From positions 1 to 64,000 of the forward strand of contig NZ_MIAM01000063.1 of the NCBI RefSeq assembly GCF_001830555.1: 64,000 nucleotides of DNA, read 5' to 3'. Below, in pieces: positions 1-64,000 of this stretch. The stretch comes from Sphingopyxis sp. RIFCSPHIGHO2_12_FULL_65_19. GTDB taxonomy: Bacteria > Pseudomonadota > Alphaproteobacteria > Sphingomonadales > Sphingomonadaceae. The translations under genes and the position numbers were made by a program. The notes beneath the pieces are model-generated. The model was not told the DNA's origin. It saw nothing but the letters and a program-made list of their open reading frames with translations, and made no database searches. Numbering within the stretch: position 1 is the first letter of the stretch; the number at the start of each line of letters is the position of its first letter.

Positions 1-134
1 CGAGGCAGCCTCGGCGCGTTTCGGCGTGCCGGTAGAATGGATCGAGCGCGTCATGCGCGCCGAGAGCCGAGGCAGCCTCGGCGCGTTTCGGCGTGCCGGT
101 AGAATGGATCGAGCGCGTCATGCGCGCCGAGAGC
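1..134. repeat. 67-bp perfect tandem duplication at the window edge
   Basis: Bases 1-67 and 68-134 are identical by eye, beginning cgaggcagcctcggcg and ending cgccgagagc. Both copies encode the same peptide start of a lytic transglycosylase (EAASARFGVPVEWIERVMRAES). Because 67 is not a multiple of three, the two copies lie in different frames and the gene is interrupted. The repeat begins exactly at base 1, so it could be a contig-edge assembly artefact or a real inactivating duplication. Confidence 0.95.
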
Positions 135-617
135 GGCGGACGCACGATGCTGGACGGTCGCCCGATCACCAGCCACGCCGGCGCGATGGGGCTGATGCAG
201 CTCATGCCCGGCACCTGGTCCGAAATGCGCGCGCGGCTCGGGCTCGGACGTGATCCCCATAGCCCGCGCGACAACATATTGGCGGGGACGCTCTATCTTC
301 GTCTGATGTATGACCGCTTCGGTTATCCCGGACTGTTCGCAGCCTATAACGCGGGACCGGCACGCTATGCCGAGCACGTGCGGACCGGCCGCGCGCTGCC
401 CGGTGAGACCCGCGCCTATCTCGCGAGCGTCGCCGGAGTGCCCGTCAATTCCCGGTCGGCTGTCACGGCCGCCAGTGCAACGCCGCGTACCGTCAATGCC
501 ATCTTCTTCGCGATCGGCGACCGGCCCCCTGCCGGCCGGAGCGAAGCCGGTGCGGCCACGCTGTTCGTCGCGCTGCGATCGACGTCGCCCGAGAAGAACG
601 CGCCAGACCGCCCATAG
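93..617 (+). CDS. Lytic transglycosylase (VirB1/SLT-like), 5' end disrupted
   Basis: This is a soluble lytic transglycosylase-type muramidase, the kind of enzyme that opens peptidoglycan for conjugation machinery. The sequence shows the family signature: the catalytic-glutamate motif IERVMRAESGG, then GAMGLMQLMPGTW, then YNAGPARY. The listed GTG start at 93 is only the first usable start downstream of the duplication. Homologous sequence continues upstream to base 69 (EAASARFG) in this frame and into the first repeat copy in another frame, so the natural N-terminus and signal peptide are off-window or frame-shifted. The C-terminal 50 residues are low-complexity and not diagnostic. The family call is secure; whether the gene is intact is unknown. 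Confidence 0.8.
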   Translation: MPVEWIERVMRAESGGRTMLDGRPITSHAGAMGLMQLMPGTWSEMRARLGLGRDPHSPRDNILAGTLYLRLMYDRFGYPGLFAAYNAGPARYAEHVRTGRALPGETRAYLASVAGVPVNSRSAVTAASATPRTVNAIFFAIGDRPPAGRSEAGAATLFVALRSTSPEKNAPDRP

Positions 618-671
618 TGCGAGCCGATCGGGGCTTCATGCCGAATCGTGTTTCTGCTATGTTCCGAGCCT

Positions 672-1127
672 ATGGAGTTGGTCGTGATGTTGCTCGGTCT
701 GATCCTGTCCGCCACCGGCATCGTCCTCTTCGCCTGGGCGATGTTCCGGCTCGCCGTCTTCGCACTCCCGGTCGGGCTCGGTGCGGCCGCATTTCTGTGG
801 GCGGGGGGTGGCGAACTGGGGCCGTTGCTCGGTCTGCTTCTCGGCCTCGTCGTCGGCGTCGCGGTCTTGCTGATCGGACGCATGCTCATCGCGTCGCGGT
901 TGCCCGTTCCGCTTCGCGGAGCGATCGCGCTTCTCTTCGCCGTGCCCGCCGGGATCGCCGGCGGCAGTGTCGTCTCCAGCCTGATGCAGCTCGGCGGTGC
1001 GGGGCCGACCGCGACCGGCATCGCCGCGGCGGTCGGCGCGATCATCATCGCCGGTGCCGCCATGATGAGCCTGTTGCCCGCGATGACCGCTTGCACCGGT
1101 TCGAACGGATCCCCGCTGCACGGTTGA
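672..1127 (+). CDS. Small hydrophobic membrane protein, unknown function
   Basis: A 151-residue protein from the ATG at 672. The ORF is open from 648, but ATG 672 directly precedes the first hydrophobic segment. It has about four to five predicted membrane segments rich in Leu, Val, Gly and Ala, with short polar links such as GRMLIASRLPVPLRG. I do not recognise a family. It lies 54 bp after the transglycosylase in the same orientation and may belong to the same ICE operon. The predicted coding strand has a continuous hydrophobic pattern that the antisense ORFs lack, which supports it being real. Confidence 0.6.
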   Translation: MELVVMLLGLILSATGIVLFAWAMFRLAVFALPVGLGAAAFLWAGGGELGPLLGLLLGLVVGVAVLLIGRMLIASRLPVPLRGAIALLFAVPAGIAGGSVVSSLMQLGGAGPTATGIAAAVGAIIIAGAAMMSLLPAMTACTGSNGSPLHG

Positions 1128-1387
1128 TCTGTTGGGGCCAGTGGGCCGAGTGCTCGCTCCTCGTGTCACCGCGCGCATGGCGACCACGACGAGAGTGCTT
1201 CAAGACGGCAGGGTCTGACCTGACGCATCCGGGTTTTCAGGCGCCTCGCGCCTGCGGCGCGACCGCCGCTCTATTCCGCTAGGCTCACATCCGTTCGCCA
1301 AGCTCCACCGGGCCACGCTTCGCGCGTCCCGGCCAAAGGTGACGATCGGACTGGCGGGATGCCGGAGCCTTGCTCCGGCCTGTCGTC

Positions 1388-1417
1388 GCCGCGCCTGACC
1401 GGCGCGGCGGCATTTTT
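1388..1417 (+). terminator. Terminator-like hairpin with T tract
   Basis: gccgcgcc (1388-1395) pairs with ggcgcggc (1401-1408) around a five-base loop and is followed by ggcattttt. The shape fits an intrinsic terminator reading on the + strand. No + strand gene ends within 250 bp, so its client is uncertain. Confidence 0.4.
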
Positions 1418-1581
1418 CGTTGGGCCTTCCCCTCGTCGCGCGGGTGGGCGGCGCTCCCTTCTGGGCCCGGCCCGGCGTCCCGCAAGCCGGCCTTCGACTG
1501 CGCTCGGGTCCGGCTCCTCCATTGCATTTCGGCCCTGCGGGTGCGGACCGCCTCCTGGCCGCGCCCGGCAGGTCGCAATTC

Positions 1582-1628
1582 GCCGCCCACCCCCGCTCCG
1601 GGGGAGGCCCTGGGGTTTTTGGGGCGGC
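1582..1628 (+). promoter_or_regulatory. Leader inverted repeat before ardC
   Basis: gccgccc at 1582-1588 and gggcggc at 1622-1628 are complementary and enclose a second hairpin, ccccc/ggggg at 1590-1604. The repeat ends 14 nt before the ardC ATG, with the ribosome-binding ggagg in between. This is one of six such leader structures in this block. Confidence 0.45.
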
Positions 1629-1642
1629 ATTGGAGGATAGCC

Positions 1643-2614
1643 ATGCACCAGACCGGCAGCCAACGCGCGCGCGCAGAGGGCAGCAAACGCCAGCCCCCGG
1701 CGGAGCGCGCCAATCTTTACGACGAGGTGACGGGCCGCATTGTTTCCGAACTTGAGGCGGGCCGCTTCCCTTGGGTCCAGCCTTGGGGCCGCCCCAATGG
1801 TCAAGGCTTCTCCGCCGCCCCCGGCCTCCCGCGCAACGGGCTCACCAGCCGCAATTACAGCGGCGTCAATGTCCTGATCCTGTGGGGAGCAGTGATCGAG
1901 AACGGCTATCCGTCGCAATCGTGGCTGACCTTCCGCCAAGCCTTGGAGGCGGGCGGCAATGTCAGGAAAGGCGAGCGCGGGACAAGGGTTGTCTATGCCG
2001 ACCGCTTCACCCCCGAAGCCGAGAAGGAACGCGCGCGCCAGACCGGCGGCGAAGCCCGCGCGGTGCCGTTCCTCAAACGCTTCACCGTGTTCAACGTCGC
2101 ACAGTGCGAAGGCTTGCGCCCCGGCCTTGCCACCGACCCCGCACCGCTTCCCGAACGCCAAGTCGTGCCGATCGCCGAAGCGGTCATTGCGGCATCGGGC
2201 GTCGATTTCCGCATCGGTGGGGACAAGGCCTACTATGTCCCGAGCGCCGACTATGTGCAGGTGCCCCCGCAACCGGCCTTCCACGAACAGATCAATTTCT
2301 ACCGGACGGCGCTGCACGAACTCTGTCATGCCAGCGGCCACCCGTCGCGCCTCAATCGCAATCTGCGCAATGCGTTCGGCAGCAAGGACTATGCGCGCGA
2401 AGAATTGATCGCCGAGATGGGATCGGCCTTCCTTTGCGCCGCGCTCGGCATCGTGCCGACCGTTCGTCACGCCGATTATCTGGCATCATGGCTCGACGTG
2501 CTGCGCGAGGACAATCGCGCGATCTTTCGCGCGGCCAGTCAGGCGAGCAAGGCCGCCGATTGGCTGCTTGCCCGCTACGCCGAGACGCAGGACGAAGGGA
2601 GGGAAGCGGCATGA
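1643..2614 (+). CDS. ardC: ArdC-family antirestriction / ssDNA-binding zincin protein
   Basis: A 323-residue ArdC-type protein. In this family the N-terminal half binds single-stranded DNA and the C-terminal half is a zincin-like metallopeptidase domain; the proteins protect incoming conjugative DNA from restriction. The N-terminal domain runs roughly residues 20-130 (NLYDEVTGRIVSELEAG, WLTFRQALEAGGNVRKGERGT). The metallopeptidase motif TALHELCHASGH is near residue 220, followed by YAREELIAEMGSAFLC. I chose ATG 1643 because tggagg lies just upstream; the longer ORF from 1370 covers the GC-rich leader. It overlaps the next gene by an ATGA, so the two are probably co-translated. Confidence 0.9.
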   Translation: MHQTGSQRARAEGSKRQPPAERANLYDEVTGRIVSELEAGRFPWVQPWGRPNGQGFSAAPGLPRNGLTSRNYSGVNVLILWGAVIENGYPSQSWLTFRQALEAGGNVRKGERGTRVVYADRFTPEAEKERARQTGGEARAVPFLKRFTVFNVAQCEGLRPGLATDPAPLPERQVVPIAEAVIAASGVDFRIGGDKAYYVPSADYVQVPPQPAFHEQINFYRTALHELCHASGHPSRLNRNLRNAFGSKDYAREELIAEMGSAFLCAALGIVPTVRHADYLASWLDVLREDNRAIFRAASQASKAADWLLARYAETQDEGREAA

Positions 2615-3045
2615 TTACGCTCCCCCATGCGATCCTTTCGGCGCTGCGCGCGAATGCGCGCGCCAGCCGCCTCCACGAGCAGCGCGACGAACGGTTCGAC
2701 CCGTTCCCGGTGGTCAAATTCTTCAATCCGGTCGGCGCGGCGACGTGGATCGCCACCGAGCTTTACGACGATGGAGACACGCTGTTCGGCCTCGCCGACT
2801 TGGGGTTCGGATGCCCGGAAATGGGCGTGTTCTCGCTTACCGAGATTGCGGGCGTCCGCTTGCCCTTCGGCCTGTTCATCGAGCGCGACGAGCATTTCGA
2901 GCCGCTGGCCCCGCTTTCGCTATGGTCCGATACCGCGCGGCGCATGGGTGCAATCGTTCTGGCCGAAGCCGAACTTCGCCGCATCACCGATAGCCGGAAC
3001 GGCAACGAGCTTCCGCCGCCTCTTGATGATCGAGGGGCCGGATGA
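2611..3045 (+). CDS. DUF2958 domain protein
   Basis: A 144-residue protein matching the DUF2958 pattern seen beside ArdC in many ICEs and plasmids: PVVKFFNPVGAATWIATELYDDGDTLFGLADLGFGCPEMGVFSLTEI. The biochemical function is unknown. Its ATG overlaps the ardC stop (ATGA at 2611), indicating translational coupling, and the track ORF from 1771 is only an open frame through ardC. The C-terminal tail (NGNELPPPLDDRGAG) is probably disordered. Family assignment is from memory of the signature. Confidence 0.85.
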   Translation: MITLPHAILSALRANARASRLHEQRDERFDPFPVVKFFNPVGAATWIATELYDDGDTLFGLADLGFGCPEMGVFSLTEIAGVRLPFGLFIERDEHFEPLAPLSLWSDTARRMGAIVLAEAELRRITDSRNGNELPPPLDDRGAG

Positions 3046-3072
3046 CGCGCGGCGCGTTTCGCCGCATTGAGT

Positions 3073-3110
3073 GCCGGTCCCGCCCATCCAGCAAGACAAA
3101 CGGGACCGGC
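3073..3110 (+). promoter_or_regulatory. Leader inverted repeat before parB-like gene
   Basis: gccggtcccg (3073-3082) and cgggaccggc (3101-3110) form a perfect 10-bp inverted repeat ending 20 nt before the ATG at 3131. It could be a transcription terminator for ardC-DUF2958, a leader hairpin or an operator. Confidence 0.5.
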
Positions 3111-3130
3111 GCTCCAGAAGGAGCAGACCA

Positions 3131-4942
3131 ATGAAACTCGACTTTATCGACCATAGCAAGCTGGTTCCGTCCAAGGTGAACATGCGGCACGGACCCAAGC
3201 CCCCGGACGTGGGCGACATTCTGCCCTCGATCCGCAAGCGCGGTGTCATCGTGCCGCTGATCGTGCGCCCGCAGGCGGGCAACGATAATGGCGTCCACGA
3301 AATCGTCGCCGGGCGGCGGCGCTGGACGGCGAACGCCATCGCGCTTGTCGAGGGCATCGACCACGGCCCGCTTCCCGTCGCCATCCTCGACGCCGGGGAC
3401 GACGCCGACGCCATCGAGGCATCGCTTCTCGAGAACACCCGGCTCGATCCCGACGAGGTGACGCGATGGGAAACCTTCGCACGGCTGGTCAAGGAGGGCC
3501 GCGACATTGCGGATATCTCCGCGACGTTCGGCATTCCCGAGCTTGGCGTGAAGCGTATCCTAGCGCTCGGCAACCTGCTTCCGCGCATCCGCGATCTTTA
3601 CCGCAAGGAGAAGATCAACGCGGCGACCGTCCGGCATCTGACGCTGGCGAGCAAGCAGCAGCAGAAGGCATGGCTGGCGCTCTACGACGATGACGACGCC
3701 TATTGCCCGACCGGCCAGCAATTGAAGGCATGGCTGTTCGGCGGGCAGTCGATCAAGGTCGAACATGCCCTGTTCGACGTCGATGCGAGCGGCCTTGCGA
3801 TCGTCGCCGATCTGTTCGGCGAAGACCGCTATTTTGCAGATGCCGACGCGTTCTGGACCGCGCAGAACGCCGTAATCGACGCGCGCAAGGAGGACTATCT
3901 GGATGCCGGATGGTTCGACGTGGTGATCGTCCCGCCCGGCGAATATTTCTACCGCTATGAGTTCGCCAAGGCACCCAAGCGCAAGGGCGGGCGCGTGTAT
4001 ATAGATGTGCGCGAAAGCGGCGAGGTCGAGGTCCACGAAGGCTATGTGACGAGCAAGGAGGCCAAGCGGCTCGAACGCGGCGAGGCAATCGAAACCGGCC
4101 CCAAAGTGCCGCGCCCCGAAGTGACGAGCACGATGCAGACCTATATCAACCTGCACCGTCATGCCGCTGTCCGCGCCTCGCTGACCCGTCATCCCAAGGT
4201 CGCGCTGCGCTTGATGGTCGCCCATGTCATCGTCGGGTCGCCACTGTGGACGGTCAAGCCCGAGCCGCAGACCGCGCGCAACGACGATGTGCGCGAAAGC
4301 GTCGAAACTTGCCGCGCGGAAACCGACTTCGACGCGAAGCGCCGCGCCGTATTGGACCTTCTCGGCTTCTCGCCCGAGGAACCGACCGTCACAGGCGGCA
4401 ACGGCGACGACTTCGGACTGGTCGGCGTGTTCCTGCGCTTGCTCGACGTGCCCGACCGCGCCGTAATGGACGTGATCGTCATCGTCATGGGCGAAACGCT
4501 CGCCAGCGGCAGCGCCGCCATCGAGGCGGTCGGCGGCGAGATCGGCGTCGATATGGCCCGCTACTGGCAGGCCGACGACGCCTTTTTCGAGTGTGTCCGC
4601 GACAAGGAGGTGCTGACCCGCATCGTCGCCGAGGTGGCGGGCGAACCTGTCGCCGCCGCCAATGCGAAGGAACCGGGCAAGGTCTTGAAGCGCATCGTCC
4701 GCGACCATCTGGAGGGTGCGAACGGGCGGCCCAAGGTCGAGGGTTGGGTGCCGAAATGGATGGCGTTCCCGCCCGCTACCTATACGGCGCGCGGCGGCGT
4801 CGGCACCGTCGCGGCTCATGCCAAGGTGCTCGCGGCGCGCCCCGACCGCGAGCCGGAACCGACCGGCCCCGGCGCGGTGATTGCGCTTCCGGCCCCTGCC
4901 AAGGCCGAGCCGCAGGAACAGCCCGAGCGCGAAGCCGCATGA
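3131..4942 (+). CDS. ParB/RepB/Spo0J-family protein (ICE type, 603 aa)
   Basis: An N-terminal ParB/Srx nuclease-like domain covers roughly residues 5-110, with the ParB box VAGRRRWTANAIA and the ENTRLDPDEVTRWETFARL segment. A KorB-like helix-turn-helix follows (ADISATFGIPELGVKRILALGNLLPRI, about 125-160). The remaining 400 residues form a long C-terminal region typical of plasmid and ICE ParB-like proteins rather than of chromosomal ParB, which is about 300 aa. Start ATG 3131 is preceded by aaggagcagacc. No parA-like ATPase is visible in the window, so partition is not demonstrated; stabilisation or regulation of the element is equally possible. Confidence 0.85.
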   Translation: MKLDFIDHSKLVPSKVNMRHGPKPPDVGDILPSIRKRGVIVPLIVRPQAGNDNGVHEIVAGRRRWTANAIALVEGIDHGPLPVAILDAGDDADAIEASLLENTRLDPDEVTRWETFARLVKEGRDIADISATFGIPELGVKRILALGNLLPRIRDLYRKEKINAATVRHLTLASKQQQKAWLALYDDDDAYCPTGQQLKAWLFGGQSIKVEHALFDVDASGLAIVADLFGEDRYFADADAFWTAQNAVIDARKEDYLDAGWFDVVIVPPGEYFYRYEFAKAPKRKGGRVYIDVRESGEVEVHEGYVTSKEAKRLERGEAIETGPKVPRPEVTSTMQTYINLHRHAAVRASLTRHPKVALRLMVAHVIVGSPLWTVKPEPQTARNDDVRESVETCRAETDFDAKRRAVLDLLGFSPEEPTVTGGNGDDFGLVGVFLRLLDVPDRAVMDVIVIVMGETLASGSAAIEAVGGEIGVDMARYWQADDAFFECVRDKEVLTRIVAEVAGEPVAAANAKEPGKVLKRIVRDHLEGANGRPKVEGWVPKWMAFPPATYTARGGVGTVAAHAKVLAARPDREPEPTGPGAVIALPAPAKAEPQEQPEREAA

Positions 4943-4948
4943 AACTGG

Positions 4949-4975
4949 ACGGGCGGCGGCGCACCCGCCGCCCGT
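4949..4975 (+). terminator. GC-rich hairpin after parB-like gene
   Basis: acgggcggcg (4949-4958) pairs with cgccgcccgt (4966-4975), starting just after the parB-like stop. There is no T run, so termination would be weak or factor-assisted. Confidence 0.45.
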
Positions 4976-4987
4976 TCCGTCCCCCAT

Positions 4988-5035
4988 AAAATCGCCGCGC
5001 CGCTCGGCCGCAAGCGGCCCTCGCGGCGCGGATTT
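4988..5035 (+). promoter_or_regulatory. Two-tier leader hairpin before the 5053 gene
   Basis: The outer arms aaatc...cgcgccgc and gcggcgcg-gattt (4988-5003 and 5023-5035) enclose an inner ggccgc-aa-gcggcc stem. The structure ends 17 nt before the ATG at 5053, with aggaga between. Confidence 0.5.
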
Positions 5036-5052
5036 CAGACAGGAGACTTGTC

Positions 5053-5520
5053 ATGGCCGACCGTGTTTCGGCATCCATCACCATCGGCGGGACGCTCCCC
5101 GCCAGCCAGCTTCCCGCCTTCGCCGAGGCCATCGCGAACGAAGGGCTGTCCACCGAATGGGACGGCGAACCCTTCGCGCTCGGCGATCTGCCCGAGGGCG
5201 AGCCCTTGGCGCTCATGGCGCACGAGGTCGCCTGGGGGCGGTTCGAGGGACTCGAAGCCTTCTGCATCGCGCATGGGCTTTTCTTCGCGCGCTGGTCGGG
5301 CGCCTATGCCTGCCAGTGGGGTGCGGAACGCACCGTGTTCACCGGCAGCGGCGAACCGCAAAGCTACGCTGCCGACGAGGACGACTATATCCTCATGGGG
5401 CGCTGCACCGCCGAGCGATTGGGCAGCTATGCGGCGATCATCGCGCATTTCGATGCGGCCGACTTCGCGGTGCCCCCGCTTGTCATCACGCCCGAACGGG
5501 AGGAGGCGAGCAATGGCTGA
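5053..5520 (+). CDS. Conserved ICE protein of unknown function (155 aa)
   Basis: A 155-residue acidic soluble protein starting MADRVSASITIGGTLPASQLPAFAEAIANEGL. I do not recognise a named domain. The opening beta-strand/helix pattern (ITIGG...LPAFAEAI) and the repeated acidic stretches resemble other uncharacterised cargo carried with ArdC/DUF2958/ParB on sphingomonad elements. The aggagactt Shine-Dalgarno stretch fixes ATG 5053. Its last eight bases overlap the next gene, which suggests paired synthesis. The next protein starts with the same residues (MADxxxxxSF/IT), so the two may be diverged partners. Confidence 0.7.
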   Translation: MADRVSASITIGGTLPASQLPAFAEAIANEGLSTEWDGEPFALGDLPEGEPLALMAHEVAWGRFEGLEAFCIAHGLFFARWSGAYACQWGAERTVFTGSGEPQSYAADEDDYILMGRCTAERLGSYAAIIAHFDAADFAVPPLVITPEREEASNG

Positions 5521-6016
5521 CATCTGGATTCAGGGCAGCTTCGCCTTTCGCTGCACCGCCGCCGAGTGCGCGCTGATCGAGGAAGTCGCAAACGCTGGCT
5601 ACGCGCTAGCGAATGACGACGCGCCCGATCCGCCGAGCGCGGCGCTGCTCGCAGCCTTTCCGCCGGACGATGCGAACGCGCGGTGGAGCGGGTTTCGCGA
5701 GGCGTTCAACGATCCCGAATTTCCCACCATCGGAGCCGATTTCATCGCTGAAACCTGCCCCGACGATCCATCCGCGCGGATCGTGTGTTTCGCCAGCATG
5801 GACGATTTCGATGCCGCTGCCATCGCGGTGGTGATCCAGCGATGTTGCCCCGAAACGCTCGCCAAGGGGCCGATCGGCTTTGAATGGGCCATGACCTGTT
5901 CCAAGCCCCGCATCGGGGAGTTCGGTGGCGGCTGGTGCGCGATTTTCGCAGACCGCATCGAGATCGACGCGACCAACGAGGCGCTGTCGCGCGCGCTCGC
6001 GGGCGACGGCAACTAG
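5513..6016 (+). CDS. Conserved ICE protein of unknown function (167 aa)
   Basis: A 167-residue protein, MADIWIQGSFAFRCTAAECALIEEVANAGYAL, with an acidic middle (FPPDDANARWSGFREAFNDPEFP) and a tail GGGWCAIFADRIEIDATNEALSRAL. No domain recognised. It starts within the end of the preceding gene (8-nt overlap), so the track start at 5048 is only an open frame. Strand-exchange partners or regulators of the transfer module are possible, but nothing in the sequence proves a role. Confidence 0.7.
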   Translation: MADIWIQGSFAFRCTAAECALIEEVANAGYALANDDAPDPPSAALLAAFPPDDANARWSGFREAFNDPEFPTIGADFIAETCPDDPSARIVCFASMDDFDAAAIAVVIQRCCPETLAKGPIGFEWAMTCSKPRIGEFGGGWCAIFADRIEIDATNEALSRALAGDGN

Positions 6017-6069
6017 CCCAAATCGCGCCGCACTGCGCGCTCGCGTGCCGAAAACCCCTGCCGCCTGAC

Positions 6070-6297
6070 CTACCGGGCGGTGCGGCGGATCACCGTCCGG
6101 GCGCTTCCGCATAACGTGCATTCGTCCTTCTGCCGCTCGAATCCGCGCGTGCCGCCGAGCGCGCAGGTGACGACATTGGCCTGTGCGGTAACCGACAGGT
6201 TGAGCCGGTCAGTCACGCAGGCATCGCACACCGCCGCGCCGTCCAGCCGCACGATCAGCCGTTCGATCTGCCCCGCAATCGTCGTTCCTTCGTTCAT
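6070..6297 (-). CDS. Small Cys-rich (zinc-ribbon-like) protein
   Basis: A 75-residue minus-strand protein starting MNEGTTIAGQIERLIVRLDGAAVCDACVTDRL. Four cysteines are arranged as two pairs plus a single (CDAC, then C, then CTLC), as in a small zinc ribbon. The track start at 6339 is extended; ATG 6297 is preferred because a perfect hairpin (6315-6332) lies just upstream of it, as for neighbouring genes. It is convergent with the 5513 gene (53 bp apart). A regulatory or DNA-binding role is plausible but unproven. Confidence 0.6.
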   Translation of the reverse strand: MNEGTTIAGQIERLIVRLDGAAVCDACVTDRLNLSVTAQANVVTCALGGTRGFERQKDECTLCGSARTVIRRTAR

Positions 6298-6314
6298 CGC
6301 CGTGAGGCTATAGC

Positions 6315-6332
6315 CGCGGCCTCGTGGCCGCG
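6315..6332 (-). promoter_or_regulatory. Leader hairpin before minus-strand Cys-rich gene
   Basis: cgcggcc (6315-6321), loop tcgt, ggccgcg (6326-6332) is a perfect hairpin ending 17 nt before the minus-strand ATG at 6297. The rest of 6333-6610 holds no gene I can support; it is GC-rich with many spurious ORFs. Confidence 0.45.
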
Positions 6333-6616
6333 AAAGCAATCATGGCTTCCCGGAAAGACGCCGGACTGGGCTTCCTGTCCGCGCGCGCATCTCGTCCTTT
6401 CGTGTCTCACCAACCCGTCGCCGGCTCCTTGGGCGCATGACCTGGGACGGCCGCGCGCCTCGCGAAACCATCGCGCGGAACTGATTTCCCCGCGCCGCTT
6501 TGGCGGCGCTCCTCGCGGCCGCTTCGCTCCAAATCAGCCCCGCGCTTCCGGTCCTCCGCTTCGCTTCGGCCTGCGGTTCGCAGCGCGCTCAAGGGCCGTC
6601 CCTTCGGTCCGCCCAT

Positions 6617-6637
6617 CGCCCGGCATCGGGTCGGGCG
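6617..6637 (+). promoter_or_regulatory. Leader hairpin before DUF736 gene
   Basis: cgcccg (6617-6622) pairs with cgggcg (6632-6637), ending 20 nt before ATG 6658. The ribosome-binding aaggaga lies in between. Confidence 0.4.
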
Positions 6638-6657
6638 AATGTGCAAGGAGACGAGAA

Positions 6658-6978
6658 ATGCCCTCAATCGGTCATGTCCAGCGCCAGAACGACGGTTCGT
6701 TCCGGGGCGCCTTGAAGACGCTTTCGGTCAATGCCGAGATCGCCATCATCCCCAACCGCAGTAAGACCGGGGACCAGCCCGACTACCGCGTGCTGTCGAA
6801 CGGCGTCGAACTGGGCGGCGGCTGGATCCGCACCGGCGAGGTGAGCCAGCGCGAATATGTCCGCCTCGCCATGTCGGCCCCCGAACTTGGCGGCCGCACC
6901 CTCTACGCCAATCTCGGCCGCGCCGCCGGGCAGGACGACGACGACGCGTTCGCCGTTATCTGGAACCCCGGCGACTGA
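6658..6978 (+). CDS. DUF736 family protein
   Basis: A 106-residue DUF736 protein: MPSIGHVQRQNDGSFRGALKTLSVNAEIAIIPNRSKTGDQPDYRVLSNGVELGGGW, ending with AFAVIWNPGD. DUF736 genes are common on alphaproteobacterial plasmids and ICEs, usually near relaxase and antirestriction genes; no activity is established that I know of. The start is fixed by gcaaggagacgaga. A strong GC hairpin (6989-7014) follows at once and probably ends the transcript, so this is likely a single-gene unit. Confidence 0.88.
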   Translation: MPSIGHVQRQNDGSFRGALKTLSVNAEIAIIPNRSKTGDQPDYRVLSNGVELGGGWIRTGEVSQREYVRLAMSAPELGGRTLYANLGRAAGQDDDDAFAVIWNPGD

Positions 6979-6988
6979 GCCGGATCGG

Positions 6989-7020
6989 CCCCGCGCCGGT
7001 CACCCGGCGCGGGGCTTTCC
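6989..7020 (+). terminator. Intrinsic terminator after DUF736
   Basis: ccccgcgccgg (6989-6999) pairs perfectly with ccggcgcgggg (7004-7014) around tcac, followed by ctttcc. It starts 10 nt after the DUF736 stop. Confidence 0.75.
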
Positions 7021-7310
7021 TCATGCCTTGAGGGCTCGGCGTGGGCCTTTTCCTGCACCGGAACGCGCTTGCGGGCCTGCAGAGAGGAAGAAATCCGCTC
7101 AGCAAGCACCGAGTATCCGGCGGCGAACGGACCGCCTCAACCATCGACGGTTCCCCCAATTTTCACGCCACCTGCGTTCCGCTTCGCTCCACTCCGGCGA
7201 CGAGAAAATCGGCTCCCCCGTCGCCCGCTTCGCGGCCGCTGCGCGGTGGTTGACCCCGCCCGCTCCCCGCCGGGCGATGGCTCATCTTTCGCTTGTATCA
7301 GGAGGATGAG
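7021..7310. other. Gene-free spacer with leader hairpin before small ORF
   Basis: No gene supported between the DUF736 terminator and ATG 7311. The one clear structure is cgcccg (7257-7262) pairing with cgggcg (7271-7276). It ends 34 nt before the ATG of the small coiled-coil ORF, with caggagga in between. Confidence 0.45.
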
Positions 7311-7472
7311 ATGTCGGTTGAACAACAGATCGAGGAGCTTCGCGCGGAGCTTTCATGGTGCGATGACGCGGGAGAACGGCGGCAGATCGAAGCCGAATTA
7401 AGGGCCGCTGAGAAGAGGCTGAAGCGGTGCAATCGGGCGCTGCGTCAGGCCGAACAGGCAGGCTGGCAATAA
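7311..7472 (+). CDS. 53-aa coiled-coil small protein (below ORF-track cutoff)
   Basis: A 53-residue ORF missed by the track: MSVEQQIEELRAELSWCDD, then GERRQIEAELRAAEKRLKR, ending AEQAGWQ. It has an almost ideal Shine-Dalgarno (caggagga) seven bases before ATG and is followed 30 bp later by a textbook terminator, so it behaves as a real short transcript. The composition (Glu, Arg, Ala, Leu in heptad-like spacing) predicts two helices forming a coiled coil. It sits directly before the oriT-like region and relaxase; a transfer-accessory or regulatory role is an inference only. Confidence 0.65.
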   Translation: MSVEQQIEELRAELSWCDDAGERRQIEAELRAAEKRLKRCNRALRQAEQAGWQ

Positions 7473-7502
7473 GGCGATGCGCTGTTGAAGGGGCAGGTTC
7501 GC

Positions 7503-7537
7503 GGGAGTGGTGCCGCATGGCGCCGCTCCCCTTTTTT
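7503..7537 (+). terminator. Strong intrinsic terminator upstream of oriT-like region
   Basis: gggagtggtgcc (7503-7514) pairs over 12 bp (two G-T) with ggcgccgctccc (7519-7530) around gcat, followed by a C and six Ts. It isolates the small ORF from the relaxase region. Confidence 0.88.
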
Positions 7538-7599
7538 GATCGGGAAGGCGGGAAGGCAAAGCGGGCGTCTGGGGCGGCAGGTGGCAGTCGGGCTCGATG

Positions 7600-7760
7600 G
7601 CAAGATAGAGGCAAAATCTCGCGATTTTGTAAGTGTTTGTCTGCACATCGTTTTTTGAAGGCTTTTGCGAGACTCGCCCTTTGAGTGCGAGACAGGGTTA
7701 CCAGGAGTGGCGGTTTTCTGGGCTTTTCCGATCCCAATCGCGAGACTCCTTGCGCTCTGG
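7600..7760. other. Candidate oriT: hairpin plus GCGAGAC repeats
   Basis: This AT-richer stretch lies between a terminator and the relaxase gene, where oriT is normally found. It has a perfect hairpin caaaatc-tcgc-gattttg at 7612-7629 and three direct GCGAGAC copies at 7667-7673, 7687-7693 and 7740-7746. I could not identify a nic-site consensus with confidence, so the call rests on location and structure. Confidence 0.5.
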
Positions 7761-7818
7761 CGAGGACGCGCCATTCTTATCGGCGGGGAGCGTCATTCCG
7801 GCATGGAAGGACGCCGCT

Positions 7819-9783
7819 ATGCGCGATGATGAGTTCGAACCGCAGCTGGGCCGGATGCGCGGCCGGGGCAAGGAGCAGCGCTACCTGAGCCGCGTCGTGA
7901 AAGCGGCAAAGCGGGCCGGCATGAAAACGGGCAGGCGCGGCCGTTTCGACGGCAGCCGGATCGGGCGCGGCGCGAGTGTTGCGCGGGTGCTCAGATCGCG
8001 CGACCGATTGGGCGCGTTCCGGTCGCGCCGCGTGATCGTCAAGATACGGCCTGTCGGCCTTGGCGGGAAAGGCATGGGCGGTGCGAAGGCGCACCTTCGC
8101 TATATTCAGCGCGACGGCGTGACCCGTGAGGGCGAGGCTGGTGCGCTCTACTCGCCCGACAGCGACGTCGCCGATGGCAAGGCGTTCCTCGAACGGTGTG
8201 ACGGCGACCGCCGCCAGTTCCGGTTCATCGTGTCGGCCGAGGACGCCGACCAGTATCCCGACTTGAAGCCGTTCGTGCGCCGGCTGATGACGCAGATGGA
8301 GCAGGATCTTGGGACAAAGCTCGATTGGGTGGCGGTCGACCATTTCAATACCGGCCATCCGCACACGCATATCGTGGTGCGCGGCGTAAACGATCGGGGT
8401 GAGAATCTGCTGATCGCGCGCGAGTATATCTCGCACGGGAGCCGGCAGCGGGCGATCGAGATCGTCAACCTCGACCTGGGGCCGCGCACCGACCTTGAAA
8501 TCGAAGAGCGGCTTCGCAGCGATACGGGTGCCGAGCGGCTGACCGCGATCGACAGACGGCTGATCCGCGACATGGATACCGCGCGGCTGGTCAGCGCGAG
8601 CGATGGCGATCCCTTCCAGCAATCGCTTCGCGTCGGTCGCCTGCAGAAACTCGGGCGCATGGGACTCGCCTCGCATGTCGGCAACGGCACCTGGCGGCTT
8701 GAGCCCGACCTTGCGAACACACTGCGCCAGATCGGCGAGCGCGGCGACATCATCCGCACCATGCAGCGCGAGCTGACCGCGCGGAAGCTCGATCGTGCTG
8801 CGGTCGATCGCGTCATCTACGACCCGGTCGCGAAGGAGGCGACGCCGATCATCGGCCGCGTCGTGATGCGCGGGCTCGCCGACGAACATGAAGACCGTCA
8901 TTATCTGCTGGTCGACGGCATCGACGGGCGCACCCATTATGCCGAGATCGGCAAGGGCGAGCTGGTCGACACGATCCCCGAAAATGCCATCGTCCGGATC
9001 GCGCCACGCGAGGGCGGCATTCGCGCCGTCGATCGGACGATCGACGAGATCGCGGCGGCGAACGGCGGGCGCTATTCGATCGACGCCCATCTGAAGCACG
9101 ATCCGACCGCCAGCGAACGCTTCGCCGAAACGCATGTCCGGCGGCTTGAAGCGATGCGAAAAATCTCGGGCGTCGTCGAGCGCGAGCCCGACGGAAGCTG
9201 GATCATCGCGCCGGACCATCTCGCCAGGGTCGAGAGGTTCGAAGCCATGCAGTTCCGCGACCACCCCGTTGCCATTGAAACCCTGTCGGCGATCCCGCTC
9301 GACAAATTACCGGGAACCGATGCCGCGACCTGGCTCGATCGCGAGCTGGTCGCCGAAGCGCCGGTGCCAGTGCGCGATGCTGGGTTCGGGCACGAGGTTC
9401 GTTCAGCGCAGGCGATGCGACGGCAATGGCTGATCACCGAACAGCTTGCAGACGAACAGGATGGGCAGACGGTCTATCGGCGAGGGATGCTCGCCGCGCT
9501 CCAGCGGCGAGAATTGCTGCGTGTCGCCCGCCAGCTCTCCGACAAGTTAGGCGTTCCGTTCGCCGAGGCCAGAGAGGGGGAGGCTGTTCAAGGCAGGCTC
9601 GTGCGCGCAGTCGAGATGACGAGTGGTCGCCATGCGCTCATCGAACGGTCGCGCGATTTCACGCTGGTGCCGTGGCGCTCTGTTCTCGATCGCCATGTCG
9701 GTAAATCGGTCTCGGGCATCATGCGCGACGGCGGGATCAACTGGACACTCGGGCGGCAGCGCAGCGGGCCGAGCGTCTCCTGA
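7819..9783 (+). CDS. traI: Conjugative relaxase (MOBP/VirD2-TraI-like, DUF3363)
   Basis: The relaxase nicks oriT, stays covalently bound to the 5' end and leads the strand into the secretion channel. From ATG 7819 it is 654 aa. The relaxase fold is at the N-terminus: a conserved Tyr in AKAHLRYIQRDG (Y95, candidate nucleophile) and the metal-binding histidine cluster in VAVDHFNTGHPHTHIVVRG (H175, H180, H182, H184). The remainder matches the DUF3363 region (LVDGIDGRTHYAEIG, GGRYSIDAHL). The track start at 7633 would read through the oriT-like repeats, so I prefer 7819 with ggaagg upstream. It is followed by an RHH gene and by the cargo. Confidence 0.88.
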   Translation: MRDDEFEPQLGRMRGRGKEQRYLSRVVKAAKRAGMKTGRRGRFDGSRIGRGASVARVLRSRDRLGAFRSRRVIVKIRPVGLGGKGMGGAKAHLRYIQRDGVTREGEAGALYSPDSDVADGKAFLERCDGDRRQFRFIVSAEDADQYPDLKPFVRRLMTQMEQDLGTKLDWVAVDHFNTGHPHTHIVVRGVNDRGENLLIAREYISHGSRQRAIEIVNLDLGPRTDLEIEERLRSDTGAERLTAIDRRLIRDMDTARLVSASDGDPFQQSLRVGRLQKLGRMGLASHVGNGTWRLEPDLANTLRQIGERGDIIRTMQRELTARKLDRAAVDRVIYDPVAKEATPIIGRVVMRGLADEHEDRHYLLVDGIDGRTHYAEIGKGELVDTIPENAIVRIAPREGGIRAVDRTIDEIAAANGGRYSIDAHLKHDPTASERFAETHVRRLEAMRKISGVVEREPDGSWIIAPDHLARVERFEAMQFRDHPVAIETLSAIPLDKLPGTDAATWLDRELVAEAPVPVRDAGFGHEVRSAQAMRRQWLITEQLADEQDGQTVYRRGMLAALQRRELLRVARQLSDKLGVPFAEAREGEAVQGRLVRAVEMTSGRHALIERSRDFTLVPWRSVLDRHVGKSVSGIMRDGGINWTLGRQRSGPSVS

Positions 9784-9804
9784 TCCGGAGGATTCGGGCT
9801 TTCT

Positions 9805-9843
9805 ATTTTCATGAAATTATGTTTTCATGGATTCATGAAAAAT
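9805..9843. promoter_or_regulatory. TTCATGAA-type palindromic operator region
   Basis: TTTCATGAAA-like palindromes occur at 9805-9817 (attttcatgaaat) and 9831-9843 (attcatgaaaaat), with a third ttttcatgg between. The second overlaps ATG 9835. The arrangement fits autoregulation by the small RHH protein encoded here. Confidence 0.5.
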
Positions 9844-10035
9844 ATCGCAGCGCAAACCGATGTCGGCGACGAGCATCTTCAGGTGCAGATTCCTGCCGTT
9901 ACGAAACGCGATCTCGGTCAACGGTCGCTCGATTCCCGCGAGCCGATCCGGATGATCGTACTGCGGGCACTTGAAGCCTATGGCGTGAGCGTCCCCGCAG
10001 ACGCGATATCGGATCGCCGGAAGGGCAGGCGATGA
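9835..10035 (+). CDS. Small ribbon-helix-helix-like protein
   Basis: A 66-residue protein, MKNIAAQTDVGDEHLQVQIPAVTKRDLGQRSLDSREPIRMIVLRALEAYGV. One beta strand (LQVQIP) and two helices around a REPIR turn match the ribbon-helix-helix/CopG pattern, as in antitoxins and relaxosome accessory proteins. I chose the internal ATG 9835 over 9811 because the extra eight residues lie inside a repeated palindromic region. Its stop overlaps the next ATG (ATGA), linking it to the MazG-like gene. It could be a relaxosome component of traI or the regulator of the downstream cargo. Confidence 0.65.
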   Translation: MKNIAAQTDVGDEHLQVQIPAVTKRDLGQRSLDSREPIRMIVLRALEAYGVSVPADAISDRRKGRR

Positions 10036-11210
10036 GCGAGGATTTCGAAGCTCTCACTGTTGCGGATTATGCGAAGCAGGCCGCGCGGACTGATCAACGC
10101 AGCGGTGGCCGCGCACTGGGCTTCTCGATGCTTGGCCTTTTCGGCGAAGTCGGCAGCTTGCTCAGTGAGGCCAAGAAAAAGCAGCGCGACGATGCCTCCT
10201 ACCTGGGTTACGCTCACGCCGTCGCGGAAGAGCTTGGTGACGTCCTTTGGTATCTGGCGGCGATCGCACGGCGCAGCCGCATGGCGCTCAGCGACATCGC
10301 TGCCGCCGCGGCGACAAACGGCGGACAATGGCAGACGGGCGGCAACGAAACGCTCAGTTTCCATGCGCTGCAGCCGCAGCACATTCCGCTTGCCAAGGCA
10401 CCGATGCCGCAGTTCGAGCATAGCCTGCTCGCGCTGGCAGGCGACGTTGGGCTGCTCATCAACGATTTCCAGGCGGGCGGTCTTGCGAAGGACCGCGAAG
10501 CACTCGCGGGCCGGCTGGTCGCGGTCATGCGCCGGTTGATCCAGGCGGCAAACGAATCCGGTGTTACCATCGAGGCTGCCGCCGTGAAGAATCTTCACAA
10601 GATCTTCGATCGCTGGCCGCGCGAGCGCATCTATCCGGCGCCGACCGATGCGGCGCTCGACCCAGAAGAGCAATTGCCGCGGCGGATGGCGATCGACGTC
10701 TATGAACGCACCGTTCGCGGGCAGACATTCGTGTATCAACGCTCAAGCGGTGTGTATGTCGGCGACCGGCTCACCGACAACGCGCTCGAACCCGACGACT
10801 ATCGTTTCCACGATGTCTTTCACTACGCTTATGTCGCGGTGCTTGGCTGGTCGCCAGTGCTGCGTGCGCTGCTCCGTCTCAAGCGCAAGAGCGATCCGAA
10901 ACTCGACGACGCCGAAGACGGTGCTCGGGCGATTCTCATCGAAGAGGGCATAACTTCCTGGATTTTCGGACAAGCGCAGCAACTCCGGTACTTTGAAAAC
11001 GTGAAGCGCGGTGGCCTTCCGCTGGACATGCTGAAGCATGTCCGCCAGTTCGTCGCCGGCTACGAATCAGAACGCTGTCCGCTGTGGCTTTGGGAGGAAG
11101 CGATCCTCCAGGGCTATACGGCTTTCCGCTTCCTTCAGGAGCATCGGCGCGGCCGCGTCCTGATCGACTTCGCCAATCGCCGCCTGCGTATCAAGGAATT
11201 GCCGTCATGA
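10032..11210 (+). CDS. MazG-like nucleotide pyrophosphohydrolase with extra C-terminal domain
   Basis: A 392-residue protein. Residues about 10-80 carry an all-alpha NTP pyrophosphohydrolase signature: LGLFGEVGSLLSEAKKK with Glu pairs, then AVAEELGDVLWYLAAIA, which supplies the ExxD metal site. MazG-type enzymes hydrolyse (d)NTPs to monophosphates. Residues from about 215 form a second helical domain with a His-rich segment (YRFHDVFHYAYVAVLGW), LIEEGITSWIFGQA and an acidic/aromatic motif (CPLWLWEEAILQGYTAF); I believe this is the MazG C-terminal domain type but cannot verify. Start is coupled to the RHH gene, and its stop overlaps the UDG-like ATG. A nucleotide-pool role is known for the family; defence is inference. 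Confidence 0.75.
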   Translation: MSEDFEALTVADYAKQAARTDQRSGGRALGFSMLGLFGEVGSLLSEAKKKQRDDASYLGYAHAVAEELGDVLWYLAAIARRSRMALSDIAAAAATNGGQWQTGGNETLSFHALQPQHIPLAKAPMPQFEHSLLALAGDVGLLINDFQAGGLAKDREALAGRLVAVMRRLIQAANESGVTIEAAAVKNLHKIFDRWPRERIYPAPTDAALDPEEQLPRRMAIDVYERTVRGQTFVYQRSSGVYVGDRLTDNALEPDDYRFHDVFHYAYVAVLGWSPVLRALLRLKRKSDPKLDDAEDGARAILIEEGITSWIFGQAQQLRYFENVKRGGLPLDMLKHVRQFVAGYESERCPLWLWEEAILQGYTAFRFLQEHRRGRVLIDFANRRLRIKELPS

Positions 11211-11911
11211 CCCCGAAATCCTTTGTGTCCACCCTGGCGGCGACCGAACTTCCCTCAGTGTTCAATCCCTGGCGCGATCGCTGCACGGTCCATGACCGCA
11301 GCGACGCCGCCGCCCGGCGCCGCGACAATCTCGAAATGCTGCTCACCGCGGCGCTTGATCATCGCGTCGAAACGATCTGGATCGCGCGTGATCTCGGCTA
11401 TCGCGGGGGGCGGCGTACGGGCGTACCGCTGACCGACGAAATTCACCTCGGACATGCCGGCACGCTGATGGGCGGCATCGCATTTGAACGTGCGACGCAG
11501 GGACCCGCCGTGGCGGAGCGCACCGCGGCGATCGTCTGGCGTGTGCTAGAGCGGATCGGTCAGCCTGTCATGCTCTGGAACGTTTTCCCGTTCCATCCCC
11601 ATGAAGCGGATGATCCGATGTCGAACCGATGCCACACGCGAAGCGAGCGCGAGGCGACCTGGCCGATATTGCAAGCCCTCGTGTCAATGATCCGGCCCCG
11701 CCAGATCGTCGCGATCGGGCGCGACGCTCACCTGGCGCTGGACGGTCTCGACATTCCGACCACCGCGGTCCGCCATCCGAGCTACGGCGGGCAGCGCGAG
11801 TTCATCGAGGGCATGTTCAGCCTGTACGGTGTCGCGGATGACAACGATGAGCCGCTAGAACTGCCGTTGGGCGCGCCTCACGCCGCAGCACGGAGATGTG
11901 CGCTCGCCTGA
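11207..11911 (+). CDS. Uracil-DNA glycosylase superfamily protein
   Basis: A 234-residue protein resembling the UDG superfamily, which removes uracil or modified bases from DNA. Visible motifs are WIARDLGYRGGRRTGVPLTDE (motif-I-like, following the hydrophobic strand VETIWIA), LWNVFPFHPH (Asn strand), VAIGRDAH and the motif-II-like VRHPSYGGQ. It is the distal gene of the RHH-MazG-UDG unit (ATGA overlap with the MazG gene). Its last 34 bp overlap the 3' end of the convergent thymidylate-synthase-like gene. A role acting on phage DNA containing modified uracil would fit the neighbourhood but is not shown. Confidence 0.72.
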   Translation: MTPKSFVSTLAATELPSVFNPWRDRCTVHDRSDAAARRRDNLEMLLTAALDHRVETIWIARDLGYRGGRRTGVPLTDEIHLGHAGTLMGGIAFERATQGPAVAERTAAIVWRVLERIGQPVMLWNVFPFHPHEADDPMSNRCHTRSEREATWPILQALVSMIRPRQIVAIGRDAHLALDGLDIPTTAVRHPSYGGQREFIEGMFSLYGVADDNDEPLELPLGAPHAAARRCALA

Positions 11912-12657
11912 TCGCAGCGTTCAAAGAGTTGCTTAAGATCGCCGCGGTTCCAGTTGGCGGTGTCGACCGTGGCGTTGGTCGAGACGATCGTGAGCGGACC
12001 CAGCGCGACCCCGCCTTCCTTGGCGATGAATTCGAGCAGACGGCCGAGGCCGATCAGATTGCCGAGCAGTTTTTCGATATAGTAGTGATTGCGGTAGAGC
12101 GCGGTCATGCCGAGGCGACGATCGTCGCCCTTGCCGATCAGCTTGAGACTGGCAAAGCTCAGGCACTGACCGCCGTAGGGCGAGTCATTCACGTCGCGGG
12201 CGGGGTCGAAGATCAGCAGTTCGAATTTGTTGAGCGCTCGGACGTTCGGGTTGCGCAGGCGCTCGACGATGCCCCAGATTTGATTGATTGGCTGGCCGTC
12301 GGCGCGGGGCAATTCCATCATCCGTTCGAAATAATAGCCCGACCAAGCGCCCGACCTCCGGACCTTCGGCAGCACGTTGTCGCGAAACCGGTCGAAGAAT
12401 TGCGGCGCGCCGTAGCGCCTGTACAGCGCTGCCGGAAAAATCGTGTTGGCGACCGTCTCGATGGGCTTCTTGCCATGGCCCGAAAGGAAGGCATCGACTT
12501 CCGCCACGACGGGATCGGCGAGTGTTGCGCGCGCAGTCGGCTCGGCCACGGAGATGACGACATTCTGCGCCTGGTGTCCGGTGGCGAGGTCGACGAGCCG
12601 GACCGCCTCGCGCCAGCCAGCAACGCAGTCAGGCTGCGGCGGTATGGGAAGATACAT
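11878..12657 (-). CDS. Diverged thymidylate synthase-like protein
   Basis: A 259-residue protein, the normal length for ThyA. Alignment by eye against E. coli ThyA from memory pairs INQIWGIVERLRNPNVRALNKFELLIF with the DQI...L region, the Cys of GGQCLSFASLKL (C165) with the catalytic Cys, and R189 and N200 of YRNHYYIEKLLGN with the conserved Arg and Asn at the same 11-residue spacing. The His-x-Tyr pair of the dUMP site is replaced by STNATVD, and Asp of the RSxD motif is lost, so substrate or activity has probably changed (a hydroxymethylase-like, binding-only or effector role is possible). Start ATG 12657 overlaps the upstream protease gene by 29 bp. It is the last gene of the five-gene operon. 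Confidence 0.72.
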   Translation of the reverse strand: MYLPIPPQPDCVAGWREAVRLVDLATGHQAQNVVISVAEPTARATLADPVVAEVDAFLSGHGKKPIETVANTIFPAALYRRYGAPQFFDRFRDNVLPKVRRSGAWSGYYFERMMELPRADGQPINQIWGIVERLRNPNVRALNKFELLIFDPARDVNDSPYGGQCLSFASLKLIGKGDDRRLGMTALYRNHYYIEKLLGNLIGLGRLLEFIAKEGGVALGPLTIVSTNATVDTANWNRGDLKQLFERCDQASAHLRAAA

Positions 12658-13309
12658 CGACTTCCTCCGTCAAATTTGCCGTGGCGAAAAGGCGCGGCGC
12701 TAGAAAGCGCTCAGTAAGCCAGGCGTGGCCTTCCAAGCCCCAACCTGGTCCCCAGCTGTTGCGGATGAGAATGGCCGGGGTGCCGTCCACGGTTCCATGC
12801 CCGACCGCGACGACCGCGTGCCGTTGCGCTGGCTCGGGGAGTTCGTCGTTCGCCGGATCGACGACGCCATCACCGCGCGGCTGGAAGAAAGACCGTGACA
12901 GCATCGTCAGCATGAGCACCGGCGTGTCACGATCCAGCGCGGCAAGGATGGATGACAGGTCGGTTCCATCCCTCTGTCCGTTGCGGCCATAGAGCGGGCC
13001 AACGGTCGCCGGCGGCGTCCACAGTCGATGATCGGCTGGAACCGCTGCCAGATACGGCCAGCCTTTCTCGTCGGGTTGGCCATCGAGCCGTAGCGCGTCC
13101 AGCATTGTGGATAGCAGTGCGCCGCTCGTCGGCGGTCTGCCCGCCCGTTTCTGCGCGGCATAAAAGGCGAATTCACACGACAGCGGTGCCCAGCCGTCGC
13201 GAAGCCCGGCGTGGGTGTCGCTCGCGGCGAATGCGAGGCATGTCGGCCGCGCGCCTTGATCGCGCGCAGGCCCGAACAGCGGCCGAAGGTCACGGACGAT
13301 ATCGATCAT
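12629..13309 (-). CDS. Papain-like C1 cysteine protease
   Basis: A 226-residue protease with all papain-family landmarks: oxyanion Gln18 in ARDQGARPTC, catalytic Cys24 in PTCLAFAASDTH, His164 in QRHAVVAVGHG, and Asn184 in IRNSWGPGWGLEGHAWL. There is no propeptide of the usual eukaryotic length and no clear signal peptide, so it is probably cytoplasmic and must be kept in check by something else. The gene immediately upstream encodes a protein with a chagasin-like domain, the natural inhibitor fold of papain-type enzymes. It is spaced 6 bp from that gene and overlaps the TS-like gene downstream. Confidence 0.88.
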   Translation of the reverse strand: MIDIVRDLRPLFGPARDQGARPTCLAFAASDTHAGLRDGWAPLSCEFAFYAAQKRAGRPPTSGALLSTMLDALRLDGQPDEKGWPYLAAVPADHRLWTPPATVGPLYGRNGQRDGTDLSSILAALDRDTPVLMLTMLSRSFFQPRGDGVVDPANDELPEPAQRHAVVAVGHGTVDGTPAILIRNSWGPGWGLEGHAWLTERFLAPRLFATANLTEEVDVSSHTAAA

Positions 13310-13315
13310 GGGGCG

Positions 13316-14326
13316 TCAGGCGGCCTCGAGCAGGTGCCGCCGTTCGGCGCGCGACAGGCCCGTCTGTTCCGGGCCGGTGAGGTCGAAATCGAGCGTCAGG
13401 CTGGTGAGGGCCGGCGCAGGCTGCCACGGCCGCCGCTCGTCGAGCGACATGCGGCCGCGCCGCGGCGCATCGGGCGCCGCGGTGACACGGCGGACAACGG
13501 GACCACCGATGCCATCGCCGTCGATTGCCTCACGCTCGTCTCGAACGACGGCGAAGCCGCTGGCGATCAGTTGGTCGAGATCCCAGAGATACCCACCGCC
13601 GCTATGTTCTTCGAGCTGCAGCACGAAAAGATCATTGCGACTGCCATCGATCCGCGAGCCGGCATCGCGCTCGGTCAGCAGCCAGACGTCGCCGCGATAG
13701 TTGTCGGGCCGATAGTCCTTGAGGAGATCGACCTTCAGGCTGCGCGGCTGCGTCCGGAGCAGGTCGGTCATCACCGATGGCGAAATCAGATTGTAGCGAA
13801 CCAGGGTGCGGCACGTCGCCTCATAGCTGGCGCCGATCCGCAGCGAGAGCTGATAGACGACATTGGGGCGCCGGAAATGATCGATCTGCCATCCTTGTCG
13901 CGCGCTGTGCGCGAGCACCAGCCATTTCGGCATCATGAAGGCGATCGCAAAGGCGTCGGCTTCGGTTTCCTCGAAGTTGTTTCCCGGTTCGGGCGACATC
14001 GGCATCCGGCGCAGGATGCTCTCATCGTCGAGGCTCGGCTCGTGTCGCATCGAAAAATGCCCGAGTTCGTGCGCGGCCGTGAAGCGCTGGATGCTCATCG
14101 GTCGTTCCGTCGTGACGAGAACGCCAGGAGCAGGTGCGCTGAGATAGGCGCCGAGCAGGCCTTTCAGAGGACGAAGCAGCAAGGGTAGACCCACGGCATG
14201 GATCGCGCCGAAGACATCGACGCTGCCGCCTTGGGTCTCGATCAGTGCGCGCGTATCGAGTTCGCGATGCAGGCGGCCCGCTGCCATCGTACCAGCGCGA
14301 ACCGCGCTCGCATAATCCGACGCCAT
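13316..14326 (-). CDS. ImmA/IrrE metallopeptidase fused to a chagasin-like (I42) inhibitor domain
   Basis: A 336-residue fusion. The N-terminal half is an ImmA/IrrE-type zinc peptidase: RFTAAHELGHFSMRH (HELGH at 86-90) and the third-ligand segment FEETEADAFAIAFMMP. Residues about 220-320 show the three loops of chagasin-type cysteine-protease inhibitors: SGGGYLW (242-248, cf. NPTTGYxW), GDGIGG (270-275, cf. GxGG) and ERRPWQP (297-303, cf. RPW), then a terminal strand LTSLTLDFDL. Three bp downstream of the XRE gene, its likely substrate; 6 bp upstream of the papain-like protease, its likely inhibition target. The family calls are pattern-based; the functional pairing is inference. Confidence 0.82.
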   Translation of the reverse strand: MASDYASAVRAGTMAAGRLHRELDTRALIETQGGSVDVFGAIHAVGLPLLLRPLKGLLGAYLSAPAPGVLVTTERPMSIQRFTAAHELGHFSMRHEPSLDDESILRRMPMSPEPGNNFEETEADAFAIAFMMPKWLVLAHSARQGWQIDHFRRPNVVYQLSLRIGASYEATCRTLVRYNLISPSVMTDLLRTQPRSLKVDLLKDYRPDNYRGDVWLLTERDAGSRIDGSRNDLFVLQLEEHSGGGYLWDLDQLIASGFAVVRDEREAIDGDGIGGPVVRRVTAAPDAPRRGRMSLDERRPWQPAPALTSLTLDFDLTGPEQTGLSRAERRHLLEAA

Positions 14327-14329
14327 CGA

Positions 14330-14704
14330 TCAGCTCCGTTCGCCGCCAGACCGCGAGCGGAGATATTCGGCAAACCGGCTCAGCTCGGCCCGGTCCTCAG
14401 TCGACAAGGCCGCAACGCGTCGCGCCAGATGGGCGACATCGGCGGGAAGGCTCGCGGAGGCCTCGTCTTCGCCGGTAAAATAGGCCACCGACTGGCGGTA
14501 AAGACGGGCAAGCCGCGTCAGTTCGATCGCTTCAACGCGGCGCTGGCCATTCTCGATATCGGTAAGCGCGGTCCGGGGAATCTTGAGATAGGCAGCAACT
14601 TCTTCCTGCTTGAGGCCGAGATATTTCCGTGCTTCGCGCAGACGGTCGCCCAAGCGCCGCCGCTCCTGCTCGTCGCCTTCCTGGCGGAGTGCGAGATTGG
14701 TCAT
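14330..14704 (-). CDS. XRE-family transcriptional regulator
   Basis: A 124-residue repressor-type protein. The helix-turn-helix is at residues about 18-73: LGDRLREARKYLGLKQEEVAAYLKIPRTALTDIENGQRRVEAIELTRLARLY. The short C-terminal tail is helical. XRE plus ImmA/IrrE pairs usually form a switch in which the peptidase cleaves or antagonises the repressor after a stress signal. Its start overlaps the ACP-like stop (ATGA at 14701-14704) and its stop is 3 bp before the ImmA gene. A palindrome in the promoter region (15062-15082) is a plausible binding site. Confidence 0.88.
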   Translation of the reverse strand: MTNLALRQEGDEQERRRLGDRLREARKYLGLKQEEVAAYLKIPRTALTDIENGQRRVEAIELTRLARLYRQSVAYFTGEDEASASLPADVAHLARRVAALSTEDRAELSRFAEYLRSRSGGERS

Positions 14705-15039
14705 GGCTTCGACCCTTTCTTCTTAACCCAGACGCGTTCGATCTTAGGGAGGAGGTCGTCAATCGCCTTCTCGATCGAATTGTAGCCGCCGGTGCGGACG
14801 ATGCTGTCGCGAAGCTCGATGTCGAGGACCTGCTCCACCGCGCAAAGCGTGTCGACCACGGACAAGGAGTCGAGTGGCACGGGCGCCTGGATGATCTTCG
14901 GGTTTTCCGGAGGCAGGGCAATTCCGCGCACCTGTGCCTCAGCCCTGGCCACTTGCAGCAGTTCGTCGACCAACGCCCTAATGGCGTCGGCTTTGGGAAA
15001 CGCGGTTGCCGCGGGCTGCGGAGGAGCGATTGTCGCCAT
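14701..15039 (-). CDS. Acyl carrier protein-like small protein
   Basis: A 112-residue protein from ATG 15039 (gaggc upstream); GTG at 15060 is the longer alternative. The C-terminal half looks like an acyl carrier protein: PVPLDSLSVVDTLCAVEQVLDIEL, with the phosphopantetheine-site triplet DSL (Ser58), then YNSIEKAIDDLL for helix IV. The first 50 residues form an extra helical, Ala-rich extension. It is the first gene of the XRE-ImmA-protease-TS operon. No acyltransferase, ligase or PPTase is nearby, so whether Ser58 is loaded is unknown. A Phyre/HMM check would settle the fold. Confidence 0.6.
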   Translation of the reverse strand: MATIAPPQPAATAFPKADAIRALVDELLQVARAEAQVRGIALPPENPKIIQAPVPLDSLSVVDTLCAVEQVLDIELRDSIVRTGGYNSIEKAIDDLLPKIERVWVKKKGSKP

Positions 15040-15381
15040 GCATGCCTCGCACGATTTCACTACATTAAATGCGATATAATGTCTGATAATCCGACACGCA
15101 AGCCCGAATTTGCAGCTCGGATTTTTGCAGGGTGTAGCGGGTCATCGGCGGTGCGGTGTGGTGGTCAGTGCCACCTCGAGGGACAACGACAGGGCAGAAT
15201 CATCAACTCGGGTCATAGCTCGATCAAAAGAACAGAGCTGGAATATTGAGTCAGTCGCCGACGAGTGATCTCCTTCGGTCACCCACCAGCCCCCAGCGGC
15301 TCCGTTCATTTCGGGCGGCCCATAGCCGAGTCTTGAAGCCGCGCCCCGACCGCATCCGGCGGTATGGGCGGGAGCTTCAAC
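15040..15381. other. Divergent intergenic region between cargo operon and traG
   Basis: This region separates the minus-strand cargo operon from traG. Its AT-rich left part carries the palindrome at 15062-15082 and a TATAAT at 15075-15080. The part from about 15140 to 15360 has no ORF I can support. The 756-aa minus ORF reading from traG is an antisense shadow. Confidence 0.5.
15062..15082. promoter_or_regulatory. Putative XRE operator / promoter of the cargo operon
   Basis: acatta (15062-15067) and taatgt (15077-15082) are inverted repeats around a 9-bp spacer, in an AT-rich stretch 23 bp upstream of ATG 15039. Repressors of XRE/ImmA pairs commonly bind such sites to autoregulate. Confidence 0.45.
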
Positions 15382-17409
15382 GTGACCCCGACCAAATTGC
15401 TCATCGGCCAGATCCTTGTCGTGTTCGCAATCGTGATCGCGGGCCTCTGGGCGGCGACCCAATGGGCGGCGGCGATGCTCGCCTACCAGCCCGAACTTGG
15501 TCCGGCCTGGTTCATGGCTGGAAGCACGCCGGTCTATCGTCCCTGGGCGCTCTTCCCCTGGTGGTATCACTACGATGCCTATGCGCCGCATGTTTTCGAC
15601 AAGGCCGGCGCGCTCGCCGGCGCGAGCGGTTTCATCGGCTGCGGCGCGGCGATCGCAGGCTCGCTCTGGCGCGCGCGGCAGTCGCGTCACGTCACCACCT
15701 ATGGTTCGGCGCGCTGGGCCAGGCCGAACGAGATCGAGCGGGCCGGCCTTTACGGTGATGCCGGCGTATTCCTGGGCCGCTCGCGCGGCCGCTATCTCCG
15801 GCATGACGGCCCCGAACATATCATGGCGTTCGCGCCAACCCGTTCGGGCAAGGGCGTCGGGCTGGTCATACCGACACTGCTTGGCTGGACCGGCAGCGCC
15901 GTGGTTCACGACATCAAGGGCGAGAACTGGCAGCTCACCGCCGGCTGGCGCGCGCGCTTCTCCCACGTCCTGCTGTTCAATCCGACCGATCCCGCTTCCG
16001 CCAAATACAACCCGCTGCTGGAGGTCCGGCGCGGCGAGCATGAGGTCCGCGACGTCCAGAACATCGCCGACATCCTGGTCGATCCCGAAGGCGCGCTCGA
16101 ACGGCGCAACCACTGGGAGAAAACCTCCCATTCGCTCCTGGTCGGCGCGATCCTCCACGTCCTTTATGCGGAGGAAGAAAAGACGCTCGCACGGGTAGCC
16201 ACATTCCTGTCGGACCCGCAGCGGCCGTTCACCGCCACGCTCCGGCGGATGATGACCACCAATCACCTCGGCACGAAGGATGCGCCGCAGATCCATCCCG
16301 TCGTCGCCTCGGCGGCGCGCGAGGTGCTCAACAAGAGCGAGAACGAGCGCAGCGGCGTCCTCTCCACCGCAATGTCGTTTCTCGGGCTCTATCGCGACCC
16401 GACCGTCGCCGCGGTGACATCGCGCTGCGACTGGCGGATCGCCGATCTCGTCGAGGCCGGCCATCCGGTCTCGCTCTACCTTGTCATCCCGCCATCGGAC
16501 ATCAGCCGCACCAAGCCGCTGGTGCGGTTGGTGCTCAACCAGATCGGCCGCCGCCTCACCGAAAAGCTCGATGCCGATCCCGCCAGGGCGGGCAAGCACA
16601 AGCTCCTGATGATGCTCGACGAGTTCCCGGCATTGGGGCGGCTCGACTTCTTCGAGACCAGTCTTGCCTTTCTCGCGGGCTATGGAGTGCGCGCCTTCCT
16701 GATCGCGCAGTCCTTGAACCAGATCGAGAAGGCTTATGGCGAGCACAACTCGATCCTCGACAACTGCCATGTCCGCGTCGCGTTTGCGACCAACGACGAG
16801 CGCACGGCGCGGCGGATTTCGGACGCGCTCGGCATCGCCACCGAACAGCGCGCGATGCGCAACTATGCCGGCCACCGGCTCGCGCCCTGGCTGGCGCACG
16901 TCATGGTCAGCCGGCAGGAGACCGCCCGGCCACTCCTGACCACCGGCGAGGTGATGCAGCTCCCGCCCAAGGATGAGCTTGTCCTTGTCTCCGGCATGGC
17001 CCCGATCCGCGCGAGGAAGCTGCGCTATTACGAGGACCGCAATTTCCGCGAGCGGATCGCACCGCCGCCGCAGCCCGCGCCCGGAGACTATCCCGACCGG
17101 CCGCAGGCACGCCCCAACGACTGGAGCGGACTGGTCCGCGCGCCCGATACCCGGCTCGGCAAGCCCGATGACGATGCGAAGGCGGATGAGGACGGCGGCT
17201 TGCAACAGCAGCGCCACCCCGGCCTCGGCGAAGAACCCGCCAAAAAACCCGAGCCGCCAAAGCAGCTCGACCTGCTCGGCCTGGACAGCGACGACACCGA
17301 CACGATCGCCGACAAGCACGCGATGGACCGCGCCGGCGCCACCGGCACGCTGATCCGCGCTCACGCGATCAATCAGGGTCGCAGCGCCGACATGCTGCCG
17401 GACTTCTGA
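15382..17409 (+). CDS. traG: Type IV coupling protein (VirD4/TraG)
   Basis: The coupling ATPase that recruits the relaxase-DNA complex to the channel. 675 aa from GTG 15382, chosen because ggag lies 7 nt upstream and homologues begin near TPTKLLIGQ; ATG 15364 gives six more residues. Two N-terminal membrane segments (ILVVFAIVIAGLWAATQW and ALAGASGFIGCGAAIAGSLW) precede the Walker A motif MAFAPTRSGKGVGLVIPTLL (about residues 150-165) and Walker B KLLMMLDEFPALGRLDFF. The C-terminal 100 residues are charged and Pro/Asp-rich. It begins the traG-trb transfer operon; the next gene starts 2 bp later. Confidence 0.93.
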   Translation: MTPTKLLIGQILVVFAIVIAGLWAATQWAAAMLAYQPELGPAWFMAGSTPVYRPWALFPWWYHYDAYAPHVFDKAGALAGASGFIGCGAAIAGSLWRARQSRHVTTYGSARWARPNEIERAGLYGDAGVFLGRSRGRYLRHDGPEHIMAFAPTRSGKGVGLVIPTLLGWTGSAVVHDIKGENWQLTAGWRARFSHVLLFNPTDPASAKYNPLLEVRRGEHEVRDVQNIADILVDPEGALERRNHWEKTSHSLLVGAILHVLYAEEEKTLARVATFLSDPQRPFTATLRRMMTTNHLGTKDAPQIHPVVASAAREVLNKSENERSGVLSTAMSFLGLYRDPTVAAVTSRCDWRIADLVEAGHPVSLYLVIPPSDISRTKPLVRLVLNQIGRRLTEKLDADPARAGKHKLLMMLDEFPALGRLDFFETSLAFLAGYGVRAFLIAQSLNQIEKAYGEHNSILDNCHVRVAFATNDERTARRISDALGIATEQRAMRNYAGHRLAPWLAHVMVSRQETARPLLTTGEVMQLPPKDELVLVSGMAPIRARKLRYYEDRNFRERIAPPPQPAPGDYPDRPQARPNDWSGLVRAPDTRLGKPDDDAKADEDGGLQQQRHPGLGEEPAKKPEPPKQLDLLGLDSDDTDTIADKHAMDRAGATGTLIRAHAINQGRSADMLPDF

Positions 17410-17411
17410 CA

Positions 17412-17837
17412 ATGGCCGCGATCAAACCCAACCGCGTCCGCTACCAGCTCTTCCTGCCCGAAGATCTGAGCCACCGCTTCGAGGCGCTGGCGAGCCAGCC
17501 CGGCGCGTCCAAATCGGCGATCCTCACCGACGCGCTCACCGCCTGGCTCAACCGGCAGGCGGCGAGCGAGCTGGAGAACAAGTTCAGCCAGCGGCTCGAT
17601 CGCATGTCGCTCGCGCTGGGGCGTGTCGAGCGTGACGGGCATGTGCTGCTCGAGAGCCTGGCGCTGTTCATCCGCTATGAACTGATGGTGCAGGCCCCTT
17701 TGGCCGAAGCCGACGAAGCGGCGCGTGCGATCGGCCGAGACCGCTTCGAGGCGTTCATTGCCCGCGTCGGCGAAGCGCTCGCCAGCGGCCAGCGCACGCT
17801 TGCTGCCTCCGCGAAAGACAATGGAGGTGGGCGATGA
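17412..17837 (+). CDS. CopG-type ribbon-helix-helix protein of the trb cluster
   Basis: A 141-residue protein beginning MAAIKPNRVRYQLFLPEDLSHRFEALASQPGASKSAILTDALTAWLNRQ, an RHH/CopG DNA-binding pattern, followed by a helical C-terminal region with ELENKFSQRLDRMSLALGRVERD. In Tn4371-type elements a CopG-like gene lies between traG and trbB; a regulatory or relaxosome role is inferred from that place. It starts 2 bp after traG and its stop overlaps the trbB start (ATGA at 17834). Confidence 0.82.
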   Translation: MAAIKPNRVRYQLFLPEDLSHRFEALASQPGASKSAILTDALTAWLNRQAASELENKFSQRLDRMSLALGRVERDGHVLLESLALFIRYELMVQAPLAEADEAARAIGRDRFEAFIARVGEALASGQRTLAASAKDNGGGR

Positions 17838-18856
17838 GCGACACGCTTTTCGGCTCCGATAATTCCGCAGGGCGTCGGCGCGCGATGCTGCGCACCGCGA
17901 TGGGGCCGACCATCGCCGCAGCGCTGGCCGATCCGGTGGTCATCGAGATCATGGTGAACCCGGACGGCGTGTTGCGCCTTGATCGACTCGGCGAAGGCCG
18001 GATCGATACCGGCACCAAATATGAGCCCGCGCAGGTCGAGCGGATCATCCGCCTGGTTGCCAGCCACGCACGGACAGAGGTTCATGGCAATGCGCCGATC
18101 GTGTCAGCCGAGCTGCCACCGCACGGCGAAGGCGCGGGCGAGCGGTTCGAGGGTATCCTGCCGCCGGTCAGCCTCGCGCCGTGCTTCTCGATCCGCAAGC
18201 CCGCGGCGCGCATCTACACTTTGCTCGACTATGTGCGGGACGGCATCATGCTCGCCGACACGGCGCGACTGCTGTCGATGGCCGTGGTCGAGCGCAAGAA
18301 CATCCTGGTCGCGGGTGGCACCAGTTCGGGCAAGACGACGCTTGCCAACGCGCTGCTCGCCGAGATGGCGCACCTCGATGAACGCGTCATCATCATTGAA
18401 GACACGCGTGAGTTGCAATGCGCCGCGCCCGACGTGGTGGGGCTGCGCACGCGTACGATTGGCACTGCCGGAGCCGGCGGCGTCACGATGGCTGATCTTG
18501 TCCGCTCGACATTGCGGCTCCGCCCCGATCGCATCGTCGTTGGCGAGGTGCGCGGGCGCGAAGCGCTCGACATGCTCAAAGCCTGGAACACCGGGCATCC
18601 GGGCGGCATCGCAACCGTCCACGCCAATTCGGCAGTGTCGGCGCTCTACCGGCTCGAGCAGCTCGTGCAGGAAAGCGTCGTCACCGTTCCGCGCCGGCTG
18701 ATCGCCGACGCCATCGACATGATCGTGTTCATCGCCGGGCGCGGCCTCGCGCGCCGCGTCGACACGATCGCGCGCGTCGCCGGCCTCGATCCCGACGGCG
18801 GCTACGCCGTCCTCGACCTTACTCCCGACCACGCCCTCGAACCCCAAGGAGAATGA
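17834..18856 (+). CDS. trbB: Conjugative transfer ATPase TrbB (VirB11-like)
   Basis: The hexameric VirB11-type ATPase that powers pilus biogenesis and substrate transfer, at the inner face of the inner membrane. 340 aa with the N-terminal domain (PVVIEIMVNPDGVLRLDRLGEG), Walker A ILVAGGTSSGKTTLAN (161-168), the Asp box IIIEDTRELQC, Walker B RPDRIVVGEVRG and the His box GGIATVHANS. It overlaps the CopG gene and trbC by 4 bp each (ATGA), so it is strongly coupled. Full length, no defects seen. Confidence 0.95.
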   Translation: MSDTLFGSDNSAGRRRAMLRTAMGPTIAAALADPVVIEIMVNPDGVLRLDRLGEGRIDTGTKYEPAQVERIIRLVASHARTEVHGNAPIVSAELPPHGEGAGERFEGILPPVSLAPCFSIRKPAARIYTLLDYVRDGIMLADTARLLSMAVVERKNILVAGGTSSGKTTLANALLAEMAHLDERVIIIEDTRELQCAAPDVVGLRTRTIGTAGAGGVTMADLVRSTLRLRPDRIVVGEVRGREALDMLKAWNTGHPGGIATVHANSAVSALYRLEQLVQESVVTVPRRLIADAIDMIVFIAGRGLARRVDTIARVAGLDPDGGYAVLDLTPDHALEPQGE

Positions 18857-19206
18857 CCATGCGCTTGTCCCGTATTCCTGCCCGTATTCCCGATCGTCGG
18901 AGCATCTTCCTCACCGGCGCCGCCATCGGCCTCGGGCTTGCGCTCGCCGCCACCGCGCAGGCCGCCGGCTCGGGCATGCCGTGGGAGGAACCGCTTCAGC
19001 AGGTCCTCGAATCGGTCCAGGGTCCTGTCGCCAAGATCGTCGCGGTGATCATCATCATCGTCACCGGTTTGACGCTCGCGTTCGGCGAGACGGCAGGCGG
19101 GTTCCGGCGCCTCATCCAGATCATCTTCGGCCTGTCGATCGCGTTTGCGGCGTCGAGCTTCTTCCTCAGCTTCTTCAGCTTCGGCGGCGGGGCGCTCATC
19201 TCGTGA
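18853..19206 (+). CDS. trbC: Conjugative pilin TrbC (VirB2-like)
   Basis: A 117-residue pilin precursor. The long signal region (ARIPDRRSIFLTGAAIGLGLALAATAQAAG) is followed by two hydrophobic helices, VAKIVAVIIIIVTGLTLAFGE and LIQIIFGLSIAFAASSFFLSFFSF, as in VirB2/TrbC pilins. The mature form would start near GSGMPWEEPLQQ. Signal cleavage and, by analogy with RP4, cyclisation are known for the family but not visible here. The GTG start of trbD overlaps its stop. Confidence 0.9.
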   Translation: MTMRLSRIPARIPDRRSIFLTGAAIGLGLALAATAQAAGSGMPWEEPLQQVLESVQGPVAKIVAVIIIIVTGLTLAFGETAGGFRRLIQIIFGLSIAFAASSFFLSFFSFGGGALIS

Positions 19207-19487
19207 ACGCGCCAAATTCCTATGGCGCCAGCCATATCGAGGGGTTCGAGGCGCCGATGCACCGCGCGCTTGCCGAGCCGATCCTGCTTGGCGGGGCGCC
19301 GCGAGCGATCGCGATCGTCAATGGTACGATCGCGGCCGCGCTCGGACTCGGTCTCCAGCAGTGGATCGCCGGGCTGGCCATGTGGGCGTTCGGGCACACT
19401 CTCGCGGTGTTCGCCGCCAAGCGCGATCCCGACTTCGCCCCGGTCCTTGTCCGCCACCTTCGCCAGAAGGGGCATCTGTCATGCTGA
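19203..19487 (+). CDS. trbD: Conjugative transfer protein TrbD (VirB3-like)
   Basis: A 94-residue inner membrane protein. The start is a GTG at 19203 overlapping the trbC stop (GTGA); the track ORF from 18981 is just an open frame. The sequence after the start (MHRALAEPILLGGAPRAIAIVNGTIAAALGLGLQQWIAGLAMWAFGHTLAVFAAKRDPDF) is a typical VirB3/TrbD hairpin of two membrane helices ending in KRDP. It overlaps trbE by 7 bp. Confidence 0.9.
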   Translation: MNAPNSYGASHIEGFEAPMHRALAEPILLGGAPRAIAIVNGTIAAALGLGLQQWIAGLAMWAFGHTLAVFAAKRDPDFAPVLVRHLRQKGHLSC

Positions 19488-21949
19488 ATCTGCGCGAATA
19501 CCGTCAGAAGGCCGACCGGCTCGCCGATCATCTTCCATGGGCGGCGCTTGTCGCGCCCGGCGTGGTGCTCAACAAGGACGGCAGCTTTTTGCGCGTCCTC
19601 AGGTTCCGCGGCCCCGATCTAGAATCCGCCACCGAAGCCGAGCTTGTCGCCGCCTGCGCGCGGGCGAACAATGTCCTGAAGCGCTTCGGCTCGGGCTGGG
19701 CACTCCATTTCGAGGCCGAGCGGCGCGAAGCGCTGGGTTATCCCGACAGCAGCTTTCCCGATGCGGCGTCGTGGCTGGTCGATGAGGAACGGCGCGCGGC
19801 GTTCGAAAGCGCGGGCGCGCATTTCGAGAGCCGCTATTATCTGACGCTCACCCTCCTGCCTCCGCCCGATCAGGCGGACACGGCGGGCCGAGCGCTGATC
19901 GAGCGCAGCGACGACGCGAAGGGCCGCGACTGGCGACAAGCGCTTGCCGGCTTCATCGCCGAGACGGATCGTGCGCTTGACCTGTTCAGAGGCTTCATGC
20001 CCGAGGTGCGCGCGCTCGGCGACAGCGAAATGCTGACCTTTCTCCACGGTGCGATCTCCGCGCGCCGCCATGTCGTCGCCGTGCCCGAAACGCCCATCTA
20101 TCTGGACGGGCTGCTCGCCGACACGCCGCTGACCGGCGGGCTCGAACCGATGCTCGGCGACGAGCATCTGCGGACGCTCACCATCCTCGGATTTCCGAAC
20201 GCGAGCCGTCCCGGCATCCTCGACGGACTCAACCATGAGGATTTTGGCTATCGCTGGGTGACGCGCTTCATTGCGCTCGACAAGACCGACGCAACCAAAG
20301 CGCTCACTCGCCTGCGGCGGCAGTGGTTCAACAAGCGCAAGTCGATCACCGCGCTGCTGCGCGAAGTCATCTACAACCAGCCGGTCCAGCTTCTCGACAG
20401 CGATGCCGACAACAAGGTGGTCGATGCCGACCTCGCCTTGCAGGCGCTCGGCGGCGATCATGTCGCGTTCGGCTATCTGACGACGACGATCACCGTTGCC
20501 GATATCGACCGCGCCCGCGTCGAGGAAAAGGTCCGCGCGGTCGAGCGCATCGTCAACGGGCTCGGCTTCACCTGCATCCGCGAGGGCATGAATGTGGTCG
20601 AGGCGTGGCTGTCGAGCCTGCCGGGCCATGTCTATGCGAACGTCCGGCAACCGATCGTCCACACCCTGAATCTCGCGCATCTCATGCCGCTGTCCTCGGT
20701 ATGGGCAGGACCGGCGCGTAATCCGCACCTCGACGGTCCGCCGCTGCTTTATGCGGAAACCAGCGGCTCGACGCCGTTCCGTCTCAGCACGCATGTCGGC
20801 GACGTCGGTCATATGCTGATCGTCGGACCCACCGGGGCCGGAAAGTCGGTGCTGCTCGCAATGCTCGCGCTTCAGTTCCGGCGATATCCAGACTCCCAGG
20901 TCTATGTCTTCGACAAGGGATTTTCGGCGCGCGCGGCCGTGCTGGCGATGGGCGGCGCGCATCACGCGCTCGGGCTTGGCGGTGAGAGCGGTCATGCCGA
21001 TGACGTGGGCGGGCGAACGATCGCCTTCCAGCCGCTGCGCCACATCGATCGCTCCAACGCACGCGCCTGGGCGACCGAATGGATCGGCGCGCTGCTCGCC
21101 CATGAGAAAGTACTGGTCACACCCGAGATCAAGGAGGCCGTCTGGTCGGCGCTCACCAATCTCGCGACCGCCCCGATCGAGGAACGCACGCTCACCGGCC
21201 TGTCGCTGCTGCTGCAATCGGCACCGCTGCGATCGGCGCTCGCGCCCTATACGCTCGAAGGATCGTTCGGCCGCCTGCTCGACGCCGCCGAAGACGATCT
21301 AGCGATCGCCGACGTGCAGTGCTTCGAGACTGAAGCGCTGATGGGGCAGGCGGGCGTCGTTGCGCCCGTGCTGACCTACCTGTTCCATCGTCTCGAGGAG
21401 CGCTTCACCGGGCGGCCGACGCTTCTCGTACTGGATGAAGCCTGGGTGTTCCTCGACCACCCGCTGTTCGCCGCGCGCATCCGTGAGTGGCTGAAGGTGC
21501 TGCGCAAGAAGAACGTCAGCGTCGTGTTCGCGACACAGAGCCTAGCCGATATCGCCGACAGCACGATCGCGCCGGCCATCATCGAAAGCTGTCCGCAGCG
21601 CATCTTGCTGCCCAATGATCGGGCGATCGAGCCGCAGGGCCAGACGGTCTACGTCCGCTTCGGTCTCAACGCGCGCCAGATCGAACTGGTCAGCCGCGCG
21701 ACGCCCAAGCGGCAATATTATCTGCAATCAGCGCGCGGCAACCGGCTGTTCGAGCTTGGGCTAGGCCCGATCGCGCTGGCGTTGTGCGGCGCGTCCGATC
21801 CCGACAGCCAGAAGCGCATAGACGCGGTGCTGGCCGAAAAGGGCCAGGCCGACTTCGCCGCGACCTTTCTCTCCCAAGCCGGCCTCGATTGGGCGGCCGA
21901 CCTGCTTGGGCGTCACCCTGCCGCCCGCCCCCCAGAAGACAAGGAGTAA
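19481..21949 (+). CDS. trbE: Conjugative transfer ATPase TrbE (VirB4-like)
   Basis: The largest ATPase of the channel, 822 aa from ATG 19481 (start MLNLREYRQKADRLADHLPW). The CagE/TrbE N-terminal domain is followed by Walker A VGPTGAGKSVLLAMLALQ near residue 450 and Walker B LLVLDEAWVFLDHPLF near 650, then the FATQSLADIADS sensor segment. The track start at 19145 runs through trbC/trbD in another frame and is not real. It overlaps trbD by 7 bp and ends 6 bp before trbJ. Intact by appearance. Confidence 0.94.
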   Translation: MLNLREYRQKADRLADHLPWAALVAPGVVLNKDGSFLRVLRFRGPDLESATEAELVAACARANNVLKRFGSGWALHFEAERREALGYPDSSFPDAASWLVDEERRAAFESAGAHFESRYYLTLTLLPPPDQADTAGRALIERSDDAKGRDWRQALAGFIAETDRALDLFRGFMPEVRALGDSEMLTFLHGAISARRHVVAVPETPIYLDGLLADTPLTGGLEPMLGDEHLRTLTILGFPNASRPGILDGLNHEDFGYRWVTRFIALDKTDATKALTRLRRQWFNKRKSITALLREVIYNQPVQLLDSDADNKVVDADLALQALGGDHVAFGYLTTTITVADIDRARVEEKVRAVERIVNGLGFTCIREGMNVVEAWLSSLPGHVYANVRQPIVHTLNLAHLMPLSSVWAGPARNPHLDGPPLLYAETSGSTPFRLSTHVGDVGHMLIVGPTGAGKSVLLAMLALQFRRYPDSQVYVFDKGFSARAAVLAMGGAHHALGLGGESGHADDVGGRTIAFQPLRHIDRSNARAWATEWIGALLAHEKVLVTPEIKEAVWSALTNLATAPIEERTLTGLSLLLQSAPLRSALAPYTLEGSFGRLLDAAEDDLAIADVQCFETEALMGQAGVVAPVLTYLFHRLEERFTGRPTLLVLDEAWVFLDHPLFAARIREWLKVLRKKNVSVVFATQSLADIADSTIAPAIIESCPQRILLPNDRAIEPQGQTVYVRFGLNARQIELVSRATPKRQYYLQSARGNRLFELGLGPIALALCGASDPDSQKRIDAVLAEKGQADFAATFLSQAGLDWAADLLGRHPAARPPEDKE

Positions 21950-21955
21950 TTTCCC

Positions 21956-22708
21956 GTGCCCCGTATCCCTATCCGCAAATATGCGTGCCTCTCCGCTCTC
22001 GCGCTCGGCGCCGTCGGCTCGCTCGGTATCGGCATCGCGTTGACCTCGACGCCCGTCGCGGCCCAGCTCAGTGTGTTCGATCCATCGAACTATTCGCAAA
22101 ACCTGCTCACCGCCGCGCGCACGCTTGCCCAGATCAACAACCAGATCCAGAGTCTCCAGAACGAAGCGCAGATGCTGATCAACCAGGGCAAGAACCTGTC
22201 CCGGATCGATTTCCCGCAACTTCAGGAGCTTCGCCAGCGCCTCCAGCAGATCGACCAGCTCATGGGCCAGGCGCAGGGCGTCGACTTCCGCATCGATCAG
22301 CTCGACGAGCGCTTCCGCCAGCTCTACCCGCAGGAGTTCGATCAGGTGTTCCGCCGCGATCAGCGTGTGGCTCGCGCACGCGATCAACTCGATACCGCGA
22401 TGTCCGCGTTTCGCCAGACGATGGGGGTCCAGAACCGCATCGTCGACAACGTACGGAGCGACACGCAGGCGCTCGCCGACATCGTCGCGCGCAGCCAGGG
22501 CGCGGAAGGCTCGCTTCAGGCGCAGCAGGCCACGAACCAGCTTCTCGCGCTCACCGCCAAGCAGCAGCTCCAGCTTCAGCAAATGATGGCGGCGCAGTTC
22601 CGGGCGGAATCGGTCGAGCAGGCGCAGCGGGGCCAGATCGCGCGCGAGGCACGCGAGTCGACGCGCCGCTTCCTCGGCGACGGCAAGGCTTACACGCCAC
22701 GCCAATGA
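21956..22708 (+). CDS. trbJ: Conjugative transfer protein TrbJ (VirB5-like)
   Basis: A 250-residue exported, coiled-coil protein with GTG start 21956. The signal peptide (SALALGAVGSLGIGIALTSTPVAAQ) is followed by the mature start LSVFDPSNYSQNLLTAARTLAQINNQIQSLQNEAQMLINQ, the recognisable TrbJ/VirB5 signature, then long Gln-rich helices. VirB5-type proteins sit at the pilus tip or periplasm. The 135 bp to trbL has no convincing trbK. Confidence 0.92.
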   Translation: MPRIPIRKYACLSALALGAVGSLGIGIALTSTPVAAQLSVFDPSNYSQNLLTAARTLAQINNQIQSLQNEAQMLINQGKNLSRIDFPQLQELRQRLQQIDQLMGQAQGVDFRIDQLDERFRQLYPQEFDQVFRRDQRVARARDQLDTAMSAFRQTMGVQNRIVDNVRSDTQALADIVARSQGAEGSLQAQQATNQLLALTAKQQLQLQQMMAAQFRAESVEQAQRGQIAREARESTRRFLGDGKAYTPRQ

Positions 22709-22843
22709 GCTGAGGCAGGCGAGGACCGCGCCCCCAGCTCCCCCCGGTCCGAACCTGTCTCGTCGCGGGGGCCGTAGGGCTTGCCCCTCTCATGGCCGCC
22801 GGTCCCCGCGACACCTTTCAACTTCAAGCAGGAACCCGCCCAT
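22709..22843 (+). other. trbJ-trbL spacer without a recognisable trbK
   Basis: IncP-type clusters carry the entry-exclusion lipoprotein gene trbK between trbJ and trbL. Here the spacer encodes, in one frame, a hydrophobic stretch (VRTCLVAGAVGLAPLMAAG...FQLQAGTRPYG), but it lacks a start codon and a lipobox I can accept. It may be a TrbK relic or coincidence. Confidence 0.35.
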
Positions 22844-24151
22844 ATGGATGACCTGAATGTCATCGATCAGTTCATGGAGGCCTTCGCCTCCTACATCGAC
22901 AGCGGGTTCGGCCTGTTGGGCGGTGACGTCGGTTTCCTGACCACGATCCTGATCGGCATCGACATCACGCTCGCCGGGCTGTTCTGGGCGCTCGGCGGCG
23001 AAGACGACGTCATCGCCAAGTTCCTCAAAAAGATCCTCTATGTCGGCGTCTTCGCCCTGATCCTCAACAGCTTCTCGACACTGTCCGATATCATCTTTCG
23101 CAGCTTCGCCGGCCTCGGCCTCACCGCAGGGGGCAGCGCGATTACGGCTGACGATTTATTGCGACCCGGCAAGCTGGCCGGGACCGGCTTCGAGGCAGCA
23201 TGGCCGCTCCTCGAGCAGGCGAAGGAGTTGGTTGGCCCGATCGCCTTCTTCGACAATTTCATCGAGATCGCCGTGCTGGTGATCGCCTGGGTCGTCGTCA
23301 TCGCCGCCTTTTTCATCCTCGCGATCCAGCTTTTCATCACAATCCTCGAATTCAAGCTTACTTCGCTCGCCGGCTTCGTGCTCGTGCCCTTTGCGCTGTG
23401 GAACCGCACGTCGTTCCTCGCCGAACGGGTGCTCGGGAACGTCGTCAGTTCGGGCATCAAGGTCATGGTGCTCGCGGTCATCGTCGGCATCGGCTCTAAC
23501 TATTTCGCCGACTTCACCAGTGCGATCACCGGCGACGAGGTGTCGATCGAACAGGCCGTGTCGCTGATGCTCGCGAGCCTCGCGATCTTTGGCCTCTCCA
23601 TCTTCGGCCCGGGAATCGCATCCGGCCTCGTCGCCGGCGCGCCGCAGCTCGGCGCCGGATCGGTGATCGCCACTACCGTGCTTGCCGGCGGAGGTCTTGC
23701 GATGGCAGGCGCTGGCGCCGTCGGCGCGGCACGCGGTCTCGCGGGGGCCGGTCTCGGCGCGATCCGCGCCGGTACATCGATGGGGTCTGCCGCATCCACT
23801 GCCTACAAGCTCGGGCAGGAAACCTCGGGCTCGACCAGCGTCGGCGCGGGCCTCGGCGGCGTTGCGACCGCCATGCGCGGCGCGGCTGCCAACCGGATGA
23901 GCGGCGGTCTCGGCGTTAGCGCTGCCGCCGATCGTGGGCAGCGCGCCGCATGGGAAGCAGGAAGCACCCGTGCCGGCGGCGCCGCCCCCGCAGCCGCGCC
24001 GATAGGCGCAGCTGAAGGAACACCCGCCTGGGCGCAGAAGCTTCATGCCAGCCAGAATGCTCGCCACCGCCGCCAGATGGCGATCCACGCAATCCAGGGC
24101 GGCGACCGCGGCGGCGCTGGCGCCACTCCAGACATCAAGGAAAGGGACTGA
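22844..24151 (+). CDS. trbL: Conjugative transfer membrane protein TrbL (VirB6-like)
   Basis: A 435-residue polytopic inner-membrane channel protein. The start ATG 22844 follows gcagga; MDDLNVIDQFMEAFASYIDSGFGLLGGDVGFLTTILIGIDITLAGLFWALGGEDD is the typical TrbL start. About six membrane segments run from residues 25 to 260, then a Gly/Ala-rich tail (AGAGAVGAARGLAGAGLGA) and a charged C-terminus. It is 3 bp before trbF. Confidence 0.92.
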   Translation: MDDLNVIDQFMEAFASYIDSGFGLLGGDVGFLTTILIGIDITLAGLFWALGGEDDVIAKFLKKILYVGVFALILNSFSTLSDIIFRSFAGLGLTAGGSAITADDLLRPGKLAGTGFEAAWPLLEQAKELVGPIAFFDNFIEIAVLVIAWVVVIAAFFILAIQLFITILEFKLTSLAGFVLVPFALWNRTSFLAERVLGNVVSSGIKVMVLAVIVGIGSNYFADFTSAITGDEVSIEQAVSLMLASLAIFGLSIFGPGIASGLVAGAPQLGAGSVIATTVLAGGGLAMAGAGAVGAARGLAGAGLGAIRAGTSMGSAASTAYKLGQETSGSTSVGAGLGGVATAMRGAAANRMSGGLGVSAAADRGQRAAWEAGSTRAGGAAPAAAPIGAAEGTPAWAQKLHASQNARHRRQMAIHAIQGGDRGGAGATPDIKERD

Positions 24152-24154
24152 GCG

Positions 24155-24997
24155 ATGAAATTTCGACGCGCATTGCAGCGCTATGGGCGAACGCCCGAAC
24201 CCGAGACACCCTACCAACGAGCGGGCCAGCTTTGGGATGAGCGTATCGGCTCGGCTCGCGCACAGGCGAAGAACTGGCGGCTGATGGCCTTCGGCGGCCT
24301 GTTCCTGACCACTGGTCTGTCGGGCGCGCTGGTCTGGCAATCGATGCAAAGCCGCGTCGTGCCCTATGTGGTCGAGGTCGATGCACTCGGGCAAGCACAG
24401 GCCGTCGCGCCTGCCGCCAAGGACTATCGGCCGACCGATCCGCAGATCGCATGGTTCCTCGGCCGGTTCATCACCGGCGTTCGAGCGCGCTCGCTCGATC
24501 CGGTATTGATGCGTGAAAACTGGCTATCAGCCTATGATTTCGCGACCGAACGTGCGTCACTGTTCCTCGGCGAATATGCCCGCACCTCCAATCCGTTCGC
24601 CGATGTCGGGCGCAAGACGGTTTCGGTGCAGGTGACGAGCGTCGTCCGCGCGTCGGATACGAGCTTCCAGGTCAAATGGACCGAGCAGCAATATGAGCGG
24701 GGAAGCCTCGCCAGCACGTCACGCTGGACGGCGATGCTCACGGTGAAGATCAAGCCGCCGCGCTTGGCCGATGTGCTCCGAAAAAACCCGCTCGGTCTCT
24801 ATGTTGACGCGATCGACTGGAGCCGCGAACTGGAAACGCCTCAGGACCGGCCGCCTTCGCCGCAACCATCGGCCGTGCCCGATCCCGCACAATCACTCCC
24901 GGTCGCGCCGCCCACCGACATTCCGCTGGGCTCGCCGCTCGATCCGACCCTTGCTCAACCCGCAGCCGCACCATCCCCCGAAAGGACCGACCAATGA
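24155..24997 (+). CDS. trbF: Conjugative transfer protein TrbF (VirB8-like)
   Basis: A 280-residue bitopic inner-membrane protein. The N-terminal cytoplasmic segment (YGRTPEPETPYQRAGQLWDERIG) is typical for TrbF, a membrane helix follows (LMAFGGLFLTTGLSGALVWQS), and the periplasmic VirB8 fold includes SRVVPYVVEVDALGQAQAV and the DPQIAWFLGRFITGVRA segment. The C-terminal 50 residues are Pro-rich. It overlaps trbG by an ATGA. Confidence 0.92.
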   Translation: MKFRRALQRYGRTPEPETPYQRAGQLWDERIGSARAQAKNWRLMAFGGLFLTTGLSGALVWQSMQSRVVPYVVEVDALGQAQAVAPAAKDYRPTDPQIAWFLGRFITGVRARSLDPVLMRENWLSAYDFATERASLFLGEYARTSNPFADVGRKTVSVQVTSVVRASDTSFQVKWTEQQYERGSLASTSRWTAMLTVKIKPPRLADVLRKNPLGLYVDAIDWSRELETPQDRPPSPQPSAVPDPAQSLPVAPPTDIPLGSPLDPTLAQPAAAPSPERTDQ

Positions 24998-25845
24998 TCC
25001 GTGCCCTCATCCTGGCGGCGAGCGCGATGGCGCTTGCCATGGGCGTCGCTGCGCAGAGCCGCGAACCCGCGTCACCCACCGCGCGCGTCACTGCCGCCAA
25101 CCGGGCGGCACTGCGCGAGCCGTCGAGCGCGGGATATATATATGCCGTCCAGGTCTATCCCTGGGCGGAAGGCGTGCTCTACCGGCTCTATGCCGCGCCC
25201 GAGCGCATCACCGACATTGCCTTGCAGCCGGGCGAAACGATTGTGTCCGTCGCCGCCGGCGACACCGTGCGCTGGACTGTCGGCGATACCACCAGCGGCA
25301 TCGGCGAAAGCAAGCGCGTGCACATCCTCGTCAAGCCGTTTTCGGCGGGCCTACGCACAAACCTTGTCATTGCTACCGATCGCCGGACCTACCATCTCCA
25401 GCTCGAAAGCACGCCCGCGACCGCGATGGCGGCGATCTCCTGGACCTATCCACATGACGAGCTGATCGCGCTCCGGCGTCAGCGCGATGCAGCCGTGGCG
25501 GCGACGCCGATCGCGTCGGGCCTCTCGGTCGAAAGCCTCAACTTCAACTATGCGATCTCGGGCGACAAGCCGGCCTGGCGGCCGCTGCGCGCGTTCGACG
25601 ATGGGCGGCAGACCTACATCGAGTTCTCGCCTGCGATCGCCGTGGGTGAGGCGCCCCCGCTGTTCGTGATTGGCGAGGATGGCGAGGCCCAGCTCGTCAA
25701 CTATCGCGTCGCCGGCCGCTATTATGTGGTCGACCGCCTGTTCGGTGTCGCCGAGCTGCGCCTTGGCGGCAAGAAACAGCAGATTGTCCGTATCACCGCC
25801 GCCCAGCCGAAGAGCCGGCAGCGCAAGGCCGGGAGGGGCGCGTGA
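24994..25845 (+). CDS. trbG: Conjugative transfer protein TrbG (VirB9-like)
   Basis: A 283-residue periplasmic/outer-membrane core protein. A signal peptide (ALILAASAMALAMGVAAQS) precedes the VirB9 fold: YIYAVQVYPWAEGVLYRLYAAPERITDIALQPGETIVSVAAGDTVRWTVGDT in the N-terminal domain, NFNYAISGDKPAWRPLRAFDDGRQTYIEFSP and YYVVDRLFGVAELRLGGKKQQIVRI in the C-terminal beta-sandwich. It would form the outer ring with TrbI. It overlaps trbI (GTGA at 25842). Confidence 0.92.
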   Translation: MIRALILAASAMALAMGVAAQSREPASPTARVTAANRAALREPSSAGYIYAVQVYPWAEGVLYRLYAAPERITDIALQPGETIVSVAAGDTVRWTVGDTTSGIGESKRVHILVKPFSAGLRTNLVIATDRRTYHLQLESTPATAMAAISWTYPHDELIALRRQRDAAVAATPIASGLSVESLNFNYAISGDKPAWRPLRAFDDGRQTYIEFSPAIAVGEAPPLFVIGEDGEAQLVNYRVAGRYYVVDRLFGVAELRLGGKKQQIVRITAAQPKSRQRKAGRGA

Positions 25846-27080
25846 CCGATCCAACCGCTTCTTCCGCGCCGATCGCGGCGCCCAAAGCCGACCCCGAAAC
25901 GCTCGTTCTGCGCGCGGCGCCGGGCCGCGTCACCCGTTTTCGCCGCGGTGCGATCGTCGCCATCGCTGCCGCCGGCTCGACCGCGATCATCGGCGTCGCC
26001 TGGCTGGCGCTCAAGCCCGCGACCCTGAGCCTGATCGCACGAAGCGATGAAAAGCTGGTTGGCGCGAAGGCGCCGCCTGATGCGCTCGCGGGCGCGCCGA
26101 CGAGCTATGGCGACGTGCCGAAGCTCGGGCTACCGCTTCCCGGTGATCTCGGGCGGCCGATCCTCGAGCGCCAGCGGCAGCTTGGCGGGATGGTTCCCCC
26201 TGACCCCGCTGCCGATGCGGTGAGCCGGGCCGCGCAGGAAGCCGAAGCCGAGCGCCAGCGCATCGCCGCTGAGCAGAAGGCCGCACGCGAGTCTGGCGTC
26301 ATGCTGCAATTGGCGGGCGGCGGTCGCGCCGCCGCCCCTGCACCGGTGACTACCGATGCAAGTGTTCCGCCAGCATCGGCCGAGACTGCCAAGCCGCTCC
26401 TCGACCCTGACCGAGATCCTAACGCCCAGGGGCGCAAGAACGAATTGGTCGGCCACGCCAATCGCGACGACGACATCAATCCGCACGCGCTGGCGCAGTC
26501 CGTATCGCCTTGGACCTTGCAGGCCGGCAGCATCATTGCCGCGAGCCTCATAACCGGGCTCAACTCGGATCTTCCCGGGCTCGTCACCGCGCAGATCACG
26601 GAGAACGTCTATGACAGTGTGACCGGGCGCGGTCTGCTCATTCCGCAAGGATCGCGGCTGATCGGCAGCTACGACAGCGTTGTAGCGTTTGGGCAGAGCC
26701 GTGCGCTGGTCGTCTGGCAGCGGATTATCCTGCCCGACGGCTCGTCGATTCGTATCGACAATGTGCCGGCGACCGATACGCAGGGCTATGCGGGTCTGTC
26801 CGACCGGATCGACCGGCATACTTGGCAACTTCTGAAGGGCGTCGCCCTGTCGACACTGCTGGGCGTCGGCACTGAATTGAGCTTCGGCAGCACCGAAAGC
26901 GACCTTGTCCGGGCGATCCGCGAGTCAGCGCAGCAGAGCGGCGCGCGCGCCGGCGATCAGCTCGTCACGCGCAATCTCAATATCCAGCCGACCTTGCGCG
27001 TGCGTCCCGGCTGGCCGCTACGGGTGGTCGTGCACAAAGACATCATATTGCCCGGACCCTGGGGAGGCCGTCATGGCTGA
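25842..27080 (+). CDS. trbI: Conjugative transfer protein TrbI (VirB10-like)
   Basis: A 412-residue protein spanning inner membrane, periplasm and outer-membrane core. GTG start. The inner-membrane helix is GAIVAIAAAGSTAIIGVAWLAL (about 45-65), a Pro/Ala-rich linker follows, and the VirB10 beta-barrel runs from ALAQSVSPWTLQAGSIIAASLITGLNSDLPGLVTAQITENVYDS through LLIPQGSRLIGSYDS to the C-terminal GWPLRVVVHKDIILPGPW. It overlaps the DUF2274 gene by 8 bp. It closes the trb operon order BCDEJLFGI. Confidence 0.93.
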   Translation: MTDPTASSAPIAAPKADPETLVLRAAPGRVTRFRRGAIVAIAAAGSTAIIGVAWLALKPATLSLIARSDEKLVGAKAPPDALAGAPTSYGDVPKLGLPLPGDLGRPILERQRQLGGMVPPDPAADAVSRAAQEAEAERQRIAAEQKAARESGVMLQLAGGGRAAAPAPVTTDASVPPASAETAKPLLDPDRDPNAQGRKNELVGHANRDDDINPHALAQSVSPWTLQAGSIIAASLITGLNSDLPGLVTAQITENVYDSVTGRGLLIPQGSRLIGSYDSVVAFGQSRALVVWQRIILPDGSSIRIDNVPATDTQGYAGLSDRIDRHTWQLLKGVALSTLLGVGTELSFGSTESDLVRAIRESAQQSGARAGDQLVTRNLNIQPTLRVRPGWPLRVVVHKDIILPGPWGGRHG

Positions 27081-27285
27081 TTTGAAGCTGCCAAGGCTGC
27101 CCGATCGGACGCCGGCTAAGATCACGATCAACGTCATGCCGGATCTCATCGAAGCGCTGAACGACTACGCCGAGGCCTATGAGGCGGCCTACGGCCGACG
27201 CGAGTCCGTACCGGACCTCATTCCATTCATGCTTAGCGGCTTCCTGGCGAGCGACCGCTCGTTCAGCCGGGCACGTAAGAAATAG
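27073..27285 (+). CDS. DUF2274 protein at the end of the trb cluster
   Basis: A 70-residue protein, MADLKLPRLPDRTPAKITINVMPDLIEALNDYAEAYEAAYGRRESVPDLIPFMLSGFLASDRSF, matching DUF2274, which routinely follows trbI in Tn4371-like ICEs. The strand-helix-helix layout resembles an RHH protein. No function known. ATG 27073 lies inside the trbI end (8-nt overlap). Confidence 0.85.
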   Translation: MADLKLPRLPDRTPAKITINVMPDLIEALNDYAEAYEAAYGRRESVPDLIPFMLSGFLASDRSFSRARKK

Positions 27286-27289
27286 TCCG

Positions 27290-27523
27290 ATGTCGGCCCG
27301 GCAGCCTGCAACGAATGGCGACGACGCGCCCCCGATTGGGCCGATAAGCGTTCGCATTCCCGACGCAGTACGGATGACGGGGCTCAGCAAATCCAAGATC
27401 TACCAGCTCATCGCTTCCGGCGACATCGAGGCAGCCAAGGTCGGCCGTGCAACCGTGGTGTTTGTCGATAGTCTGCGGTCCTTTCTGCGATCACACTGTA
27501 AACAGCCGCGTTCTCGGGCGTAG
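27290..27523 (+). CDS. Excisionase/AlpA-like helix-turn-helix protein
   Basis: A 77-residue protein with an excisionase-type winged helix-turn-helix: ISVRIPDAVRMTGLSKSKIYQLIASGDIEAAKVGRATVVFVDSLRSFLRSH. Such proteins bend att DNA or regulate integrase in mobile elements. It starts 4 bp after the DUF2274 stop and is the last gene before the attR candidate, 140 bp away. Direct repeats at 27540-27570 may be its sites. Confidence 0.8.
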   Translation: MSARQPATNGDDAPPIGPISVRIPDAVRMTGLSKSKIYQLIASGDIEAAKVGRATVVFVDSLRSFLRSHCKQPRSRA

Positions 27524-27539
27524 CAGGGATCGCGCATGT

Positions 27540-27570
27540 CGGCCTGTCGATATTTCGGCACGGCCTGTCG
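27540..27570. repeat. Two CGGCCTGTCG direct repeats, 21 bp apart
   Basis: cggcctgtcg occurs at 27540-27549 and again at 27561-27570, a spacing of two helical turns. They lie between the excisionase-like gene and the attR candidate, where arm-type or Xis sites are expected. Confidence 0.5.
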
Positions 27571-27660
27571 CGAAGGGGTAAAATTGGGGGTGGATTGAGC
27601 GGAATTATCGGCACGACGATCAAGAACGTTGTTATAAATCAGTATCTTATGTTTTTCGTG

Positions 27661-27681
27661 TGAATCCCTCCTCCGCTACCA
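27661..27681 (+). other. tRNA 3'-end fragment: candidate attR of the ICE
   Basis: tgaatccctcctccgctacca reads like the end of a tRNA gene: GAAT of the T loop, CCCTC T stem, CTCCGCT acceptor strand, A discriminator and CCA. It resembles the 3' end of alphaproteobacterial elongator tRNA-Met as I recall it. No D-arm or anticodon arm precedes it, so it is a duplicated 3' fragment such as ICE integration leaves at the distal end. Confidence 0.55.
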
Positions 27682-27870
27682 TCGCAAACCCCTTCAAACC
27701 TCGCATTTCCGGCAGTTTTATGCCAATCGTCGAGGTCGTTCCAATGATGGCAATTGCCTGTCCAGAATTGAGTTATTTGGACAACTCACGTCAGATTTGG
27801 ACCCGTTTGAACACAGGTTTCGCGAGAATTTTCGCGAGTGTTTCATGGCCTCGATCCCCTCGAGGTTACC
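27682..27870. other. Spacer between attR candidate and integrase remnant
   Basis: No gene. It contains a gagtt-atttggac-aactc hairpin at about 27771 and a tttcgcgag direct repeat at 27819-27841. It is probably the old integrase promoter region. Confidence 0.4.
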
Positions 27871-28140
27871 ATGGCCAAAAGTGTAATTCTGACCCCCGCC
27901 CATATCGATAGGCTGAAGAGCGGTTCCCTGGCCGACCGGGAGGTCCCCGGCCTTTCCATCATCGTCCCCGGCCCCGACGGGAAGCAGTGGCGTTTCAAGG
28001 GCGTCGTTGCCGGCATCAGGAAAACCGCCGAATTGGTCCTTGGGGTCTCCCTACCTTCTCAATCGATGAGGCGCGTGAATGGGCAGCGCCGACCAGCAAG
28101 GGGGCCGCGCGAGGCGGGGATGGCGTTCGGGTATGGCAAG
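27871..28140 (+). pseudogene. Truncated, frameshifted tyrosine-type integrase (DUF4102 N-terminus)
   Basis: The reading frame from ATG 27871 gives MAKSVILTPAHIDRLKSGSLADREVPGLSIIVPGPDGKQWRFKGVVAGIRKTAELVLG, the N-terminal DUF4102 domain of P4/ICE-type integrases. At about 28040 the match moves to another frame (LPTFSIDEAREWAAPTSKGAARGGDG), consistent with one inserted base in ggggtc, and homology ends near 28140. Core-binding and catalytic domains are absent. A dead integrase directly after an att-like tRNA fragment indicates a second, decayed element, or the deleted end of this one. Confidence 0.75.
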
Positions 28141-28309
28141 GGCTGTCTTGTCTGCGCCCAATCCCCGTCGTTGTCTTAAACGTCGGCAGCGCAGACCGGA
28201 GCCATATGCACGGTTCCGGGACGTCAGCTTTCGGCCAATAGCCGAGCAGCCATACAAGATGCGGCCATATTTGCGCACGGTAGCCAACGGCAAGAAGGCA
28301 GTATATTTC

Positions 28310-28331
28310 ATTCACACTCGTGCGAGTGAAT
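28310..28331. promoter_or_regulatory. TetR-type operator palindrome before TonB receptor
   Basis: attcacactcgtgcgagtgaat has inverted half-sites attcac/gtgaat and a nested actcg-tg-cgagt. It lies 75 bp before the receptor start and shares the half-site GAGTGAAT with the palindrome before the SDR gene (36018-36035). Confidence 0.6.
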
Positions 28332-28406
28332 ATTGACTCGTCATCGAACCGCTGCCATGAATGCGGCATGCCGACGATCGAGCGGCGATGAATGGGAGAG
28401 GGCAAG

Positions 28407-30707
28407 ATGAGGGTTCAATTGTTGGCGTCCGTATGCGCGGGCGCACTTTTCGCAATCCCGGCGGGTGCCGCCGCACAGGAGGCCGCCGAACCTGTCGCGC
28501 AGGCTGGCGAGGCGCCCGAGGGCAACGACATCATCGTCACCGCGACGCGCCGCGCCGAACGTATTCAGGATGTGCCGATCAGTATTTCCGCTTTTTCGCA
28601 GGAAGAGCTGACCGAAAAGGGCATCGTCGGTTATGAAGGCATCGGGCGCGAGACGCCGGGCGTCGTGCTCAACAAGCCGACTGCCAACTTCAACAATTTT
28701 ACCGCGCGCGGCATCGCGACCAACGGCTATAACGCCAATCTGCAAAGTTCGGTCGCAATCTATATCGACGAACTTCCCGTCTCGACGATTGGCAACACCA
28801 CCGTGGTCGACCCGAATTTGTTCGACGTCGAGCGCGTCGAATTCCTGCGCGGGCCCCAGGGGACGCTGTTCGGATCGGGTTCGCTGTCGGGCGCGATGCG
28901 CATCCTGCAAAAAAGCCCCGACCTCAATGATTTCGATGTGTCGGCGTTGGTCGACCTCGGGCTGACCGGCTCGGATTCGATCCGCCAGCGTTATAATGCG
29001 ATGGTCAATGTGCCGCTGGTCGACGACAAGCTCGCGCTGCGCGTCGTCGGCTTCTATCGCGATGAAGAGGGCTATCTCGACAATGTCGGGACGGGGGTCA
29101 AAAATTCCAACACGCTGATCGATTACGGTGGCCGCGCGACCTTGCTCTGGCGTCCGACCGACCGCCTGTCGATCAAGCTGCTCTGCAGCTATGAATATAG
29201 CAATCCCAAGGACAGCTCACTGACCAGCCCGTCGCTGGGGCGCAACAAGCGCATCTCGGACGAGCCCGATCGGTTTACCGGCAAGCAGCTGATTGCCAAC
29301 GCGACGATCGATTATGAGTTCGACTTTGCCAAGCTCACCAGTTCGTCGACCTATTCGGATTTCGAGCAGCGTTTCTATGTCGACCTCGCCGGCACCTTCG
29401 CGCCCGGCTCATTCCCCGGCGCGCCGATCGCCTTCGGGCTCGACGCCGATGGCTATGACAAGGTGTTTGTCCAGGAAACGCGCCTCGCGTCGACGCTCGA
29501 TGGGCCGTTCCAGTTCGTCGTCGGCGGCTTCTATCTCGATCGCCGCCGCGACGTCGATTATTTCTACCGATCGAACCCGGCATTTCTCGCGGCAAGGGGT
29601 ATCACGGGACTTCCGGACAAATATTTCCAGAAGCAATATACCCACTCGCTGAGCAAGGAACTCGCGGGTTTCGGTGAGCTGACCTATCGTTTCTCGGACA
29701 AATTCTGGCTGACCGGCGGCATGCGTTACGGCGAAACCTCGGCGCAGGGCTTCACCGAAGCGGGCGGCTATCTCGCGACGGCGTTCGGCTTCAACTATTA
29801 TGACTATGCGCTGCTTGGCCTTCCGGTGAATTTTGACACCTTCACCCCCTATGCCGCCGTCGAAGGCGTCAAGGCGAAGGGGTCGAAACCGTCGTGGAAG
29901 GCGAGCGCGACCTTCAAACCGAGCGACTCGCTCACCACCTACGCGACCTTCTCGACAGGGTTCCGCGCCCCGATCGTCAATGCCTTCGCCGGTCGGCCGA
30001 GCCTTGTCGACCCGAACGATCTGACTATTCCGTTCGGCGCCAGCTCAGACGATCTCAAAAGCTATGAGATCGGCGCAAAGGGCCGCTGGCTCGGCGGGCG
30101 TGTCAGCATGAACGTCGCTTTCTACCAGATCGATTGGAACAATATCCAGGCGCAGGCGAACCGCGTGTCGGACTCGGTGCAATTCGCGACCAATATTGGT
30201 GCCGCGCGCAGCAAGGGTTTCGAGTTCGAGGTCGGGGTGGTTCCCGCGACGGGCTGGGCGATCGGATTCAACGGCGCCTATAATGACGCGAAGATCACCA
30301 AATTGTCGCCCGAAGAGGCGGCGATCTCGGGTGCCGTGCTCGGCCACCGCCTGTCGGCCCCGCGCATCCAGGGTTCGGCCTATATGTCGTACAGCTTCAA
30401 GCTCGCGACCGACGTCGATGCGATGCTGGCGGTCAATGCGCAGCATATCGGGTCGTATAACAGCAGCTTCCCGAACACGCCGGGCTTGCCGAATGTCCCG
30501 CTTTCGACCTTTGGAAAGACGGACGCCTACAGCAACGTGAACCTCAGCTTCGGGCTGAAAAAGGGTGATATCTCGGCGCAGCTCTATGTCGAAAATCTCT
30601 TCGACGATCATTCGATCACCTACATCCACCCCGAAGCCTTCCTCGTCAGCCGCTTCGGCACGATGCGCCCGCGGACCTTCGGCATTCGCCTCGGCTACGG
30701 GCTCTAA
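28407..30707 (+). CDS. TonB-dependent receptor
   Basis: A 766-residue outer-membrane active transporter. ATG 28407 is preferred over 28392 because gggagagg lies just upstream of it. The signal peptide (LLASVCAGALFAIPAGAAAQ) is followed by the TonB-box-like DIIVTATRRAERIQDVPISISAF and plug motif FLRGPQGTLFGSGSLSGAMRI, with the barrel ending IRLGYGL. No STN domain, so regulation is not by FecIR; the TetR palindrome upstream suggests control by the 35291 regulator. It begins an operon with an MFS transporter, esterase and ligase. Substrate unknown; the sphingomonad class PF00593/PF07715 often takes plant or aromatic compounds. Confidence 0.9.
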   Translation: MRVQLLASVCAGALFAIPAGAAAQEAAEPVAQAGEAPEGNDIIVTATRRAERIQDVPISISAFSQEELTEKGIVGYEGIGRETPGVVLNKPTANFNNFTARGIATNGYNANLQSSVAIYIDELPVSTIGNTTVVDPNLFDVERVEFLRGPQGTLFGSGSLSGAMRILQKSPDLNDFDVSALVDLGLTGSDSIRQRYNAMVNVPLVDDKLALRVVGFYRDEEGYLDNVGTGVKNSNTLIDYGGRATLLWRPTDRLSIKLLCSYEYSNPKDSSLTSPSLGRNKRISDEPDRFTGKQLIANATIDYEFDFAKLTSSSTYSDFEQRFYVDLAGTFAPGSFPGAPIAFGLDADGYDKVFVQETRLASTLDGPFQFVVGGFYLDRRRDVDYFYRSNPAFLAARGITGLPDKYFQKQYTHSLSKELAGFGELTYRFSDKFWLTGGMRYGETSAQGFTEAGGYLATAFGFNYYDYALLGLPVNFDTFTPYAAVEGVKAKGSKPSWKASATFKPSDSLTTYATFSTGFRAPIVNAFAGRPSLVDPNDLTIPFGASSDDLKSYEIGAKGRWLGGRVSMNVAFYQIDWNNIQAQANRVSDSVQFATNIGAARSKGFEFEVGVVPATGWAIGFNGAYNDAKITKLSPEEAAISGAVLGHRLSAPRIQGSAYMSYSFKLATDVDAMLAVNAQHIGSYNSSFPNTPGLPNVPLSTFGKTDAYSNVNLSFGLKKGDISAQLYVENLFDDHSITYIHPEAFLVSRFGTMRPRTFGIRLGYGL

Positions 30708-30710
30708 GCG

Positions 30711-32024
30711 ATGGCGGGCGCAGAAGCCTCCCTCCCCCCGGCCGGAGCGTCCACTCGGTCGGGGGGCAATCCGACGTTCGTGCTGGGGATGCTCTGCTTC
30801 GTCTATGTGCTGAACTTCCTCGACCGGCAGCTGCTGTCGATCCTCGCCAAGCCGATCCAGGATGCGCTCCAGATCAGCGACGGCCAGCTCGGGCTAATCA
30901 GCGGGCTTTATTTCGCGATGTTCTATTGCTTCATCGCGATCCCGGTCGGCTGGTTCGCCGACCGGACCAGCCGCGTCGGCGTGCTGTCGGCCGCCTGCGC
31001 GATCTGGAGCGGCGCGACCGTGGCGTGCGGCATGGCGGCCAATTATACGCAGCTGGTGGTTGCGCGCATGGTCGTCGGGTTCGGCGAGGCGGGGGGCGTG
31101 CCGCCCTCCTATGCGATCATCACCGACACCTATCCGCCCGGCAAGCGCGCTGCGGCGCTCGGCATCTTCAACCTCGGTCCGGCGATCGGCGCGGCGGCCG
31201 GGGTCGCGTTCGGCGCCGCGATCGCCGAGCGGTTCGGCTGGCGCATCCCCTTTATCGCGGTGGGCGTGATCGGGATCGTGACCGCATTGGCGGTCTGGCT
31301 GACGGTGCGCGAGCCGACCCGTGGCGCGACCGATGCGGCGCCTTCTGCGAACTCCGACGACAAGGCGGCTTTCTGGCCGACGGTGCGCATGTTCCTGTCG
31401 CATCCGATCCTGATGCTCGCCGCGCTGGGCAGCGGCGCGACGCAGTTCGTTACCTATGGCCTCGGCAATTTCGCGGTGCTGTTCCTGATGCGCGAAAAGG
31501 GCATGGAACTGGGCGACGTCGCGATCTGGTATGCGCTGGTGCTGCTGATCGGCATGGGCGGCGGGATGGTCATATCGGGCCGCGTCATCGACCGGATGGT
31601 GCGCAAGTCGCGCGCCGGCTATGCGATTGCGCCGGCGCTTTCGCTGGTGGTCGCGATGCCCTTTTACATCGCCTTCGTGTGGGCGCCGGGGTGGCCGCTC
31701 GCGCTCGCGCTGCTCACTGTCGTGATGATCTTCAACTATTTCTACCTCTCGGCCTCGGTCGCGCTGGTGCAGGAGGAAGTGAAACCGAACCAACGCGTGC
31801 TGGCGGGCGCGCTGCTGCTGCTCATCATGAACTTCATCGGTTTGGGGCTGGGGCCGACATGGGTCGGCTTTGCCAGCGACTGGTTCAAGGCGCAGGGCGA
31901 CCTCCACGGGCTGCAAACCGCACTCTACACGCTGACGCCCTTTTATCTGATCGCGATCGGTCTTTTCCTCTGGCTCGCGCGGCGGCTGCGCCGAGAGGAT
32001 AATCGGGAGGAGCCACAGGCATGA
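30711..32024 (+). CDS. MFS transporter (spinster-type)
   Basis: A 437-residue, 12-helix major facilitator. The first helix FVYVLNFLDRQLLSILAKPIQDALQISDGQLGLISG and the loop 2-3 motif GWFADRTSRVGVLS, plus GFGEAGGVPPSYAIITDTYPPGKRAAALGIFNLGPAIGAAAG, match the spinster/SPNS-like group common in sphingomonads. It lies 3 bp after the TonB receptor and overlaps the esterase by an ATGA, so it probably carries the imported substrate across the inner membrane. Confidence 0.88.
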   Translation: MAGAEASLPPAGASTRSGGNPTFVLGMLCFVYVLNFLDRQLLSILAKPIQDALQISDGQLGLISGLYFAMFYCFIAIPVGWFADRTSRVGVLSAACAIWSGATVACGMAANYTQLVVARMVVGFGEAGGVPPSYAIITDTYPPGKRAAALGIFNLGPAIGAAAGVAFGAAIAERFGWRIPFIAVGVIGIVTALAVWLTVREPTRGATDAAPSANSDDKAAFWPTVRMFLSHPILMLAALGSGATQFVTYGLGNFAVLFLMREKGMELGDVAIWYALVLLIGMGGGMVISGRVIDRMVRKSRAGYAIAPALSLVVAMPFYIAFVWAPGWPLALALLTVVMIFNYFYLSASVALVQEEVKPNQRVLAGALLLLIMNFIGLGLGPTWVGFASDWFKAQGDLHGLQTALYTLTPFYLIAIGLFLWLARRLRREDNREEPQA

Positions 32025-33649
32025 AGAAACTATATCGCGCATTATCGGCGGCCGGACTGTTGATGGCGGCGCCCGCGGTCGCTGCAAGCCCGGTGGTGGA
32101 GGCGCCCGCGGGCACCGTCGAGGGCAAGACCGTCGGCAAGGTCCGCGCGTTCAAGGGCATTCCTTTCGCGCAGCCGCCGGTCGGGCCGCTGCGCTGGAAA
32201 GCCCCGCAGCCGCTGCCAACATGGCAGGGCGTGCGCAAGGCGCAGAGCTTCGGTGCCGCCTGTATCCAGCCGCGCCCGAACGCGGTGCATATCTATGCCA
32301 ACCCGCCCGCGAAGATTTCCGAGGATTGCCTCACGCTCAACATATGGGCGCCCGAACAGATCAAGGATGCGCCGGTCATCGTGTGGATACACGGCGGCGC
32401 GCTCGCGACCGGCTACAGCCATGAGGGCATGTATGACGGCGCCAAGCTCGCGGCGCGCGGCGCGATCGTCGTGTCGATCAATTACCGCCTCGGCGTACTT
32501 GGCTATATGGCGCACCCTGGACTCAGCGCGGAATCGCCCGACGGCGTGTCGGGCAATTACGGGCTGCTCGACCAGATCGCTGCGCTCGAGTGGGTGAAGG
32601 CCAATATAGGCGCATTTGGCGGCGACGCGGCCAATGTCACCATCGCGGGCGAGTCGGCGGGGGCGCTCAGCGTTCTGTATCTGATGGCGTCGCCCAAGGC
32701 GCGCGGCCTGTTCCACAAGGCGATCGCGCAGAGCGCCTATATGATCTCGACCCCGTCGCTGAAGGAGGTTCGCCACGGCGAGCCCGCTGCGGAAGCGACG
32801 GGCGAAAGGGTCGCCGCCGCGCTCGGCGCCGCCGACATCGCCGCGCTCCGCAAGGTCGATCCGGTCGCGCTGACCGATGGCGCAGCCAAGGCAGGTTACT
32901 TTCCATGGGGCACCGTCGACGGCAAGATTTTGCCTGACCAGCTCGTCGATATCTTCGACCGCGGCGAGCAGGCGCCGGTGCCGGTGATCGCCGGGTTCAA
33001 CATCGGCGAAATCCGCTCGCTGCGCATGCTGGCGCCGCCGGTTCCCGCCAATGCCGCGGCTTATGAAGCCGCAATACGGGAACGCTATGGCGACCTCGCC
33101 GATGCCTGGCTCAAGCTCTATCCCGCGACGAACCTCGCCGAAACGATCCTCGCGACGCCGCGCGATGCGCTCTATGGCTGGACGTCCGAACGGCTCGCGA
33201 TCAAGCAGACCGCGCTAGGCCAGCCTGCCTATCTTTACCTCTTCGACCACGGCTATCCGACGGCGAGCGAATATGGGCTGCACGGCTTCCACGCTGCCGA
33301 AATTCCGTTCGTGTTTGGCACCGCTGGCGATACACCGCCCTATTGGCCCAAGATCCCCGACACGGTAGCCGAGCGCCGTTTCGCGACTGCGATGGGCGAT
33401 TACTGGGTCTCTTTCGCCAAAACGGGAAAACCCGAGGCGCCGGGGCAGGCGGCCTGGCGCCCCTATGGCAAGGACGCCGCTTTCATGGCCTTCGCCGATA
33501 TCCCACGCGCCGGCACACGGCTGATGCCGGCCATGTACGCGCTGCACGAAGCTGCGGTCTGCCGTCGCCGAGCGGCGGGTAACCAGCCGTGGAACTGGAA
33601 CACCGGCATCGTCTCGCCCGTCCTCGCGAAGGACGCAAATTGTCCATGA
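32021..33649 (+). CDS. Type-B carboxylesterase
   Basis: A 542-residue exported alpha/beta hydrolase. A signal peptide (LSAAGLLMAAPAVAASP) precedes VRAFKGIPFAQPPVGPLRW and SEDCLTLNIWAP, the type-B signature; the nucleophile elbow is NVTIAGESAGALSVLYLM (Ser about 212), the oxyanion loop is VIVWIHGGAL, and the catalytic His is probably in LHGFHAAEIPFVFG. It would release an acid from an imported ester in the periplasm. Coupled to both neighbours by ATGA overlaps. Confidence 0.9.
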   Translation: MKKLYRALSAAGLLMAAPAVAASPVVEAPAGTVEGKTVGKVRAFKGIPFAQPPVGPLRWKAPQPLPTWQGVRKAQSFGAACIQPRPNAVHIYANPPAKISEDCLTLNIWAPEQIKDAPVIVWIHGGALATGYSHEGMYDGAKLAARGAIVVSINYRLGVLGYMAHPGLSAESPDGVSGNYGLLDQIAALEWVKANIGAFGGDAANVTIAGESAGALSVLYLMASPKARGLFHKAIAQSAYMISTPSLKEVRHGEPAAEATGERVAAALGAADIAALRKVDPVALTDGAAKAGYFPWGTVDGKILPDQLVDIFDRGEQAPVPVIAGFNIGEIRSLRMLAPPVPANAAAYEAAIRERYGDLADAWLKLYPATNLAETILATPRDALYGWTSERLAIKQTALGQPAYLYLFDHGYPTASEYGLHGFHAAEIPFVFGTAGDTPPYWPKIPDTVAERRFATAMGDYWVSFAKTGKPEAPGQAAWRPYGKDAAFMAFADIPRAGTRLMPAMYALHEAAVCRRRAAGNQPWNWNTGIVSPVLAKDANCP

Positions 33650-35232
33650 TCCACGGTATGATGCAGGATTACCCGCTGACCCTCGACAAATTCCTCGACC
33701 ATGCCGCCCGCTGGCATGGCGAGGCCGAGGTCGTCACCGCGCGCGAGGACGGGAGCATCGGCCGGATCGGCTATGCCCCGCTCCGCGCCCGCAGCCTTGC
33801 GATTTCGTCGCTGCTCGCTGGCTTCGGGGTGGGCGAGGGCGACTGCATCGCGACGCTCGCATGGAACAGCCAGGCGCATGTCGAGACCTGGTATGCGACG
33901 ATGGGGATCGGCGCGGTCTGCCATACGCTCAATCCGCGCCTGACCGCCCCGCAACTCGCCGCGATGGCGGTGCAATCGGGGGCGAAGTTGCTGATCGTCA
34001 GCGCCGACCTGTTGCCGCTCGCGCGGTCGATCGTGGATCTCGCGCCGGCGATCGGGCAGGTGTGGGTGATCGACGGGTCGGCCGGGGATTGGTCCGCCGC
34101 CGCGCCGCCGCTTCACGAACTCGGAGCCCTGATCGCCGACGCCCCAGGCGGGATCTTATGGGGCGGCTTCGACGAAAACTCGCCCGCCGGCCTCTGCTTC
34201 ACGTCGGGAACGACGGGGGCGCCGAAGGGCGTCACCTACACGCACCGCGCAAGCTTCCTGCACACGCTGCGTGCGTTGCAGGCCGACGTGATGGCCTTCA
34301 CCCACCGCGATGCAGTGCTCGCGGTCGTGCCCATGTTTCACGCCAACGCCTGGGGCTTGCCTTTTGCGTTGCCCGCGGTCGGCGGCAAGCTGGTGCTCCC
34401 TGGTCGGCAGGCCGACGGCGCCAGCCTCGCGCGGCTGATCGCGGCTGAGGGCGTCACGGTCGGGGTCGGGGTTCCGACGGTGTGGCTCGGCGTCGTCGAA
34501 CATATCGAGGCGACGGGCGGCGAACTGCCTTCGCTCAAACGCATTATCGTCGGCGGCGCGCCGATGGCGCCCGCGTTGATGGCGCGCATCGAGCGACGCC
34601 TTGGCGTCACCGTCCAGACGAGCTGGGGCATGACCGAATTGTCGCCGCTCGGCACGATCGCACCGCCGGACGATCCGCTGCGCACCGCATCGGTGTCGGG
34701 ACGACCGGCGGTCGGCGTCGACCTGTTGCTCACCGATGCCGCCGGAGCGGCGCTTCCCGAACAGCGCGGGGTTGAGGGGCATCTTCGCGTTCGCGGGGCG
34801 GCGGTGGTCGAACGCTATTTCGGGCAAGCGGAGTCTGCGACCGACGATGATGGCTGGTTCGCGACCGGCGATCTCGCGCGGATCGATGCGCGCGGCAATC
34901 TGTCGATCACCGGCCGTGCCAAGGATCTGATCAAATCGGGCGGTGAGTGGATCAACCCCGCCGAGATCGAGGCCGTGGTCGGCGCGCTGCCGCAGGTGTC
35001 GCTTGCCGCAGTGATCGGCCGCGAAGATCCCAAATGGGGCGAGCGGCCGGTGCTGCTCGTCGAACTCGCCTCGGGCATAGAAATCAGCGATGCTGACCTG
35101 CTCGCGCCGCTTGCGGGCCGCGTTGCGCCTTGGTGGATTCCCGATGCCGTCGTGCGCCTTTCCGCCATGCCGCTGGCGCCGACCGGAAAAATCGATAAGA
35201 TTCGCTTGCGGAATGACTATGGCGCGGGTTGA
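33646..35232 (+). CDS. Fatty-acid/acyl-CoA ligase (AMP-binding)
   Basis: A 528-residue adenylate-forming ligase that activates a carboxylic acid to its CoA thioester. Start ATG 33646 overlaps the esterase stop. Motifs: FTSGTTGAPKGVTYTH (P-loop), SWGMTELSPLG, GWFATGDLARIDARGNLSITGRAKDLIKSGGEWINPAEIE and the C-terminal catalytic Lys region APTGKIDKIRL. It resembles medium-chain acyl-CoA synthetases. The product would enter a beta-oxidation-like route. Its 3' end abuts or slightly overlaps the TetR gene depending on the latter's start. Confidence 0.9.
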   Translation: MIHGMMQDYPLTLDKFLDHAARWHGEAEVVTAREDGSIGRIGYAPLRARSLAISSLLAGFGVGEGDCIATLAWNSQAHVETWYATMGIGAVCHTLNPRLTAPQLAAMAVQSGAKLLIVSADLLPLARSIVDLAPAIGQVWVIDGSAGDWSAAAPPLHELGALIADAPGGILWGGFDENSPAGLCFTSGTTGAPKGVTYTHRASFLHTLRALQADVMAFTHRDAVLAVVPMFHANAWGLPFALPAVGGKLVLPGRQADGASLARLIAAEGVTVGVGVPTVWLGVVEHIEATGGELPSLKRIIVGGAPMAPALMARIERRLGVTVQTSWGMTELSPLGTIAPPDDPLRTASVSGRPAVGVDLLLTDAAGAALPEQRGVEGHLRVRGAAVVERYFGQAESATDDDGWFATGDLARIDARGNLSITGRAKDLIKSGGEWINPAEIEAVVGALPQVSLAAVIGREDPKWGERPVLLVELASGIEISDADLLAPLAGRVAPWWIPDAVVRLSAMPLAPTGKIDKIRLRNDYGAG

Positions 35233-35290
35233 TCGGCACGGGGACGTTGCGGCAGGGGCGGCAACGGAAGAGATATTGGAAGTCGGAAGA

Positions 35291-35971
35291 GTGGCAGAAC
35301 AGGCGAAAACGCGTCGGCGATCGACCAAGGCCGAACAGCGCGCCGAAACGATGGAGCAGATCCTCGACGAGGCCGAACTGCTGTTTTCGCGCCATGGCCT
35401 GCACGGGGTGACGCTGAAGGATGTCGCAAAGCGCGTCGGTGTGCACCACACGCTGCTCAACTATTATTTCGAGGACAAGAAAAAGCTGTTCGATGCGGTC
35501 TTCGCGCGCCGCGCCGTGGTGACGAGCACCAAGCGGATGCAGGCGCTCGACGAATATGATCGCGCGAGCGGCGGCAAACCGACGATTGAGGGGGCGCTCC
35601 ACGCCTTCCTCGACACCGACCTCGATCTTTATATCCACGGCGGCGATGGCTGGAAAAATTACGGCGCGCTCGGTGCGCAGGTCGCCAATACCCCTGAATG
35701 GGGTGCCGAGCTGATGGACAGCCATTTCGACCCGGTGGTGCTCCGCCTGATCGATCTTTTGAAGAAGGCGATGCCCGATTGCGCCGAAGAGGATATCTTC
35801 TGGGGCTATCATTTCGTGACCGGCGCGCTGATGGTCACGCTCGCGCGCACCGGGCGCATCGACAAGCTCTCCGGCGGCGTCTGCAAGTCTGAAGACTTTG
35901 AAGCGATCAAGGCCCGGATGGCCTCGTTCATGGCGGCGGGCTTCCGGCAAATCTGTAACAAGAAGGCGTAG
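35291..35971 (+). CDS. TetR-family regulator of the catabolic locus
   Basis: A 226-residue regulator from GTG 35291 (ggaag at 5-nt spacing); ATG 35219 would add 24 residues and overlap the ligase. N-terminal HTH: ETMEQILDEAELLFSRHGLHGVTLKDVAKRVGVHHTLLNYYFEDKKKLFDAVF. The C-terminal ligand domain includes WGAELMDSHFDPVVLRLIDLLKK and FVTGALMVTLARTGRIDKL. It is the obvious candidate to bind the related palindromes at 28310-28331 and 36018-36031. Confidence 0.88.
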   Translation: MAEQAKTRRRSTKAEQRAETMEQILDEAELLFSRHGLHGVTLKDVAKRVGVHHTLLNYYFEDKKKLFDAVFARRAVVTSTKRMQALDEYDRASGGKPTIEGALHAFLDTDLDLYIHGGDGWKNYGALGAQVANTPEWGAELMDSHFDPVVLRLIDLLKKAMPDCAEEDIFWGYHFVTGALMVTLARTGRIDKLSGGVCKSEDFEAIKARMASFMAAGFRQICNKKA

Positions 35972-36017
35972 GCGACGGGCGAATGACGCCTCCGGATTGC
36001 GCTCGTTCAAAATATTA

Positions 36018-36031
36018 ACTCACTAGTGAGT
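36018..36031. promoter_or_regulatory. Perfect TetR-type palindrome before SDR gene
   Basis: actcactagtgagt is a perfect 14-bp palindrome 14 bp upstream of ATG 36046. With the following gaat it shares GAGTGAAT with the site before the TonB receptor, suggesting one regulator for both. Confidence 0.65.
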
Positions 36032-36045
36032 GAATGGAGATTAAT

Positions 36046-36933
36046 ATGGAACATGAAATTTTGCCGCTGCAGGACCGCGTCGCGATCGTCACCGGCGCCG
36101 GCGGCGGATTAGGCCGCGCTCATGCGCTCTACCTCGCAAAACAGGGCGCCCGCGTCGTCGTGAACGACCTCGCGCTGGCTGCGGCCGAGCAGGTCGCTTC
36201 GGAAATCGTCGCGAATGGCGGCGAGGCACTGGCGATCGCGGCCTCTGTGACCGACGAGGCCGCAGTCGACGCGATGGTTCGCGATACGCTCGACGCATGG
36301 GGACGCATCGACATCCTCGTCAACAACGCGGGCATCCTGCGCGACAAGAGCTTCGCCAAGATGAGCCTTGAAGATTTCCGTCTGGTCGTCGATGTCCACC
36401 TGATGGGTGCCGCGATCTGCTGCAAGGCGGTGTGGGACGTCATGCGCGCGCAGCAATATGGCCGCATCGTCATGACAACCTCATCGTCGGGCCTTTGGGG
36501 CAATTTCGGGCAGGCCAACTATGGCGCCGCCAAGATGGCGCTTGTCGGGTTGATGCAGACGCTGGCGATCGAGGGCGAGAAATATGGCATCCGCGTCAAC
36601 AGCCTTGCGCCGACCGCCGCGACGCAGATGACGCAGGGGGTTTTGTCGGAACAGAGCCTTGCGGCGCTCGATCCGGCATATGTCAGTCCCGGACTTTTGG
36701 CTTTGGTCGGCGATGCTGCGCCGACACGCGCGATCCTGTGTGCGGGGGCGGGTCATTTCGCTAGCGCCGAAATCATGCTGTCGCGTGGTGCATTCATCGG
36801 ATCCGATGTCGACGCCGGAGCGCGCTTGACCGATCAATGGCCGAGCGTGGTGGCGCGGGAAGAGGCGATCGTTCCGGCCTATGGCTTTATGCAGGCCGAG
36901 CGGGAGGTGGTTAGCGCCGGCGTGGTTCCCTGA
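36046..36933 (+). CDS. Short-chain dehydrogenase (17-beta-HSD4-like)
   Basis: A 295-residue NAD(P)-dependent SDR. ATG 36046 is favoured by ggaga five bases upstream. Cofactor loop IVTGAGGGLGRAHALYL (residues 15-31), NNAGILRD, and the catalytic S147, Y159, K163 (NYGAAKMAL). The pattern, with GGGLGRAHAL and NNAGILRDKSFAKM, matches the dehydrogenase of peroxisomal multifunctional enzyme type 2, which oxidises 3-hydroxyacyl-CoA or steroid hydroxyls. It fits a beta-oxidation step after the CoA ligase. A TetR-type palindrome sits at its promoter. Confidence 0.88.
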   Translation: MEHEILPLQDRVAIVTGAGGGLGRAHALYLAKQGARVVVNDLALAAAEQVASEIVANGGEALAIAASVTDEAAVDAMVRDTLDAWGRIDILVNNAGILRDKSFAKMSLEDFRLVVDVHLMGAAICCKAVWDVMRAQQYGRIVMTTSSSGLWGNFGQANYGAAKMALVGLMQTLAIEGEKYGIRVNSLAPTAATQMTQGVLSEQSLAALDPAYVSPGLLALVGDAAPTRAILCAGAGHFASAEIMLSRGAFIGSDVDAGARLTDQWPSVVAREEAIVPAYGFMQAEREVVSAGVVP

Positions 36934-36999
36934 AATAAATGGTCTGCGAACGCTTGTTGCTTGCCGCAAACCAGATCGACCGCAATTGACCAGATCCTG

Positions 37000-38028
37000 C
37001 TAGCCTATGCCAACGGCAACCTCCACGAGATTAGCACCTTCGTCACGCTCCAAAAGCCTGAAGCGAGTTCCGGCAAATCTTTCGATAAGGCTGGCGGCTG
37101 TCCGGGTGTGATCGCTGATCTTGACCGTTGTGAACGCCCCGCCGCGAGCAACAGCCAATGGGAGCAAGAGCTGGTCCTGCAAATAGGGGCCCGCAAAGGC
37201 ATCGGACGCGAGATAGCCCGCCATTCGCCTGGCCGCCGTCTTAGCTAGACGTTCGGCTGGGACGCCAATCTTGCCAAATGCCGACATCAGTTCCGTCACA
37301 TGCTCGAAGCTCGCCTCGAGCAAGAGCGCATTGCCCGGGCCCTGATCGGCGGGAAGCTGCCGTGTCACGAAAGCTTCCGCGGGCCAATCCGTCAGGACCT
37401 TCTGTGCCGCTTTCAGCTCCCGATCCGCAACGTCAAAGGGGATACCCGCAACAATCGCGGTCACCTGCACCGGTCCGGCTGTACCGCGGTCAATACACTC
37501 GATCGCGCGCAGCGGCGCGGGGTCGATTTCGATTTCGATACGGCCGCCCCCACGCGGAAAAAAGCCGTGCCGAACCAGCTTTGCCGTGATGGTCGGCCCC
37601 ATGCGGTTGATGACCGGGAGCAGCGTCCGCTCGATAAAGTCGAACGGGGGAGCTGCCAGGGCATGGGTGCCTCCCTCGATCACAAGCCGCGAGGGCGCGC
37701 TTCCGAGCATCAGCGGCACAAGGACCGTTTGAAGCACGAGCCCCGTGCTGCCGGCCGTGCCGACGGCAAAATGATAGTCGCCAGGCGTGACGGGGCCGGG
37801 CCGAAAGCTGATGCTGGTCGAACCTACGGCAAGACCGGAGCACTCTGCGTTACCGATTACGCATGCGGCTTCGATCGCGGTCACATGCTGACGCATGAGC
37901 CCCGGCTTTTCTCGCCCGCCGCGGATATTGTCGATCGTGAAAGGCTCACCTGTCAGCAGCGACAGCGCGCATGCATAGCGCAGAACCTGACCGCCGCCTT
38001 CGCCTTCTGAGCCGTCAATCGTGATCAT
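37000..38028 (-). CDS. rtcA: RNA 3'-terminal phosphate cyclase
   Basis: RtcA converts RNA 3'-phosphate ends to 2',3'-cyclic phosphates using ATP. 342 aa from ATG 38028: MITIDGSEGEGGGQVLRYACALSLLTGEPFTIDNIRGGREKPGLMRQH is the family start signature, RHGFFPRGGGRIEIEIDP lies mid-protein, and the C-terminal FTTVKISDHTRTAASLIERF contains the His adenylylated in this family. It lies 41 bp downstream of rtcB and would be expressed from the same sigma-54 promoter. The track start at 38202 reads through the rtcB end and is rejected. Confidence 0.94.
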   Translation of the reverse strand: MITIDGSEGEGGGQVLRYACALSLLTGEPFTIDNIRGGREKPGLMRQHVTAIEAACVIGNAECSGLAVGSTSISFRPGPVTPGDYHFAVGTAGSTGLVLQTVLVPLMLGSAPSRLVIEGGTHALAAPPFDFIERTLLPVINRMGPTITAKLVRHGFFPRGGGRIEIEIDPAPLRAIECIDRGTAGPVQVTAIVAGIPFDVADRELKAAQKVLTDWPAEAFVTRQLPADQGPGNALLLEASFEHVTELMSAFGKIGVPAERLAKTAARRMAGYLASDAFAGPYLQDQLLLPLAVARGGAFTTVKISDHTRTAASLIERFAGTRFRLLERDEGANLVEVAVGIG

Positions 38029-38069
38029 TTTCTTTTCTTTTTGAAAGTGGCCGATGGCGGCGTGAAGGG

Positions 38070-39296
38070 TCACCCCTTCACGCACACCACCTGCTTCAGC
38101 GTATGGACGATCTCGACGAGGTCGGCCTGCGCCGCCATCACTGCCTCGATCGGCTTGTAAGCCCTGGGCGTCTCGTCGATGACGCCTTCGTCCTTGCGGC
38201 ATTCGACGCCCGCGGTGTCGGCGATATGCTCGTCGAGGGTGACGAGCTTCTTCGCCGCGGTACGGCTCATGACGCGGCCTGCGCCATGGCTGCAGCTGTC
38301 GAATGACTCCGGGTTTCCGAGCCCGCGCACGATGAACGATTTCGCGCCCATCGAACCTGGGATGATCCCCATTGTCCCCTTCGCCGCACGCACCGCTCCC
38401 TTGCGGGTGACAAGCACATTCTCGCCGAAGTGGCCCTCGCGCGTCACATAATTGTGATGGCAGTTCACCGCCTCGGCTTCGGCTTCAAAGGGCTTCGCGA
38501 TCTGCTGCCGGAGCGCAGCGATGACGTTCGCCATCATCATGCGCCGGTTCAGCGCCGCAAAGTCCTGCGCCCAGCCCACCGCTTCGACATATTCGTCGAA
38601 ATGGTCGGTCCCTTCGGGGAAGTAGGCGAGATCTTCATCGGGCAGGTTGATGAACCACTTGCGCATGTCCTTCTTCGCCAGTTCGATGAAGTAGGTGCCG
38701 ATCGCATTGCCGACGCCGCGCGAACCCGAATGCAGCATCACCCACACCCGCGCCTCGGTATCGAGGCACAGCTCGATGAAATGGTTACCCGTTCCGAGCG
38801 TCCCCAGATGCGTGAGGTTGTTCGTGTTCTTCAGCCGCGGATGCTTGGCGACGATATGGCCGAAGCGCTCGGCGAGCGTCGCCCAGGCGTCGACGATGGC
38901 CTGCGGGGGATCGCCCCATGAACCATGGTCACGCCGACCGCGTCCAACCGACCGACCGTGTGGCACCGCCGCCTCGATCGCGCTGCGGATGCCCTCCAGA
39001 TTGTCGGGCAGGTCGTGCGCGATCAGCGTGGTGCGTGCTGCCATCATGCCGCAGCCGATGTCGACGCCTACCGCCGCCGGGATCACCGCTCCTTTAGTCG
39101 GGATGACCGATCCGACCGTCGCACCAATGCCGACATGGACGTCGGGCATTGCCGCGACATGTTTGAACACGAATGGCATCTGCGCCGCCTTGCGCAGCTG
39201 CGCGCGCGCCATGTCCTCGACGGGCACACCGCGAGTCCACATCTTGACCGGGCGTCCGCCCTCGACATTCAGTACTTCGTAGGTCGTCTGGGTCAT
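38070..39296 (-). CDS. rtcB: RNA-splicing ligase RtcB
   Basis: The GTP/Mn-dependent ligase that joins 2',3'-cyclic phosphate and 5'-OH RNA ends. 408 aa; ATG 39296 has a perfect aggaggt nearby. Motifs: MPDVHVGIGATVGSVIP, the metal-binding Cys in VGVDIGCGMMA, GTLGTGNHFIEL, HHNYVTREGH, and the guanylylated His in DSCSHGAGRVMSRTAAK. The 408-aa length and sequence fit the E. coli type. First gene of rtcBA, divergent from rtcR. Confidence 0.95.
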   Translation of the reverse strand: MTQTTYEVLNVEGGRPVKMWTRGVPVEDMARAQLRKAAQMPFVFKHVAAMPDVHVGIGATVGSVIPTKGAVIPAAVGVDIGCGMMAARTTLIAHDLPDNLEGIRSAIEAAVPHGRSVGRGRRDHGSWGDPPQAIVDAWATLAERFGHIVAKHPRLKNTNNLTHLGTLGTGNHFIELCLDTEARVWVMLHSGSRGVGNAIGTYFIELAKKDMRKWFINLPDEDLAYFPEGTDHFDEYVEAVGWAQDFAALNRRMMMANVIAALRQQIAKPFEAEAEAVNCHHNYVTREGHFGENVLVTRKGAVRAAKGTMGIIPGSMGAKSFIVRGLGNPESFDSCSHGAGRVMSRTAAKKLVTLDEHIADTAGVECRKDEGVIDETPRAYKPIEAVMAAQADLVEIVHTLKQVVCVKG

Positions 39297-39455
39297 GGCT
39301 GACCTCCTGCTTTCTCTTTGCGGCAAGCCACGCGTTGAGGCGAGTCTTGCCGAACATTCCTCACGTCCCCTGAGGCGTTCTGGGGCGGCCGGCCTATTCC
39401 GGCCACCCCATCGCTTCGTCCTGTCGGGAGACGTGAACCCCGACGCCCATATGAT

Positions 39456-39471
39456 TGCAGAAGCCATGCCA
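39456..39471 (-). promoter_or_regulatory. Sigma-54 promoter of rtcBA
   Basis: On the minus strand the sequence reads TGGCATG-GCTT-CTGCA, against consensus TGGCACG-N4-TTGCW, with correct GG/GC spacing. It lies 160 bp upstream of rtcB and fits activation by the sigma-54-dependent RtcR encoded divergently. Confidence 0.75.
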
Positions 39472-39484
39472 AGTGGCATCGCCA

Positions 39485-39518
39485 AGCGAATATTCGCTAC
39501 ATTCCATTGTTATATAAC
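39485..39518. promoter_or_regulatory. Palindromes upstream of the sigma-54 promoter (RtcR site candidates)
   Basis: agcgaatattcgct (39485-39498) is a perfect 14-bp palindrome, and gttatataac (39509-39518) is a perfect 10-bp palindrome. They lie 14-60 bp upstream of the -24 element, the position expected for enhancer binding. The remaining 39519-39614 is AT-rich and probably the rtcR promoter. Confidence 0.5.
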
Positions 39519-39614
39519 GATATCTTGGACTGTGAATTCGGGCATCGCCGCCACGCCTTCGTCAGGGTAAGAGATAATTGTATCGTAATTTATATTTCTG
39601 TATAAAGTCGAATT

Positions 39615-41204
39615 ATGAAACCACTCACCGTCATCGGCTTCCTTGGCTCGACACTCGACGCTGCCAAGTTCGGTCCTTCCCGTTGGAACAAATGGCGGCC
39701 GACGGTCAGCATCTGCATGCAGGAAGATTTGCGGGTTGATCGCTTTGTCCTGGTGCACGGCACCCATCACCGCCGCCTTGCCGATTATGTTTCCGATGAT
39801 ATCCGTGACGTGTCGCCCGAAACCGAAGTGGCGCCGCACCTTCTCGACTTTGATGATCCCTGGGACTTTGAGGAGGTTTATGGAAAGCTCCTCGACTTCG
39901 CGCGCAGCTTTCCATTCGATCCCGACAATCAGGATTATCTGATCCACATTACGACCGGGACACACGTTGCTCAGATCTGCCTTTTTCTACTGACCGAGGC
40001 GCGCTACTTGCCCGGCAGGCTGCTCCAGACCCAGCCGCAACGGGGTGTGCCGCAGCCGGTCGGAACGTGGGGCGCCATCGATCTTGACCTCTCGCGTTAC
40101 GACAGCATCGCAACGCGCTTTGCCGAGGCGAGCGCTGAAAGCGCGAGCTTCCTCAAAAACGGCATCGAGACCCGCAACGCCGCCTTCAACCGCATGATCG
40201 ACGAGATCGAGCAAGTCGCAGTGCGCAGCCGTGCACCGATCCTCCTCATGGGTCCAACTGGCGCGGGTAAAAGCCAGCTCGCGCGCAAGATCTACGAGCT
40301 CAAGAAACTGCGGCACCAGATCGGCGGCGCCTTCGTCGAAGTCAACTGTGCGACCCTGAAGGGCGACAGCGCGATGTCGGCGCTGTTCGGGCATCGCAAG
40401 GGCGCTTTCACCGGCGCGATCCAGGATCGTCCTGGCCTGCTCAAGACAGCCGACAAAGGCGTGCTCTTTCTCGATGAAATCGGCGAGCTTGGCCTCGATG
40501 AGCAGGCAATGATCCTGCGGGCGATCGAAGACGGGCTCTTCCTGCCGGTCGGCTCCGACAAGGAGGCCGCCAGTGCCTTCCAGCTCATCGCCGGCACCAA
40601 TCGCGACCTCGTTGATGAGGTGGCCGCAGGGCGGTTTCGCGAAGATCTGTTTGCGCGCCTCAACCTCTGGACCTTCAGCCTCCCTGGCCTGGCCGAGCGC
40701 CGAGAGGATATCGCCCCCAACCTCGACTATGAGCTCGAGCGGTTTGCCGAACGCGAGGGGATGCGAGTGACCTTCAACAAAGAAGCGCGCGATCGCTATC
40801 TGCGCTTCGCCGAAGATCCCGGATCACGCTGGCGCGGCAATTTTCGTGACCTCGCCGCCAGTGTTACACGCATGGGAACGCTGAGCCAGACAGGGCGTAT
40901 CGACCTTGACACCGTCGCGCTGGAAACGTCCCGGCTTCGTTCGCTTTGGGCGGGCGATAAGAGTGTGGGGGATGGGCTCGAGGCTCTATTGTCGCCCGAT
41001 CAGCTAGCCCAAACCGATCCGTTCGACCGGGTCCAGCTTGCCTATGTCGTTGGTATCTGCCGTAGCTGTGGTAGCCTTTCCGCAGCGGGGCGGCAATTGT
41101 TCGCCGCCTCCCGGGAGCTGCGCACATCGACAAATGACGCCGACCGATTGCGCAAATATCTTGCACGCTTCGATCTCGATTGGATCAGCGTTACGGGCAA
41201 ATAG
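39615..41204 (+). CDS. rtcR: Sigma-54-dependent activator of rtcBA
   Basis: A 529-residue bEBP. The N-terminal RtcR sensor (CARF-like, residues about 1-180) includes VIGFLGSTLDAAKFGPSRWNKWRPTVSI and DYLIHITTGTHVAQICLFLLTEARYLPGRLLQTQP. The AAA+ domain has Walker A ILLMGPTGAGKSQLARK, the sigma-54 contact loop GAFTGA (HRKGAFTGAIQDR), and Walker B GVLFLDEIGEL. A C-terminal HTH-like segment (SCGSLSAAGRQLFAASRE) follows. Known family: activates rtcBA after sensing damaged or cyclic-phosphate RNA. Confidence 0.94.
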   Translation: MKPLTVIGFLGSTLDAAKFGPSRWNKWRPTVSICMQEDLRVDRFVLVHGTHHRRLADYVSDDIRDVSPETEVAPHLLDFDDPWDFEEVYGKLLDFARSFPFDPDNQDYLIHITTGTHVAQICLFLLTEARYLPGRLLQTQPQRGVPQPVGTWGAIDLDLSRYDSIATRFAEASAESASFLKNGIETRNAAFNRMIDEIEQVAVRSRAPILLMGPTGAGKSQLARKIYELKKLRHQIGGAFVEVNCATLKGDSAMSALFGHRKGAFTGAIQDRPGLLKTADKGVLFLDEIGELGLDEQAMILRAIEDGLFLPVGSDKEAASAFQLIAGTNRDLVDEVAAGRFREDLFARLNLWTFSLPGLAERREDIAPNLDYELERFAEREGMRVTFNKEARDRYLRFAEDPGSRWRGNFRDLAASVTRMGTLSQTGRIDLDTVALETSRLRSLWAGDKSVGDGLEALLSPDQLAQTDPFDRVQLAYVVGICRSCGSLSAAGRQLFAASRELRTSTNDADRLRKYLARFDLDWISVTGK

Positions 41205-41423
41205 ATGCGTGGAGCGCCGCCCGAAAATGTGATCAGCACGACATCTCCCCGATGCGCCTGGGAATGTCAGCTATCCGAATACTCGACCGCAAGCCGGCTG
41301 GTTGCAACCGGCCAACCTCGGCGGCGCGCGGCCTAGCGGAACTTCCAATACCAGAAATTGGTCGATTGCGCCTCAACCGACAGATAGCCTATGGCCGCTG
41401 GCGGCGAACGAAGAGGGAAAACA

Positions 41424-41684
41424 ATGGCTGCGTCATTTTCAGTGGACGAGCGACGCGAGCATTTTGCTTATTGCGTCCAACTGTTTGGCGGCACCACTGC
41501 ATTCTCGCGGCGCCTTGGCATAGACGAGCGGGCCATCCGCCGTTTCATCAACGGCGAGCGGCCTCTTGGTGAAGGGCTTTTGGAGGACACCGCAAAAGCA
41601 CTGCGCCTGCTCATTGCTGAAGCAACCACGGCCGAAGCACATATCGCGGCTACATTGCGCTTTCCGCCGACCGATCCGTCGTAG
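41424..41684 (+). CDS. Small Cro-like helix-turn-helix protein
   Basis: An 86-residue protein from ATG 41424 (agaggga upstream): MAASFSVDERREHFAYCVQLFGGTTAFSRRLGIDERAIRRFINGERPLGEGLLEDTAKALRLLIAEAT. The segment GGTTAFSRRLGIDERAIRRFINGERPL has the Cro/XRE HTH spacing. I do not know its family name. It lies 219 bp after rtcR with no link to it, in a stretch that otherwise looks non-coding. Confidence 0.55.
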   Translation: MAASFSVDERREHFAYCVQLFGGTTAFSRRLGIDERAIRRFINGERPLGEGLLEDTAKALRLLIAEATTAEAHIAATLRFPPTDPS

Positions 41685-42119
41685 CAGCTCGGCGACGACG
41701 CATGTCCGCTTCTGACATTTCCTGCGCGGAAACTGCCTGACTGCAACCGGACACACTACAGGATGTCAGAACGCGGCGATCCCGGTGATTGCGCACCCTA
41801 GAATGAGCGCGTGAACGGCGTACGTGCCCTTGTAGGTGTGACGGTCTCCAGGTTCACTAGATGACGCATCACATGATATTCTCCTCGCTGCACCTTGCCC
41901 AGACAATGAAGACATCGGCTATGGATGTTGACCAGCGACTGAAATGGCGCGGGCTATCTTCGCAGCAACGGCTGGCGGCATCGAACGCCCGCAAAGCTTT
42001 TCAGCTTTTTCGAACAAGGTGAATAATTTTATCAGCCTGTTTCGCACAAATCGCCCGGCGTAAACCTGTCTCACCCCGAACGGATCGGGACCCGGATTTT
42101 TCAAACAGGAGCGCCTGCC
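41685..42119. other. 435-bp intergenic region before YcaC-like gene
   Basis: No supported gene. It contains a possible 33-aa ORF at 41921-42022 (MDVDQRLKWRGLSSQQRLAAS...) with no good ribosome-binding site, and a likely promoter region for the 42120 gene. aaacaggagcgcctgcc just before 42120 supplies its ribosome-binding site. Confidence 0.4.
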
Positions 42120-42779
42120 ATGTCGATCAAAGCCACCCCGACCCCCGCCAAAGCCTTGCTGGATCCGAGCAACCACGCGCTCGTCCTCATCGATTTCCAG
42201 TCGCAGATGGCCTTCGCGACAAAATCGATTGCGCCCGAGCTGCTGCGCAACAACGCCGCGCTTATTTCAAACGGTGCGGCGGGTTTCAAGGTTCCGACGA
42301 TCCTGACGACGGTTGCCGAAAAGAGCTTTTCGGGCCCGATGTTCAGCGAAATTACCGACGCCTATGACGGTCAGGCGATGCTCGACCGGACCAGCATGAA
42401 CAGCTGGGAAGATGCGGGCGTGATCGACGAGGTCAACCGCATTGGCAAGGACCGCCTCGTCTTCGCCGGCCTCTGGACCTCGGTCTGCATTGTCGGCCCC
42501 GTGCTGTCGGCGATCGAACAGGGTTTCGAGACGTATGTCATCACCGACGCCAGCGGCGACATTTCGGAAGAAGCCCATGAACGTGCCGTTGAGCGAATGG
42601 TGCAGGCTGGCGCCAAGCCGATCACCTCGCTGCAATATCTGCTCGAACTGCAACGCGATTGGGCGCGCGCCGAGACCTATGGTCTGACCACCGGCATCGC
42701 GGCAAAATGGGGCGGCGCTTATGGCCTTGGCATCATCTATGCCAAGTCGATGTTCGGTGCGTCCGAAGGCGGTCACTAA
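42120..42779 (+). CDS. Isochorismatase-like (YcaC-type) cysteine hydrolase
   Basis: A 219-residue hydrolase of the isochorismatase superfamily. The Asp of HALVLIDFQSQM, the region RTSMNSWED and the nucleophile Cys of LVFAGLWTSVCIVGPVLSAIEQGFETYVITDASG fit the catalytic set. The closest group is YcaC-like, of uncertain substrate. It starts after aacaggag and precedes an alpha/beta hydrolase in the same direction. The LysR-pirin locus lies 6 kb downstream; such genes often co-occur. Confidence 0.85.
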   Translation: MSIKATPTPAKALLDPSNHALVLIDFQSQMAFATKSIAPELLRNNAALISNGAAGFKVPTILTTVAEKSFSGPMFSEITDAYDGQAMLDRTSMNSWEDAGVIDEVNRIGKDRLVFAGLWTSVCIVGPVLSAIEQGFETYVITDASGDISEEAHERAVERMVQAGAKPITSLQYLLELQRDWARAETYGLTTGIAAKWGGAYGLGIIYAKSMFGASEGGH

Positions 42780-42853
42780 ACTAGCCTATGGCCGGATCCA
42801 TTGGGTCCGGCCACTCCCGATACTTCCTCTCTATCGTGCCGAAGGATAATCTC

Positions 42854-43690
42854 ATGAGCTATGTCACCACCACAGACGGCGTCGAAATCTTTTACAAGGA
42901 TTGGGGTCCGAAGGATGCCCAGCCGATCGTTTTCCACCACGGCTGGCCGCTGTCGTCCGACGATTGGGACGCACAGATGCTCTTCTTCCTCGCGAACGGC
43001 TATCGCGTGGTTGCGCATGACCGCCGCGGTCATGGTCGCTCGTCACAGGTCAGCGACGGTCACGATATGGCGCATTATGCCGCCGATGCCGCAGCGGTTG
43101 CCGAACATCTCGACCTGCGCGGCGCGGTCCACATCGGCCATTCGACCGGCGGCGGTGAAGTCGCAGCCTATGTCGCCCGCCACGGCATTCCGCAGGGCCG
43201 CGTGGCGAAGGCGGTGCTGGTGGCTTCGGTGCCGCCGATCATGCTGAAGACTGAGGCCTATCCCGGCGGTCTGCCGATCGAGGTGTTCGACGGTTTCCGC
43301 GCCGCGCTCGCGGCCAATCGCGCCGGCTTCTTCCGCGATGTCGCGGCAGGCCCCTTCTATGGCTTCAACCGCCCCGATGCGAAGGTCGACAATGCCGTCA
43401 TCGATAATTGGTGGCGTCAAGGCATGACCGGCAGCGCCAAGGCGCATTATGACGGGATCAAGGCCTTTTCCGAAACCGATCAGACGGGCGACCTGAAGGC
43501 GATCACCGTGCCGACACTCGTTCTGCAAGGCGACGATGACCAGATCGTGCCCTTCAAAAACGCTGCGCTGCTCCAGGCTGAACTGCTGCCCGATGCGACG
43601 TTGAAGATTTATGAGGGCTTTTCGCACGGCATGCTGACGGTCAACGCCGATGTCATCAATCCCGACCTGCTCGCCTTCGTCAAAGCGTGA
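42854..43690 (+). CDS. Alpha/beta hydrolase (non-haem chloroperoxidase-like)
   Basis: A 278-residue hydrolase from ATG 42854 (gaagga upstream; the track start 42788 is longer). HHGWPLSSDDWDAQMLFFLANGYRVVAHDRRGHGRS and the nucleophile elbow VHIGHSTGGGEVAAYVARHG are characteristic of cofactor-free chloroperoxidases/esterases, with the acid in LQGDDDQIVPF and His in GFSHGML. Substrate unknown. 24 bp before the XapX gene. Confidence 0.88.
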   Translation: MSYVTTTDGVEIFYKDWGPKDAQPIVFHHGWPLSSDDWDAQMLFFLANGYRVVAHDRRGHGRSSQVSDGHDMAHYAADAAAVAEHLDLRGAVHIGHSTGGGEVAAYVARHGIPQGRVAKAVLVASVPPIMLKTEAYPGGLPIEVFDGFRAALAANRAGFFRDVAAGPFYGFNRPDAKVDNAVIDNWWRQGMTGSAKAHYDGIKAFSETDQTGDLKAITVPTLVLQGDDDQIVPFKNAALLQAELLPDATLKIYEGFSHGMLTVNADVINPDLLAFVKA

Positions 43691-43714
43691 AGGCTCATCC
43701 GGGAGGACGGATCA

Positions 43715-43963
43715 ATGAAAATCTACCTTGTGTCGCTGGGCGCCGGACTGCTGGTTGGCGTCGTCTACAGCCTGCTCGGGGTCCGTTCTCCCGCCCCGCC
43801 GATTGTCGCGCTCGTCGGACTGGCAGGCATTCTTCTCGGCGAACAGCTGGTACCGATCGTCAAGCGTATCGCCGATCGCCCGGAACTCGTCCGCTTTGTC
43901 CGCGAAGATTGTGCCAGCCAGGTGCTCGGCACTCGCTCCGTCCATAAGGAGCGCGACGCATGA
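43715..43963 (+). CDS. XapX-domain (DUF1427) small membrane protein
   Basis: An 82-residue protein: MKIYLVSLGAGLLVGVVYSLLGVRSPAPPIVALVGLAGILLGEQLVPIVKRI. The two-helix pattern with GxxxGxxYxxLxVRSPAPPxxALVGLxGxxxGE is the XapX domain. It is a small inner-membrane protein of unknown function. The gggagga Shine-Dalgarno and an ATGA overlap with the amidohydrolase gene indicate co-expression. Confidence 0.85.
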   Translation: MKIYLVSLGAGLLVGVVYSLLGVRSPAPPIVALVGLAGILLGEQLVPIVKRIADRPELVRFVREDCASQVLGTRSVHKERDA

Positions 43964-45891
43964 ACCCGATCAGCCGCCGCCAGGCGCTCGCCGGCGCCGC
44001 CACCACAGCCCTTCTTACCGCTTCGGAGAGCTTTGCCATGACCCAGCCTGACCTCGTCATCGTCAACGCCAAGGTGACCACGCTCGACAAGGCCAATCCC
44101 GAAGCGCAGGCGGTCGCGATCCGCGACGGCAAATTCCTGAGCGTCGGCAGCGAGCAGGCGGTCCGCGCCGCCGCGGGGCCCGATGCCACCATCGTCGACG
44201 CGAAGGGTCGGCGCCTGATCCCCGGGTTGATCGACAGCCACATTCACGTCATCCGCGGCGGGCTCAACTATAATATGGAGCTGCGCTGGGACGGCGTGCC
44301 GAGCTTGGCCGACGCGATGGCGATGCTCAAGGAACAGGCGCAGAACACGCCGCCGCCGCAATGGGTGCGCGTCGTCGGCGGCTTTACCGAGCATCAGTTT
44401 GCCGAAAAGCGCCTGCCGACTTTGGACGAAATCAACGCTGCTGCGCCTGAAACGCCGGTGTTCATTCTCCACCTCTACGACCGCGCGCTGCTCAATGCCG
44501 CCGCGCTGCGCGCGGTGGGCTATACCAAGGACACGCCGAACCCGCCCGGCGGCGAGATCGTCCGCGATGCCGCGGGCAATCCGACCGGCCTGCTGCTCGC
44601 GCAGCCCAACGCCGTGATTCTCTATGCGACGCTCGCCAAGGGACCGAAGCTGCCCGAAGACTATCAGGTCAATTCGACGAAGCATTTCATGCGCGAACTC
44701 AATTCGCTCGGCGTAACCAGCGTCATCGACGCCGGCGGCGGCTTCCAAAATTATCCCGACGATTATCAGATCATCGAAAAGCTCCACAAGGACGGCGAGC
44801 TGACGCTGCGCATCGCGTATAATCTGTTCACGCAAAAGCCCAAGGAGGAGCTGAAGGACTTCGCGACCTGGTCGACGCAGGTCAAGCCCGGCGATGGCGA
44901 CGACAGCTATCGTCACAATGGCGCGGGCGAGATGCTCGTCTATTCGGCCGCCGATTTCGAGGATTTCCGCGTCGAGCGTCCCGACATGCCGCCGAGCATG
45001 GAAGCCGATCTTGAACCTGTCGTGCGCCTGCTCGCGGAACGCAAATGGCCGTGGCGGCTGCACGCCACCTATGACCAGACGATCAGCCGCGCGCTCGACG
45101 TGTTCGAGAAGGTCGACAGGGACATACCGCTCTCGGGCCTCAACTGGTTTTTCGACCATGCCGAGACGATCAGTGAGCGCAATATCGACCGGATCGCCGC
45201 ATTGGGCGGTGGCATCGCGGTCCAGCACCGTATGATGTTCCAGGGCGAATATTTCGTTGAACGCTATGGCGCCAAGGCAGCCGAGGCGACCCCGCCGATC
45301 AAGCGGATGATGGAAGCCGGCCTGCCCGTTGGTGCCGGTACCGACGCGACGCGTGTCGCGAGCTACAATCCCTGGGTCTCGCTGTCCTGGCTCGTCACGG
45401 GCAGGACGCTCGGCGGCACGACGCTCTATCCCGTCCGCAACCGCCTCGACCGCGAAACCGCGCTGCGCCTGTGGACCGAAAAGAGCACATGGTTCTCGAA
45501 CGAGGTCGGCAAGAAGGGGCAGATCAAGGCCGGCCAGCTGGCCGATCTGGCGTTGCTGTCGGACGATTATTTCGGCGTCGTCGAAAGCGAGATCGTCCAC
45601 CTGCGCGCGGTGCTGACCATCCTCGGGGGCAAGGTCGTGCATGGCGAGGGCGACTATGGGTCCATCGCCCCCGCGCTGCCCAAGCCGATGCCCGACTGGT
45701 CGCCCGTTGCCACCTTCGGCGGCCATTATCGGCGCCCCGAAGGCGCGCAGAAGATGGCGGCCGCCTGTGGCTGCGCCAGCGCCTGCAACGTCCACGGCCA
45801 CGACCATGCCGCCGCACTCGGCGCCAATGTCCCCGCCGCCGATGTCCAGAGCTTCTGGGGCGCTTTCGGCTGTGGCTGCTGGGCGGTCTGA
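43960..45891 (+). CDS. Tat-exported amidohydrolase with Cys/His-rich tail
   Basis: A 643-residue YtcJ-type amidohydrolase. The Tat-like leader (SRRQALAGAATTALLTASESFA) is followed by VIVNAKVTTLDKANPEAQAVAIRDGKFLSVG, the metal pair LIPGLIDSHIHVIRGG, and the C-terminal TVLGG-type strand (LRAVLTILGGKVVHGEGDYG). The last 40 residues are unusual: CGCASACNVHGHDHAAALG and FWGAFGCGCWAV, which could bind a metal or be a conserved tail. It overlaps the XapX gene (ATGA) and is 3 bp before the MFS gene. Confidence 0.88.
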   Translation: MNPISRRQALAGAATTALLTASESFAMTQPDLVIVNAKVTTLDKANPEAQAVAIRDGKFLSVGSEQAVRAAAGPDATIVDAKGRRLIPGLIDSHIHVIRGGLNYNMELRWDGVPSLADAMAMLKEQAQNTPPPQWVRVVGGFTEHQFAEKRLPTLDEINAAAPETPVFILHLYDRALLNAAALRAVGYTKDTPNPPGGEIVRDAAGNPTGLLLAQPNAVILYATLAKGPKLPEDYQVNSTKHFMRELNSLGVTSVIDAGGGFQNYPDDYQIIEKLHKDGELTLRIAYNLFTQKPKEELKDFATWSTQVKPGDGDDSYRHNGAGEMLVYSAADFEDFRVERPDMPPSMEADLEPVVRLLAERKWPWRLHATYDQTISRALDVFEKVDRDIPLSGLNWFFDHAETISERNIDRIAALGGGIAVQHRMMFQGEYFVERYGAKAAEATPPIKRMMEAGLPVGAGTDATRVASYNPWVSLSWLVTGRTLGGTTLYPVRNRLDRETALRLWTEKSTWFSNEVGKKGQIKAGQLADLALLSDDYFGVVESEIVHLRAVLTILGGKVVHGEGDYGSIAPALPKPMPDWSPVATFGGHYRRPEGAQKMAAACGCASACNVHGHDHAAALGANVPAADVQSFWGAFGCGCWAV

Positions 45892-45894
45892 GCA

Positions 45895-47487
45895 ATGAAG
45901 TCCGTCGCATCCTCAGCGGGGACAAGCGAGGGCCCGCTCGCCAGCCCGATGTTCCGCGCACTGTGGATCGCCACGATCGTGTCGAACATCGGCACCTGGA
46001 TGCACGATGTCGGGGCGGGCTGGCTGATGACCTCGCTGTCGCCCGACCCGCTGATGGTCGCGCTGGTGCAGGCCGCGACGACCTTTCCGATGTTCGCGCT
46101 CGCGCTGCCCGCCGGGGCGCTCGCCGACATCGTCGATCGCCGCCGCCTGCTGATCGGCGCGCAGCTGTTCGGGCTGGTCGGGGCAGCCGGGCTCGCCGCC
46201 ATCACGCTGTCGGGCTTGACCACCGCCTGGGTGCTGCTGGTCTTCACGGCGCTGATCGCGGTGGGGGCCGCCTTTTCGGCGCCCGCCTTCCAGGCGATCG
46301 TTCCCGAACTGGTCGATAAGCAGGCGCTGCAACAGGCGGTCGCGCTCAACTCGCTCGGGGTCAATATCGCCCGTGCGATCGGCCCGGCGCTGGGCGGCGT
46401 CATCATCGCTGCTTCGGGTCCCGCCGCGGTCTTTGCGGTCAACGCCCTGTCGGTCGTCGGGGTGATCATCGTCCTGTTTCGCTGGCGCCGCGCGGCCCCC
46501 GGCCGCCACCTGCCCGCCGAACATATGATTGGCGCGATGCGCGCGGGGCTGCGCTATGCGATGCGTGCGCCCGAATTGCAGGTCGTGCTGATCCGCTCGG
46601 TCGGCTTCTTCGTTTTTGCCAGCGGACTGTGGGCGCTGCTGCCGATCATTGCGCGGCGCGACCTGGGGCTTGGCCCCGCCGGTTACGGCGGGCTGCTGAC
46701 CTTCATGGGCCTTGGCGCGATCGGCGGCGCAATGCTGATGCCGAAGCTGCGCGGGCGGATGGGCACAAATGCCATCACCTTGGCCGCTTCGGTCCTGCTC
46801 GCCGCGGCGATGGCCGCCCTGGCGCTGGTCAGTGGCTTTTGGACCGCGTCGGCAGCGCTGTTCGTCGCCGGTCTGGCGTGGATCGCCATGATGGCCTCGC
46901 TCAACGGCGGCGCGCAGGCGACCTCGCCCGGCTGGGTCAAGGCGCGCGCGCTCGCCATCTACCTGCTTGTCTTTCAAGGCTCGATGGCGGCGGGATCGGC
47001 GCTCTGGGGATCGGTTGCCTCGCGTATCGGAGTGCCCTCAACCCTGCTCGTCGCGGCGGCGCTGCTGGCCGTCGCCGGGTTGGCGCTGGCCTGGCGCTTC
47101 CCGTTCGACAAGGCGAGCACGCTCGACCTCGCGCCCTCGGCCCACTGGCCGACGCCGATCGTCGATGGGCCGGTCGAGCATGACAGCGGCCCGGTGCTGG
47201 TGACGATCGAATATCGCATCGATCCGGCGCGGGTGCCCGCATTTTTCAACGAAATGCAGACGATGCAGCGTATCCGCCGCCGCGACGGCGCGATCCACTG
47301 GGGCCTTTACGAGGATACCGCCAAACCGGGGACGGTGATCGAAAGCTTCACTGTCGAAAGCTGGCTCGAACATCTGCGCCAGCACGACCGCGTGACCAAT
47401 GCCGACCGGGTGCAGCAGGAGGCAATGCGCGCTTTCCAGCTCGGCGACACGGCGCCGATTGTGCGTCACTTCGTCACGCGCCACTGA
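45895..47487 (+). CDS. MFS exporter with C-terminal ABM-like domain
   Basis: A 530-residue protein. Residues 15-420 are an MFS_3 (EntS-like) exporter: MFRALWIATIVSNIGTWMHDVGAGWLMTSL, ADIVDRRRLLIGAQL, RAIGPALGGVIIAASGP. The last 110 residues (PVLVTIEYRIDPARVPAFFNEMQTMQRIRRRDGAIHWGLYEDTAKPGTVIESFTVESWLEHLRQHDRV) look like an antibiotic-biosynthesis-monooxygenase/ferredoxin-like domain fused at the cytoplasmic end. The fusion occurs in a subgroup of these transporters. 3 bp after the amidohydrolase, 1-bp overlap with the porin gene (TGATG). Confidence 0.85.
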   Translation: MKSVASSAGTSEGPLASPMFRALWIATIVSNIGTWMHDVGAGWLMTSLSPDPLMVALVQAATTFPMFALALPAGALADIVDRRRLLIGAQLFGLVGAAGLAAITLSGLTTAWVLLVFTALIAVGAAFSAPAFQAIVPELVDKQALQQAVALNSLGVNIARAIGPALGGVIIAASGPAAVFAVNALSVVGVIIVLFRWRRAAPGRHLPAEHMIGAMRAGLRYAMRAPELQVVLIRSVGFFVFASGLWALLPIIARRDLGLGPAGYGGLLTFMGLGAIGGAMLMPKLRGRMGTNAITLAASVLLAAAMAALALVSGFWTASAALFVAGLAWIAMMASLNGGAQATSPGWVKARALAIYLLVFQGSMAAGSALWGSVASRIGVPSTLLVAAALLAVAGLALAWRFPFDKASTLDLAPSAHWPTPIVDGPVEHDSGPVLVTIEYRIDPARVPAFFNEMQTMQRIRRRDGAIHWGLYEDTAKPGTVIESFTVESWLEHLRQHDRVTNADRVQQEAMRAFQLGDTAPIVRHFVTRH

Positions 47488-48845
47488 TGCGCGCGTTCGC
47501 TCTCCTCGCCGCGCTGCTTCCTTTCGCGGCGTGGGCGCAGGAGGTGCAGCAGACCAATCTCCGTTACGACGAAGACTGGTCTCTTCTTTCGGATGCGCCG
47601 GGCGAGGGGTGGCGCGCGGCGAAATATCTCCCGCTGACCGATGACGGCGCGGCCTATCTGACGCTGGGCGGCGAGGCGCGGGGGCGGTTCGAGGGGTTCG
47701 ACGACAATCTGTGGGGCGATCCGCCTGCTCCCGACGATGCTTATCTCTGGCTTCGCGTCATGCCGCACGCCGACCTTCACGCTGGCGCGGCGCGCGTCTT
47801 TGTGCAGGGTATCGCAGGCTATGCGCGCGGCGTCGGCGCGGGAGAGGGGCCGGCGGACGAAAGCGGGATCGACTTGCTCCAGGGCTTTGCCGACATACGA
47901 CTGCCGCTGGGCGACAGCGGCACGCTGACGGTGCGCGGCGGGCGCGAACTCGTTGCGCTGGGCTCGGAACGGCTCGTCGGAATCCGCTATGGTCCGAACA
48001 TTCCGCAAGCGTTCGACGGTGTCCGTGCGATCGTCGATCACGGGCCGATCCGTATAGACGCATTCCATTTGCGGCCCGTCGCGGTGGCAGGCGGCGATTT
48101 CGATGACAAAACCTCCAAGGAGCGGCAACTGGACGGCGTCTACGCGACAGTTGCACCCGCCAGCGACCTCGGCATTGACGCTTATTGGCTCGGCTATGAG
48201 AATGAGGCGGCCCGCTTTGCCGGTCGTGTTGGCCGCGAGACACGGGACACCTTCGGCCTCCGTGTCTTCGGCCAGCGCGGCAATCTTGGCTGGAATTGGG
48301 AAGCGATGCTCCAGCGCGGCGATTTCGCCGGCGTTCCGGTCCGCGCCTGGTCGCTCGCGACCGAGACCGGCTGGCGCTTTTCCGGCGCGCCGCTCGAACC
48401 GCGGCTGCGGCTGCGCGCCAATATCGCGAGCGGCGACGACGATCCCGCCGACCATCGGCTCGGCACCTTCAACGCCCTTTTTCCCAAGGGCAAATATTTC
48501 GGCGAACTGTCGCCAATCGGCCCTCGTAACATCGTCAACGTCCATCCCAGCGTCGATTTCAATCTCGGCAGGGGCGTGACGGTCGAACTGGCTGCCGCGC
48601 GCTTCTGGCGCGAAAGCCGTGGTGACGGCATTTACGACCTTCCCGGCGGGCTGATCCGTCCCGCAAGCGGCAGCGCGGCGCGCCACATCGGCGACCAGGT
48701 CGAGATTTCGGCGGACTGGCAGGCGGGCGCATGGCTGTCGTTCGCCGCTTCTCTTTCGGCATTCCGTCCCGGCGCCTTCATTCGTGACACTGGGCCAGCG
48801 CGCACGATCCATATGGTGGGCGCCGAAGCGATGTTGAAGCTTTAA
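47487..48845 (+). CDS. Alginate-export-like outer membrane protein
   Basis: A 452-residue predicted beta-barrel: signal peptide (FALLAALLPFAAWAQE), then RYDEDWSLLSD and a series of aromatic/polar strands ending VEISADWQAGAWLSFAASLSAFRPGAFIRDTGPARTIHMVGAEAMLKL. DRTVLYLRVMPHADL-type elements (DAYLWLRVMPHADLHAG) and RGGRELVALGSERLVGIR match the alginate_exp domain family. It probably exports or takes up the compound handled by this cluster. Its stop overlaps the convergent LysR gene end by 4 bp. Confidence 0.85.
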   Translation: MRAFALLAALLPFAAWAQEVQQTNLRYDEDWSLLSDAPGEGWRAAKYLPLTDDGAAYLTLGGEARGRFEGFDDNLWGDPPAPDDAYLWLRVMPHADLHAGAARVFVQGIAGYARGVGAGEGPADESGIDLLQGFADIRLPLGDSGTLTVRGGRELVALGSERLVGIRYGPNIPQAFDGVRAIVDHGPIRIDAFHLRPVAVAGGDFDDKTSKERQLDGVYATVAPASDLGIDAYWLGYENEAARFAGRVGRETRDTFGLRVFGQRGNLGWNWEAMLQRGDFAGVPVRAWSLATETGWRFSGAPLEPRLRLRANIASGDDDPADHRLGTFNALFPKGKYFGELSPIGPRNIVNVHPSVDFNLGRGVTVELAAARFWRESRGDGIYDLPGGLIRPASGSAARHIGDQVEISADWQAGAWLSFAASLSAFRPGAFIRDTGPARTIHMVGAEAMLKL

Positions 48846-49771
48846 AGATCGATCATGCCGGCCAGCTCGGCGTCATTCTCGCCGAGCGCGACAAATTGTT
48901 CGAGCAGCCAAGACGCCGCCGGCCCCGGCGGCGTGTCACGGCGCCAAACGCCGGCAAAACGATAGGTGCCGCCCGGATGGTCGGGCATTGCGAGCTGCAC
49001 CAGCGTCCCCGCGACAAGGTCGGGCTCGATCATCGGCAGCGGCATATTGCCCCAGCCGATCCCTTCGCGCAGCAACGCATGTTTGGCGCCGAGGTCGGCA
49101 AGCCGCCACGTCTTGGGGCTCATCACCGAATAGTCGCGTCCCTCGGTAAAGCGCGAACGGTCGGTGAGGACGAGCTGCGTATAATCGCGCCCGGCCCCTG
49201 GCGGAATGCGGTCCATCCGGCCGAGCGGATGGTCGGGCGCAGCGACCGGCACCATCGCGATCGATCCCGTCGCGACGCATTCGACCCCCTCGACCCCGGC
49301 CGCGAGCGGTCCCGATATTCCAAGGATCGCTTTGCGGTCGAGCACCATCGCGGTGATCGCGCCCAACGCCTCGACATGCAGCCGAAGCTGCACCGTGGGA
49401 TATTCGGCGGCGAAGGCGCGCAGCACCTTGCCCAGCCGTTCCGACGGCAACATCACGTCGACCGCAAGATCGACTTCGGCCTCCAGCCCGTCGAGCATGC
49501 CCTTCACCTTGGCGCGCAGCCCGTCGATGCCGACCGAGATCGCGCGTGCCTCTGACAAAAGCGCGCGGCCTGCGACGGTGAGCTGGGGCTTGCGCGTCCC
49601 TTCGCGTATAAAGAGCGTCAGCCCGAGCTGGGCTTCGAGATTGGAAATGCCATAGCTGATCACCGACACGGCGCGATTGAGCTGGCGCCCCGCCGCGGCG
49701 AAACTGCCGGTATCGACGATGGCGAGAAAAATCCGAAGCTGGTCCAGCGTCGGCGTACCCGGATTACTCAC
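48842..49771 (-). CDS. LysR-family regulator
   Basis: A 309-residue regulator from GTG 49771; ATG 49801 and the track start 49945 are longer alternatives. HTH: TLDQLRIFLAIVDTGSFAAAGRQLNRAVSVISYGISNLEAQLGLTLFIREG. The effector-binding domain follows (AEVDLAVDVMLPSERLGKVLRAFAAEYPTVQLRLHVEALG). Divergent from pirin (about 110 bp apart), which it probably regulates; the 42-48 kb cluster could be another target. Confidence 0.9.
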   Translation of the reverse strand: MSNPGTPTLDQLRIFLAIVDTGSFAAAGRQLNRAVSVISYGISNLEAQLGLTLFIREGTRKPQLTVAGRALLSEARAISVGIDGLRAKVKGMLDGLEAEVDLAVDVMLPSERLGKVLRAFAAEYPTVQLRLHVEALGAITAMVLDRKAILGISGPLAAGVEGVECVATGSIAMVPVAAPDHPLGRMDRIPPGAGRDYTQLVLTDRSRFTEGRDYSVMSPKTWRLADLGAKHALLREGIGWGNMPLPMIEPDLVAGTLVQLAMPDHPGGTYRFAGVWRRDTPPGPAASWLLEQFVALGENDAELAGMIDL

Positions 49772-49883
49772 TTTTCCATTTCCTCGAACGTTTCGGTGCA
49801 TTTTATCCCACTGAAACCACGGGGTCGCAATCTCTAAATCCTCCCCAACGGCGCCCGATCCCGGGTCGCCACGGAGAATTGTC

Positions 49884-50582
49884 ATGATCGAACTTCGTCC
49901 TTTCGATACCCTCGGCGGCGCCAACCACGGCTGGCTCGACGCCAAGCATCATTTCTCGTTTGCGGGCTATCACGATCCCGCCCGTACCAGCTGGGGCAAT
50001 TTGCGCGTGTGGAACGACGACACGATCCAGCCGCAGACCGGCTTTCCCCCGCATCCGCACCGCGACATGGAAATCATCACCTATGTTCGGGAAGGCGCGA
50101 TCACCCATCAGGATAATCTCGGCAACAAGGGCCGCACCGAGGCGGGCGACGTGCAGGTGATGAGCGCGGGCACCGGCATCCGCCATTCGGAATATAATCT
50201 GGAGGACGTCACGACCAAGATTTTCCAGATCTGGATCATTCCGACCCGTGACGGCGAGGCGCCGCAATGGGGCGCGAAGCCCTTTCCCAAGGGCGAGCGG
50301 TCGGGCAAGTTCGTGACGCTGGCCTCGGGTTACGACAATGACAATGACGCGCTGCCGATCCGTACCGATGCCCGTGTGGTTGGCGCAACGCTGCGCGCAG
50401 GCGAAACCGCCGAATATCCGCTGGGCAAGGACCGCAAGGCCTATCTCGTCCCGGCCAAGGGTGCGGTGCAGATCGACGACGTCCGGGTGAACGCCCGCGA
50501 CGGCGCCGCGATCAGCGACATCGACGTGCTGCGGGTGACCGCGATCGAGGACAGCGAAATCGTCCTCGTCGACGCGGCCTGA
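49884..50582 (+). CDS. Pirin family protein
   Basis: A 232-residue bicupin. The metal-binding histidines and glutamate are visible: FPPHPHRDMEIITYVREGAITHQDNLGNKGRTEAGDVQVMSAGTGIRHSEYN. The second cupin runs about residues 130-230 (ATLRAGETAEYPLGKDRKAYLVPAKGAVQIDDVRVNARDGAAI). Pirins include quercetinase-like dioxygenases and redox-sensing regulators. A GC hairpin (50591-50617) follows the stop. Confidence 0.92.
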   Translation: MIELRPFDTLGGANHGWLDAKHHFSFAGYHDPARTSWGNLRVWNDDTIQPQTGFPPHPHRDMEIITYVREGAITHQDNLGNKGRTEAGDVQVMSAGTGIRHSEYNLEDVTTKIFQIWIIPTRDGEAPQWGAKPFPKGERSGKFVTLASGYDNDNDALPIRTDARVVGATLRAGETAEYPLGKDRKAYLVPAKGAVQIDDVRVNARDGAAISDIDVLRVTAIEDSEIVLVDAA

Positions 50583-50590
50583 CACGGACC

Positions 50591-50617
50591 GGAGCGCCGC
50601 CCGACCGGCGGCGCTCC
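50591..50617 (+). terminator. Hairpin after pirin gene
   Basis: ggagcgccgcc (50591-50601) pairs perfectly over 11 bp with ggcggcgctcc (50607-50617) 8 bp after the pirin stop. No T tract follows. The rest of 50618-50734 holds nothing I can support. Confidence 0.6.
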
Positions 50618-50734
50618 ATCACGTCATCGCTTAGTGTAGTTTTCGATTTGCGTCGGGGAACGCCGCGTCTGGCTGCTTCTGCCTGTTTCCTTCAGGAAAA
50701 CGGTTTCCAATCGGCCAGCCTTAGCCACGCTCCA

Positions 50735-51082
50735 CTAGTTGGCGTTCGACCAGGTCGATAGGATGATCTCGCGGTCAGCGCGATCCTTGCTTTGGAGCCG
50801 CACGGTCCAAATGCCCTTTGTGATGGCCCGATCGACGAAGATCGATCGGACGATATGGCTTGCTTCGGGCTTGTCGGTCAGGTTGGTGCCCACCACCGTG
50901 CCTTTATCATCGATCAGCGTTGCTGACACCGTGCCAGCCGCCGTGAAGCTCAGACCAAAGTTTCTAGCATCGTTTACCGGGATTGAGACATTCAACGTTT
51001 GACCGGGAGCGATCGTCACAACCTTGGAAACGTCGGGTTCGACCGACGCGGCATCATCGGGCTCTTCGGTGCCCAATATCAT
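50735..51082 (-). pseudogene. C-terminal remnant of an unknown exported protein
   Basis: About 115 residues, from M at 51082: MILGTEEPDDAASVEPDVSKVVTIAPGQTLNVSIPVNDARNFGLSFTAAGTVSATLIDDKGTVVGTNL..., a beta-sandwich-like pattern of a C-terminal domain in exported proteins. The ORF track extends it to 51328, but those residues are the antisense of the IS5 transposase remnant. The true 5' portion seems lost where the insertion element joins. Function unrecognised. Confidence 0.5.
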
Positions 51083-51119
51083 GAGGCGCGCAGGGGCACG
51101 CGTGCTTCCGCCGGGAGGC

Positions 51120-51368
51120 GATCCGTCTGGTTCCGCGACGCCTTGCAGGAAAAGGGCATCACGCCCTGCATCCCGGGCCGGAAAATACGGATCAAGACCG
51201 TCAAATATGACAAGCGCCGCTACAAACGCCACAACCGCATCGAGATCATGTTCGGCCGCCTGAAGTACTGGAGACTCGTCGCGACGCGTTACGGAAGGCC
51301 TTCTTCTCTGCCGTGGCTCTCGCCGCAACCGTCATCTTCTGGACCTGATCAATGAGTCCTGACCCTAG
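51120..51368 (+). mobile_element. IS5-family remnant: transposase C-terminus and right inverted repeat
   Basis: The + strand encodes VWFRDALQEKGITPCIPGRKIRIKTVKYDKRRYKRHNRIEIMFGRLKYWRLVATRYGR, the C-terminal end of an IS5/IS427-type transposase. A frameshift follows, after which FFSAVALAATVIFWT* (stop 51346-51348) is in another frame. gagtcctgaccctag at 51354-51368 is the terminal inverted repeat. The 5' two-thirds of the element are missing. Confidence 0.85.
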
Positions 51369-51787
51369 CCGATCTTCGACCAGATCTTGGTTCGGCAGAA
51401 AAACGCCACGCACCCTTTGAGTTCCAGCTTGCCGTCGGGAAGCAGCTTCAATCGGCCGCGCGGCGCGCCGTCGCCGGATTCCGGGTCATAGACCGGACCG
51501 CCCTCCCATGATCGAGGGCCTCCCTTGAAGCCGTTCAGGACCACCAGTCCCTTGATCCGGCGCTGGCGCAACTTGGGATCCGAATTGCGGACGTCGCGCA
51601 AGTCAGGATTACCGCGCAGCCGCCGCGCATCGACGATCTTGCCGCAAAATGCAGCGCCGCAGCGATAGATTTCGACGCGGCCGCCTTCGCTCCCGGTCGA
51701 CCAGATGCCTGCGATCCCGGACGCGGCTGCGGGGGTCGAGATCGTTGTCGCCAGCGCGGCAACCAGAAGAAAAGCTGTGCGCGTCAT
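51365..51787 (-). CDS. DUF2147 exported protein
   Basis: A 140-residue secreted protein. The signal peptide (AFLLVAALATTISTPAAASG) is followed by GIWSTGSEGGRVEIYRCGAAFCGKIVDARRL and RIKGLVVLNGFK, the DUF2147 signature, and PRGRLKLLPDGKLELKGCVAFFCRTKIW at the end. Function unknown; predicted periplasmic lipocalin-like beta-barrel. Start ATG 51787; the track start 52048 covers the neighbouring gene. Its stop codon lies inside the IS5 inverted repeat. It overlaps the PF10118 gene by 4 bp. Confidence 0.85.
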   Translation of the reverse strand: MTRTAFLLVAALATTISTPAAASGIAGIWSTGSEGGRVEIYRCGAAFCGKIVDARRLRGNPDLRDVRNSDPKLRQRRIKGLVVLNGFKGGPRSWEGGPVYDPESGDGAPRGRLKLLPDGKLELKGCVAFFCRTKIWSKIG

Positions 51788-52641
51788 GCCGCCTGCTCCT
51801 TCGTTTCGCCTGCGTTCAACAGTGCCAGTGCTTGGGCGAGCAATCCGCGGTCGTCGAGATGCCATGGGTGAAACCCCGGCCGCATATAGGCGAACACCCC
51901 GAAAAGCAGATGGCGCATCAGCCCGTCGCGTCCGTAAAGATAGCCGAGCAGCGCGCGCCACGTCCGGACGTTGTTGCGCCCGTCCTGGCGCAACAGGTCG
52001 GCGGTGTTGCGAAAGATCACATAATGGAAACGGATCGTCGTCACGCACATCACGACGCTGCGTTTCAGCCAGCGGCGGAAAGGCGACAGGTTGCGGGCGG
52101 CGTGAAGATAGGTGTCGAACGCCACGGCCTTATGCTCGATTTCCTCGATCGCATGCCATCGCCACAGGCGGCCTGCTTCCTCGCTGGCCCCGCCCAGATG
52201 ATGCGGGTTGGCGAGCGCGTCGTGCGCCAATGTCGCGGTGAAATGTTCGAGCGCGCAGGTCGCGGCTAGCTGCTGAAGCGGGGGGCGGCGTTTTACCCAG
52301 GCGATCGTTCGGCGGGCGCGGTCCTCCAGCGGCGCAATGTCGAACCCGACATCCTCGGCCTGGCGGTTGAACACCACATGCTCGCGCGAATGCATCGATT
52401 CCTGATAGAGAAAATCATCGATCTGGCTGCGCAAGGGTTCAGACGTGCCGCTCCGATAATGGCGCACCGCAGTCATGAAGAATTTTTCGCCGACGGGAAA
52501 GGTCGAGGAGAGAGCGTTGAAAAAGGCTGTGCGTCCGGGGTCGCCGCCATGCCACCAACGCGGCGGGGGGGCCTCTCGACCGAATTTCAGGTCGCGCTTT
52601 TCGATCTTGAGATTGTCGGGGGTTTGCGTCGGCGAAGGCAT
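51784..52641 (-). CDS. Predicted metal-dependent hydrolase (PF10118 type)
   Basis: A 285-residue ferritin-like helical protein from ATG 52641 (ggaga upstream). Characteristic elements are FLYQESMHSREHVVFNRQ, CALEHFTATLAHDALANP and WHAIEEIEHKAVAFDTY; together the Glu/His residues could form a di-metal site. The preceding TWWHGGDPGRTAFFNALSSTFPVGEKFF matches the family start. Function poorly known. Divergent from the TetR gene, with an operator palindrome 20 bp upstream of its start. Confidence 0.85.
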   Translation of the reverse strand: MPSPTQTPDNLKIEKRDLKFGREAPPPRWWHGGDPGRTAFFNALSSTFPVGEKFFMTAVRHYRSGTSEPLRSQIDDFLYQESMHSREHVVFNRQAEDVGFDIAPLEDRARRTIAWVKRRPPLQQLAATCALEHFTATLAHDALANPHHLGGASEEAGRLWRWHAIEEIEHKAVAFDTYLHAARNLSPFRRWLKRSVVMCVTTIRFHYVIFRNTADLLRQDGRNNVRTWRALLGYLYGRDGLMRHLLFGVFAYMRPGFHPWHLDDRGLLAQALALLNAGETKEQAA

Positions 52642-52660
52642 AAGAGGTCTCCACGAATCA

Positions 52661-52676
52661 ACATTGACATCAATGT
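52661..52676. promoter_or_regulatory. Perfect 16-bp palindrome between hydrolase and TetR genes
   Basis: acattga-ca-tcaatgt is a perfect inverted repeat with a 2-bp spacer, 20 bp from the hydrolase start and 131 bp from the TetR start. It is the natural candidate operator for the divergent TetR. Confidence 0.7.
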
Positions 52677-52806
52677 ATATAAATGAAGATGCCTTGAAAC
52701 ACAATGCCGGGAATGCGGCTCTTTTGGGCGTCACCGGGGCAAGGTTGTGACAATCGCGCGCGATGCGCTAAGACCCGCCGCTGGACCGGCCGGTGGGGGC
52801 AAAAGG

Positions 52807-53448
52807 ATGAGCCGAATGTACAAGCCAGCGCGCCCGCGCGAAAAGCGTCGCAACCGATCGGGCGCCGAGGTTCGCGAGGAGGGACTCGCCGCGGCCCGGC
52901 GGCTGTTACTGGATCGCGGCCCCGGAGCGGTGACGCTCGCCAATATTGGCGAGGAAATCGGCATGTCGCACGCCAATGTCCTCCACCATTTTGGATCGGC
53001 GGCGGCGCTGCAATCGAGCCTGATGGGGTCGATGATCGCCGATCTGACGACGGCGCTCGACGATGTGGTTGACCTGTTGCGCACCGATACGGCGGCGCCG
53101 CGGACGGTGGCTGACCGGGTGTTCGATGCGTTCGGCAAGGGCGGGGCGGGGCAACTCGCGGCGTGGATCGTCCTGTCGGGCGACGTCGGCCAGCTTGATC
53201 CGGTGCGCAAGGCGGTGCGCGAACTTGTCGATGCCTTGGTCGCCCGATCGCAACTGGAGGCGGCACCCGAACGCGTGCGCGCGGTGGTGATGATGATGGC
53301 GGTTTGCGCATTTGGGGATGCAGTCATCGGGCCGCATCTGCGCGCGATGCTCGACCAGGGCGACGACGCGATGCGCGACCTTGTAGCCCACATCCTGCCG
53401 CTTTTCCTGGTGCCGTCGGGACTCGTCCCGCCGCCGGGATCGGACTAG
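52807..53448 (+). CDS. TetR-family regulator, divergent to PF10118 hydrolase
   Basis: A 213-residue regulator from ATG 52807. HTH: EVREEGLAAARRLLLDRGPGAVTLANIGEEIGMSHANVLHHFGSAAALQSSLM. The C-terminal domain includes GQLAAWIVLSGDVGQLDPVRKAVRELVDALV and MMAVCAFGDAVIGPHLRAML. Likely represses hydrolase-DUF2147 and itself through the palindrome at 52661. It ends 2 bp before the isolated IS5-like inverted repeat. Confidence 0.88.
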   Translation: MSRMYKPARPREKRRNRSGAEVREEGLAAARRLLLDRGPGAVTLANIGEEIGMSHANVLHHFGSAAALQSSLMGSMIADLTTALDDVVDLLRTDTAAPRTVADRVFDAFGKGGAGQLAAWIVLSGDVGQLDPVRKAVRELVDALVARSQLEAAPERVRAVVMMMAVCAFGDAVIGPHLRAMLDQGDDAMRDLVAHILPLFLVPSGLVPPPGSD

Positions 53449-53449
53449 G

Positions 53450-53463
53450 CTAGGGTCAGACTC
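53450..53463. repeat. Solitary IS5-type inverted repeat
   Basis: ctagggtcagactc differs by a single missing base from the reverse complement of the IR at 51354-51368 (ctagggtcaggactc). It carries no transposase and lies at the FecR stop codon (tag at 53463-53465). It looks like a scar or solo end of an IS5-type element. Confidence 0.6.
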
Positions 53464-54458
53464 TAGGGATTGGCGGCCAACACAATCTCTTCGCTCGTCG
53501 TCGAAACGGGGCGGGCGATGCCGTTGAGTTCGAGCGCCTTGACGAAGCCATCGACGTCGCCGGCCTGGAACACTCCGACGATCTCGCGGTCCGGAACGCG
53601 TTGTCCTTCAAAAACCAGCTTCTTTGTCGAATAGCGATTCATGTCGTCGATGGCGCGCGACAGCGGATCGTGCATGAAGATCAGCCGGCCTTCGGTCCAG
53701 CTGGTCTCCTTGTGGACATCGACGCGGGTCAATGTCCAATTGCGATCGGCGCCGATCACCAGCTGACGGCCGGGCTCCATGTCGGTGCTGTTGCCCGAAC
53801 CCGTGGTGCCTTCATCGACGCGGACTTTCCCTTCGGTCAGGATGACGGCGACAGTGCCGTTTTCCATGCGGACTTCAAAGGCGGTGCCGACCGCGCGCAC
53901 CCGTTTGCCGCCGGCGCTGACGATGAACGGGCGTGCCGGATCGCGCGCGACGCGGAAAAACGCGCGTCCGCCGACCAACTCGACGAGCCGTTCGTCGGGC
54001 GTATCACGAAATCGCATCGTTGTTTCGGAATCGAGCGTCACCGTCGACCCGTCGGACAGCGTCACGCTCGTCCGCTGGCCGGTCCGCGTCTGGAACGCCT
54101 GTTGCTGCCGCTCGATGCCGGAGCCGGGCCACACGCTCGGCGCGACCGCCCAGCCGACGGCTACCATCAGCAACAGCGATGCCGCCAGCGCCAGCAGCCT
54201 TCCGCGCGGCGCGGGGGGTGCCGTCACCGGTTCGTCGGGTGCGGGACGCGCGGCCAGCGCGGGGTCCCCCGCCGCCGTGCCGGCGACGATCCACGCCCAG
54301 TCGATCTGGTTATACGCCTCGCGATGGGCATCGGACCGTCCAAGCCATTCGCGAAAGCCACGATCATCCTCGACGGTCATGTCGCCCGACAGTCGCAGGT
54401 TGAACCACTGCGCGGCTTCCGCACGGAGCGTGTCACGGCCGGAAGGGGCGGCGGTCAT
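53463..54458 (-). CDS. FecR-family anti-sigma factor
   Basis: A 331-residue membrane anti-sigma regulator. The cytoplasmic DUF4880 segment (EAAQWFNLRLSGDMTVEDDRGFREWLGRSDAHREAYNQIDWAW) is followed by the membrane helix (LLALAASLLLMVAVGWAVA, about 87-105). The periplasmic FecR domain spans FQTRTGQRTSVTLSDGSTVTLDSETTMRF through VRAVGTAFEVRMENGTVAVILTEGKVRV, and the C-terminal region is STN-like (YSTKKLVFEGQRVPDREIVGVFQAG). Its start overlaps the sigma stop (ATGA). It relays receptor signals to the sigma factor. Confidence 0.92.
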   Translation of the reverse strand: MTAAPSGRDTLRAEAAQWFNLRLSGDMTVEDDRGFREWLGRSDAHREAYNQIDWAWIVAGTAAGDPALAARPAPDEPVTAPPAPRGRLLALAASLLLMVAVGWAVAPSVWPGSGIERQQQAFQTRTGQRTSVTLSDGSTVTLDSETTMRFRDTPDERLVELVGGRAFFRVARDPARPFIVSAGGKRVRAVGTAFEVRMENGTVAVILTEGKVRVDEGTTGSGNSTDMEPGRQLVIGADRNWTLTRVDVHKETSWTEGRLIFMHDPLSRAIDDMNRYSTKKLVFEGQRVPDREIVGVFQAGDVDGFVKALELNGIARPVSTTSEEIVLAANP

Positions 54459-54997
54459 CGGCCGTCCTCCATCTGCTCGGCAAGCCGGACCAGTGCACGG
54501 TGCATGAGTTCTTTTACGGATTCCTTGGATATTCCCATGCGGTGTGCGATCGCCTGATAGGTCAGATTTTCAAAACGGTGCAGTTCAAACGCCTCGCGCA
54601 CCCGCGGCGGCAAGCCGAGGATCGCGTTGATGACGCGCCGATATTCCTGTTGGCCGATCGCGATGCGTTCGGGCGACAGCTGGTCGGCGACGTCGATGCC
54701 GTCCTTCCATTCATCCTCCAGCATCGCCGTTCGCGAGGCCAGTTTGCGATACCGGCTGATCAGCACGTTGCGCGCGGTCGCAAACAGGTAACGTTCGACA
54801 TTGTCGATCGGGGCACCGAAATGCGCGGTTTGCAACCGCAGGAATACGTCCTGCACCAGATCGTCGACGTCGGCTTCCTGAACGCGGCGTCGAAAGAAGC
54901 GGCGCAGCGCCGGGCCATAGGCCGTCATCCATGTTTCCAGATCGCGGTCCTGGTGCGGCTGCGGCATCGTCACGACATATCCCGAAAGCGCGGGCAT
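54455..54997 (-). CDS. ECF sigma factor (FecI-like)
   Basis: A 180-residue ECF sigma factor from ATG 54997 (ggag upstream); ATG 55003 and 54967 are close alternatives. Region 2: YGPALRRFFRRRVQEADVDDLVQDVFLRLQT and NVERYLFATARNVLISRYRK. Region 4: LPPRVREAFELHRFENLTYQAIAHRMGISKESVKELMHRAL. It pairs with the downstream FecR and divergent STN-type receptor, the standard cell-surface signalling arrangement. The track start at 55390 is the open frame into the receptor promoter. Confidence 0.92.
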   Translation of the reverse strand: MPALSGYVVTMPQPHQDRDLETWMTAYGPALRRFFRRRVQEADVDDLVQDVFLRLQTAHFGAPIDNVERYLFATARNVLISRYRKLASRTAMLEDEWKDGIDVADQLSPERIAIGQQEYRRVINAILGLPPRVREAFELHRFENLTYQAIAHRMGISKESVKELMHRALVRLAEQMEDGR

Positions 54998-55289
54998 GAC
55001 CATTGACTCCAAAATACTGGTTTCATCGTGGCAGCATCCCCGAACCCGTCGCGTCCTCGCTTTATGAATGAGGCTCCACTGGCAGACGCGCGAAACAGCC
55101 GGCAGGGGGGACGGCAAAGCCCGGCGGACGACAAATATTTCGCACGTGCAGCAAATTAACATTAACATCGGTAAAAATTTATATCCTATCCCCCTGATTC
55201 CAGATGCGACGCGTCTACAAGGTTGCGCTCGGTCAGGGCGTCGAGAAACGGGGATAACCCCGGCGAATAGATGGACAGGGAGAGGGGAC
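54998..55289. promoter_or_regulatory. Divergent promoter region of sigma/FecR and STN receptor
   Basis: AT-rich centre aattaacattaacatcggtaaaaatttatatcc at 55155-55190, in a GC-rich genome, marks the receptor promoter. cagggagaggggac before 55290 is the ribosome-binding site. No gene is supported here. Confidence 0.45.
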
Positions 55290-58200
55290 ATGCGCCTTTG
55301 GGCATCCGATTTGCGTAAGCTTTTTCTGGGGGGCGTCGCGATCGGCAGCCTGGCCCTTGCGACCGCGCCGGCGCTGGCGCGCGATGCCAACGTTAAATAT
55401 CAGATCCCGCCGCAGTCGCTGGCCCGCGCGCTGCGCGATTTTGGACTGCAAAGCGGAATGACGATCATGGCCGACGGGCTGATCGTCCATGGCAAGCAGA
55501 GCGCGGGTTTCGCCCTGCGTTCCGACCCGGAGACCGCGCTGCGAACGCTTTTGCGCGGGACGGGACTGAGCTATCGCCGCGAGGGCAATATTTTCGTCCT
55601 GCAACCCGTGGGAAACTCCAACCCGCCGACCGCCAGCGCGGAAACGGTGGACGACACCGAAATCGTCGTGACGGCGCAGAAGCGCGAAGAAAAAATCAAT
55701 GACGTCCCGATCGCCATGTCGGCCTTTACGCCGCGCGCGCTCGACGAAAAGAAGATCGAAGGCGGCGCCGAACTGGTGCGCGGTGTTCCCAACGTCAATT
55801 TCACGAAAAGCAATTTCAGCGGCTATGACTTCACGATCCGCGGGATCGGCACAAAGGCGATTTCAGCGTCAAACGACCCGGCGGTCGCGGTCAGCTTCAA
55901 CAACACGCCGCTGATCCGCAACCGCCTGTTCGAGGCGGAGTTTTTCGACCTTGAACGGGTCGAGGTGCTGCGCGGTCCGCAGGGAACGCTTTATGGCCGC
56001 AACGCGACCGCGGGGGTGGTCAACGTGATCCCGGCGCTGCCGAGCGACCGCTTCGAGGGTGAAATCAAGGGCGAGGTCGGCAGCTTCGAGACGCGGCGGC
56101 TGTCGGGCATGCTCAATGTCCCGATCACCAGCACATTGGCGGTGCGCGTTGCCGGCGCGATGACGAAGCGCGACGGATTTGATTATAACAGCTTTACCCA
56201 GCAGCGGGTGAACGGTCGCGACCTCTGGTCGACGCGCGCCTCGATCCAGTGGGAACCCAGTGACCGATTCAAGGTCAACGCCATCTGGCAGCATTTCGAG
56301 GAGGACGACAACCGATCGCGCACGGGCAAACAATTATGCACCCGCGATCCGGGCGTGACGCAGGTGGGCGACGTCGCCGTCCCCGAATTCCTGCAGGCGC
56401 GGTTCAGCCAGGGATGCCAATCGGCCTCGCTGTATGACGATGCGGCTTTCGGCGCGCCCAACGCCAAAGCCCTCGCCTTTGTGCTGTTTCCCCAGGTCAA
56501 CATGCAGATGGGATTCAATCCGTCGACCATGCCCCGGCGGCCGGTCTTTCCGATCACGCGCAATTTCGACCCGTTCGGCAATGTCGTGCAGTCGCGCGAC
56601 CTGCGCGAGATCGAGACCGCCTATGATCCCGTCTTTCGCGCGAACAACGACGTGTTCCAGTTCAACATGGAATTGGGGCTGGGCGACAATCTGACGCTCG
56701 TGTCGCAGAGCGCCTATGCGCATGACCGCTATTATTCGTCGCAGGATTACAACCGCTTCGTATCGGCTCCTGTTTTCAACAGTTCGACCGGATTGGTGCA
56801 AAACTCGTTCGGCGTGCCCCGGCCCGTCGTCGGGGCGGGGCCGACGCCCGGCGGGATTTACACCGACCCGCAGCTGGGTCCGTCCGACCGCATCCTCGCG
56901 GTCGACCTCAGCCGTTCGCGCAATCGCCAATGGACGCAGGAAATTCGCCTTCAATCGGCGTCGGATGGGCCGTTCAATTTCAACATCGGCGCCAATTACC
57001 TCGATTTCAAATCGCAGGACGATTATTTCGTATACAACAATCTCTTTTCGCTGATCGGCGAATATTTCTACAACCGTGTCGGCACGACCGGCGAAACCCG
57101 TAATTGCGGCGTCGGGACGGTGACGGCCCGCGAATGTGTGTGGGTCGATCCCAATCCGATCGGCGAGGGGCCCGAGGATGGGCACAATTATTTCCGCAGC
57201 AAGAATCCGGTACGAACCAAATCCAAGGCGGTGTTCGGAGAGCTTTATTGGCAAGCGGCCGACGATTTGAAGCTGACGCTTGGTCTGCGCTATACCCGCG
57301 ATGAAAAGACGGCGACGCCGGTGCCCAGCCAGTTGCTGCTGGGCGCCAGTGAAAATGACCCGACCCGCGGTGGGTCGGGCACCGGCGGTTACATCAACCG
57401 CGGTTTCCGCGAATTTCCCGACATAAAGCAGAAATGGAACGCGGTAACCGGGCGCGCGGTCATCGACTGGAAGCCGCGACTTTCCTTCACCGACGATACG
57501 CTCGTCTATGCGTCGGCGTCCCGCGGATACAAGGGCGGCGGCGCCAACCCACCGCGCGCCGATATCAATCCGACCGTGGTCCAGTATCAGGCGCTGCCCG
57601 AAACGTTCAAACCCGAATATGTCACAGCGTTCGAGATCGGGACAAAGAACAGCTTTGCCGGCGGTCGGTTCACGCTGAGCGCGGCGGCGTTTTACAATAT
57701 GTATCAGGATTATCAGATCTCGCAGATCGTCGATCGCATCTCGCTGAACGAGAATTTCGACGCCAAGACCTGGGGTCTGGAACTTGAAACCGCGTGGCGA
57801 CCTTCGCGCAATTTCCGGATGGACGCGACCCTGGGCTTGCTGGACACGCGGATCGGCAAGGGCGCGCAATCGATCGACGTGATGAACCGGACGCAGGACA
57901 ATCCCGACTGGATGCTGCTGCGGCCATGGATTCAGGTGCCGTCCAACTGCATCGCACCCACGGCCCTGGTCGAAAGGATATTGGGCTTCGGCGGCGCCAA
58001 TGAAGACCTCAAGACGCTCATGTTGTCGGCTCTATGCTCCGGGTCGGCGCGTTGGGGCACGTTCAATCCGGCGGTTTCCAACGTGCAGCCTGTGTTTCGG
58101 TTCGACCAGTTGCTGGGCGTTACCTATAATCCGCTGACCGATGCGCCCAATGGCGGACGGGGTTTCTATGCCGATCTGAGTGGTAACGAACTGCCGAACG

Positions 58201-58541
58201 CCCCGCATTTTACCTTCAACGTCGGGGCGCAATATACCGCGTTCCTCGAAGGCGGCGATTGGACGCTGACCTTCCGCGGCGATTATTACCGGCAGGGCAA
58301 AAGCTATGCCCGTGTGTTCAACACCGAATATGACCGGCTGCGCGCGTGGGACAATGTCAATCTGGCGGTGACGCTGGCGCGCGGCGAAGGCGATTTCGCG
58401 CTCCAGCTCTATGTCAAGAATCTGTTCGACAAGGCGCCGATCACCGGCACCTTCACCAACAGCGACGACACGGGGCTCAGCACGAACATCTTCACGCTCG
58501 ACCCGCGCATCGTCGGGCTGAACGCGACGGTGAGGTTCTAG
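55290..58541 (+). CDS. STN-domain TonB-dependent receptor/transducer
   Basis: A 1083-residue receptor from ATG 55290 (gggagagggg upstream). The signal peptide (LFLGGVAIGSLALATAPALAR) is followed by an STN domain (YQIPPQSLARALRDFGLQSGMTIMADGLIVHGKQSAGFALRSDPETALRTLLRGTGLSYRREGNIFVL, about 37-105), which signals to FecR. Then come a TonB-box/plug (EIVVTAQKREEKINDVPIAMSAF, VEVLRGPQGTLYGRNATAGVVNV) and barrel ending LDPRIVGLNATVRF. With the divergent sigma/FecR pair it forms a substrate-inducible uptake system. The length is at the large end, as in sphingomonad receptors with extended loops. Confidence 0.93.
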   Translation: MRLWASDLRKLFLGGVAIGSLALATAPALARDANVKYQIPPQSLARALRDFGLQSGMTIMADGLIVHGKQSAGFALRSDPETALRTLLRGTGLSYRREGNIFVLQPVGNSNPPTASAETVDDTEIVVTAQKREEKINDVPIAMSAFTPRALDEKKIEGGAELVRGVPNVNFTKSNFSGYDFTIRGIGTKAISASNDPAVAVSFNNTPLIRNRLFEAEFFDLERVEVLRGPQGTLYGRNATAGVVNVIPALPSDRFEGEIKGEVGSFETRRLSGMLNVPITSTLAVRVAGAMTKRDGFDYNSFTQQRVNGRDLWSTRASIQWEPSDRFKVNAIWQHFEEDDNRSRTGKQLCTRDPGVTQVGDVAVPEFLQARFSQGCQSASLYDDAAFGAPNAKALAFVLFPQVNMQMGFNPSTMPRRPVFPITRNFDPFGNVVQSRDLREIETAYDPVFRANNDVFQFNMELGLGDNLTLVSQSAYAHDRYYSSQDYNRFVSAPVFNSSTGLVQNSFGVPRPVVGAGPTPGGIYTDPQLGPSDRILAVDLSRSRNRQWTQEIRLQSASDGPFNFNIGANYLDFKSQDDYFVYNNLFSLIGEYFYNRVGTTGETRNCGVGTVTARECVWVDPNPIGEGPEDGHNYFRSKNPVRTKSKAVFGELYWQAADDLKLTLGLRYTRDEKTATPVPSQLLLGASENDPTRGGSGTGGYINRGFREFPDIKQKWNAVTGRAVIDWKPRLSFTDDTLVYASASRGYKGGGANPPRADINPTVVQYQALPETFKPEYVTAFEIGTKNSFAGGRFTLSAAAFYNMYQDYQISQIVDRISLNENFDAKTWGLELETAWRPSRNFRMDATLGLLDTRIGKGAQSIDVMNRTQDNPDWMLLRPWIQVPSNCIAPTALVERILGFGGANEDLKTLMLSALCSGSARWGTFNPAVSNVQPVFRFDQLLGVTYNPLTDAPNGGRGFYADLSGNELPNAPHFTFNVGAQYTAFLEGGDWTLTFRGDYYRQGKSYARVFNTEYDRLRAWDNVNLAVTLARGEGDFALQLYVKNLFDKAPITGTFTNSDDTGLSTNIFTLDPRIVGLNATVRF

Positions 58542-58563
58542 GGCAGATCGGGCCCTCTCCTGG

Positions 58564-58596
58564 GGCCGCCGCACCGTGCCGGGGCGGGCGGCGGCC
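58564..58596 (+). terminator. GC hairpin after STN receptor
   Basis: ggccgccgc (58564-58572) pairs with gcggcggcc (58588-58596) 22 bp after the receptor stop. No T tract; terminator-like only. Confidence 0.45.
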
Positions 58597-58763
58597 TCCA
58601 TTGTCCCATGTCCGCCCCGTTCGTGCGGCCCCAACCGAAAAACATCCCGATTTCGTCGAATATCGGCGCGCAGCATCCCCCCTCCCTGGCGGCTTTGGCG
58701 TCATAGTCCTTGAAGGGCGTCCGGCCTTTCCAAAGCAACACAGACACAGGAAGAGGAAGTGCC

Positions 58764-59243
58764 ATGAAGACATTTGCAATGGCCCTGATGGGAACCGCCG
58801 TAGCGCTCGCCATGCCGATCGCTGCCCACGCTCAATCCTTCTCAACCGTCGACAGCAGCGGCTCGGTATCGGGCAGCGGCAGCGCCAACCTGGAGCAGTC
58901 GGTCAACGTGACGTGCGACGTGGGCCTGAGCGGAACGGTGAGCGCGAGCACGATCTCGATCACCTCGCGCAGCGTTTCGCCGGGTGATTTCCTTTGCATT
59001 GCGGTGGTGCCCTATGGCACCTGGTCGGCGGCCGTCGTGTCGGGCGACGCGACGAAGATCGACGTGACGATGGGTGCCAACACGGTCGCCAACCAGCCAT
59101 GCTATGGCACCGTCCGCGGCGACTGGGACAACGTCAACAAGATCCTGTCGATCACCAACAAGACGCTGCCGCCAGTCGATCCGACGCACGACACCTGCAC
59201 CGTTCATCAGGCGGACATCTACATTCCCAACCTCGATCTGTAA
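58764..59243 (+). CDS. Small secreted four-cysteine protein, unknown
   Basis: A 159-residue secreted protein with a clear signal peptide (MKTFAMALMGTAVALAMPIAAHAQ) and a good aggaagaggaag ribosome-binding site. The mature part is Ser/Thr/Val-rich beta-type: SFSTVDSSGSVSGSGSANLEQSVNVTCDVGLSGTVSASTISI, and carries four cysteines (VTCDV, FLCIA, QPCYG, DTCTV), enough for two disulfides. I recognise no family. Between two TonB receptor genes, in the same direction as the STN receptor and possibly its surface or periplasmic partner. The track start at 58710 is longer but lacks support. Confidence 0.6.
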   Translation: MKTFAMALMGTAVALAMPIAAHAQSFSTVDSSGSVSGSGSANLEQSVNVTCDVGLSGTVSASTISITSRSVSPGDFLCIAVVPYGTWSAAVVSGDATKIDVTMGANTVANQPCYGTVRGDWDNVNKILSITNKTLPPVDPTHDTCTVHQADIYIPNLDL

Positions 59244-59550
59244 CGCCGACGTTCCGGCCGCGACCGGGGCGCCGGACGGCTCTCCGGTCGTTGGCACGAT
59301 CCGACGCGTTATGGCTTTTATTCGGAGAATGGACGGGGCACAGCGTTCGCGAAGCGGCGCCCCGTCATTCGCTGTTTTGGTCCGGTTCCTTTCCCGATCC
59401 CGCGGCCGATCGTTGACGTCGACCTTGTGATGCGCGCCGACCCCTCCCTCCACGGCGCCCCGTCATCATAGCCCGGTGATGGACAGCATCGACACGGCGG
59501 GTCACGAACAGGGCCGGGATGGAGGAAATGGTTATCGGACCACATAGCGA
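59244..59550. other. Intergenic region before second TonB-type receptor
   Basis: About 306 bp without a supported gene. ORFs on both strands are short, GC-shadow type. No convincing repeat, hairpin with T tract or promoter was found. Confidence 0.4.
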
Positions 59551-61875
59551 ATGACGGTCAATCCGTCGCCAGATGGCGATGTGCCTTGGACATTCCGCTT
59601 TGACCGTTTGGGTCTTGCGGCGGTTCTGGGCTGTTCCTGGCTTTGGTCCGTGGGCCTGTCCACGGCGCAGGACCAGGGCGGAAACAGCCCGCCGGCCGGG
59701 ATCAGCGGCGAAGCGGTGACGGTCGGTGACGATGAGGAGATCGTCGTCACCGCCCGTTATGGCGAGGCGCTGGTCGAGCCAGAGACCGAATTGAACGAAC
59801 AGCAGATCGCGGCCTATGGCGCCTATTCGATCGGCGATCTGGTGCGCGCCATTGCCAGAATGACAGGTCGTCCCGACGAGCAACCGATACTGTTGATCAA
59901 TGGCGAACGGGTCGACACGATCCAGGACCTTGCCGGATACCCCCCCGCCGCGCTCCAGCGGCTTGGCATCCTTCCTCCTGAAGCCGCTGGCCGATATGGC
60001 TATGCGGGCGACCGGCGCGTCGTGAATCTCGTGCTCAAACGGCATTTCGTGTCGTGGGAGGCGCAGGCCGGGGTGAAGCTGCCGACCGCGGGCGGACGTC
60101 GAGGCGGCAATGCGTCGGTCGGGCGGTTCGTCATCGACGGCAAGGCCCGGTGGAATGCGCAGGTCCGGTTGTCGGGGGAAACGGCACTGCGGCGCAGTTC
60201 GCGCGTTCCGGCTGACCCCAATGCGGGGGCTGCGGCGGGCCGCGCGAATCCCGACGACTTCCTGTCGCTCCTGCCCGCCACCCGCCAATTATCGGTCACG
60301 CTTGGTGTTTCGCGGCCGATCGGGCCGCTGGCGGGATCGTTCAACCTCAACGCCGGGACGAACAGCAGCCGGCAGGGGCTGGGGATCGCAATCGGCGGCG
60401 ACGCGGGCGAAGACAGCTTGCTGAGCCGGCAGGCTTCCAAAAATCTGGGCCTCGCGATGACATTGTCGGGTTCGTCCGGGGGCTGGCGCGCGGCGCTCAA
60501 CGCCAATTACACGCGCGACTGGTCGACCGGCCGGATCGACCAGCCCGACGATGCCTTGAGCACCGGAATCGCGACCAACCGCACGCGATCGCGCGGGGAA
60601 AATTTGGCGGCACGGCTGACGCTGGGCAAGGCCATCGACGCGCTGCCCGCGGGACCGCTGGCCGTGAATCTGTCGATGGGCATGAACCGCAATCGGTCGT
60701 GGAGCCGTTACGTGGACGGGTCGACGGCGCGCGAATCGACCGTCCGGTCGGGCCGCGACCGTTATGACGGGCGGCTCGCGCTCGGCGTGCCGGTGGCGAA
60801 CCGCAAGGCTGGCGTGCTGGCGTTCCTCGGCGATCTGTCGTTCGATCTCGCCGCGAGCGTGGCGCTGGGACCTCAGGAACCCGCGCAGCCCCGGGTCGAC
60901 CTTGGCGCCAACTGGAGCCCCGTCCGCGCGCTCCGGCTTCATGCCACGACCAGCTTTGCCCGGCTGGCGCCTGGAATCGAACAATTGAACGCGCCCTATC
61001 GCGAGGAGGTGCGGCGGGTCTATGATTTTGCGCGGCAGGAGGTGGCCGAGCCGATCTGGGTGACCGGCGGCAACCCTGACCTCGGCGCGGGACGGCGCCG
61101 GACATATGCGGTCGGCGCCGCGTTGCGTCCGTTCGGCCCGCAACTGCTGATGCTGTCGGTCGAATATCGCAAACGGGTTTCGACCGGCGGGGCCGGCGGC
61201 TTTCCCGGCGTGACGCAGGCGGTCGAACGGGCGTTTCCCGACCGGTTCGTCCGCGACGCGGCCGGGCGGCTGACGCGTGTCGATGCGCGGGCGATCCGAA
61301 TCGTTCGCGACACGACCGAGCGGCTGGACAGCGGTGTGACCCTGTCCTTTGCGTCGGGTGCAAAGGGCGCCGCCGATGCCGCCGCGCCGAATGCGGCAGC
61401 GAAGGCCTGGAATCTGTCGGTCACGCTGAACCACGGCTGGGCCCTGCGCAGCGAACTTGTCACCAGCGCCAGCGCGCCGCCGATCGACCGCCTGCGCGGC
61501 GGCACGGCGCAGTCGCGGCACAATGTCGGATTTCAGATCGTCGCCGGGCGCGCCGGTTTCGGCGCCACAATCGATGCAAACTGGCAGAGCGGTTTCCGGC
61601 TTCGCGATAGCGGCATGGCCGGCGGGCGCGACTATCGTTTTCGGCCGCTGGCATTGATGAACCTGCGGCTGCACGCCGAACCCGCACAGTTGATGAAAGG
61701 CGCGGACCCGCCGCGCTGGCTTGCGGGGCTCCAGCTTTCCTTCGACATCGGCAATCTGTTCGACGCCTATCGCCGCGCGACGCTGGACGATGGCCGCACC
61801 CCGCCGGGCTATGAACGATATGAGGTCGATCCGGTCGGCCGCACGGTGCAAATCACCGTTCGCAAACGCTTTTAG
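59551..61875 (+). CDS. TonB-dependent receptor-like outer membrane protein
   Basis: A 774-residue protein. After an N-terminal hydrophobic segment (LGLAAVLGCSWLWSVGLSTAQ) comes DEEIVVTARYGEALVEPETELNEQQIAAYGAYSIGDLVRAIARMTGRPDEQPILLINGERV, a plug-like region with YPPAALQRLGILPPEAAGRYGYAGDRRVVNLVLKRHF. A 600-residue barrel ends PVGRTVQITVRKRF. It lacks an STN domain and the typical RGPQG plug motif, so it is a divergent plug. Its start has no strong Shine-Dalgarno. Convergent with the SGNH gene (25 bp). Confidence 0.82.
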   Translation: MTVNPSPDGDVPWTFRFDRLGLAAVLGCSWLWSVGLSTAQDQGGNSPPAGISGEAVTVGDDEEIVVTARYGEALVEPETELNEQQIAAYGAYSIGDLVRAIARMTGRPDEQPILLINGERVDTIQDLAGYPPAALQRLGILPPEAAGRYGYAGDRRVVNLVLKRHFVSWEAQAGVKLPTAGGRRGGNASVGRFVIDGKARWNAQVRLSGETALRRSSRVPADPNAGAAAGRANPDDFLSLLPATRQLSVTLGVSRPIGPLAGSFNLNAGTNSSRQGLGIAIGGDAGEDSLLSRQASKNLGLAMTLSGSSGGWRAALNANYTRDWSTGRIDQPDDALSTGIATNRTRSRGENLAARLTLGKAIDALPAGPLAVNLSMGMNRNRSWSRYVDGSTARESTVRSGRDRYDGRLALGVPVANRKAGVLAFLGDLSFDLAASVALGPQEPAQPRVDLGANWSPVRALRLHATTSFARLAPGIEQLNAPYREEVRRVYDFARQEVAEPIWVTGGNPDLGAGRRRTYAVGAALRPFGPQLLMLSVEYRKRVSTGGAGGFPGVTQAVERAFPDRFVRDAAGRLTRVDARAIRIVRDTTERLDSGVTLSFASGAKGAADAAAPNAAAKAWNLSVTLNHGWALRSELVTSASAPPIDRLRGGTAQSRHNVGFQIVAGRAGFGATIDANWQSGFRLRDSGMAGGRDYRFRPLALMNLRLHAEPAQLMKGADPPRWLAGLQLSFDIGNLFDAYRRATLDDGRTPPGYERYEVDPVGRTVQITVRKRF

Positions 61876-61900
61876 CCTTGGGCGCGATGACGCTGCGGGC

Positions 61901-62845
61901 TTAGCGCGACCCGGATTTGCTGTCTTGCAGTTGGTCGCGGGCGACGCGTTGCAACGCCGCCGCCTGCGCGTCCGACAGTCCCAGTTCGTCGGCCCCCTGT
62001 TCGTTGGCGCCGAGTGTCGTCGGGTCGATGCCGGTGACGGCGCCGAAGGTCACGAGCGCGGACAGATAGGAGCCCGCGACGCTCGCGTGATAATGATCAT
62101 ACGCCCACAGGTCGAGCTGACCATAAGTAATGCCGTCATAGGGGTTCGGATCGGCGACGCCGGTCATCATTGCGCGGTTCCAGGCCTGGCCGACCGGCAC
62201 GATGCCCGCCACGGACGGATTGGCGGCGCGTACGCGGTCGGCCGCGGCGCGGAGGTCGTCGGCCATCGCGGTCACCGGCTTGCCATACCAATGCCCGCCG
62301 GGTCTGTAGGTCTGGTCGGCGCGCGTCCACGTCGACGCCAGCCGGATGTCGACGGCGGGGTTGCGCGCCTTGAACAGCGCGGCGAGCCGGTCGACATTGT
62401 GCATATAGCGCGTCGGATCGCCCGGCCTGTCGCGGTCGAGCGTGCTGAATTCCTGAAGCACCACTATGTCCCAAGGCCGGTCGAAAAGCTGGCGGCGCTC
62501 GTCATAATGAAACCCCAGCGACTTGCCGCCCTGCGTTTCCAGGCTGACCTGGTAATCGAGCCCTGCCTGTTCGGCGAACAGCTTGAACAGCGCGGGCACC
62601 CCGCCATAGCGGGCGTTGTTGAGGTTGGTGACCGTTTCCGCGCGCCAGTTGCGCGCCGCCGAATGCGCGCCCTGGGTAAAGCTGTTGCCGATGAACAGGA
62701 TCGTCTTTGGCGCCGCTTTCGTCGGAGCGGAGGGGGCCGTGCCGGCGGCGATCGGCGCGGGCGCGCTCTCCTTTGCCATTGCCGCCGGCGCGACGACGAG
62801 CGCGGCAGCGCCGATCAATAACCAGATGCCGTGCCCGTTTTTCAT
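61901..62845 (-). CDS. SGNH/GDSL-like exported hydrolase
   Basis: A 314-residue exported hydrolase. The signal peptide (IWLLIGAAALVVAPAAMAKE) is followed by TILFIGNSFTQGAHSAARNW, the block-I-like SGNH nucleophile (GNS), WDIVVLQEFSTLDRD, and VWAYDHYHASVAGSYLSALVTF, the block-V-like Asp/His. SGNH enzymes cleave esters or acetyl groups from carbohydrates. The ORF track extends to 63019; ATG 62845 precedes the signal peptide. It lies 1 bp after the TonB receptor stop, so the two are likely co-transcribed. Confidence 0.82.
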   Translation of the reverse strand: MKNGHGIWLLIGAAALVVAPAAMAKESAPAPIAAGTAPSAPTKAAPKTILFIGNSFTQGAHSAARNWRAETVTNLNNARYGGVPALFKLFAEQAGLDYQVSLETQGGKSLGFHYDERRQLFDRPWDIVVLQEFSTLDRDRPGDPTRYMHNVDRLAALFKARNPAVDIRLASTWTRADQTYRPGGHWYGKPVTAMADDLRAAADRVRAANPSVAGIVPVGQAWNRAMMTGVADPNPYDGITYGQLDLWAYDHYHASVAGSYLSALVTFGAVTGIDPTTLGANEQGADELGLSDAQAAALQRVARDQLQDSKSGSR

Positions 62846-62846
62846 C

Positions 62847-64000
62847 TCAAAACTCCGTCGTGACCGATGTGTACCAATAGCGACCATAGGGGCTGTAGAG
62901 CGAGCCCAGATAGCCTTCGGACGTGAGCGGGGGTTTTTCGTTGGTGATGTTGCGCACCCCGACCCGCCAGCGCATATCGCCGCCCAGCCCGGCGTCGTCG
63001 CGGATACGGACTTGGGCATAAAGATTGCCCGTCACCTGCGACTTCACGCGCCATGGGTTGCCATCGGCATCGACAAACCCCGTCTCGTCAACCGCGCCGG
63101 TGTAGCGGGCAAAGGCGCCGATCTGGAACTGGCCGAGCGACCAGGTGAGCGAGGCCGTGCCACGCCATTTCGGACGTCCATTGGCCTCGATCAGATTTTC
63201 GGTTTCGGGCAGCGGCGTCGCGGCGTCGATGTCGCCAGCCGCGCGCGCCGCGACCAGCGCGTCGACCGCGTCACCCGGCGCGCGCGAGAATTTGAGCAGC
63301 CGCGTTGCGTTGACCGACAAATCGAACTTGCCGACATCGGTCTTTGGCGATTGCCAATAAAAGGCGAAGTCCAGCCCGCGGACGGTCTGCGGCTGCAAGT
63401 TGATGAACTGGTCGCGCACCGTGATGATCCGACCGACCGGCGCGATCCCCGTTCCCGCGAATTCGGCGATATCGTCCGCATTGGCGGCATCGCGAATGAC
63501 ATTCGGGTTCGACGAGCCCTGAAGTCGCAGCAGATAGTCGAGCGCGACGGCGGTGTTGTTGCCGAGTATGCCGACGATGCCCTTTTGTTTGATCGACCAG
63601 TAATCGACCGTGAAGGTCATCCGGCCGAGGTCCGCGGGCAGGAACGTCGGCTCGAACACCGCGCCCAGATTATAGTTGCTGCTCTTTTCGGGCTTGAGTT
63701 CGGGGTTGCCCGACACGCGGCGCGAATAGCCGACATTGTTGCCGCATTCGGTGAAATTGTCGATCCGGCCGGCGCGCAGATCGACTTCGCAGCGCAGGAA
63801 ATCCTGGCTGGTCGCCAGCCGCGCATATTCGACCGCATTGACCTGTTCGAGATTCGGGGCGCGGAAGCCTTGCGAAAAGGAACCGCGCAGGCGGAACCCG
63901 TCGACGACGTCCCAGGCCGCCGCGACCTTCGGCCGCGCGACGCTACCGAAATCGCTGTAATGTTCATAACGGCCGGCAAGCTGGATATCGAAGCGGCGAA
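62847..64000 (-). CDS. TonB-dependent receptor, 5' end outside the window
   Basis: The C-terminal ~384 residues of a receptor barrel, read on the minus strand from the window end to stop 62847. Recognisable: ARPKVAAAWDVVDGFRLRGSFSQGFRAPNLEQVN, SGNPELKPEKSSNYNLGAVFEP and the terminal strands YGRYWYTSVTTEF, typical of the last barrel strands with the C-terminal aromatic. The plug and signal are off-window. With the SGNH gene it may form an uptake and deacylation unit. Confidence 0.88.
   Translation of the reverse strand, partial: RRFDIQLAGRYEHYSDFGSVARPKVAAAWDVVDGFRLRGSFSQGFRAPNLEQVNAVEYARLATSQDFLRCEVDLRAGRIDNFTECGNNVGYSRRVSGNPELKPEKSSNYNLGAVFEPTFLPADLGRMTFTVDYWSIKQKGIVGILGNNTAVALDYLLRLQGSSNPNVIRDAANADDIAEFAGTGIAPVGRIITVRDQFINLQPQTVRGLDFAFYWQSPKTDVGKFDLSVNATRLLKFSRAPGDAVDALVAARAAGDIDAATPLPETENLIEANGRPKWRGTASLTWSLGQFQIGAFARYTGAVDETGFVDADGNPWRVKSQVTGNLYAQVRIRDDAGLGGDMRWRVGVRNITNEKPPLTSEGYLGSLYSPYGRYWYTSVTTEF

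Follow-up and report, generated by a model that had tools for sequence, protein, structure and literature searches.

What does a ThyA homolog with an altered nucleotide site do in a regulatory operon? The question is raised by a gene on the minus strand of the 64,000-nt stretch of Sphingopyxis DNA analyzed here (the window), for which the initial annotation proposed binding or modification of a nonstandard pyrimidine nucleotide or, alternatively, sensing of a dUMP/dTMP pool altered by phages.

11878..12657, minus strand: thymidylate synthase (TS)-like protein, 259 aa, ATG start

The TS-Like Protein Is Predicted to Adopt the Thymidylate Synthase Fold

The proposed homology to ThyA was borne out by profile searches and by structure prediction. 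In NCBIfam the protein matches TIGR03283 (archaeal-type thymidylate synthase) with E=4.3e-10, at 39.5 bits against a cut-off of 174.55, and it has no match in Pfam (including PF00303), PHROGs, or PADLOC. A PDB search with the single sequence returned chance matches only; a profile of 65 family sequences ranked TS chains best, with the expected register at the catalytic region, at weak E values of 0.06–0.1. An hhalign comparison of the family with a single ThyA sequence also gave the correct register, at a probability of 3.5% that is not significant. The AlphaFold model (pLDDT 94, pTM 0.93) places only TS-superfamily structures at the top of a Foldseek search (E 1.3e-9), and VIA-align yields Z values of about 14–17.2 against TS-superfamily entries, in the order phage dCMP hydroxylase 9iqu (17.2), MilA 5b6e (17.1), 9iqc (17.1), and ThyA (about 14.9). 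The structure comparison suggested with the initial annotation thus finds a ThyA-like fold, and the model indicates that the TS-like protein has the thymidylate synthase fold. By this measure, the dCMP hydroxylase and the CMP hydroxymethylase MilA are structurally closer to the model than ThyA. By its title, entry 9iqc is a monooxygenase in the presence of dCMP and FAD, and the TS fold thus apparently has a known case of chemistry that does not use folate.

The gene is under purifying selection (dN/dS about 0.10–0.17, where dS is not saturated). A normal full-length ThyA is encoded on another contig of the host (G000:C11, E 2e-102), which argues that the TS-like protein is not the host's dTMP enzyme. 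A search of 50,697 phage genomes found no relative of the TS-like protein, and IMG/VR contains only two, so its identification as a phage gene was rejected.

The Nucleotide Site Is Altered around a Conserved Cysteine

Active-site conservation was counted in an alignment of 65 diverse relatives. The catalytic cysteine, C165, is present in all 65; R189, the counterpart of the phosphate-binding arginine of ThyA (E. coli R166), is present in 59, and N200, the counterpart of the uracil-reading asparagine (N177), in 64. The arginine-to-asparagine spacing is 11, as in ThyA; thus, the Cys, Arg, and Asn spacing noted initially is retained, and the three residues lie in register with those of the wider TS superfamily, represented by ThyA (PF00303), TIGR03283, MilA, and the phage dCMP hydroxylase (9iqu/9iqc), which share the same fold. 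R189 is missing from a protease-less HTH–ImmA–TS–HMUDK subfamily (YATQQ).

Unlike ThyA, however, the TS-like protein lacks the H-x-Y pair, the folate-binding aspartate, and the ThyA C-terminal end, and it sits in an operon with a protease and an acyl carrier protein (ACP)-like gene. Compared with the host's own ThyA, the window copy reads YRNHYY instead of QRSxD and STNATVD instead of GDxHLY. The first of these confirms the reported change in the Arg-Ser-x-Asp motif, and at the position of the folate-binding aspartate the relatives carry Tyr or Phe in 48 cases and Asp in 5. The reported replacement of the His-x-Tyr pair holds for the window copy, where the site is N228-A-T, and the tyrosine is lost family-wide, but the histidine, a deoxyribose contact, is kept in 49 of the 65 relatives (STHAxxD). 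Asparagine takes its place in the window copy and in a single further sequence of the alignment; the loss of the histidine is local. ThyA also uses a pair of arginines contributed by its partner subunit, and the TS-like family has not conserved this pair.

The RSxD motif also takes an R-S-H-N form in another TS-like family, composed of proteins of about 500 aa (L131–L147), so the change in this motif alone marks no new function. In these proteins the R-S-H-N TS-like domain follows an N-terminal half (MFEPLYYQDKLQIVNP...) of no assigned family; the type is frequent within a single family of the phylum and represents another TS-like branch. The f47 genome matches L131–L147 (E about 1e-15) were excluded as members of the present family because they form this separate family.

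These features bear on the possible substrate. The loss of R189 in the HMUDK-linked subfamily, together with the lack of conservation of the other-subunit arginines, means that the substrate need not be dUMP. In T4 hydroxymethylase an aspartate replaces the uracil-reading asparagine, for cytosine; the corresponding mark of dCMP/CMP hydroxymethylases, a residue other than asparagine at this position, is not seen at N200. The TS-like protein may plausibly bind a uracil-type nucleotide, because this asparagine is kept, because the neighbors are MazG and UDG or HMUDK_hel, and because some loci also have dCTP deaminase and dTMP kinase genes. The invariance of the cysteine favors catalysis over pure sensing.

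The TS-Like Gene Is One Part of a Seven-Gene Module

The TS-like gene is one part of a conserved seven-gene package. It is the last gene of an operon of adjoining or overlapping genes on the minus strand, in the order ACP-like, Xre repressor, ImmA/IrrE, papain protease, and TS-like, with a 29-nt overlap between the protease and TS-like genes, and this operon converges on the UDG and MazG genes.

10032..11210, plus strand: MazG nucleotide pyrophosphohydrolase with MazG_C (PF18722), by Pfam
11207..11911, plus strand: UDG-superfamily glycosylase, convergent with the TS-like gene (PF03167, 27.1 vs. 24.3 bits)
12629..13309, minus strand: C1 (papain/cathepsin) cysteine protease (PF00112, 39.7 bits vs. 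a cut-off of 20.7)
13316..14326, minus strand: ImmA/IrrE (M78) metallopeptidase with a C-terminal chagasin-type (I42) domain, CapP-like by PADLOC profile
13406..13639, minus strand: chagasin/I42 domain, residues 230–307 of the ImmA protein, with GGGYLW and RRPW motifs
14330..14704, minus strand: Xre-type HTH repressor, CapH-like by PADLOC profile
14701..15060, minus strand: ACP-like protein with an Asp-Ser attachment motif (D64-S65, numbered in the 119-aa ORF)
15080..15096, minus strand: 17-bp palindromic candidate operator (TGTCGGATTATCAGACA, also given as TGTCnGAnnnTCnGACA), in the promoter before the ACP gene

Partner genes at the loci of relatives were found with profiles built from the window's own genes. 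All six partners are present at 81 of 116 such loci, and many of the remaining loci are short or lie at contig ends. The protease neighbor persists down to 38–42% TS-like identity, also in Burkholderia and Haloarcula. The operon encodes an Xre repressor and an ImmA/IrrE protein and has a candidate operator in its promoter, in agreement with the regulatory operon of the initial annotation. The initial reading of the TS fold, the altered nucleotide site, and the regulatory setting stands, but it missed the larger unit formed with the ACP, ImmA-chagasin, papain, UDG, and MazG genes. None of the libraries searched names the module. Pfam and PADLOC profiles found no CD-NTase or CBASS effector among its genes, and CBASS was rejected as its identity since the operon has no cyclase.

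Two chromosomal operons (L122:9386–12028 and L123:8277–10556, minus strand) consist of MazG, TS-like, and UDG genes without ACP, HTH, ImmA, or protease, and possibly represent a minimal core of the system.

The Module Travels on Plasmids and ICE-Like Elements

Both Alpha- and Betaproteobacteria have conserved the module, which plasmids or ICE-like elements often carry, and it is found on named plasmids of Sphingomonas, Sinorhizobium, Rhizobium, Bradyrhizobium, Sulfitobacter, Acuticoccus, and Burkholderia. In Haloarcula the operon from ACP to TS is present and UDG is absent, and Streptomyces and Nostoc carry a protease-less version. In the window the module sits between relaxase and TraG genes, and the 16.7 kb around it (3857–20669) are 99.98% identical in Sphingopyxis, Aurantiacibacter, Sphingobium, Novosphingobium, and others. 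Such identity across several genera indicates that this conjugative element has spread recently.

Several observations concern the neighborhoods. The Hankyongella copy (L037) has breaks in its ImmA, C1, and other ORFs. Defense genes are occasional neighbors, with GajA-like matches in 3 of 94 flanking ORFs, a weak signal counted without a control set. Nucleotidyltransferase-HEPN fusions recur beside the module at four loci (among them L034:8908–9888 and L119:298–1428). In the protease-plus-HMUDK variant, a 184-aa ORF of no known family (L126:10044–10598) lies between TS-like and dCTP deaminase-like genes.

The Operon Carries a CapH/CapP-Like Repressor–Protease Switch

The candidate operator overlaps a −35-like TTGCGT (15096–15101) and precedes a −10-like TATATC (15073–15078), the two hexamers, chosen by eye, being separated by a 17-bp spacer. 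With at most one mismatch, the operator is found in 36 of 53 upstream regions compared with 0 of 1,060 shuffles. The window contains a single exact site, and a scan of the window found no operator before the UDG and MazG genes. At the same place, two protease-less loci (L030, L124) have a different palindrome, GGTAAGATTWTCTTACA. The operon is apparently autoregulated.

The repressor's partner would be the ImmA/IrrE metallopeptidase, in which HELGH is present in 67 of 67 relatives. Adjacent genes for an Xre repressor and an ImmA/IrrE protease, with an operator in the promoter, are also the arrangement of CapH/CapP of CBASS and ImmR/ImmA of ICEs. Cleavage of the repressor CapH by CapP is triggered by ssDNA (PMC10904395), and by analogy the same trigger would likely act on the ImmA/Xre pair of this module. 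In contrast to CapH/CapP, the metallopeptidase here has a chagasin domain, and the genes after it encode a papain protease and the TS-like protein, with no CD-NTase or CBASS effector.

A Chagasin-Type Domain Accompanies the Papain-Like Protease

The protease has the hallmarks of its family: Q18, C24, H164, and N184 are invariant in 69 of 69 distinct relatives, and its profile matches cathepsin-type proteases down to E 1e-21. The chagasin domain of the window copy scores 24.4 bits against Pfam I42, just under the cut-off of 27.2, and the Bradyrhizobium copy is annotated as "protease inhibitor I42 family protein" in its plasmid record. Among 76 distinct ImmA C termini encoded beside a C1 gene, 65 contain both the GYxW and RPW motifs and 10 contain one, the exception being the broken L037 ORF; the GYxW motif is in none of the nine ImmA C termini without a C1 gene. 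As judged by these motifs, the chagasin domain is confined to loci that encode the C1 protease.

ICP, of the chagasin family, is described as a tight inhibitor of C1 peptidases (PMC2680270). This activity and the co-occurrence of the motifs lend moderate support to the view that the chagasin domain holds the neighboring papain protease in check. The pair resembles the trypanosome ICP/C1 papain pairs in comprising the same two families, with GYxW and RPW motifs and a complete protease active site. It differs in that the inhibitor is fused to a metallopeptidase within a prokaryotic transcriptional switch and its presumed target is encoded adjacent to it.

A Carrier Protein and Nucleotide Enzymes Complete the Module

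The real start of the ACP-like protein is probably the ATG at 15039, which has a GAGG ribosome site just upstream. Its Asp-Ser motif is present in 60 of 60 distinct relatives. The window protein has no Pfam match of its own, and its Streptomyces homolog matches PF00550 (PP-binding). By eye, the HMUDK-linked subfamily has a diverged ACP relative at the same place, with the serine kept, and holo-ACP synthase or PPTase genes lie near several loci.

The UDG ORF opens at 11084, with its conserved part starting at 11207. Its signature motifs, RDLGYRGGRRTG, WNxFPxHP, and RHPSYGG, are invariant in 53 of 53 sequences, and its profile gives a weak match to TM0511 in the PDB. Across 64 diverse loci, 47 have UDG without HMUDK_hel and 13 have HMUDK_hel without UDG; no locus combines the two, and both are missing from 4. 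Of these four, L075 and L110 are on short contigs, whereas in L122 and L123 a MazG–TS operon is followed by the gene for another protein, identified by Pfam in L122 as a different UDG. This mutual exclusion indicates one slot filled by alternative enzymes. The low-confidence model of HMUDK_hel (pLDDT 62) best matches the phage PaMx11 5-PmdU glycinyltransferase (Z 10.1), followed by HhH DNA glycosylases, which fits a job shared by UDG and HMUDK_hel on 5-substituted deoxyuridine in DNA, as far as such a model can suggest.

Other nucleotide enzymes recur nearby, namely dCTP deaminase (nine loci) and dTMP kinase (four loci). In addition, seven loci (L025:8885–11059, L100:10789–13020, and five others) encode near the module a metallophosphoesterase, about 740 aa long, whose C-terminal region is TS-like (PF00303, E 2e-4, below the cut-off), and a further PF00303-type protein is also near in L025, L089, and L116.

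A Proposed Mechanism and Its Alternatives

Our preferred reading, which we hold tentatively, assigns the handling of nucleotides to the TS-like protein within an inducible conflict module of seven genes that is carried on mobile elements and is probably directed against phages. The module is probably a phage-defense or nucleotide-modification system not described in the literature covered. The analysis establishes its gene order, the motifs, the palindrome in the promoter, the two patterns of co-occurrence, and the fold of the TS-like protein, and from these we infer nucleotide chemistry, phage defense, induction by cleavage, and protease inhibition.

The repressor would hold the operon through the palindrome until an infection or DNA-damage signal activates the ImmA-type protease and the repressor is cut, as in CapP/CapH. 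As long as the metallopeptidase is not engaged, the chagasin domain on the same protein would restrain the papain protease. These three steps are moderately supported; those that follow are hypotheses. C165 of the TS-like protein may attack C6 of a deoxyuridine-type nucleotide, with C5 receiving something other than a folate-derived methyl, perhaps from the ACP arm. MazG, with dCTP deaminase and dTMP kinase where present, would shape the dUTP/dUMP pool, and UDG or HMUDK_hel would act on the resulting or target base in DNA.

It is possible, if doubtful, that the TS-like protein no longer catalyzes a reaction and is instead a sensor, a role that the initial annotation had also envisaged. Its ligand would be dUMP, dTMP, or a nucleotide altered by a phage, and its signal would go to the ImmA-chagasin protein and the papain protease, with papain as the effector. 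The overlap with the protease gene and the position of the TS-like gene in the regulatory operon, not with MazG and UDG, are consistent with such a role, as are the altered cofactor and sugar contacts. However, a pure sensor would not need the catalytic cysteine that every aligned relative keeps, and in L122 and L123 the TS-like gene accompanies MazG and UDG alone, with no HTH, ImmA, or protease.

The frequent position of the module among conjugation genes speaks against the defense reading, since the module could serve the element's own maintenance, and so does the scarcity of defense genes around it. Further points against the preferred reading are the low confidence of the HMUDK_hel model, the lack of an operator before the UDG and MazG genes of the window, the window ACP's lack of a Pfam match, and the arginine losses that leave the substrate free to be something other than dUMP. 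Phages mark their own DNA with 5-hydroxymethyl-dU derivatives, and the module might likewise modify thymine or uracil in the DNA of its own element to counter restriction on transfer. The conjugative plasmids and ICE-like elements that often carry it, its place between relaxase and TraG in the window, the resemblance of HMUDK_hel, in a low-confidence model, to a phage thymine hypermodification transferase, and the dTMP kinase and dCTP deaminase genes near some loci all agree with this. Nevertheless, we consider it unlikely: the glycosylase at most loci is of the base-removing UDG superfamily, no module protein resembles a sequence-specific DNA modifier, and the protease and its inhibitor are left unexplained.

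A more elaborate version of the preferred conflict-module reading, which we regard as quite improbable, would have an acyl or aminoacyl group pass from the ACP arm to C5 of dUMP and thence into replicating phage DNA, which the glycosylase (UDG or HMUDK_hel) destroys; the ImmA switch would induce the system upon infection, and papain, freed from chagasin, would be a trigger or second effector. We know of no example of a TS fold with a carrier-protein-bound donor. Finally, that the protein is an ordinary second thymidylate synthase making dTMP, as the shared fold and the kept Cys, Arg, and Asn might suggest, is very improbable and was rejected in view of the host's full-length ThyA and the active-site changes (the missing H-x-Y tyrosine, folate-binding aspartate, and C-terminal end), to which the lack of a PF00303 match, the TIGR03283 score below cut-off, and the linkage to protease, glycosylase, and ACP at most loci can be added.

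Relation to Known Systems and Significance

The conflict module we favor is assembled from parts of known kinds: a CapH/CapP switch, a TS-superfamily protein, and nucleotide-centered defense. The DefensePredictor study lends outside support to the defense reading: anti-phage systems of E. coli that it validated by experiment include TS and 5-hmdU kinase domains, and its predicted defense systems include MazG, MazG-C, and UDG (PMC13092281). In the text covered, these systems share TS, 5-hmdU kinase, dNMP kinase, MazG, MazG-C, and UDG domains with the module loci but, unlike the module, are described without ACP, ImmA-chagasin, or papain, and partial overlap is possible (PMC13092281). Brig1 is a DNA glycosylase serving antiviral defense (PMC11078745); the window UDG would be set apart from it by its own signature motifs and its place within a seven-gene block.

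If the module works as a unit, it would combine three features that are undescribed in the literature covered by our limited search. A repressor-cleaving metallopeptidase would carry an inhibitor of the papain protease of its own operon, a carrier protein would take part in a nucleotide-centered conflict system, and a glycosylase would be tied to a protein of the TS fold whose nucleotide site has been rebuilt.

Follow-up and report, generated by a model that had tools for sequence, protein, structure and literature searches.

In the described switches closest to the present locus, the protease CapP cuts CapH and the protease PprI cuts DdrO. Both CapP and PprI were found to be activated by single-stranded DNA (ssDNA), and the GAF-like domain of PprI is required (PMC13373217, PMC10904395). 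Chagasins, the I42 family of inhibitors, are known as stand-alone proteins with three inhibitory loops, among them T. cruzi chagasin, the amoebiasins, P. aeruginosa ICP and P. syringae Cip1. In 2016 the role of bacterial chagasins was described as not yet elucidated; those of Pseudomonas carry signal peptides, extracellular targets were suggested for them, and most Pseudomonas genomes with a chagasin were thought to be without a C1A target (PMC5014320). For thymidylate synthase (TS) and 5-hmdU kinase domains, a part in anti-phage systems was newly validated in E. coli; a defence function is predicted for MazG and MazG_C (PMC13092281).

Elements of all these systems were found together in the window, by which is meant the whole 64,000-nucleotide stretch of Sphingopyxis DNA analysed here. 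As in CapH and CapP, an XRE repressor is followed near the operon head by an M78/IrrE-type metalloprotease with the HExxH...E motif, the best PADLOC profile matches of the two being capH (2e-12) and capP (2e-12). Unlike CapH and CapP, the protease bears a chagasin domain, a papain gene comes next, a gene for an acyl-carrier protein (ACP) stands first, and the output genes encode nucleotide enzymes, not CBASS. PprI/IrrE of the Deinococcus PprI-DdrO system belongs to the same metalloprotease family (3dte, 8slm) and has a similar N-terminal layout; however, it ends in the GAF-like domain that serves ssDNA activation, whereas in ImmA a chagasin occupies that place, after the metalloprotease and HTH region. 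This chagasin shares with the known ones the sequence family and the order of the three loops, yet it forms part of a cytosolic-type protease and its neighbour is putatively cognate. With the nucleotide and base-hypermodification conflict systems, including those validated through DefensePredictor (PMC13092281), the cassette holds in common a TS-like protein, MazG_C and, in sister cassettes, HMUDK; unlike those nucleotide conflict systems, it has an ACP, an XRE-ImmA switch and an I42-papain pair. The encoding of an inhibitor just before an enzyme, on mobile elements, recalls type II toxin-antitoxin modules, but here the inhibitor is one domain of a regulator that is itself catalytic, in a larger operon and the toxin is putative only.

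Gene content, promoter and carriage of the cassette

The locus is a mobile seven-gene cassette, composed of an operon in the order ACP-XRE-ImmA/I42-C1-TS-like, in which C1 is the papain-like protease, and a convergent operon MazG-UDG, in which UDG is a uracil-DNA-glycosylase-family protein. Cassettes of this form are called type A and a sister form, described below, type B. The features, including a small gene that precedes MazG, are as follows.

9835-10035, plus strand: small gene before MazG, probable ATG at 9835; an ORF of similar size lies in the same place in relatives L061 and L064
10032-11210, plus strand: MazG + MazG_C nucleotide pyrophosphohydrolase (MazG_C 2.7e-78, MazG 4e-5)
11207-11911, plus strand: UDG-family protein, probable ATG at 11207 (PF03167, 5e-6), present in most type A cassettes
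11878-12657, minus strand: TS-like protein (TIGR03283, 4e-10; Cys165 and YR-x-H ... GN invariant)
12629-13309, minus strand: papain-like (C1A) cysteine protease without propeptide (PF00112; C1 matches in the PDB)
13316-14326, minus strand: ImmA/IrrE (M78) metalloprotease, CapP-like (1.9e-12 with capP), with a C-terminal chagasin domain
14330-14704, minus strand: XRE/HTH repressor, CapH-like (HTH_31, 3e-11; capH profile, 2e-12)
14701-15039, minus strand: ACP-like gene with a DSL phosphopantetheine motif (D64-S65 invariant in 11 homologs; ACPs in the PDB at 5e-5 by profile)
15080-15096: operator-like palindrome TGTCTGATAATCCGACA between the probable -35 and -10 of the operon promoter, upstream of the ACP gene

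The probable ATG of the ACP-like gene is at 15039, and its ORF starts at an upstream GTG at 15060. In four relatives (L056, L058, L065 and L118) a holo-ACP synthase or phosphopantetheinyl transferase (PPTase) gene adjoins the ACP gene, and the proximity of a PPTase in Haloarcula and of a holo-ACP synthase in the rhizobial copies suggests that the cassette ACP is loaded. The TS-like protein retains both the catalytic cysteine and the YR-x-H...GN core, with CLS and YRNH in place of the canonical PCH and RSxD motifs, and to judge from these residues it may act on a nucleotide or cofactor other than that of thymidylate synthase. No TS-like protein was found in annotated phages. In two R. ruizarguesonis plasmids (L065, L119) the TS-like gene appears split or frameshifted while the ImmA and C1 frames are open. 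A TS-like domain was also seen in mostly ~500-700 aa frames of G402, G474, G395 and their relatives (L125-L142), with no other cassette gene in the stretch examined.

The palindrome TGTCKGANNNTCMGACA occurs only once in the 3.87-Mb genome, even when one mismatch is allowed, and that occurrence is at the operon promoter; in divergent cassettes the same palindrome recurs at the same position. The unique operator and the similarity to capH and capP suggest, by analogy, an autoregulated switch in which ImmA would cut the XRE repressor. PADLOC gave no match for the non-regulatory proteins of the cassette (C1, TS-like, ACP, UDG and MazG), and no known immune operon was recognized.

Plasmids and conjugative elements carry the cassette, and relaxase and T4SS genes lie next to it. 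In the window it is flanked by relaxase-like (7633-9783) and VirD4/TraG-like (15364-17409) genes, an arrangement shared with related plasmids. The gene set is conserved in Bradyrhizobium, Sinorhizobium, Rhizobium, Sulfitobacter, Acuticoccus, Rhizorhabdus and Burkholderia, and partly in Haloarcula. On a plasmid of Haloarcula marina (L056, 4333-7416) the order ACP-XRE-ImmA/I42-C1-TS-like is conserved, which points to transfer between domains of life; the Haloarcula copy adds genes for a PPTase and a member of the 5-hmdU-kinase family. The contig IMGVR 3300032373_001152 (L066/L103), classified as viral, carries a type A operon, and two other such contigs, L067 and L069, carry type B.

This content leaves room for an alternative in which the cassette is not a defence system and provides base modification or nucleotide metabolism to the mobile element, for instance by shielding the element's own DNA from restriction. 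The TS-like, ACP, MazG and UDG genes, the 5-hmdU kinase, dCTP deaminase and PPTase genes carried by relatives, and the location beside relaxase and T4SS genes would all agree with such a role, but it is considered rather unlikely, as control of the CapH/CapP type, together with the Shedu, caspase-like or restriction genes found near several cassette loci, fits defence better.

The chagasin domain and its papain-like neighbour

The ImmA ORF (336 aa, minus strand, 14326-13316) matched two Pfam families, Peptidase_M78 at residues 79-175 (E=3.9e-9) and Inhibitor_I42 (PF09394) at residues 230-307 (3.5e-5, full protein). H86-E87-x-x-H90 and E120, forming HExxH...E, are invariant in ImmA homologs. 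Against the Pfam I42 cut-off of 27.2 bits, the I42 match fell just below, both in the full protein and in the domain alone (27.1), and came out just above, at 27.5, in the search of the window's own genome. The assignment itself is no longer in doubt, because PF09394 was matched by every one of the 22 C-terminal domains homologous to it, whose sources range from sphingomonads to a haloarchaeon, with a best value of 5.3e-12, and no other family was matched by more than one of them. A profile of the domain found only chagasins as significant matches in the PDB (amoebiasin-2, 1.7e-12; P. aeruginosa ICP, 1e-5; T. cruzi chagasin, 1e-3). With the full-length ImmA profile the matches fell into separate segments, a CapP (7t5t)/IrrE (3dte) part at about residues 18-151 and a chagasin part at about residues 213-312. 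The C-terminal domain is thus, by profile comparison across the family, a genuine chagasin (I42), as a sequence-only reading of the locus had proposed in calling ImmA fused to a chagasin-like domain. AlphaFold modelling of full-length ImmA from limited alignments gave the I42 part a confidence of about 30, which is too low for judging an Ig-like beta fold. Public annotation already names some homologs "protease inhibitor I42 family protein". The domain and its loops lie at the following positions.

13382-13714, minus strand: chagasin (I42) domain, ImmA residues ~205-315
13583-13603, minus strand: L4-equivalent loop SGGGYLW (G-Y-x-W invariant or nearly so in the 22 domains)
13502-13519, minus strand: L2-equivalent loop GDGIGG (first G of the final GG invariant)
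13424-13435, minus strand: L6-equivalent loop RRPW (R-P-W nearly invariant, at least 90%, in the 22 domains)

The chagasin loops NPTTG, GxGG and RPW have conserved counterparts in GYxW, G and RPW, which follow in the same order among the invariant or nearly invariant columns of the 22 domains, so that the three loops recognized earlier in the window's protein held for the family. In the window's L4 the NPTT part is replaced by HSGG and both threonines of NPTTG are absent; the form NRTTGFRW survives in L245. Mutation of these threonines weakens known chagasins (PMC5014320), and their absence therefore calls for caution as to how strongly the window's I42 domain would inhibit. The RPW loop was lost in one relative, L065, yet the C1 gene is kept there. 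Purifying selection acts on the I42 domain as it does on the M78 domain (omega 0.07-0.12).

The C1 ORF (226 aa, minus strand, 13309-12629) begins 6 bp after ImmA and overlaps the TS-like gene by 29 bp. It matched Peptidase_C1 in Pfam at 7.4e-10, and its family profile matched cathepsins and other C1A enzymes in the PDB at up to 2e-21. Q18, C24, H164 and N184 are invariant wherever covered, in up to 73 sequences, and the earlier description of a papain-like enzyme with complete Q-C-H-N landmarks was thereby confirmed. Homology to the PDB enzymes is aligned from about residue 10 of the mature enzyme onward, and the ORF itself opens some 10 residues ahead of the part homologous to mature enzymes. 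Beginning where mature cathepsins begin, the protein has no propeptide, again as read before, and this is consistent with control by an inhibitor instead. Since both ORFs share a frame, a read-through I42-C1 fusion could be modelled with AlphaFold from limited alignments; its pLDDT of 63 and pTM of 0.56 are too low for the fold of I42 or for docking. In a Foldseek search with this low-confidence model, the 50 best matches were all papain-fold chains.

The papain might also be a processing or regulatory protease that cuts, for example, XRE, ImmA, ACP or the TS-like protein, the I42 domain then being mainly a docking or timing device and not an antidote. This is held to be rather unlikely: the operon offers many possible substrates, the C1 and TS-like genes overlap, and I42 stands in place of the PprI regulatory domain, but no particular substrate is indicated by the sequences.

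Pairing of inhibitor and protease across genomes

The sole I42 domain and the sole C1 gene of the 3.87-Mb host genome are this adjacent pair, and in 18 further cassette-bearing genomes I42 and C1 are likewise unique to the cassette; one of these genomes (G012) carries both the cassette and the pair twice, and in another (G010) the I42 domain lies below the Pfam threshold and was recovered by the family profile. Within the host family, C1 occurs in 14 of 151 genomes and I42 in 9 of 151. When cassettes with an ImmA gene adjoining a TS-like gene were compared, 74 had both I42 and C1, 13 had neither and none had only one (about 29 and about 12 distinct cassettes, respectively, at 95% M78 identity); the initial count was 73 with both and 14 with neither. 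L109 was rejected as a locus lacking I42 and C1, the stretch being incomplete and a longer one, L245, having both. L055, in which the ImmA, C1 and MazG frames are broken, possibly by assembly errors, was excluded from all inferences. The earlier claim that enzyme and inhibitor genes adjoin each other, the inhibitor being attached to a stress-type metalloprotease, is strengthened by the genome-wide uniqueness and the all-or-none co-occurrence.

In the M78 tree all 20 type A rows fall into one clade (96/92), and the TS tree is less clear. Because the type A M78 proteins are monophyletic, a single joint gain, and not a series of independent ones, mainly accounts for the co-occurrence. I42 and C1 were probably acquired together on one occasion and have since been retained through deep divergence, up to the haloarchaea. 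In two genomes of the same host family, C1 was seen in longer frames (G752, 2561637-2563384; G754, 1085254-1087036) with I42 lying downstream at a distance of about 0.9 kb. A TS-like cassette gene was not found there, and the two represent a C1-I42 neighbourhood separate from the cassette.

Type B, found in Streptomyces, cyanobacteria and other proteobacteria, keeps the XRE-ImmA switch and is devoid of C1 and I42; its annotated copies carry the 5-hmdU kinase family PF18723. A type B ImmA with a loop-less chagasin domain was rejected after profile comparison gave it a probability of 0.1%. As type B has the switch in the absence of any protease of this kind, the switch is not there to control the papain.

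The sequence-only reading had seen in the pair a possible two-gene toxin-antitoxin switch. The adjacent enzyme and inhibitor stood, but the larger unit had been missed, with its conserved operon, the convergent MazG-UDG genes and an operator of its own; since the pair forms the middle of a conserved operon, such a switch would describe no more than a portion of the system. Under that model the papain would be a killing protease and ImmA-I42 its antitoxin, whose loss or inactivation frees the papain. The inhibitor gene does precede the enzyme gene with tight spacing, the pairing is exclusive, and the carriage on plasmids and conjugative elements would suit such a module, so that a toxin-antitoxin label is possible for the pair; nonetheless, with the pair always lying within a larger cassette and type B retaining its switch without the protease, the model itself was judged quite unlikely.

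Another proposal, that I42 guards against foreign papain proteases of phages or rival elements and has nothing to do with its neighbour, appears highly improbable in view of the perfect co-occurrence of I42 with an adjacent C1 and its absence from cassettes without C1, even though papain-like genes are common in viral contigs and foreign proteases are possible targets of bacterial chagasins, Cip1 among them (PMC5014320). Among 80 viral C1 loci there was no match to the I42 family profile, a result of little weight given the narrow profile.

A proposed protease-inhibitor switch

The preferred explanation, with a probability of about 0.6, is that a cognate protease-inhibitor pair is placed inside a CapH/CapP-type switch that controls a nucleotide or base-modification cassette, probably for defence. 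At rest, the XRE protein would sit on the unique operator and repress the operon. ImmA and then the papain would be translated in succession, the chagasin domain occluding the papain active site, so that a propeptide-less cytosolic papain could be stored safely on the metalloprotease. If CapP and PprI are a guide, the trigger is probably ssDNA or some other sign that DNA is damaged or that a phage or foreign replication is present. Upon triggering, ImmA would cleave the XRE repressor and the operon would be induced, and the papain would be released or would shift the state of ImmA. Of this scheme, the sequences establish what the domains are, that the active sites are intact, that the pairing is exclusive, and the operon with its operator, whereas binding, inhibition, XRE cleavage, the trigger, the papain substrate and the role in defence are inferred.

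Because the chagasin sits where PprI has its ssDNA-regulating GAF-like domain, papain occupancy may itself gate ImmA, and the comparison suggests for the papain partner the role of an input to ImmA, of its output, or of both. From this a two-protease switch was tentatively proposed, at less than even odds, in which papain binding and release gate the CapP-like metalloprotease and the reverse, and a single trigger both derepresses the cassette and unleashes a papain effector.

As the output, the TS-like protein, ACP, MazG and UDG, with the 5-hmdU kinase in sister cassettes, would produce a modified nucleotide or else remove or excise it, most likely for defence borne by the mobile element. A mobile, inducible nucleotide or base-modification defence cassette is favoured because TS and 5-hmdU kinase domains are validated in anti-phage systems, MazG and MazG_C are predicted to serve defence, and Shedu, caspase-like or restriction genes lie near several copies.

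In the literature, covered incompletely for nucleotide-centric systems, no paper on an ImmA-I42 fusion or an I42-C1 pair was found, and the only paper containing both "chagasin" and "imma" was unrelated. New here are the genome-wide uniqueness of I42 and C1, their all-or-none co-occurrence and the mobile operon with a unique operator. The fusion of a protease inhibitor to the sensor protease adds a new layer to the CapH/CapP controllers of immune operons, within a widespread mobile cassette of alpha- and betaproteobacteria and haloarchaea, with a sister form elsewhere, that also holds an ACP and a TS-like enzyme. As the inhibitor adjoins the only possible C1A partner in the genome, the role of a bacterial chagasin becomes directly testable here, and if the two-protease switch is true, it would provide a chagasin of bacteria and archaea whose endogenous partner is known.
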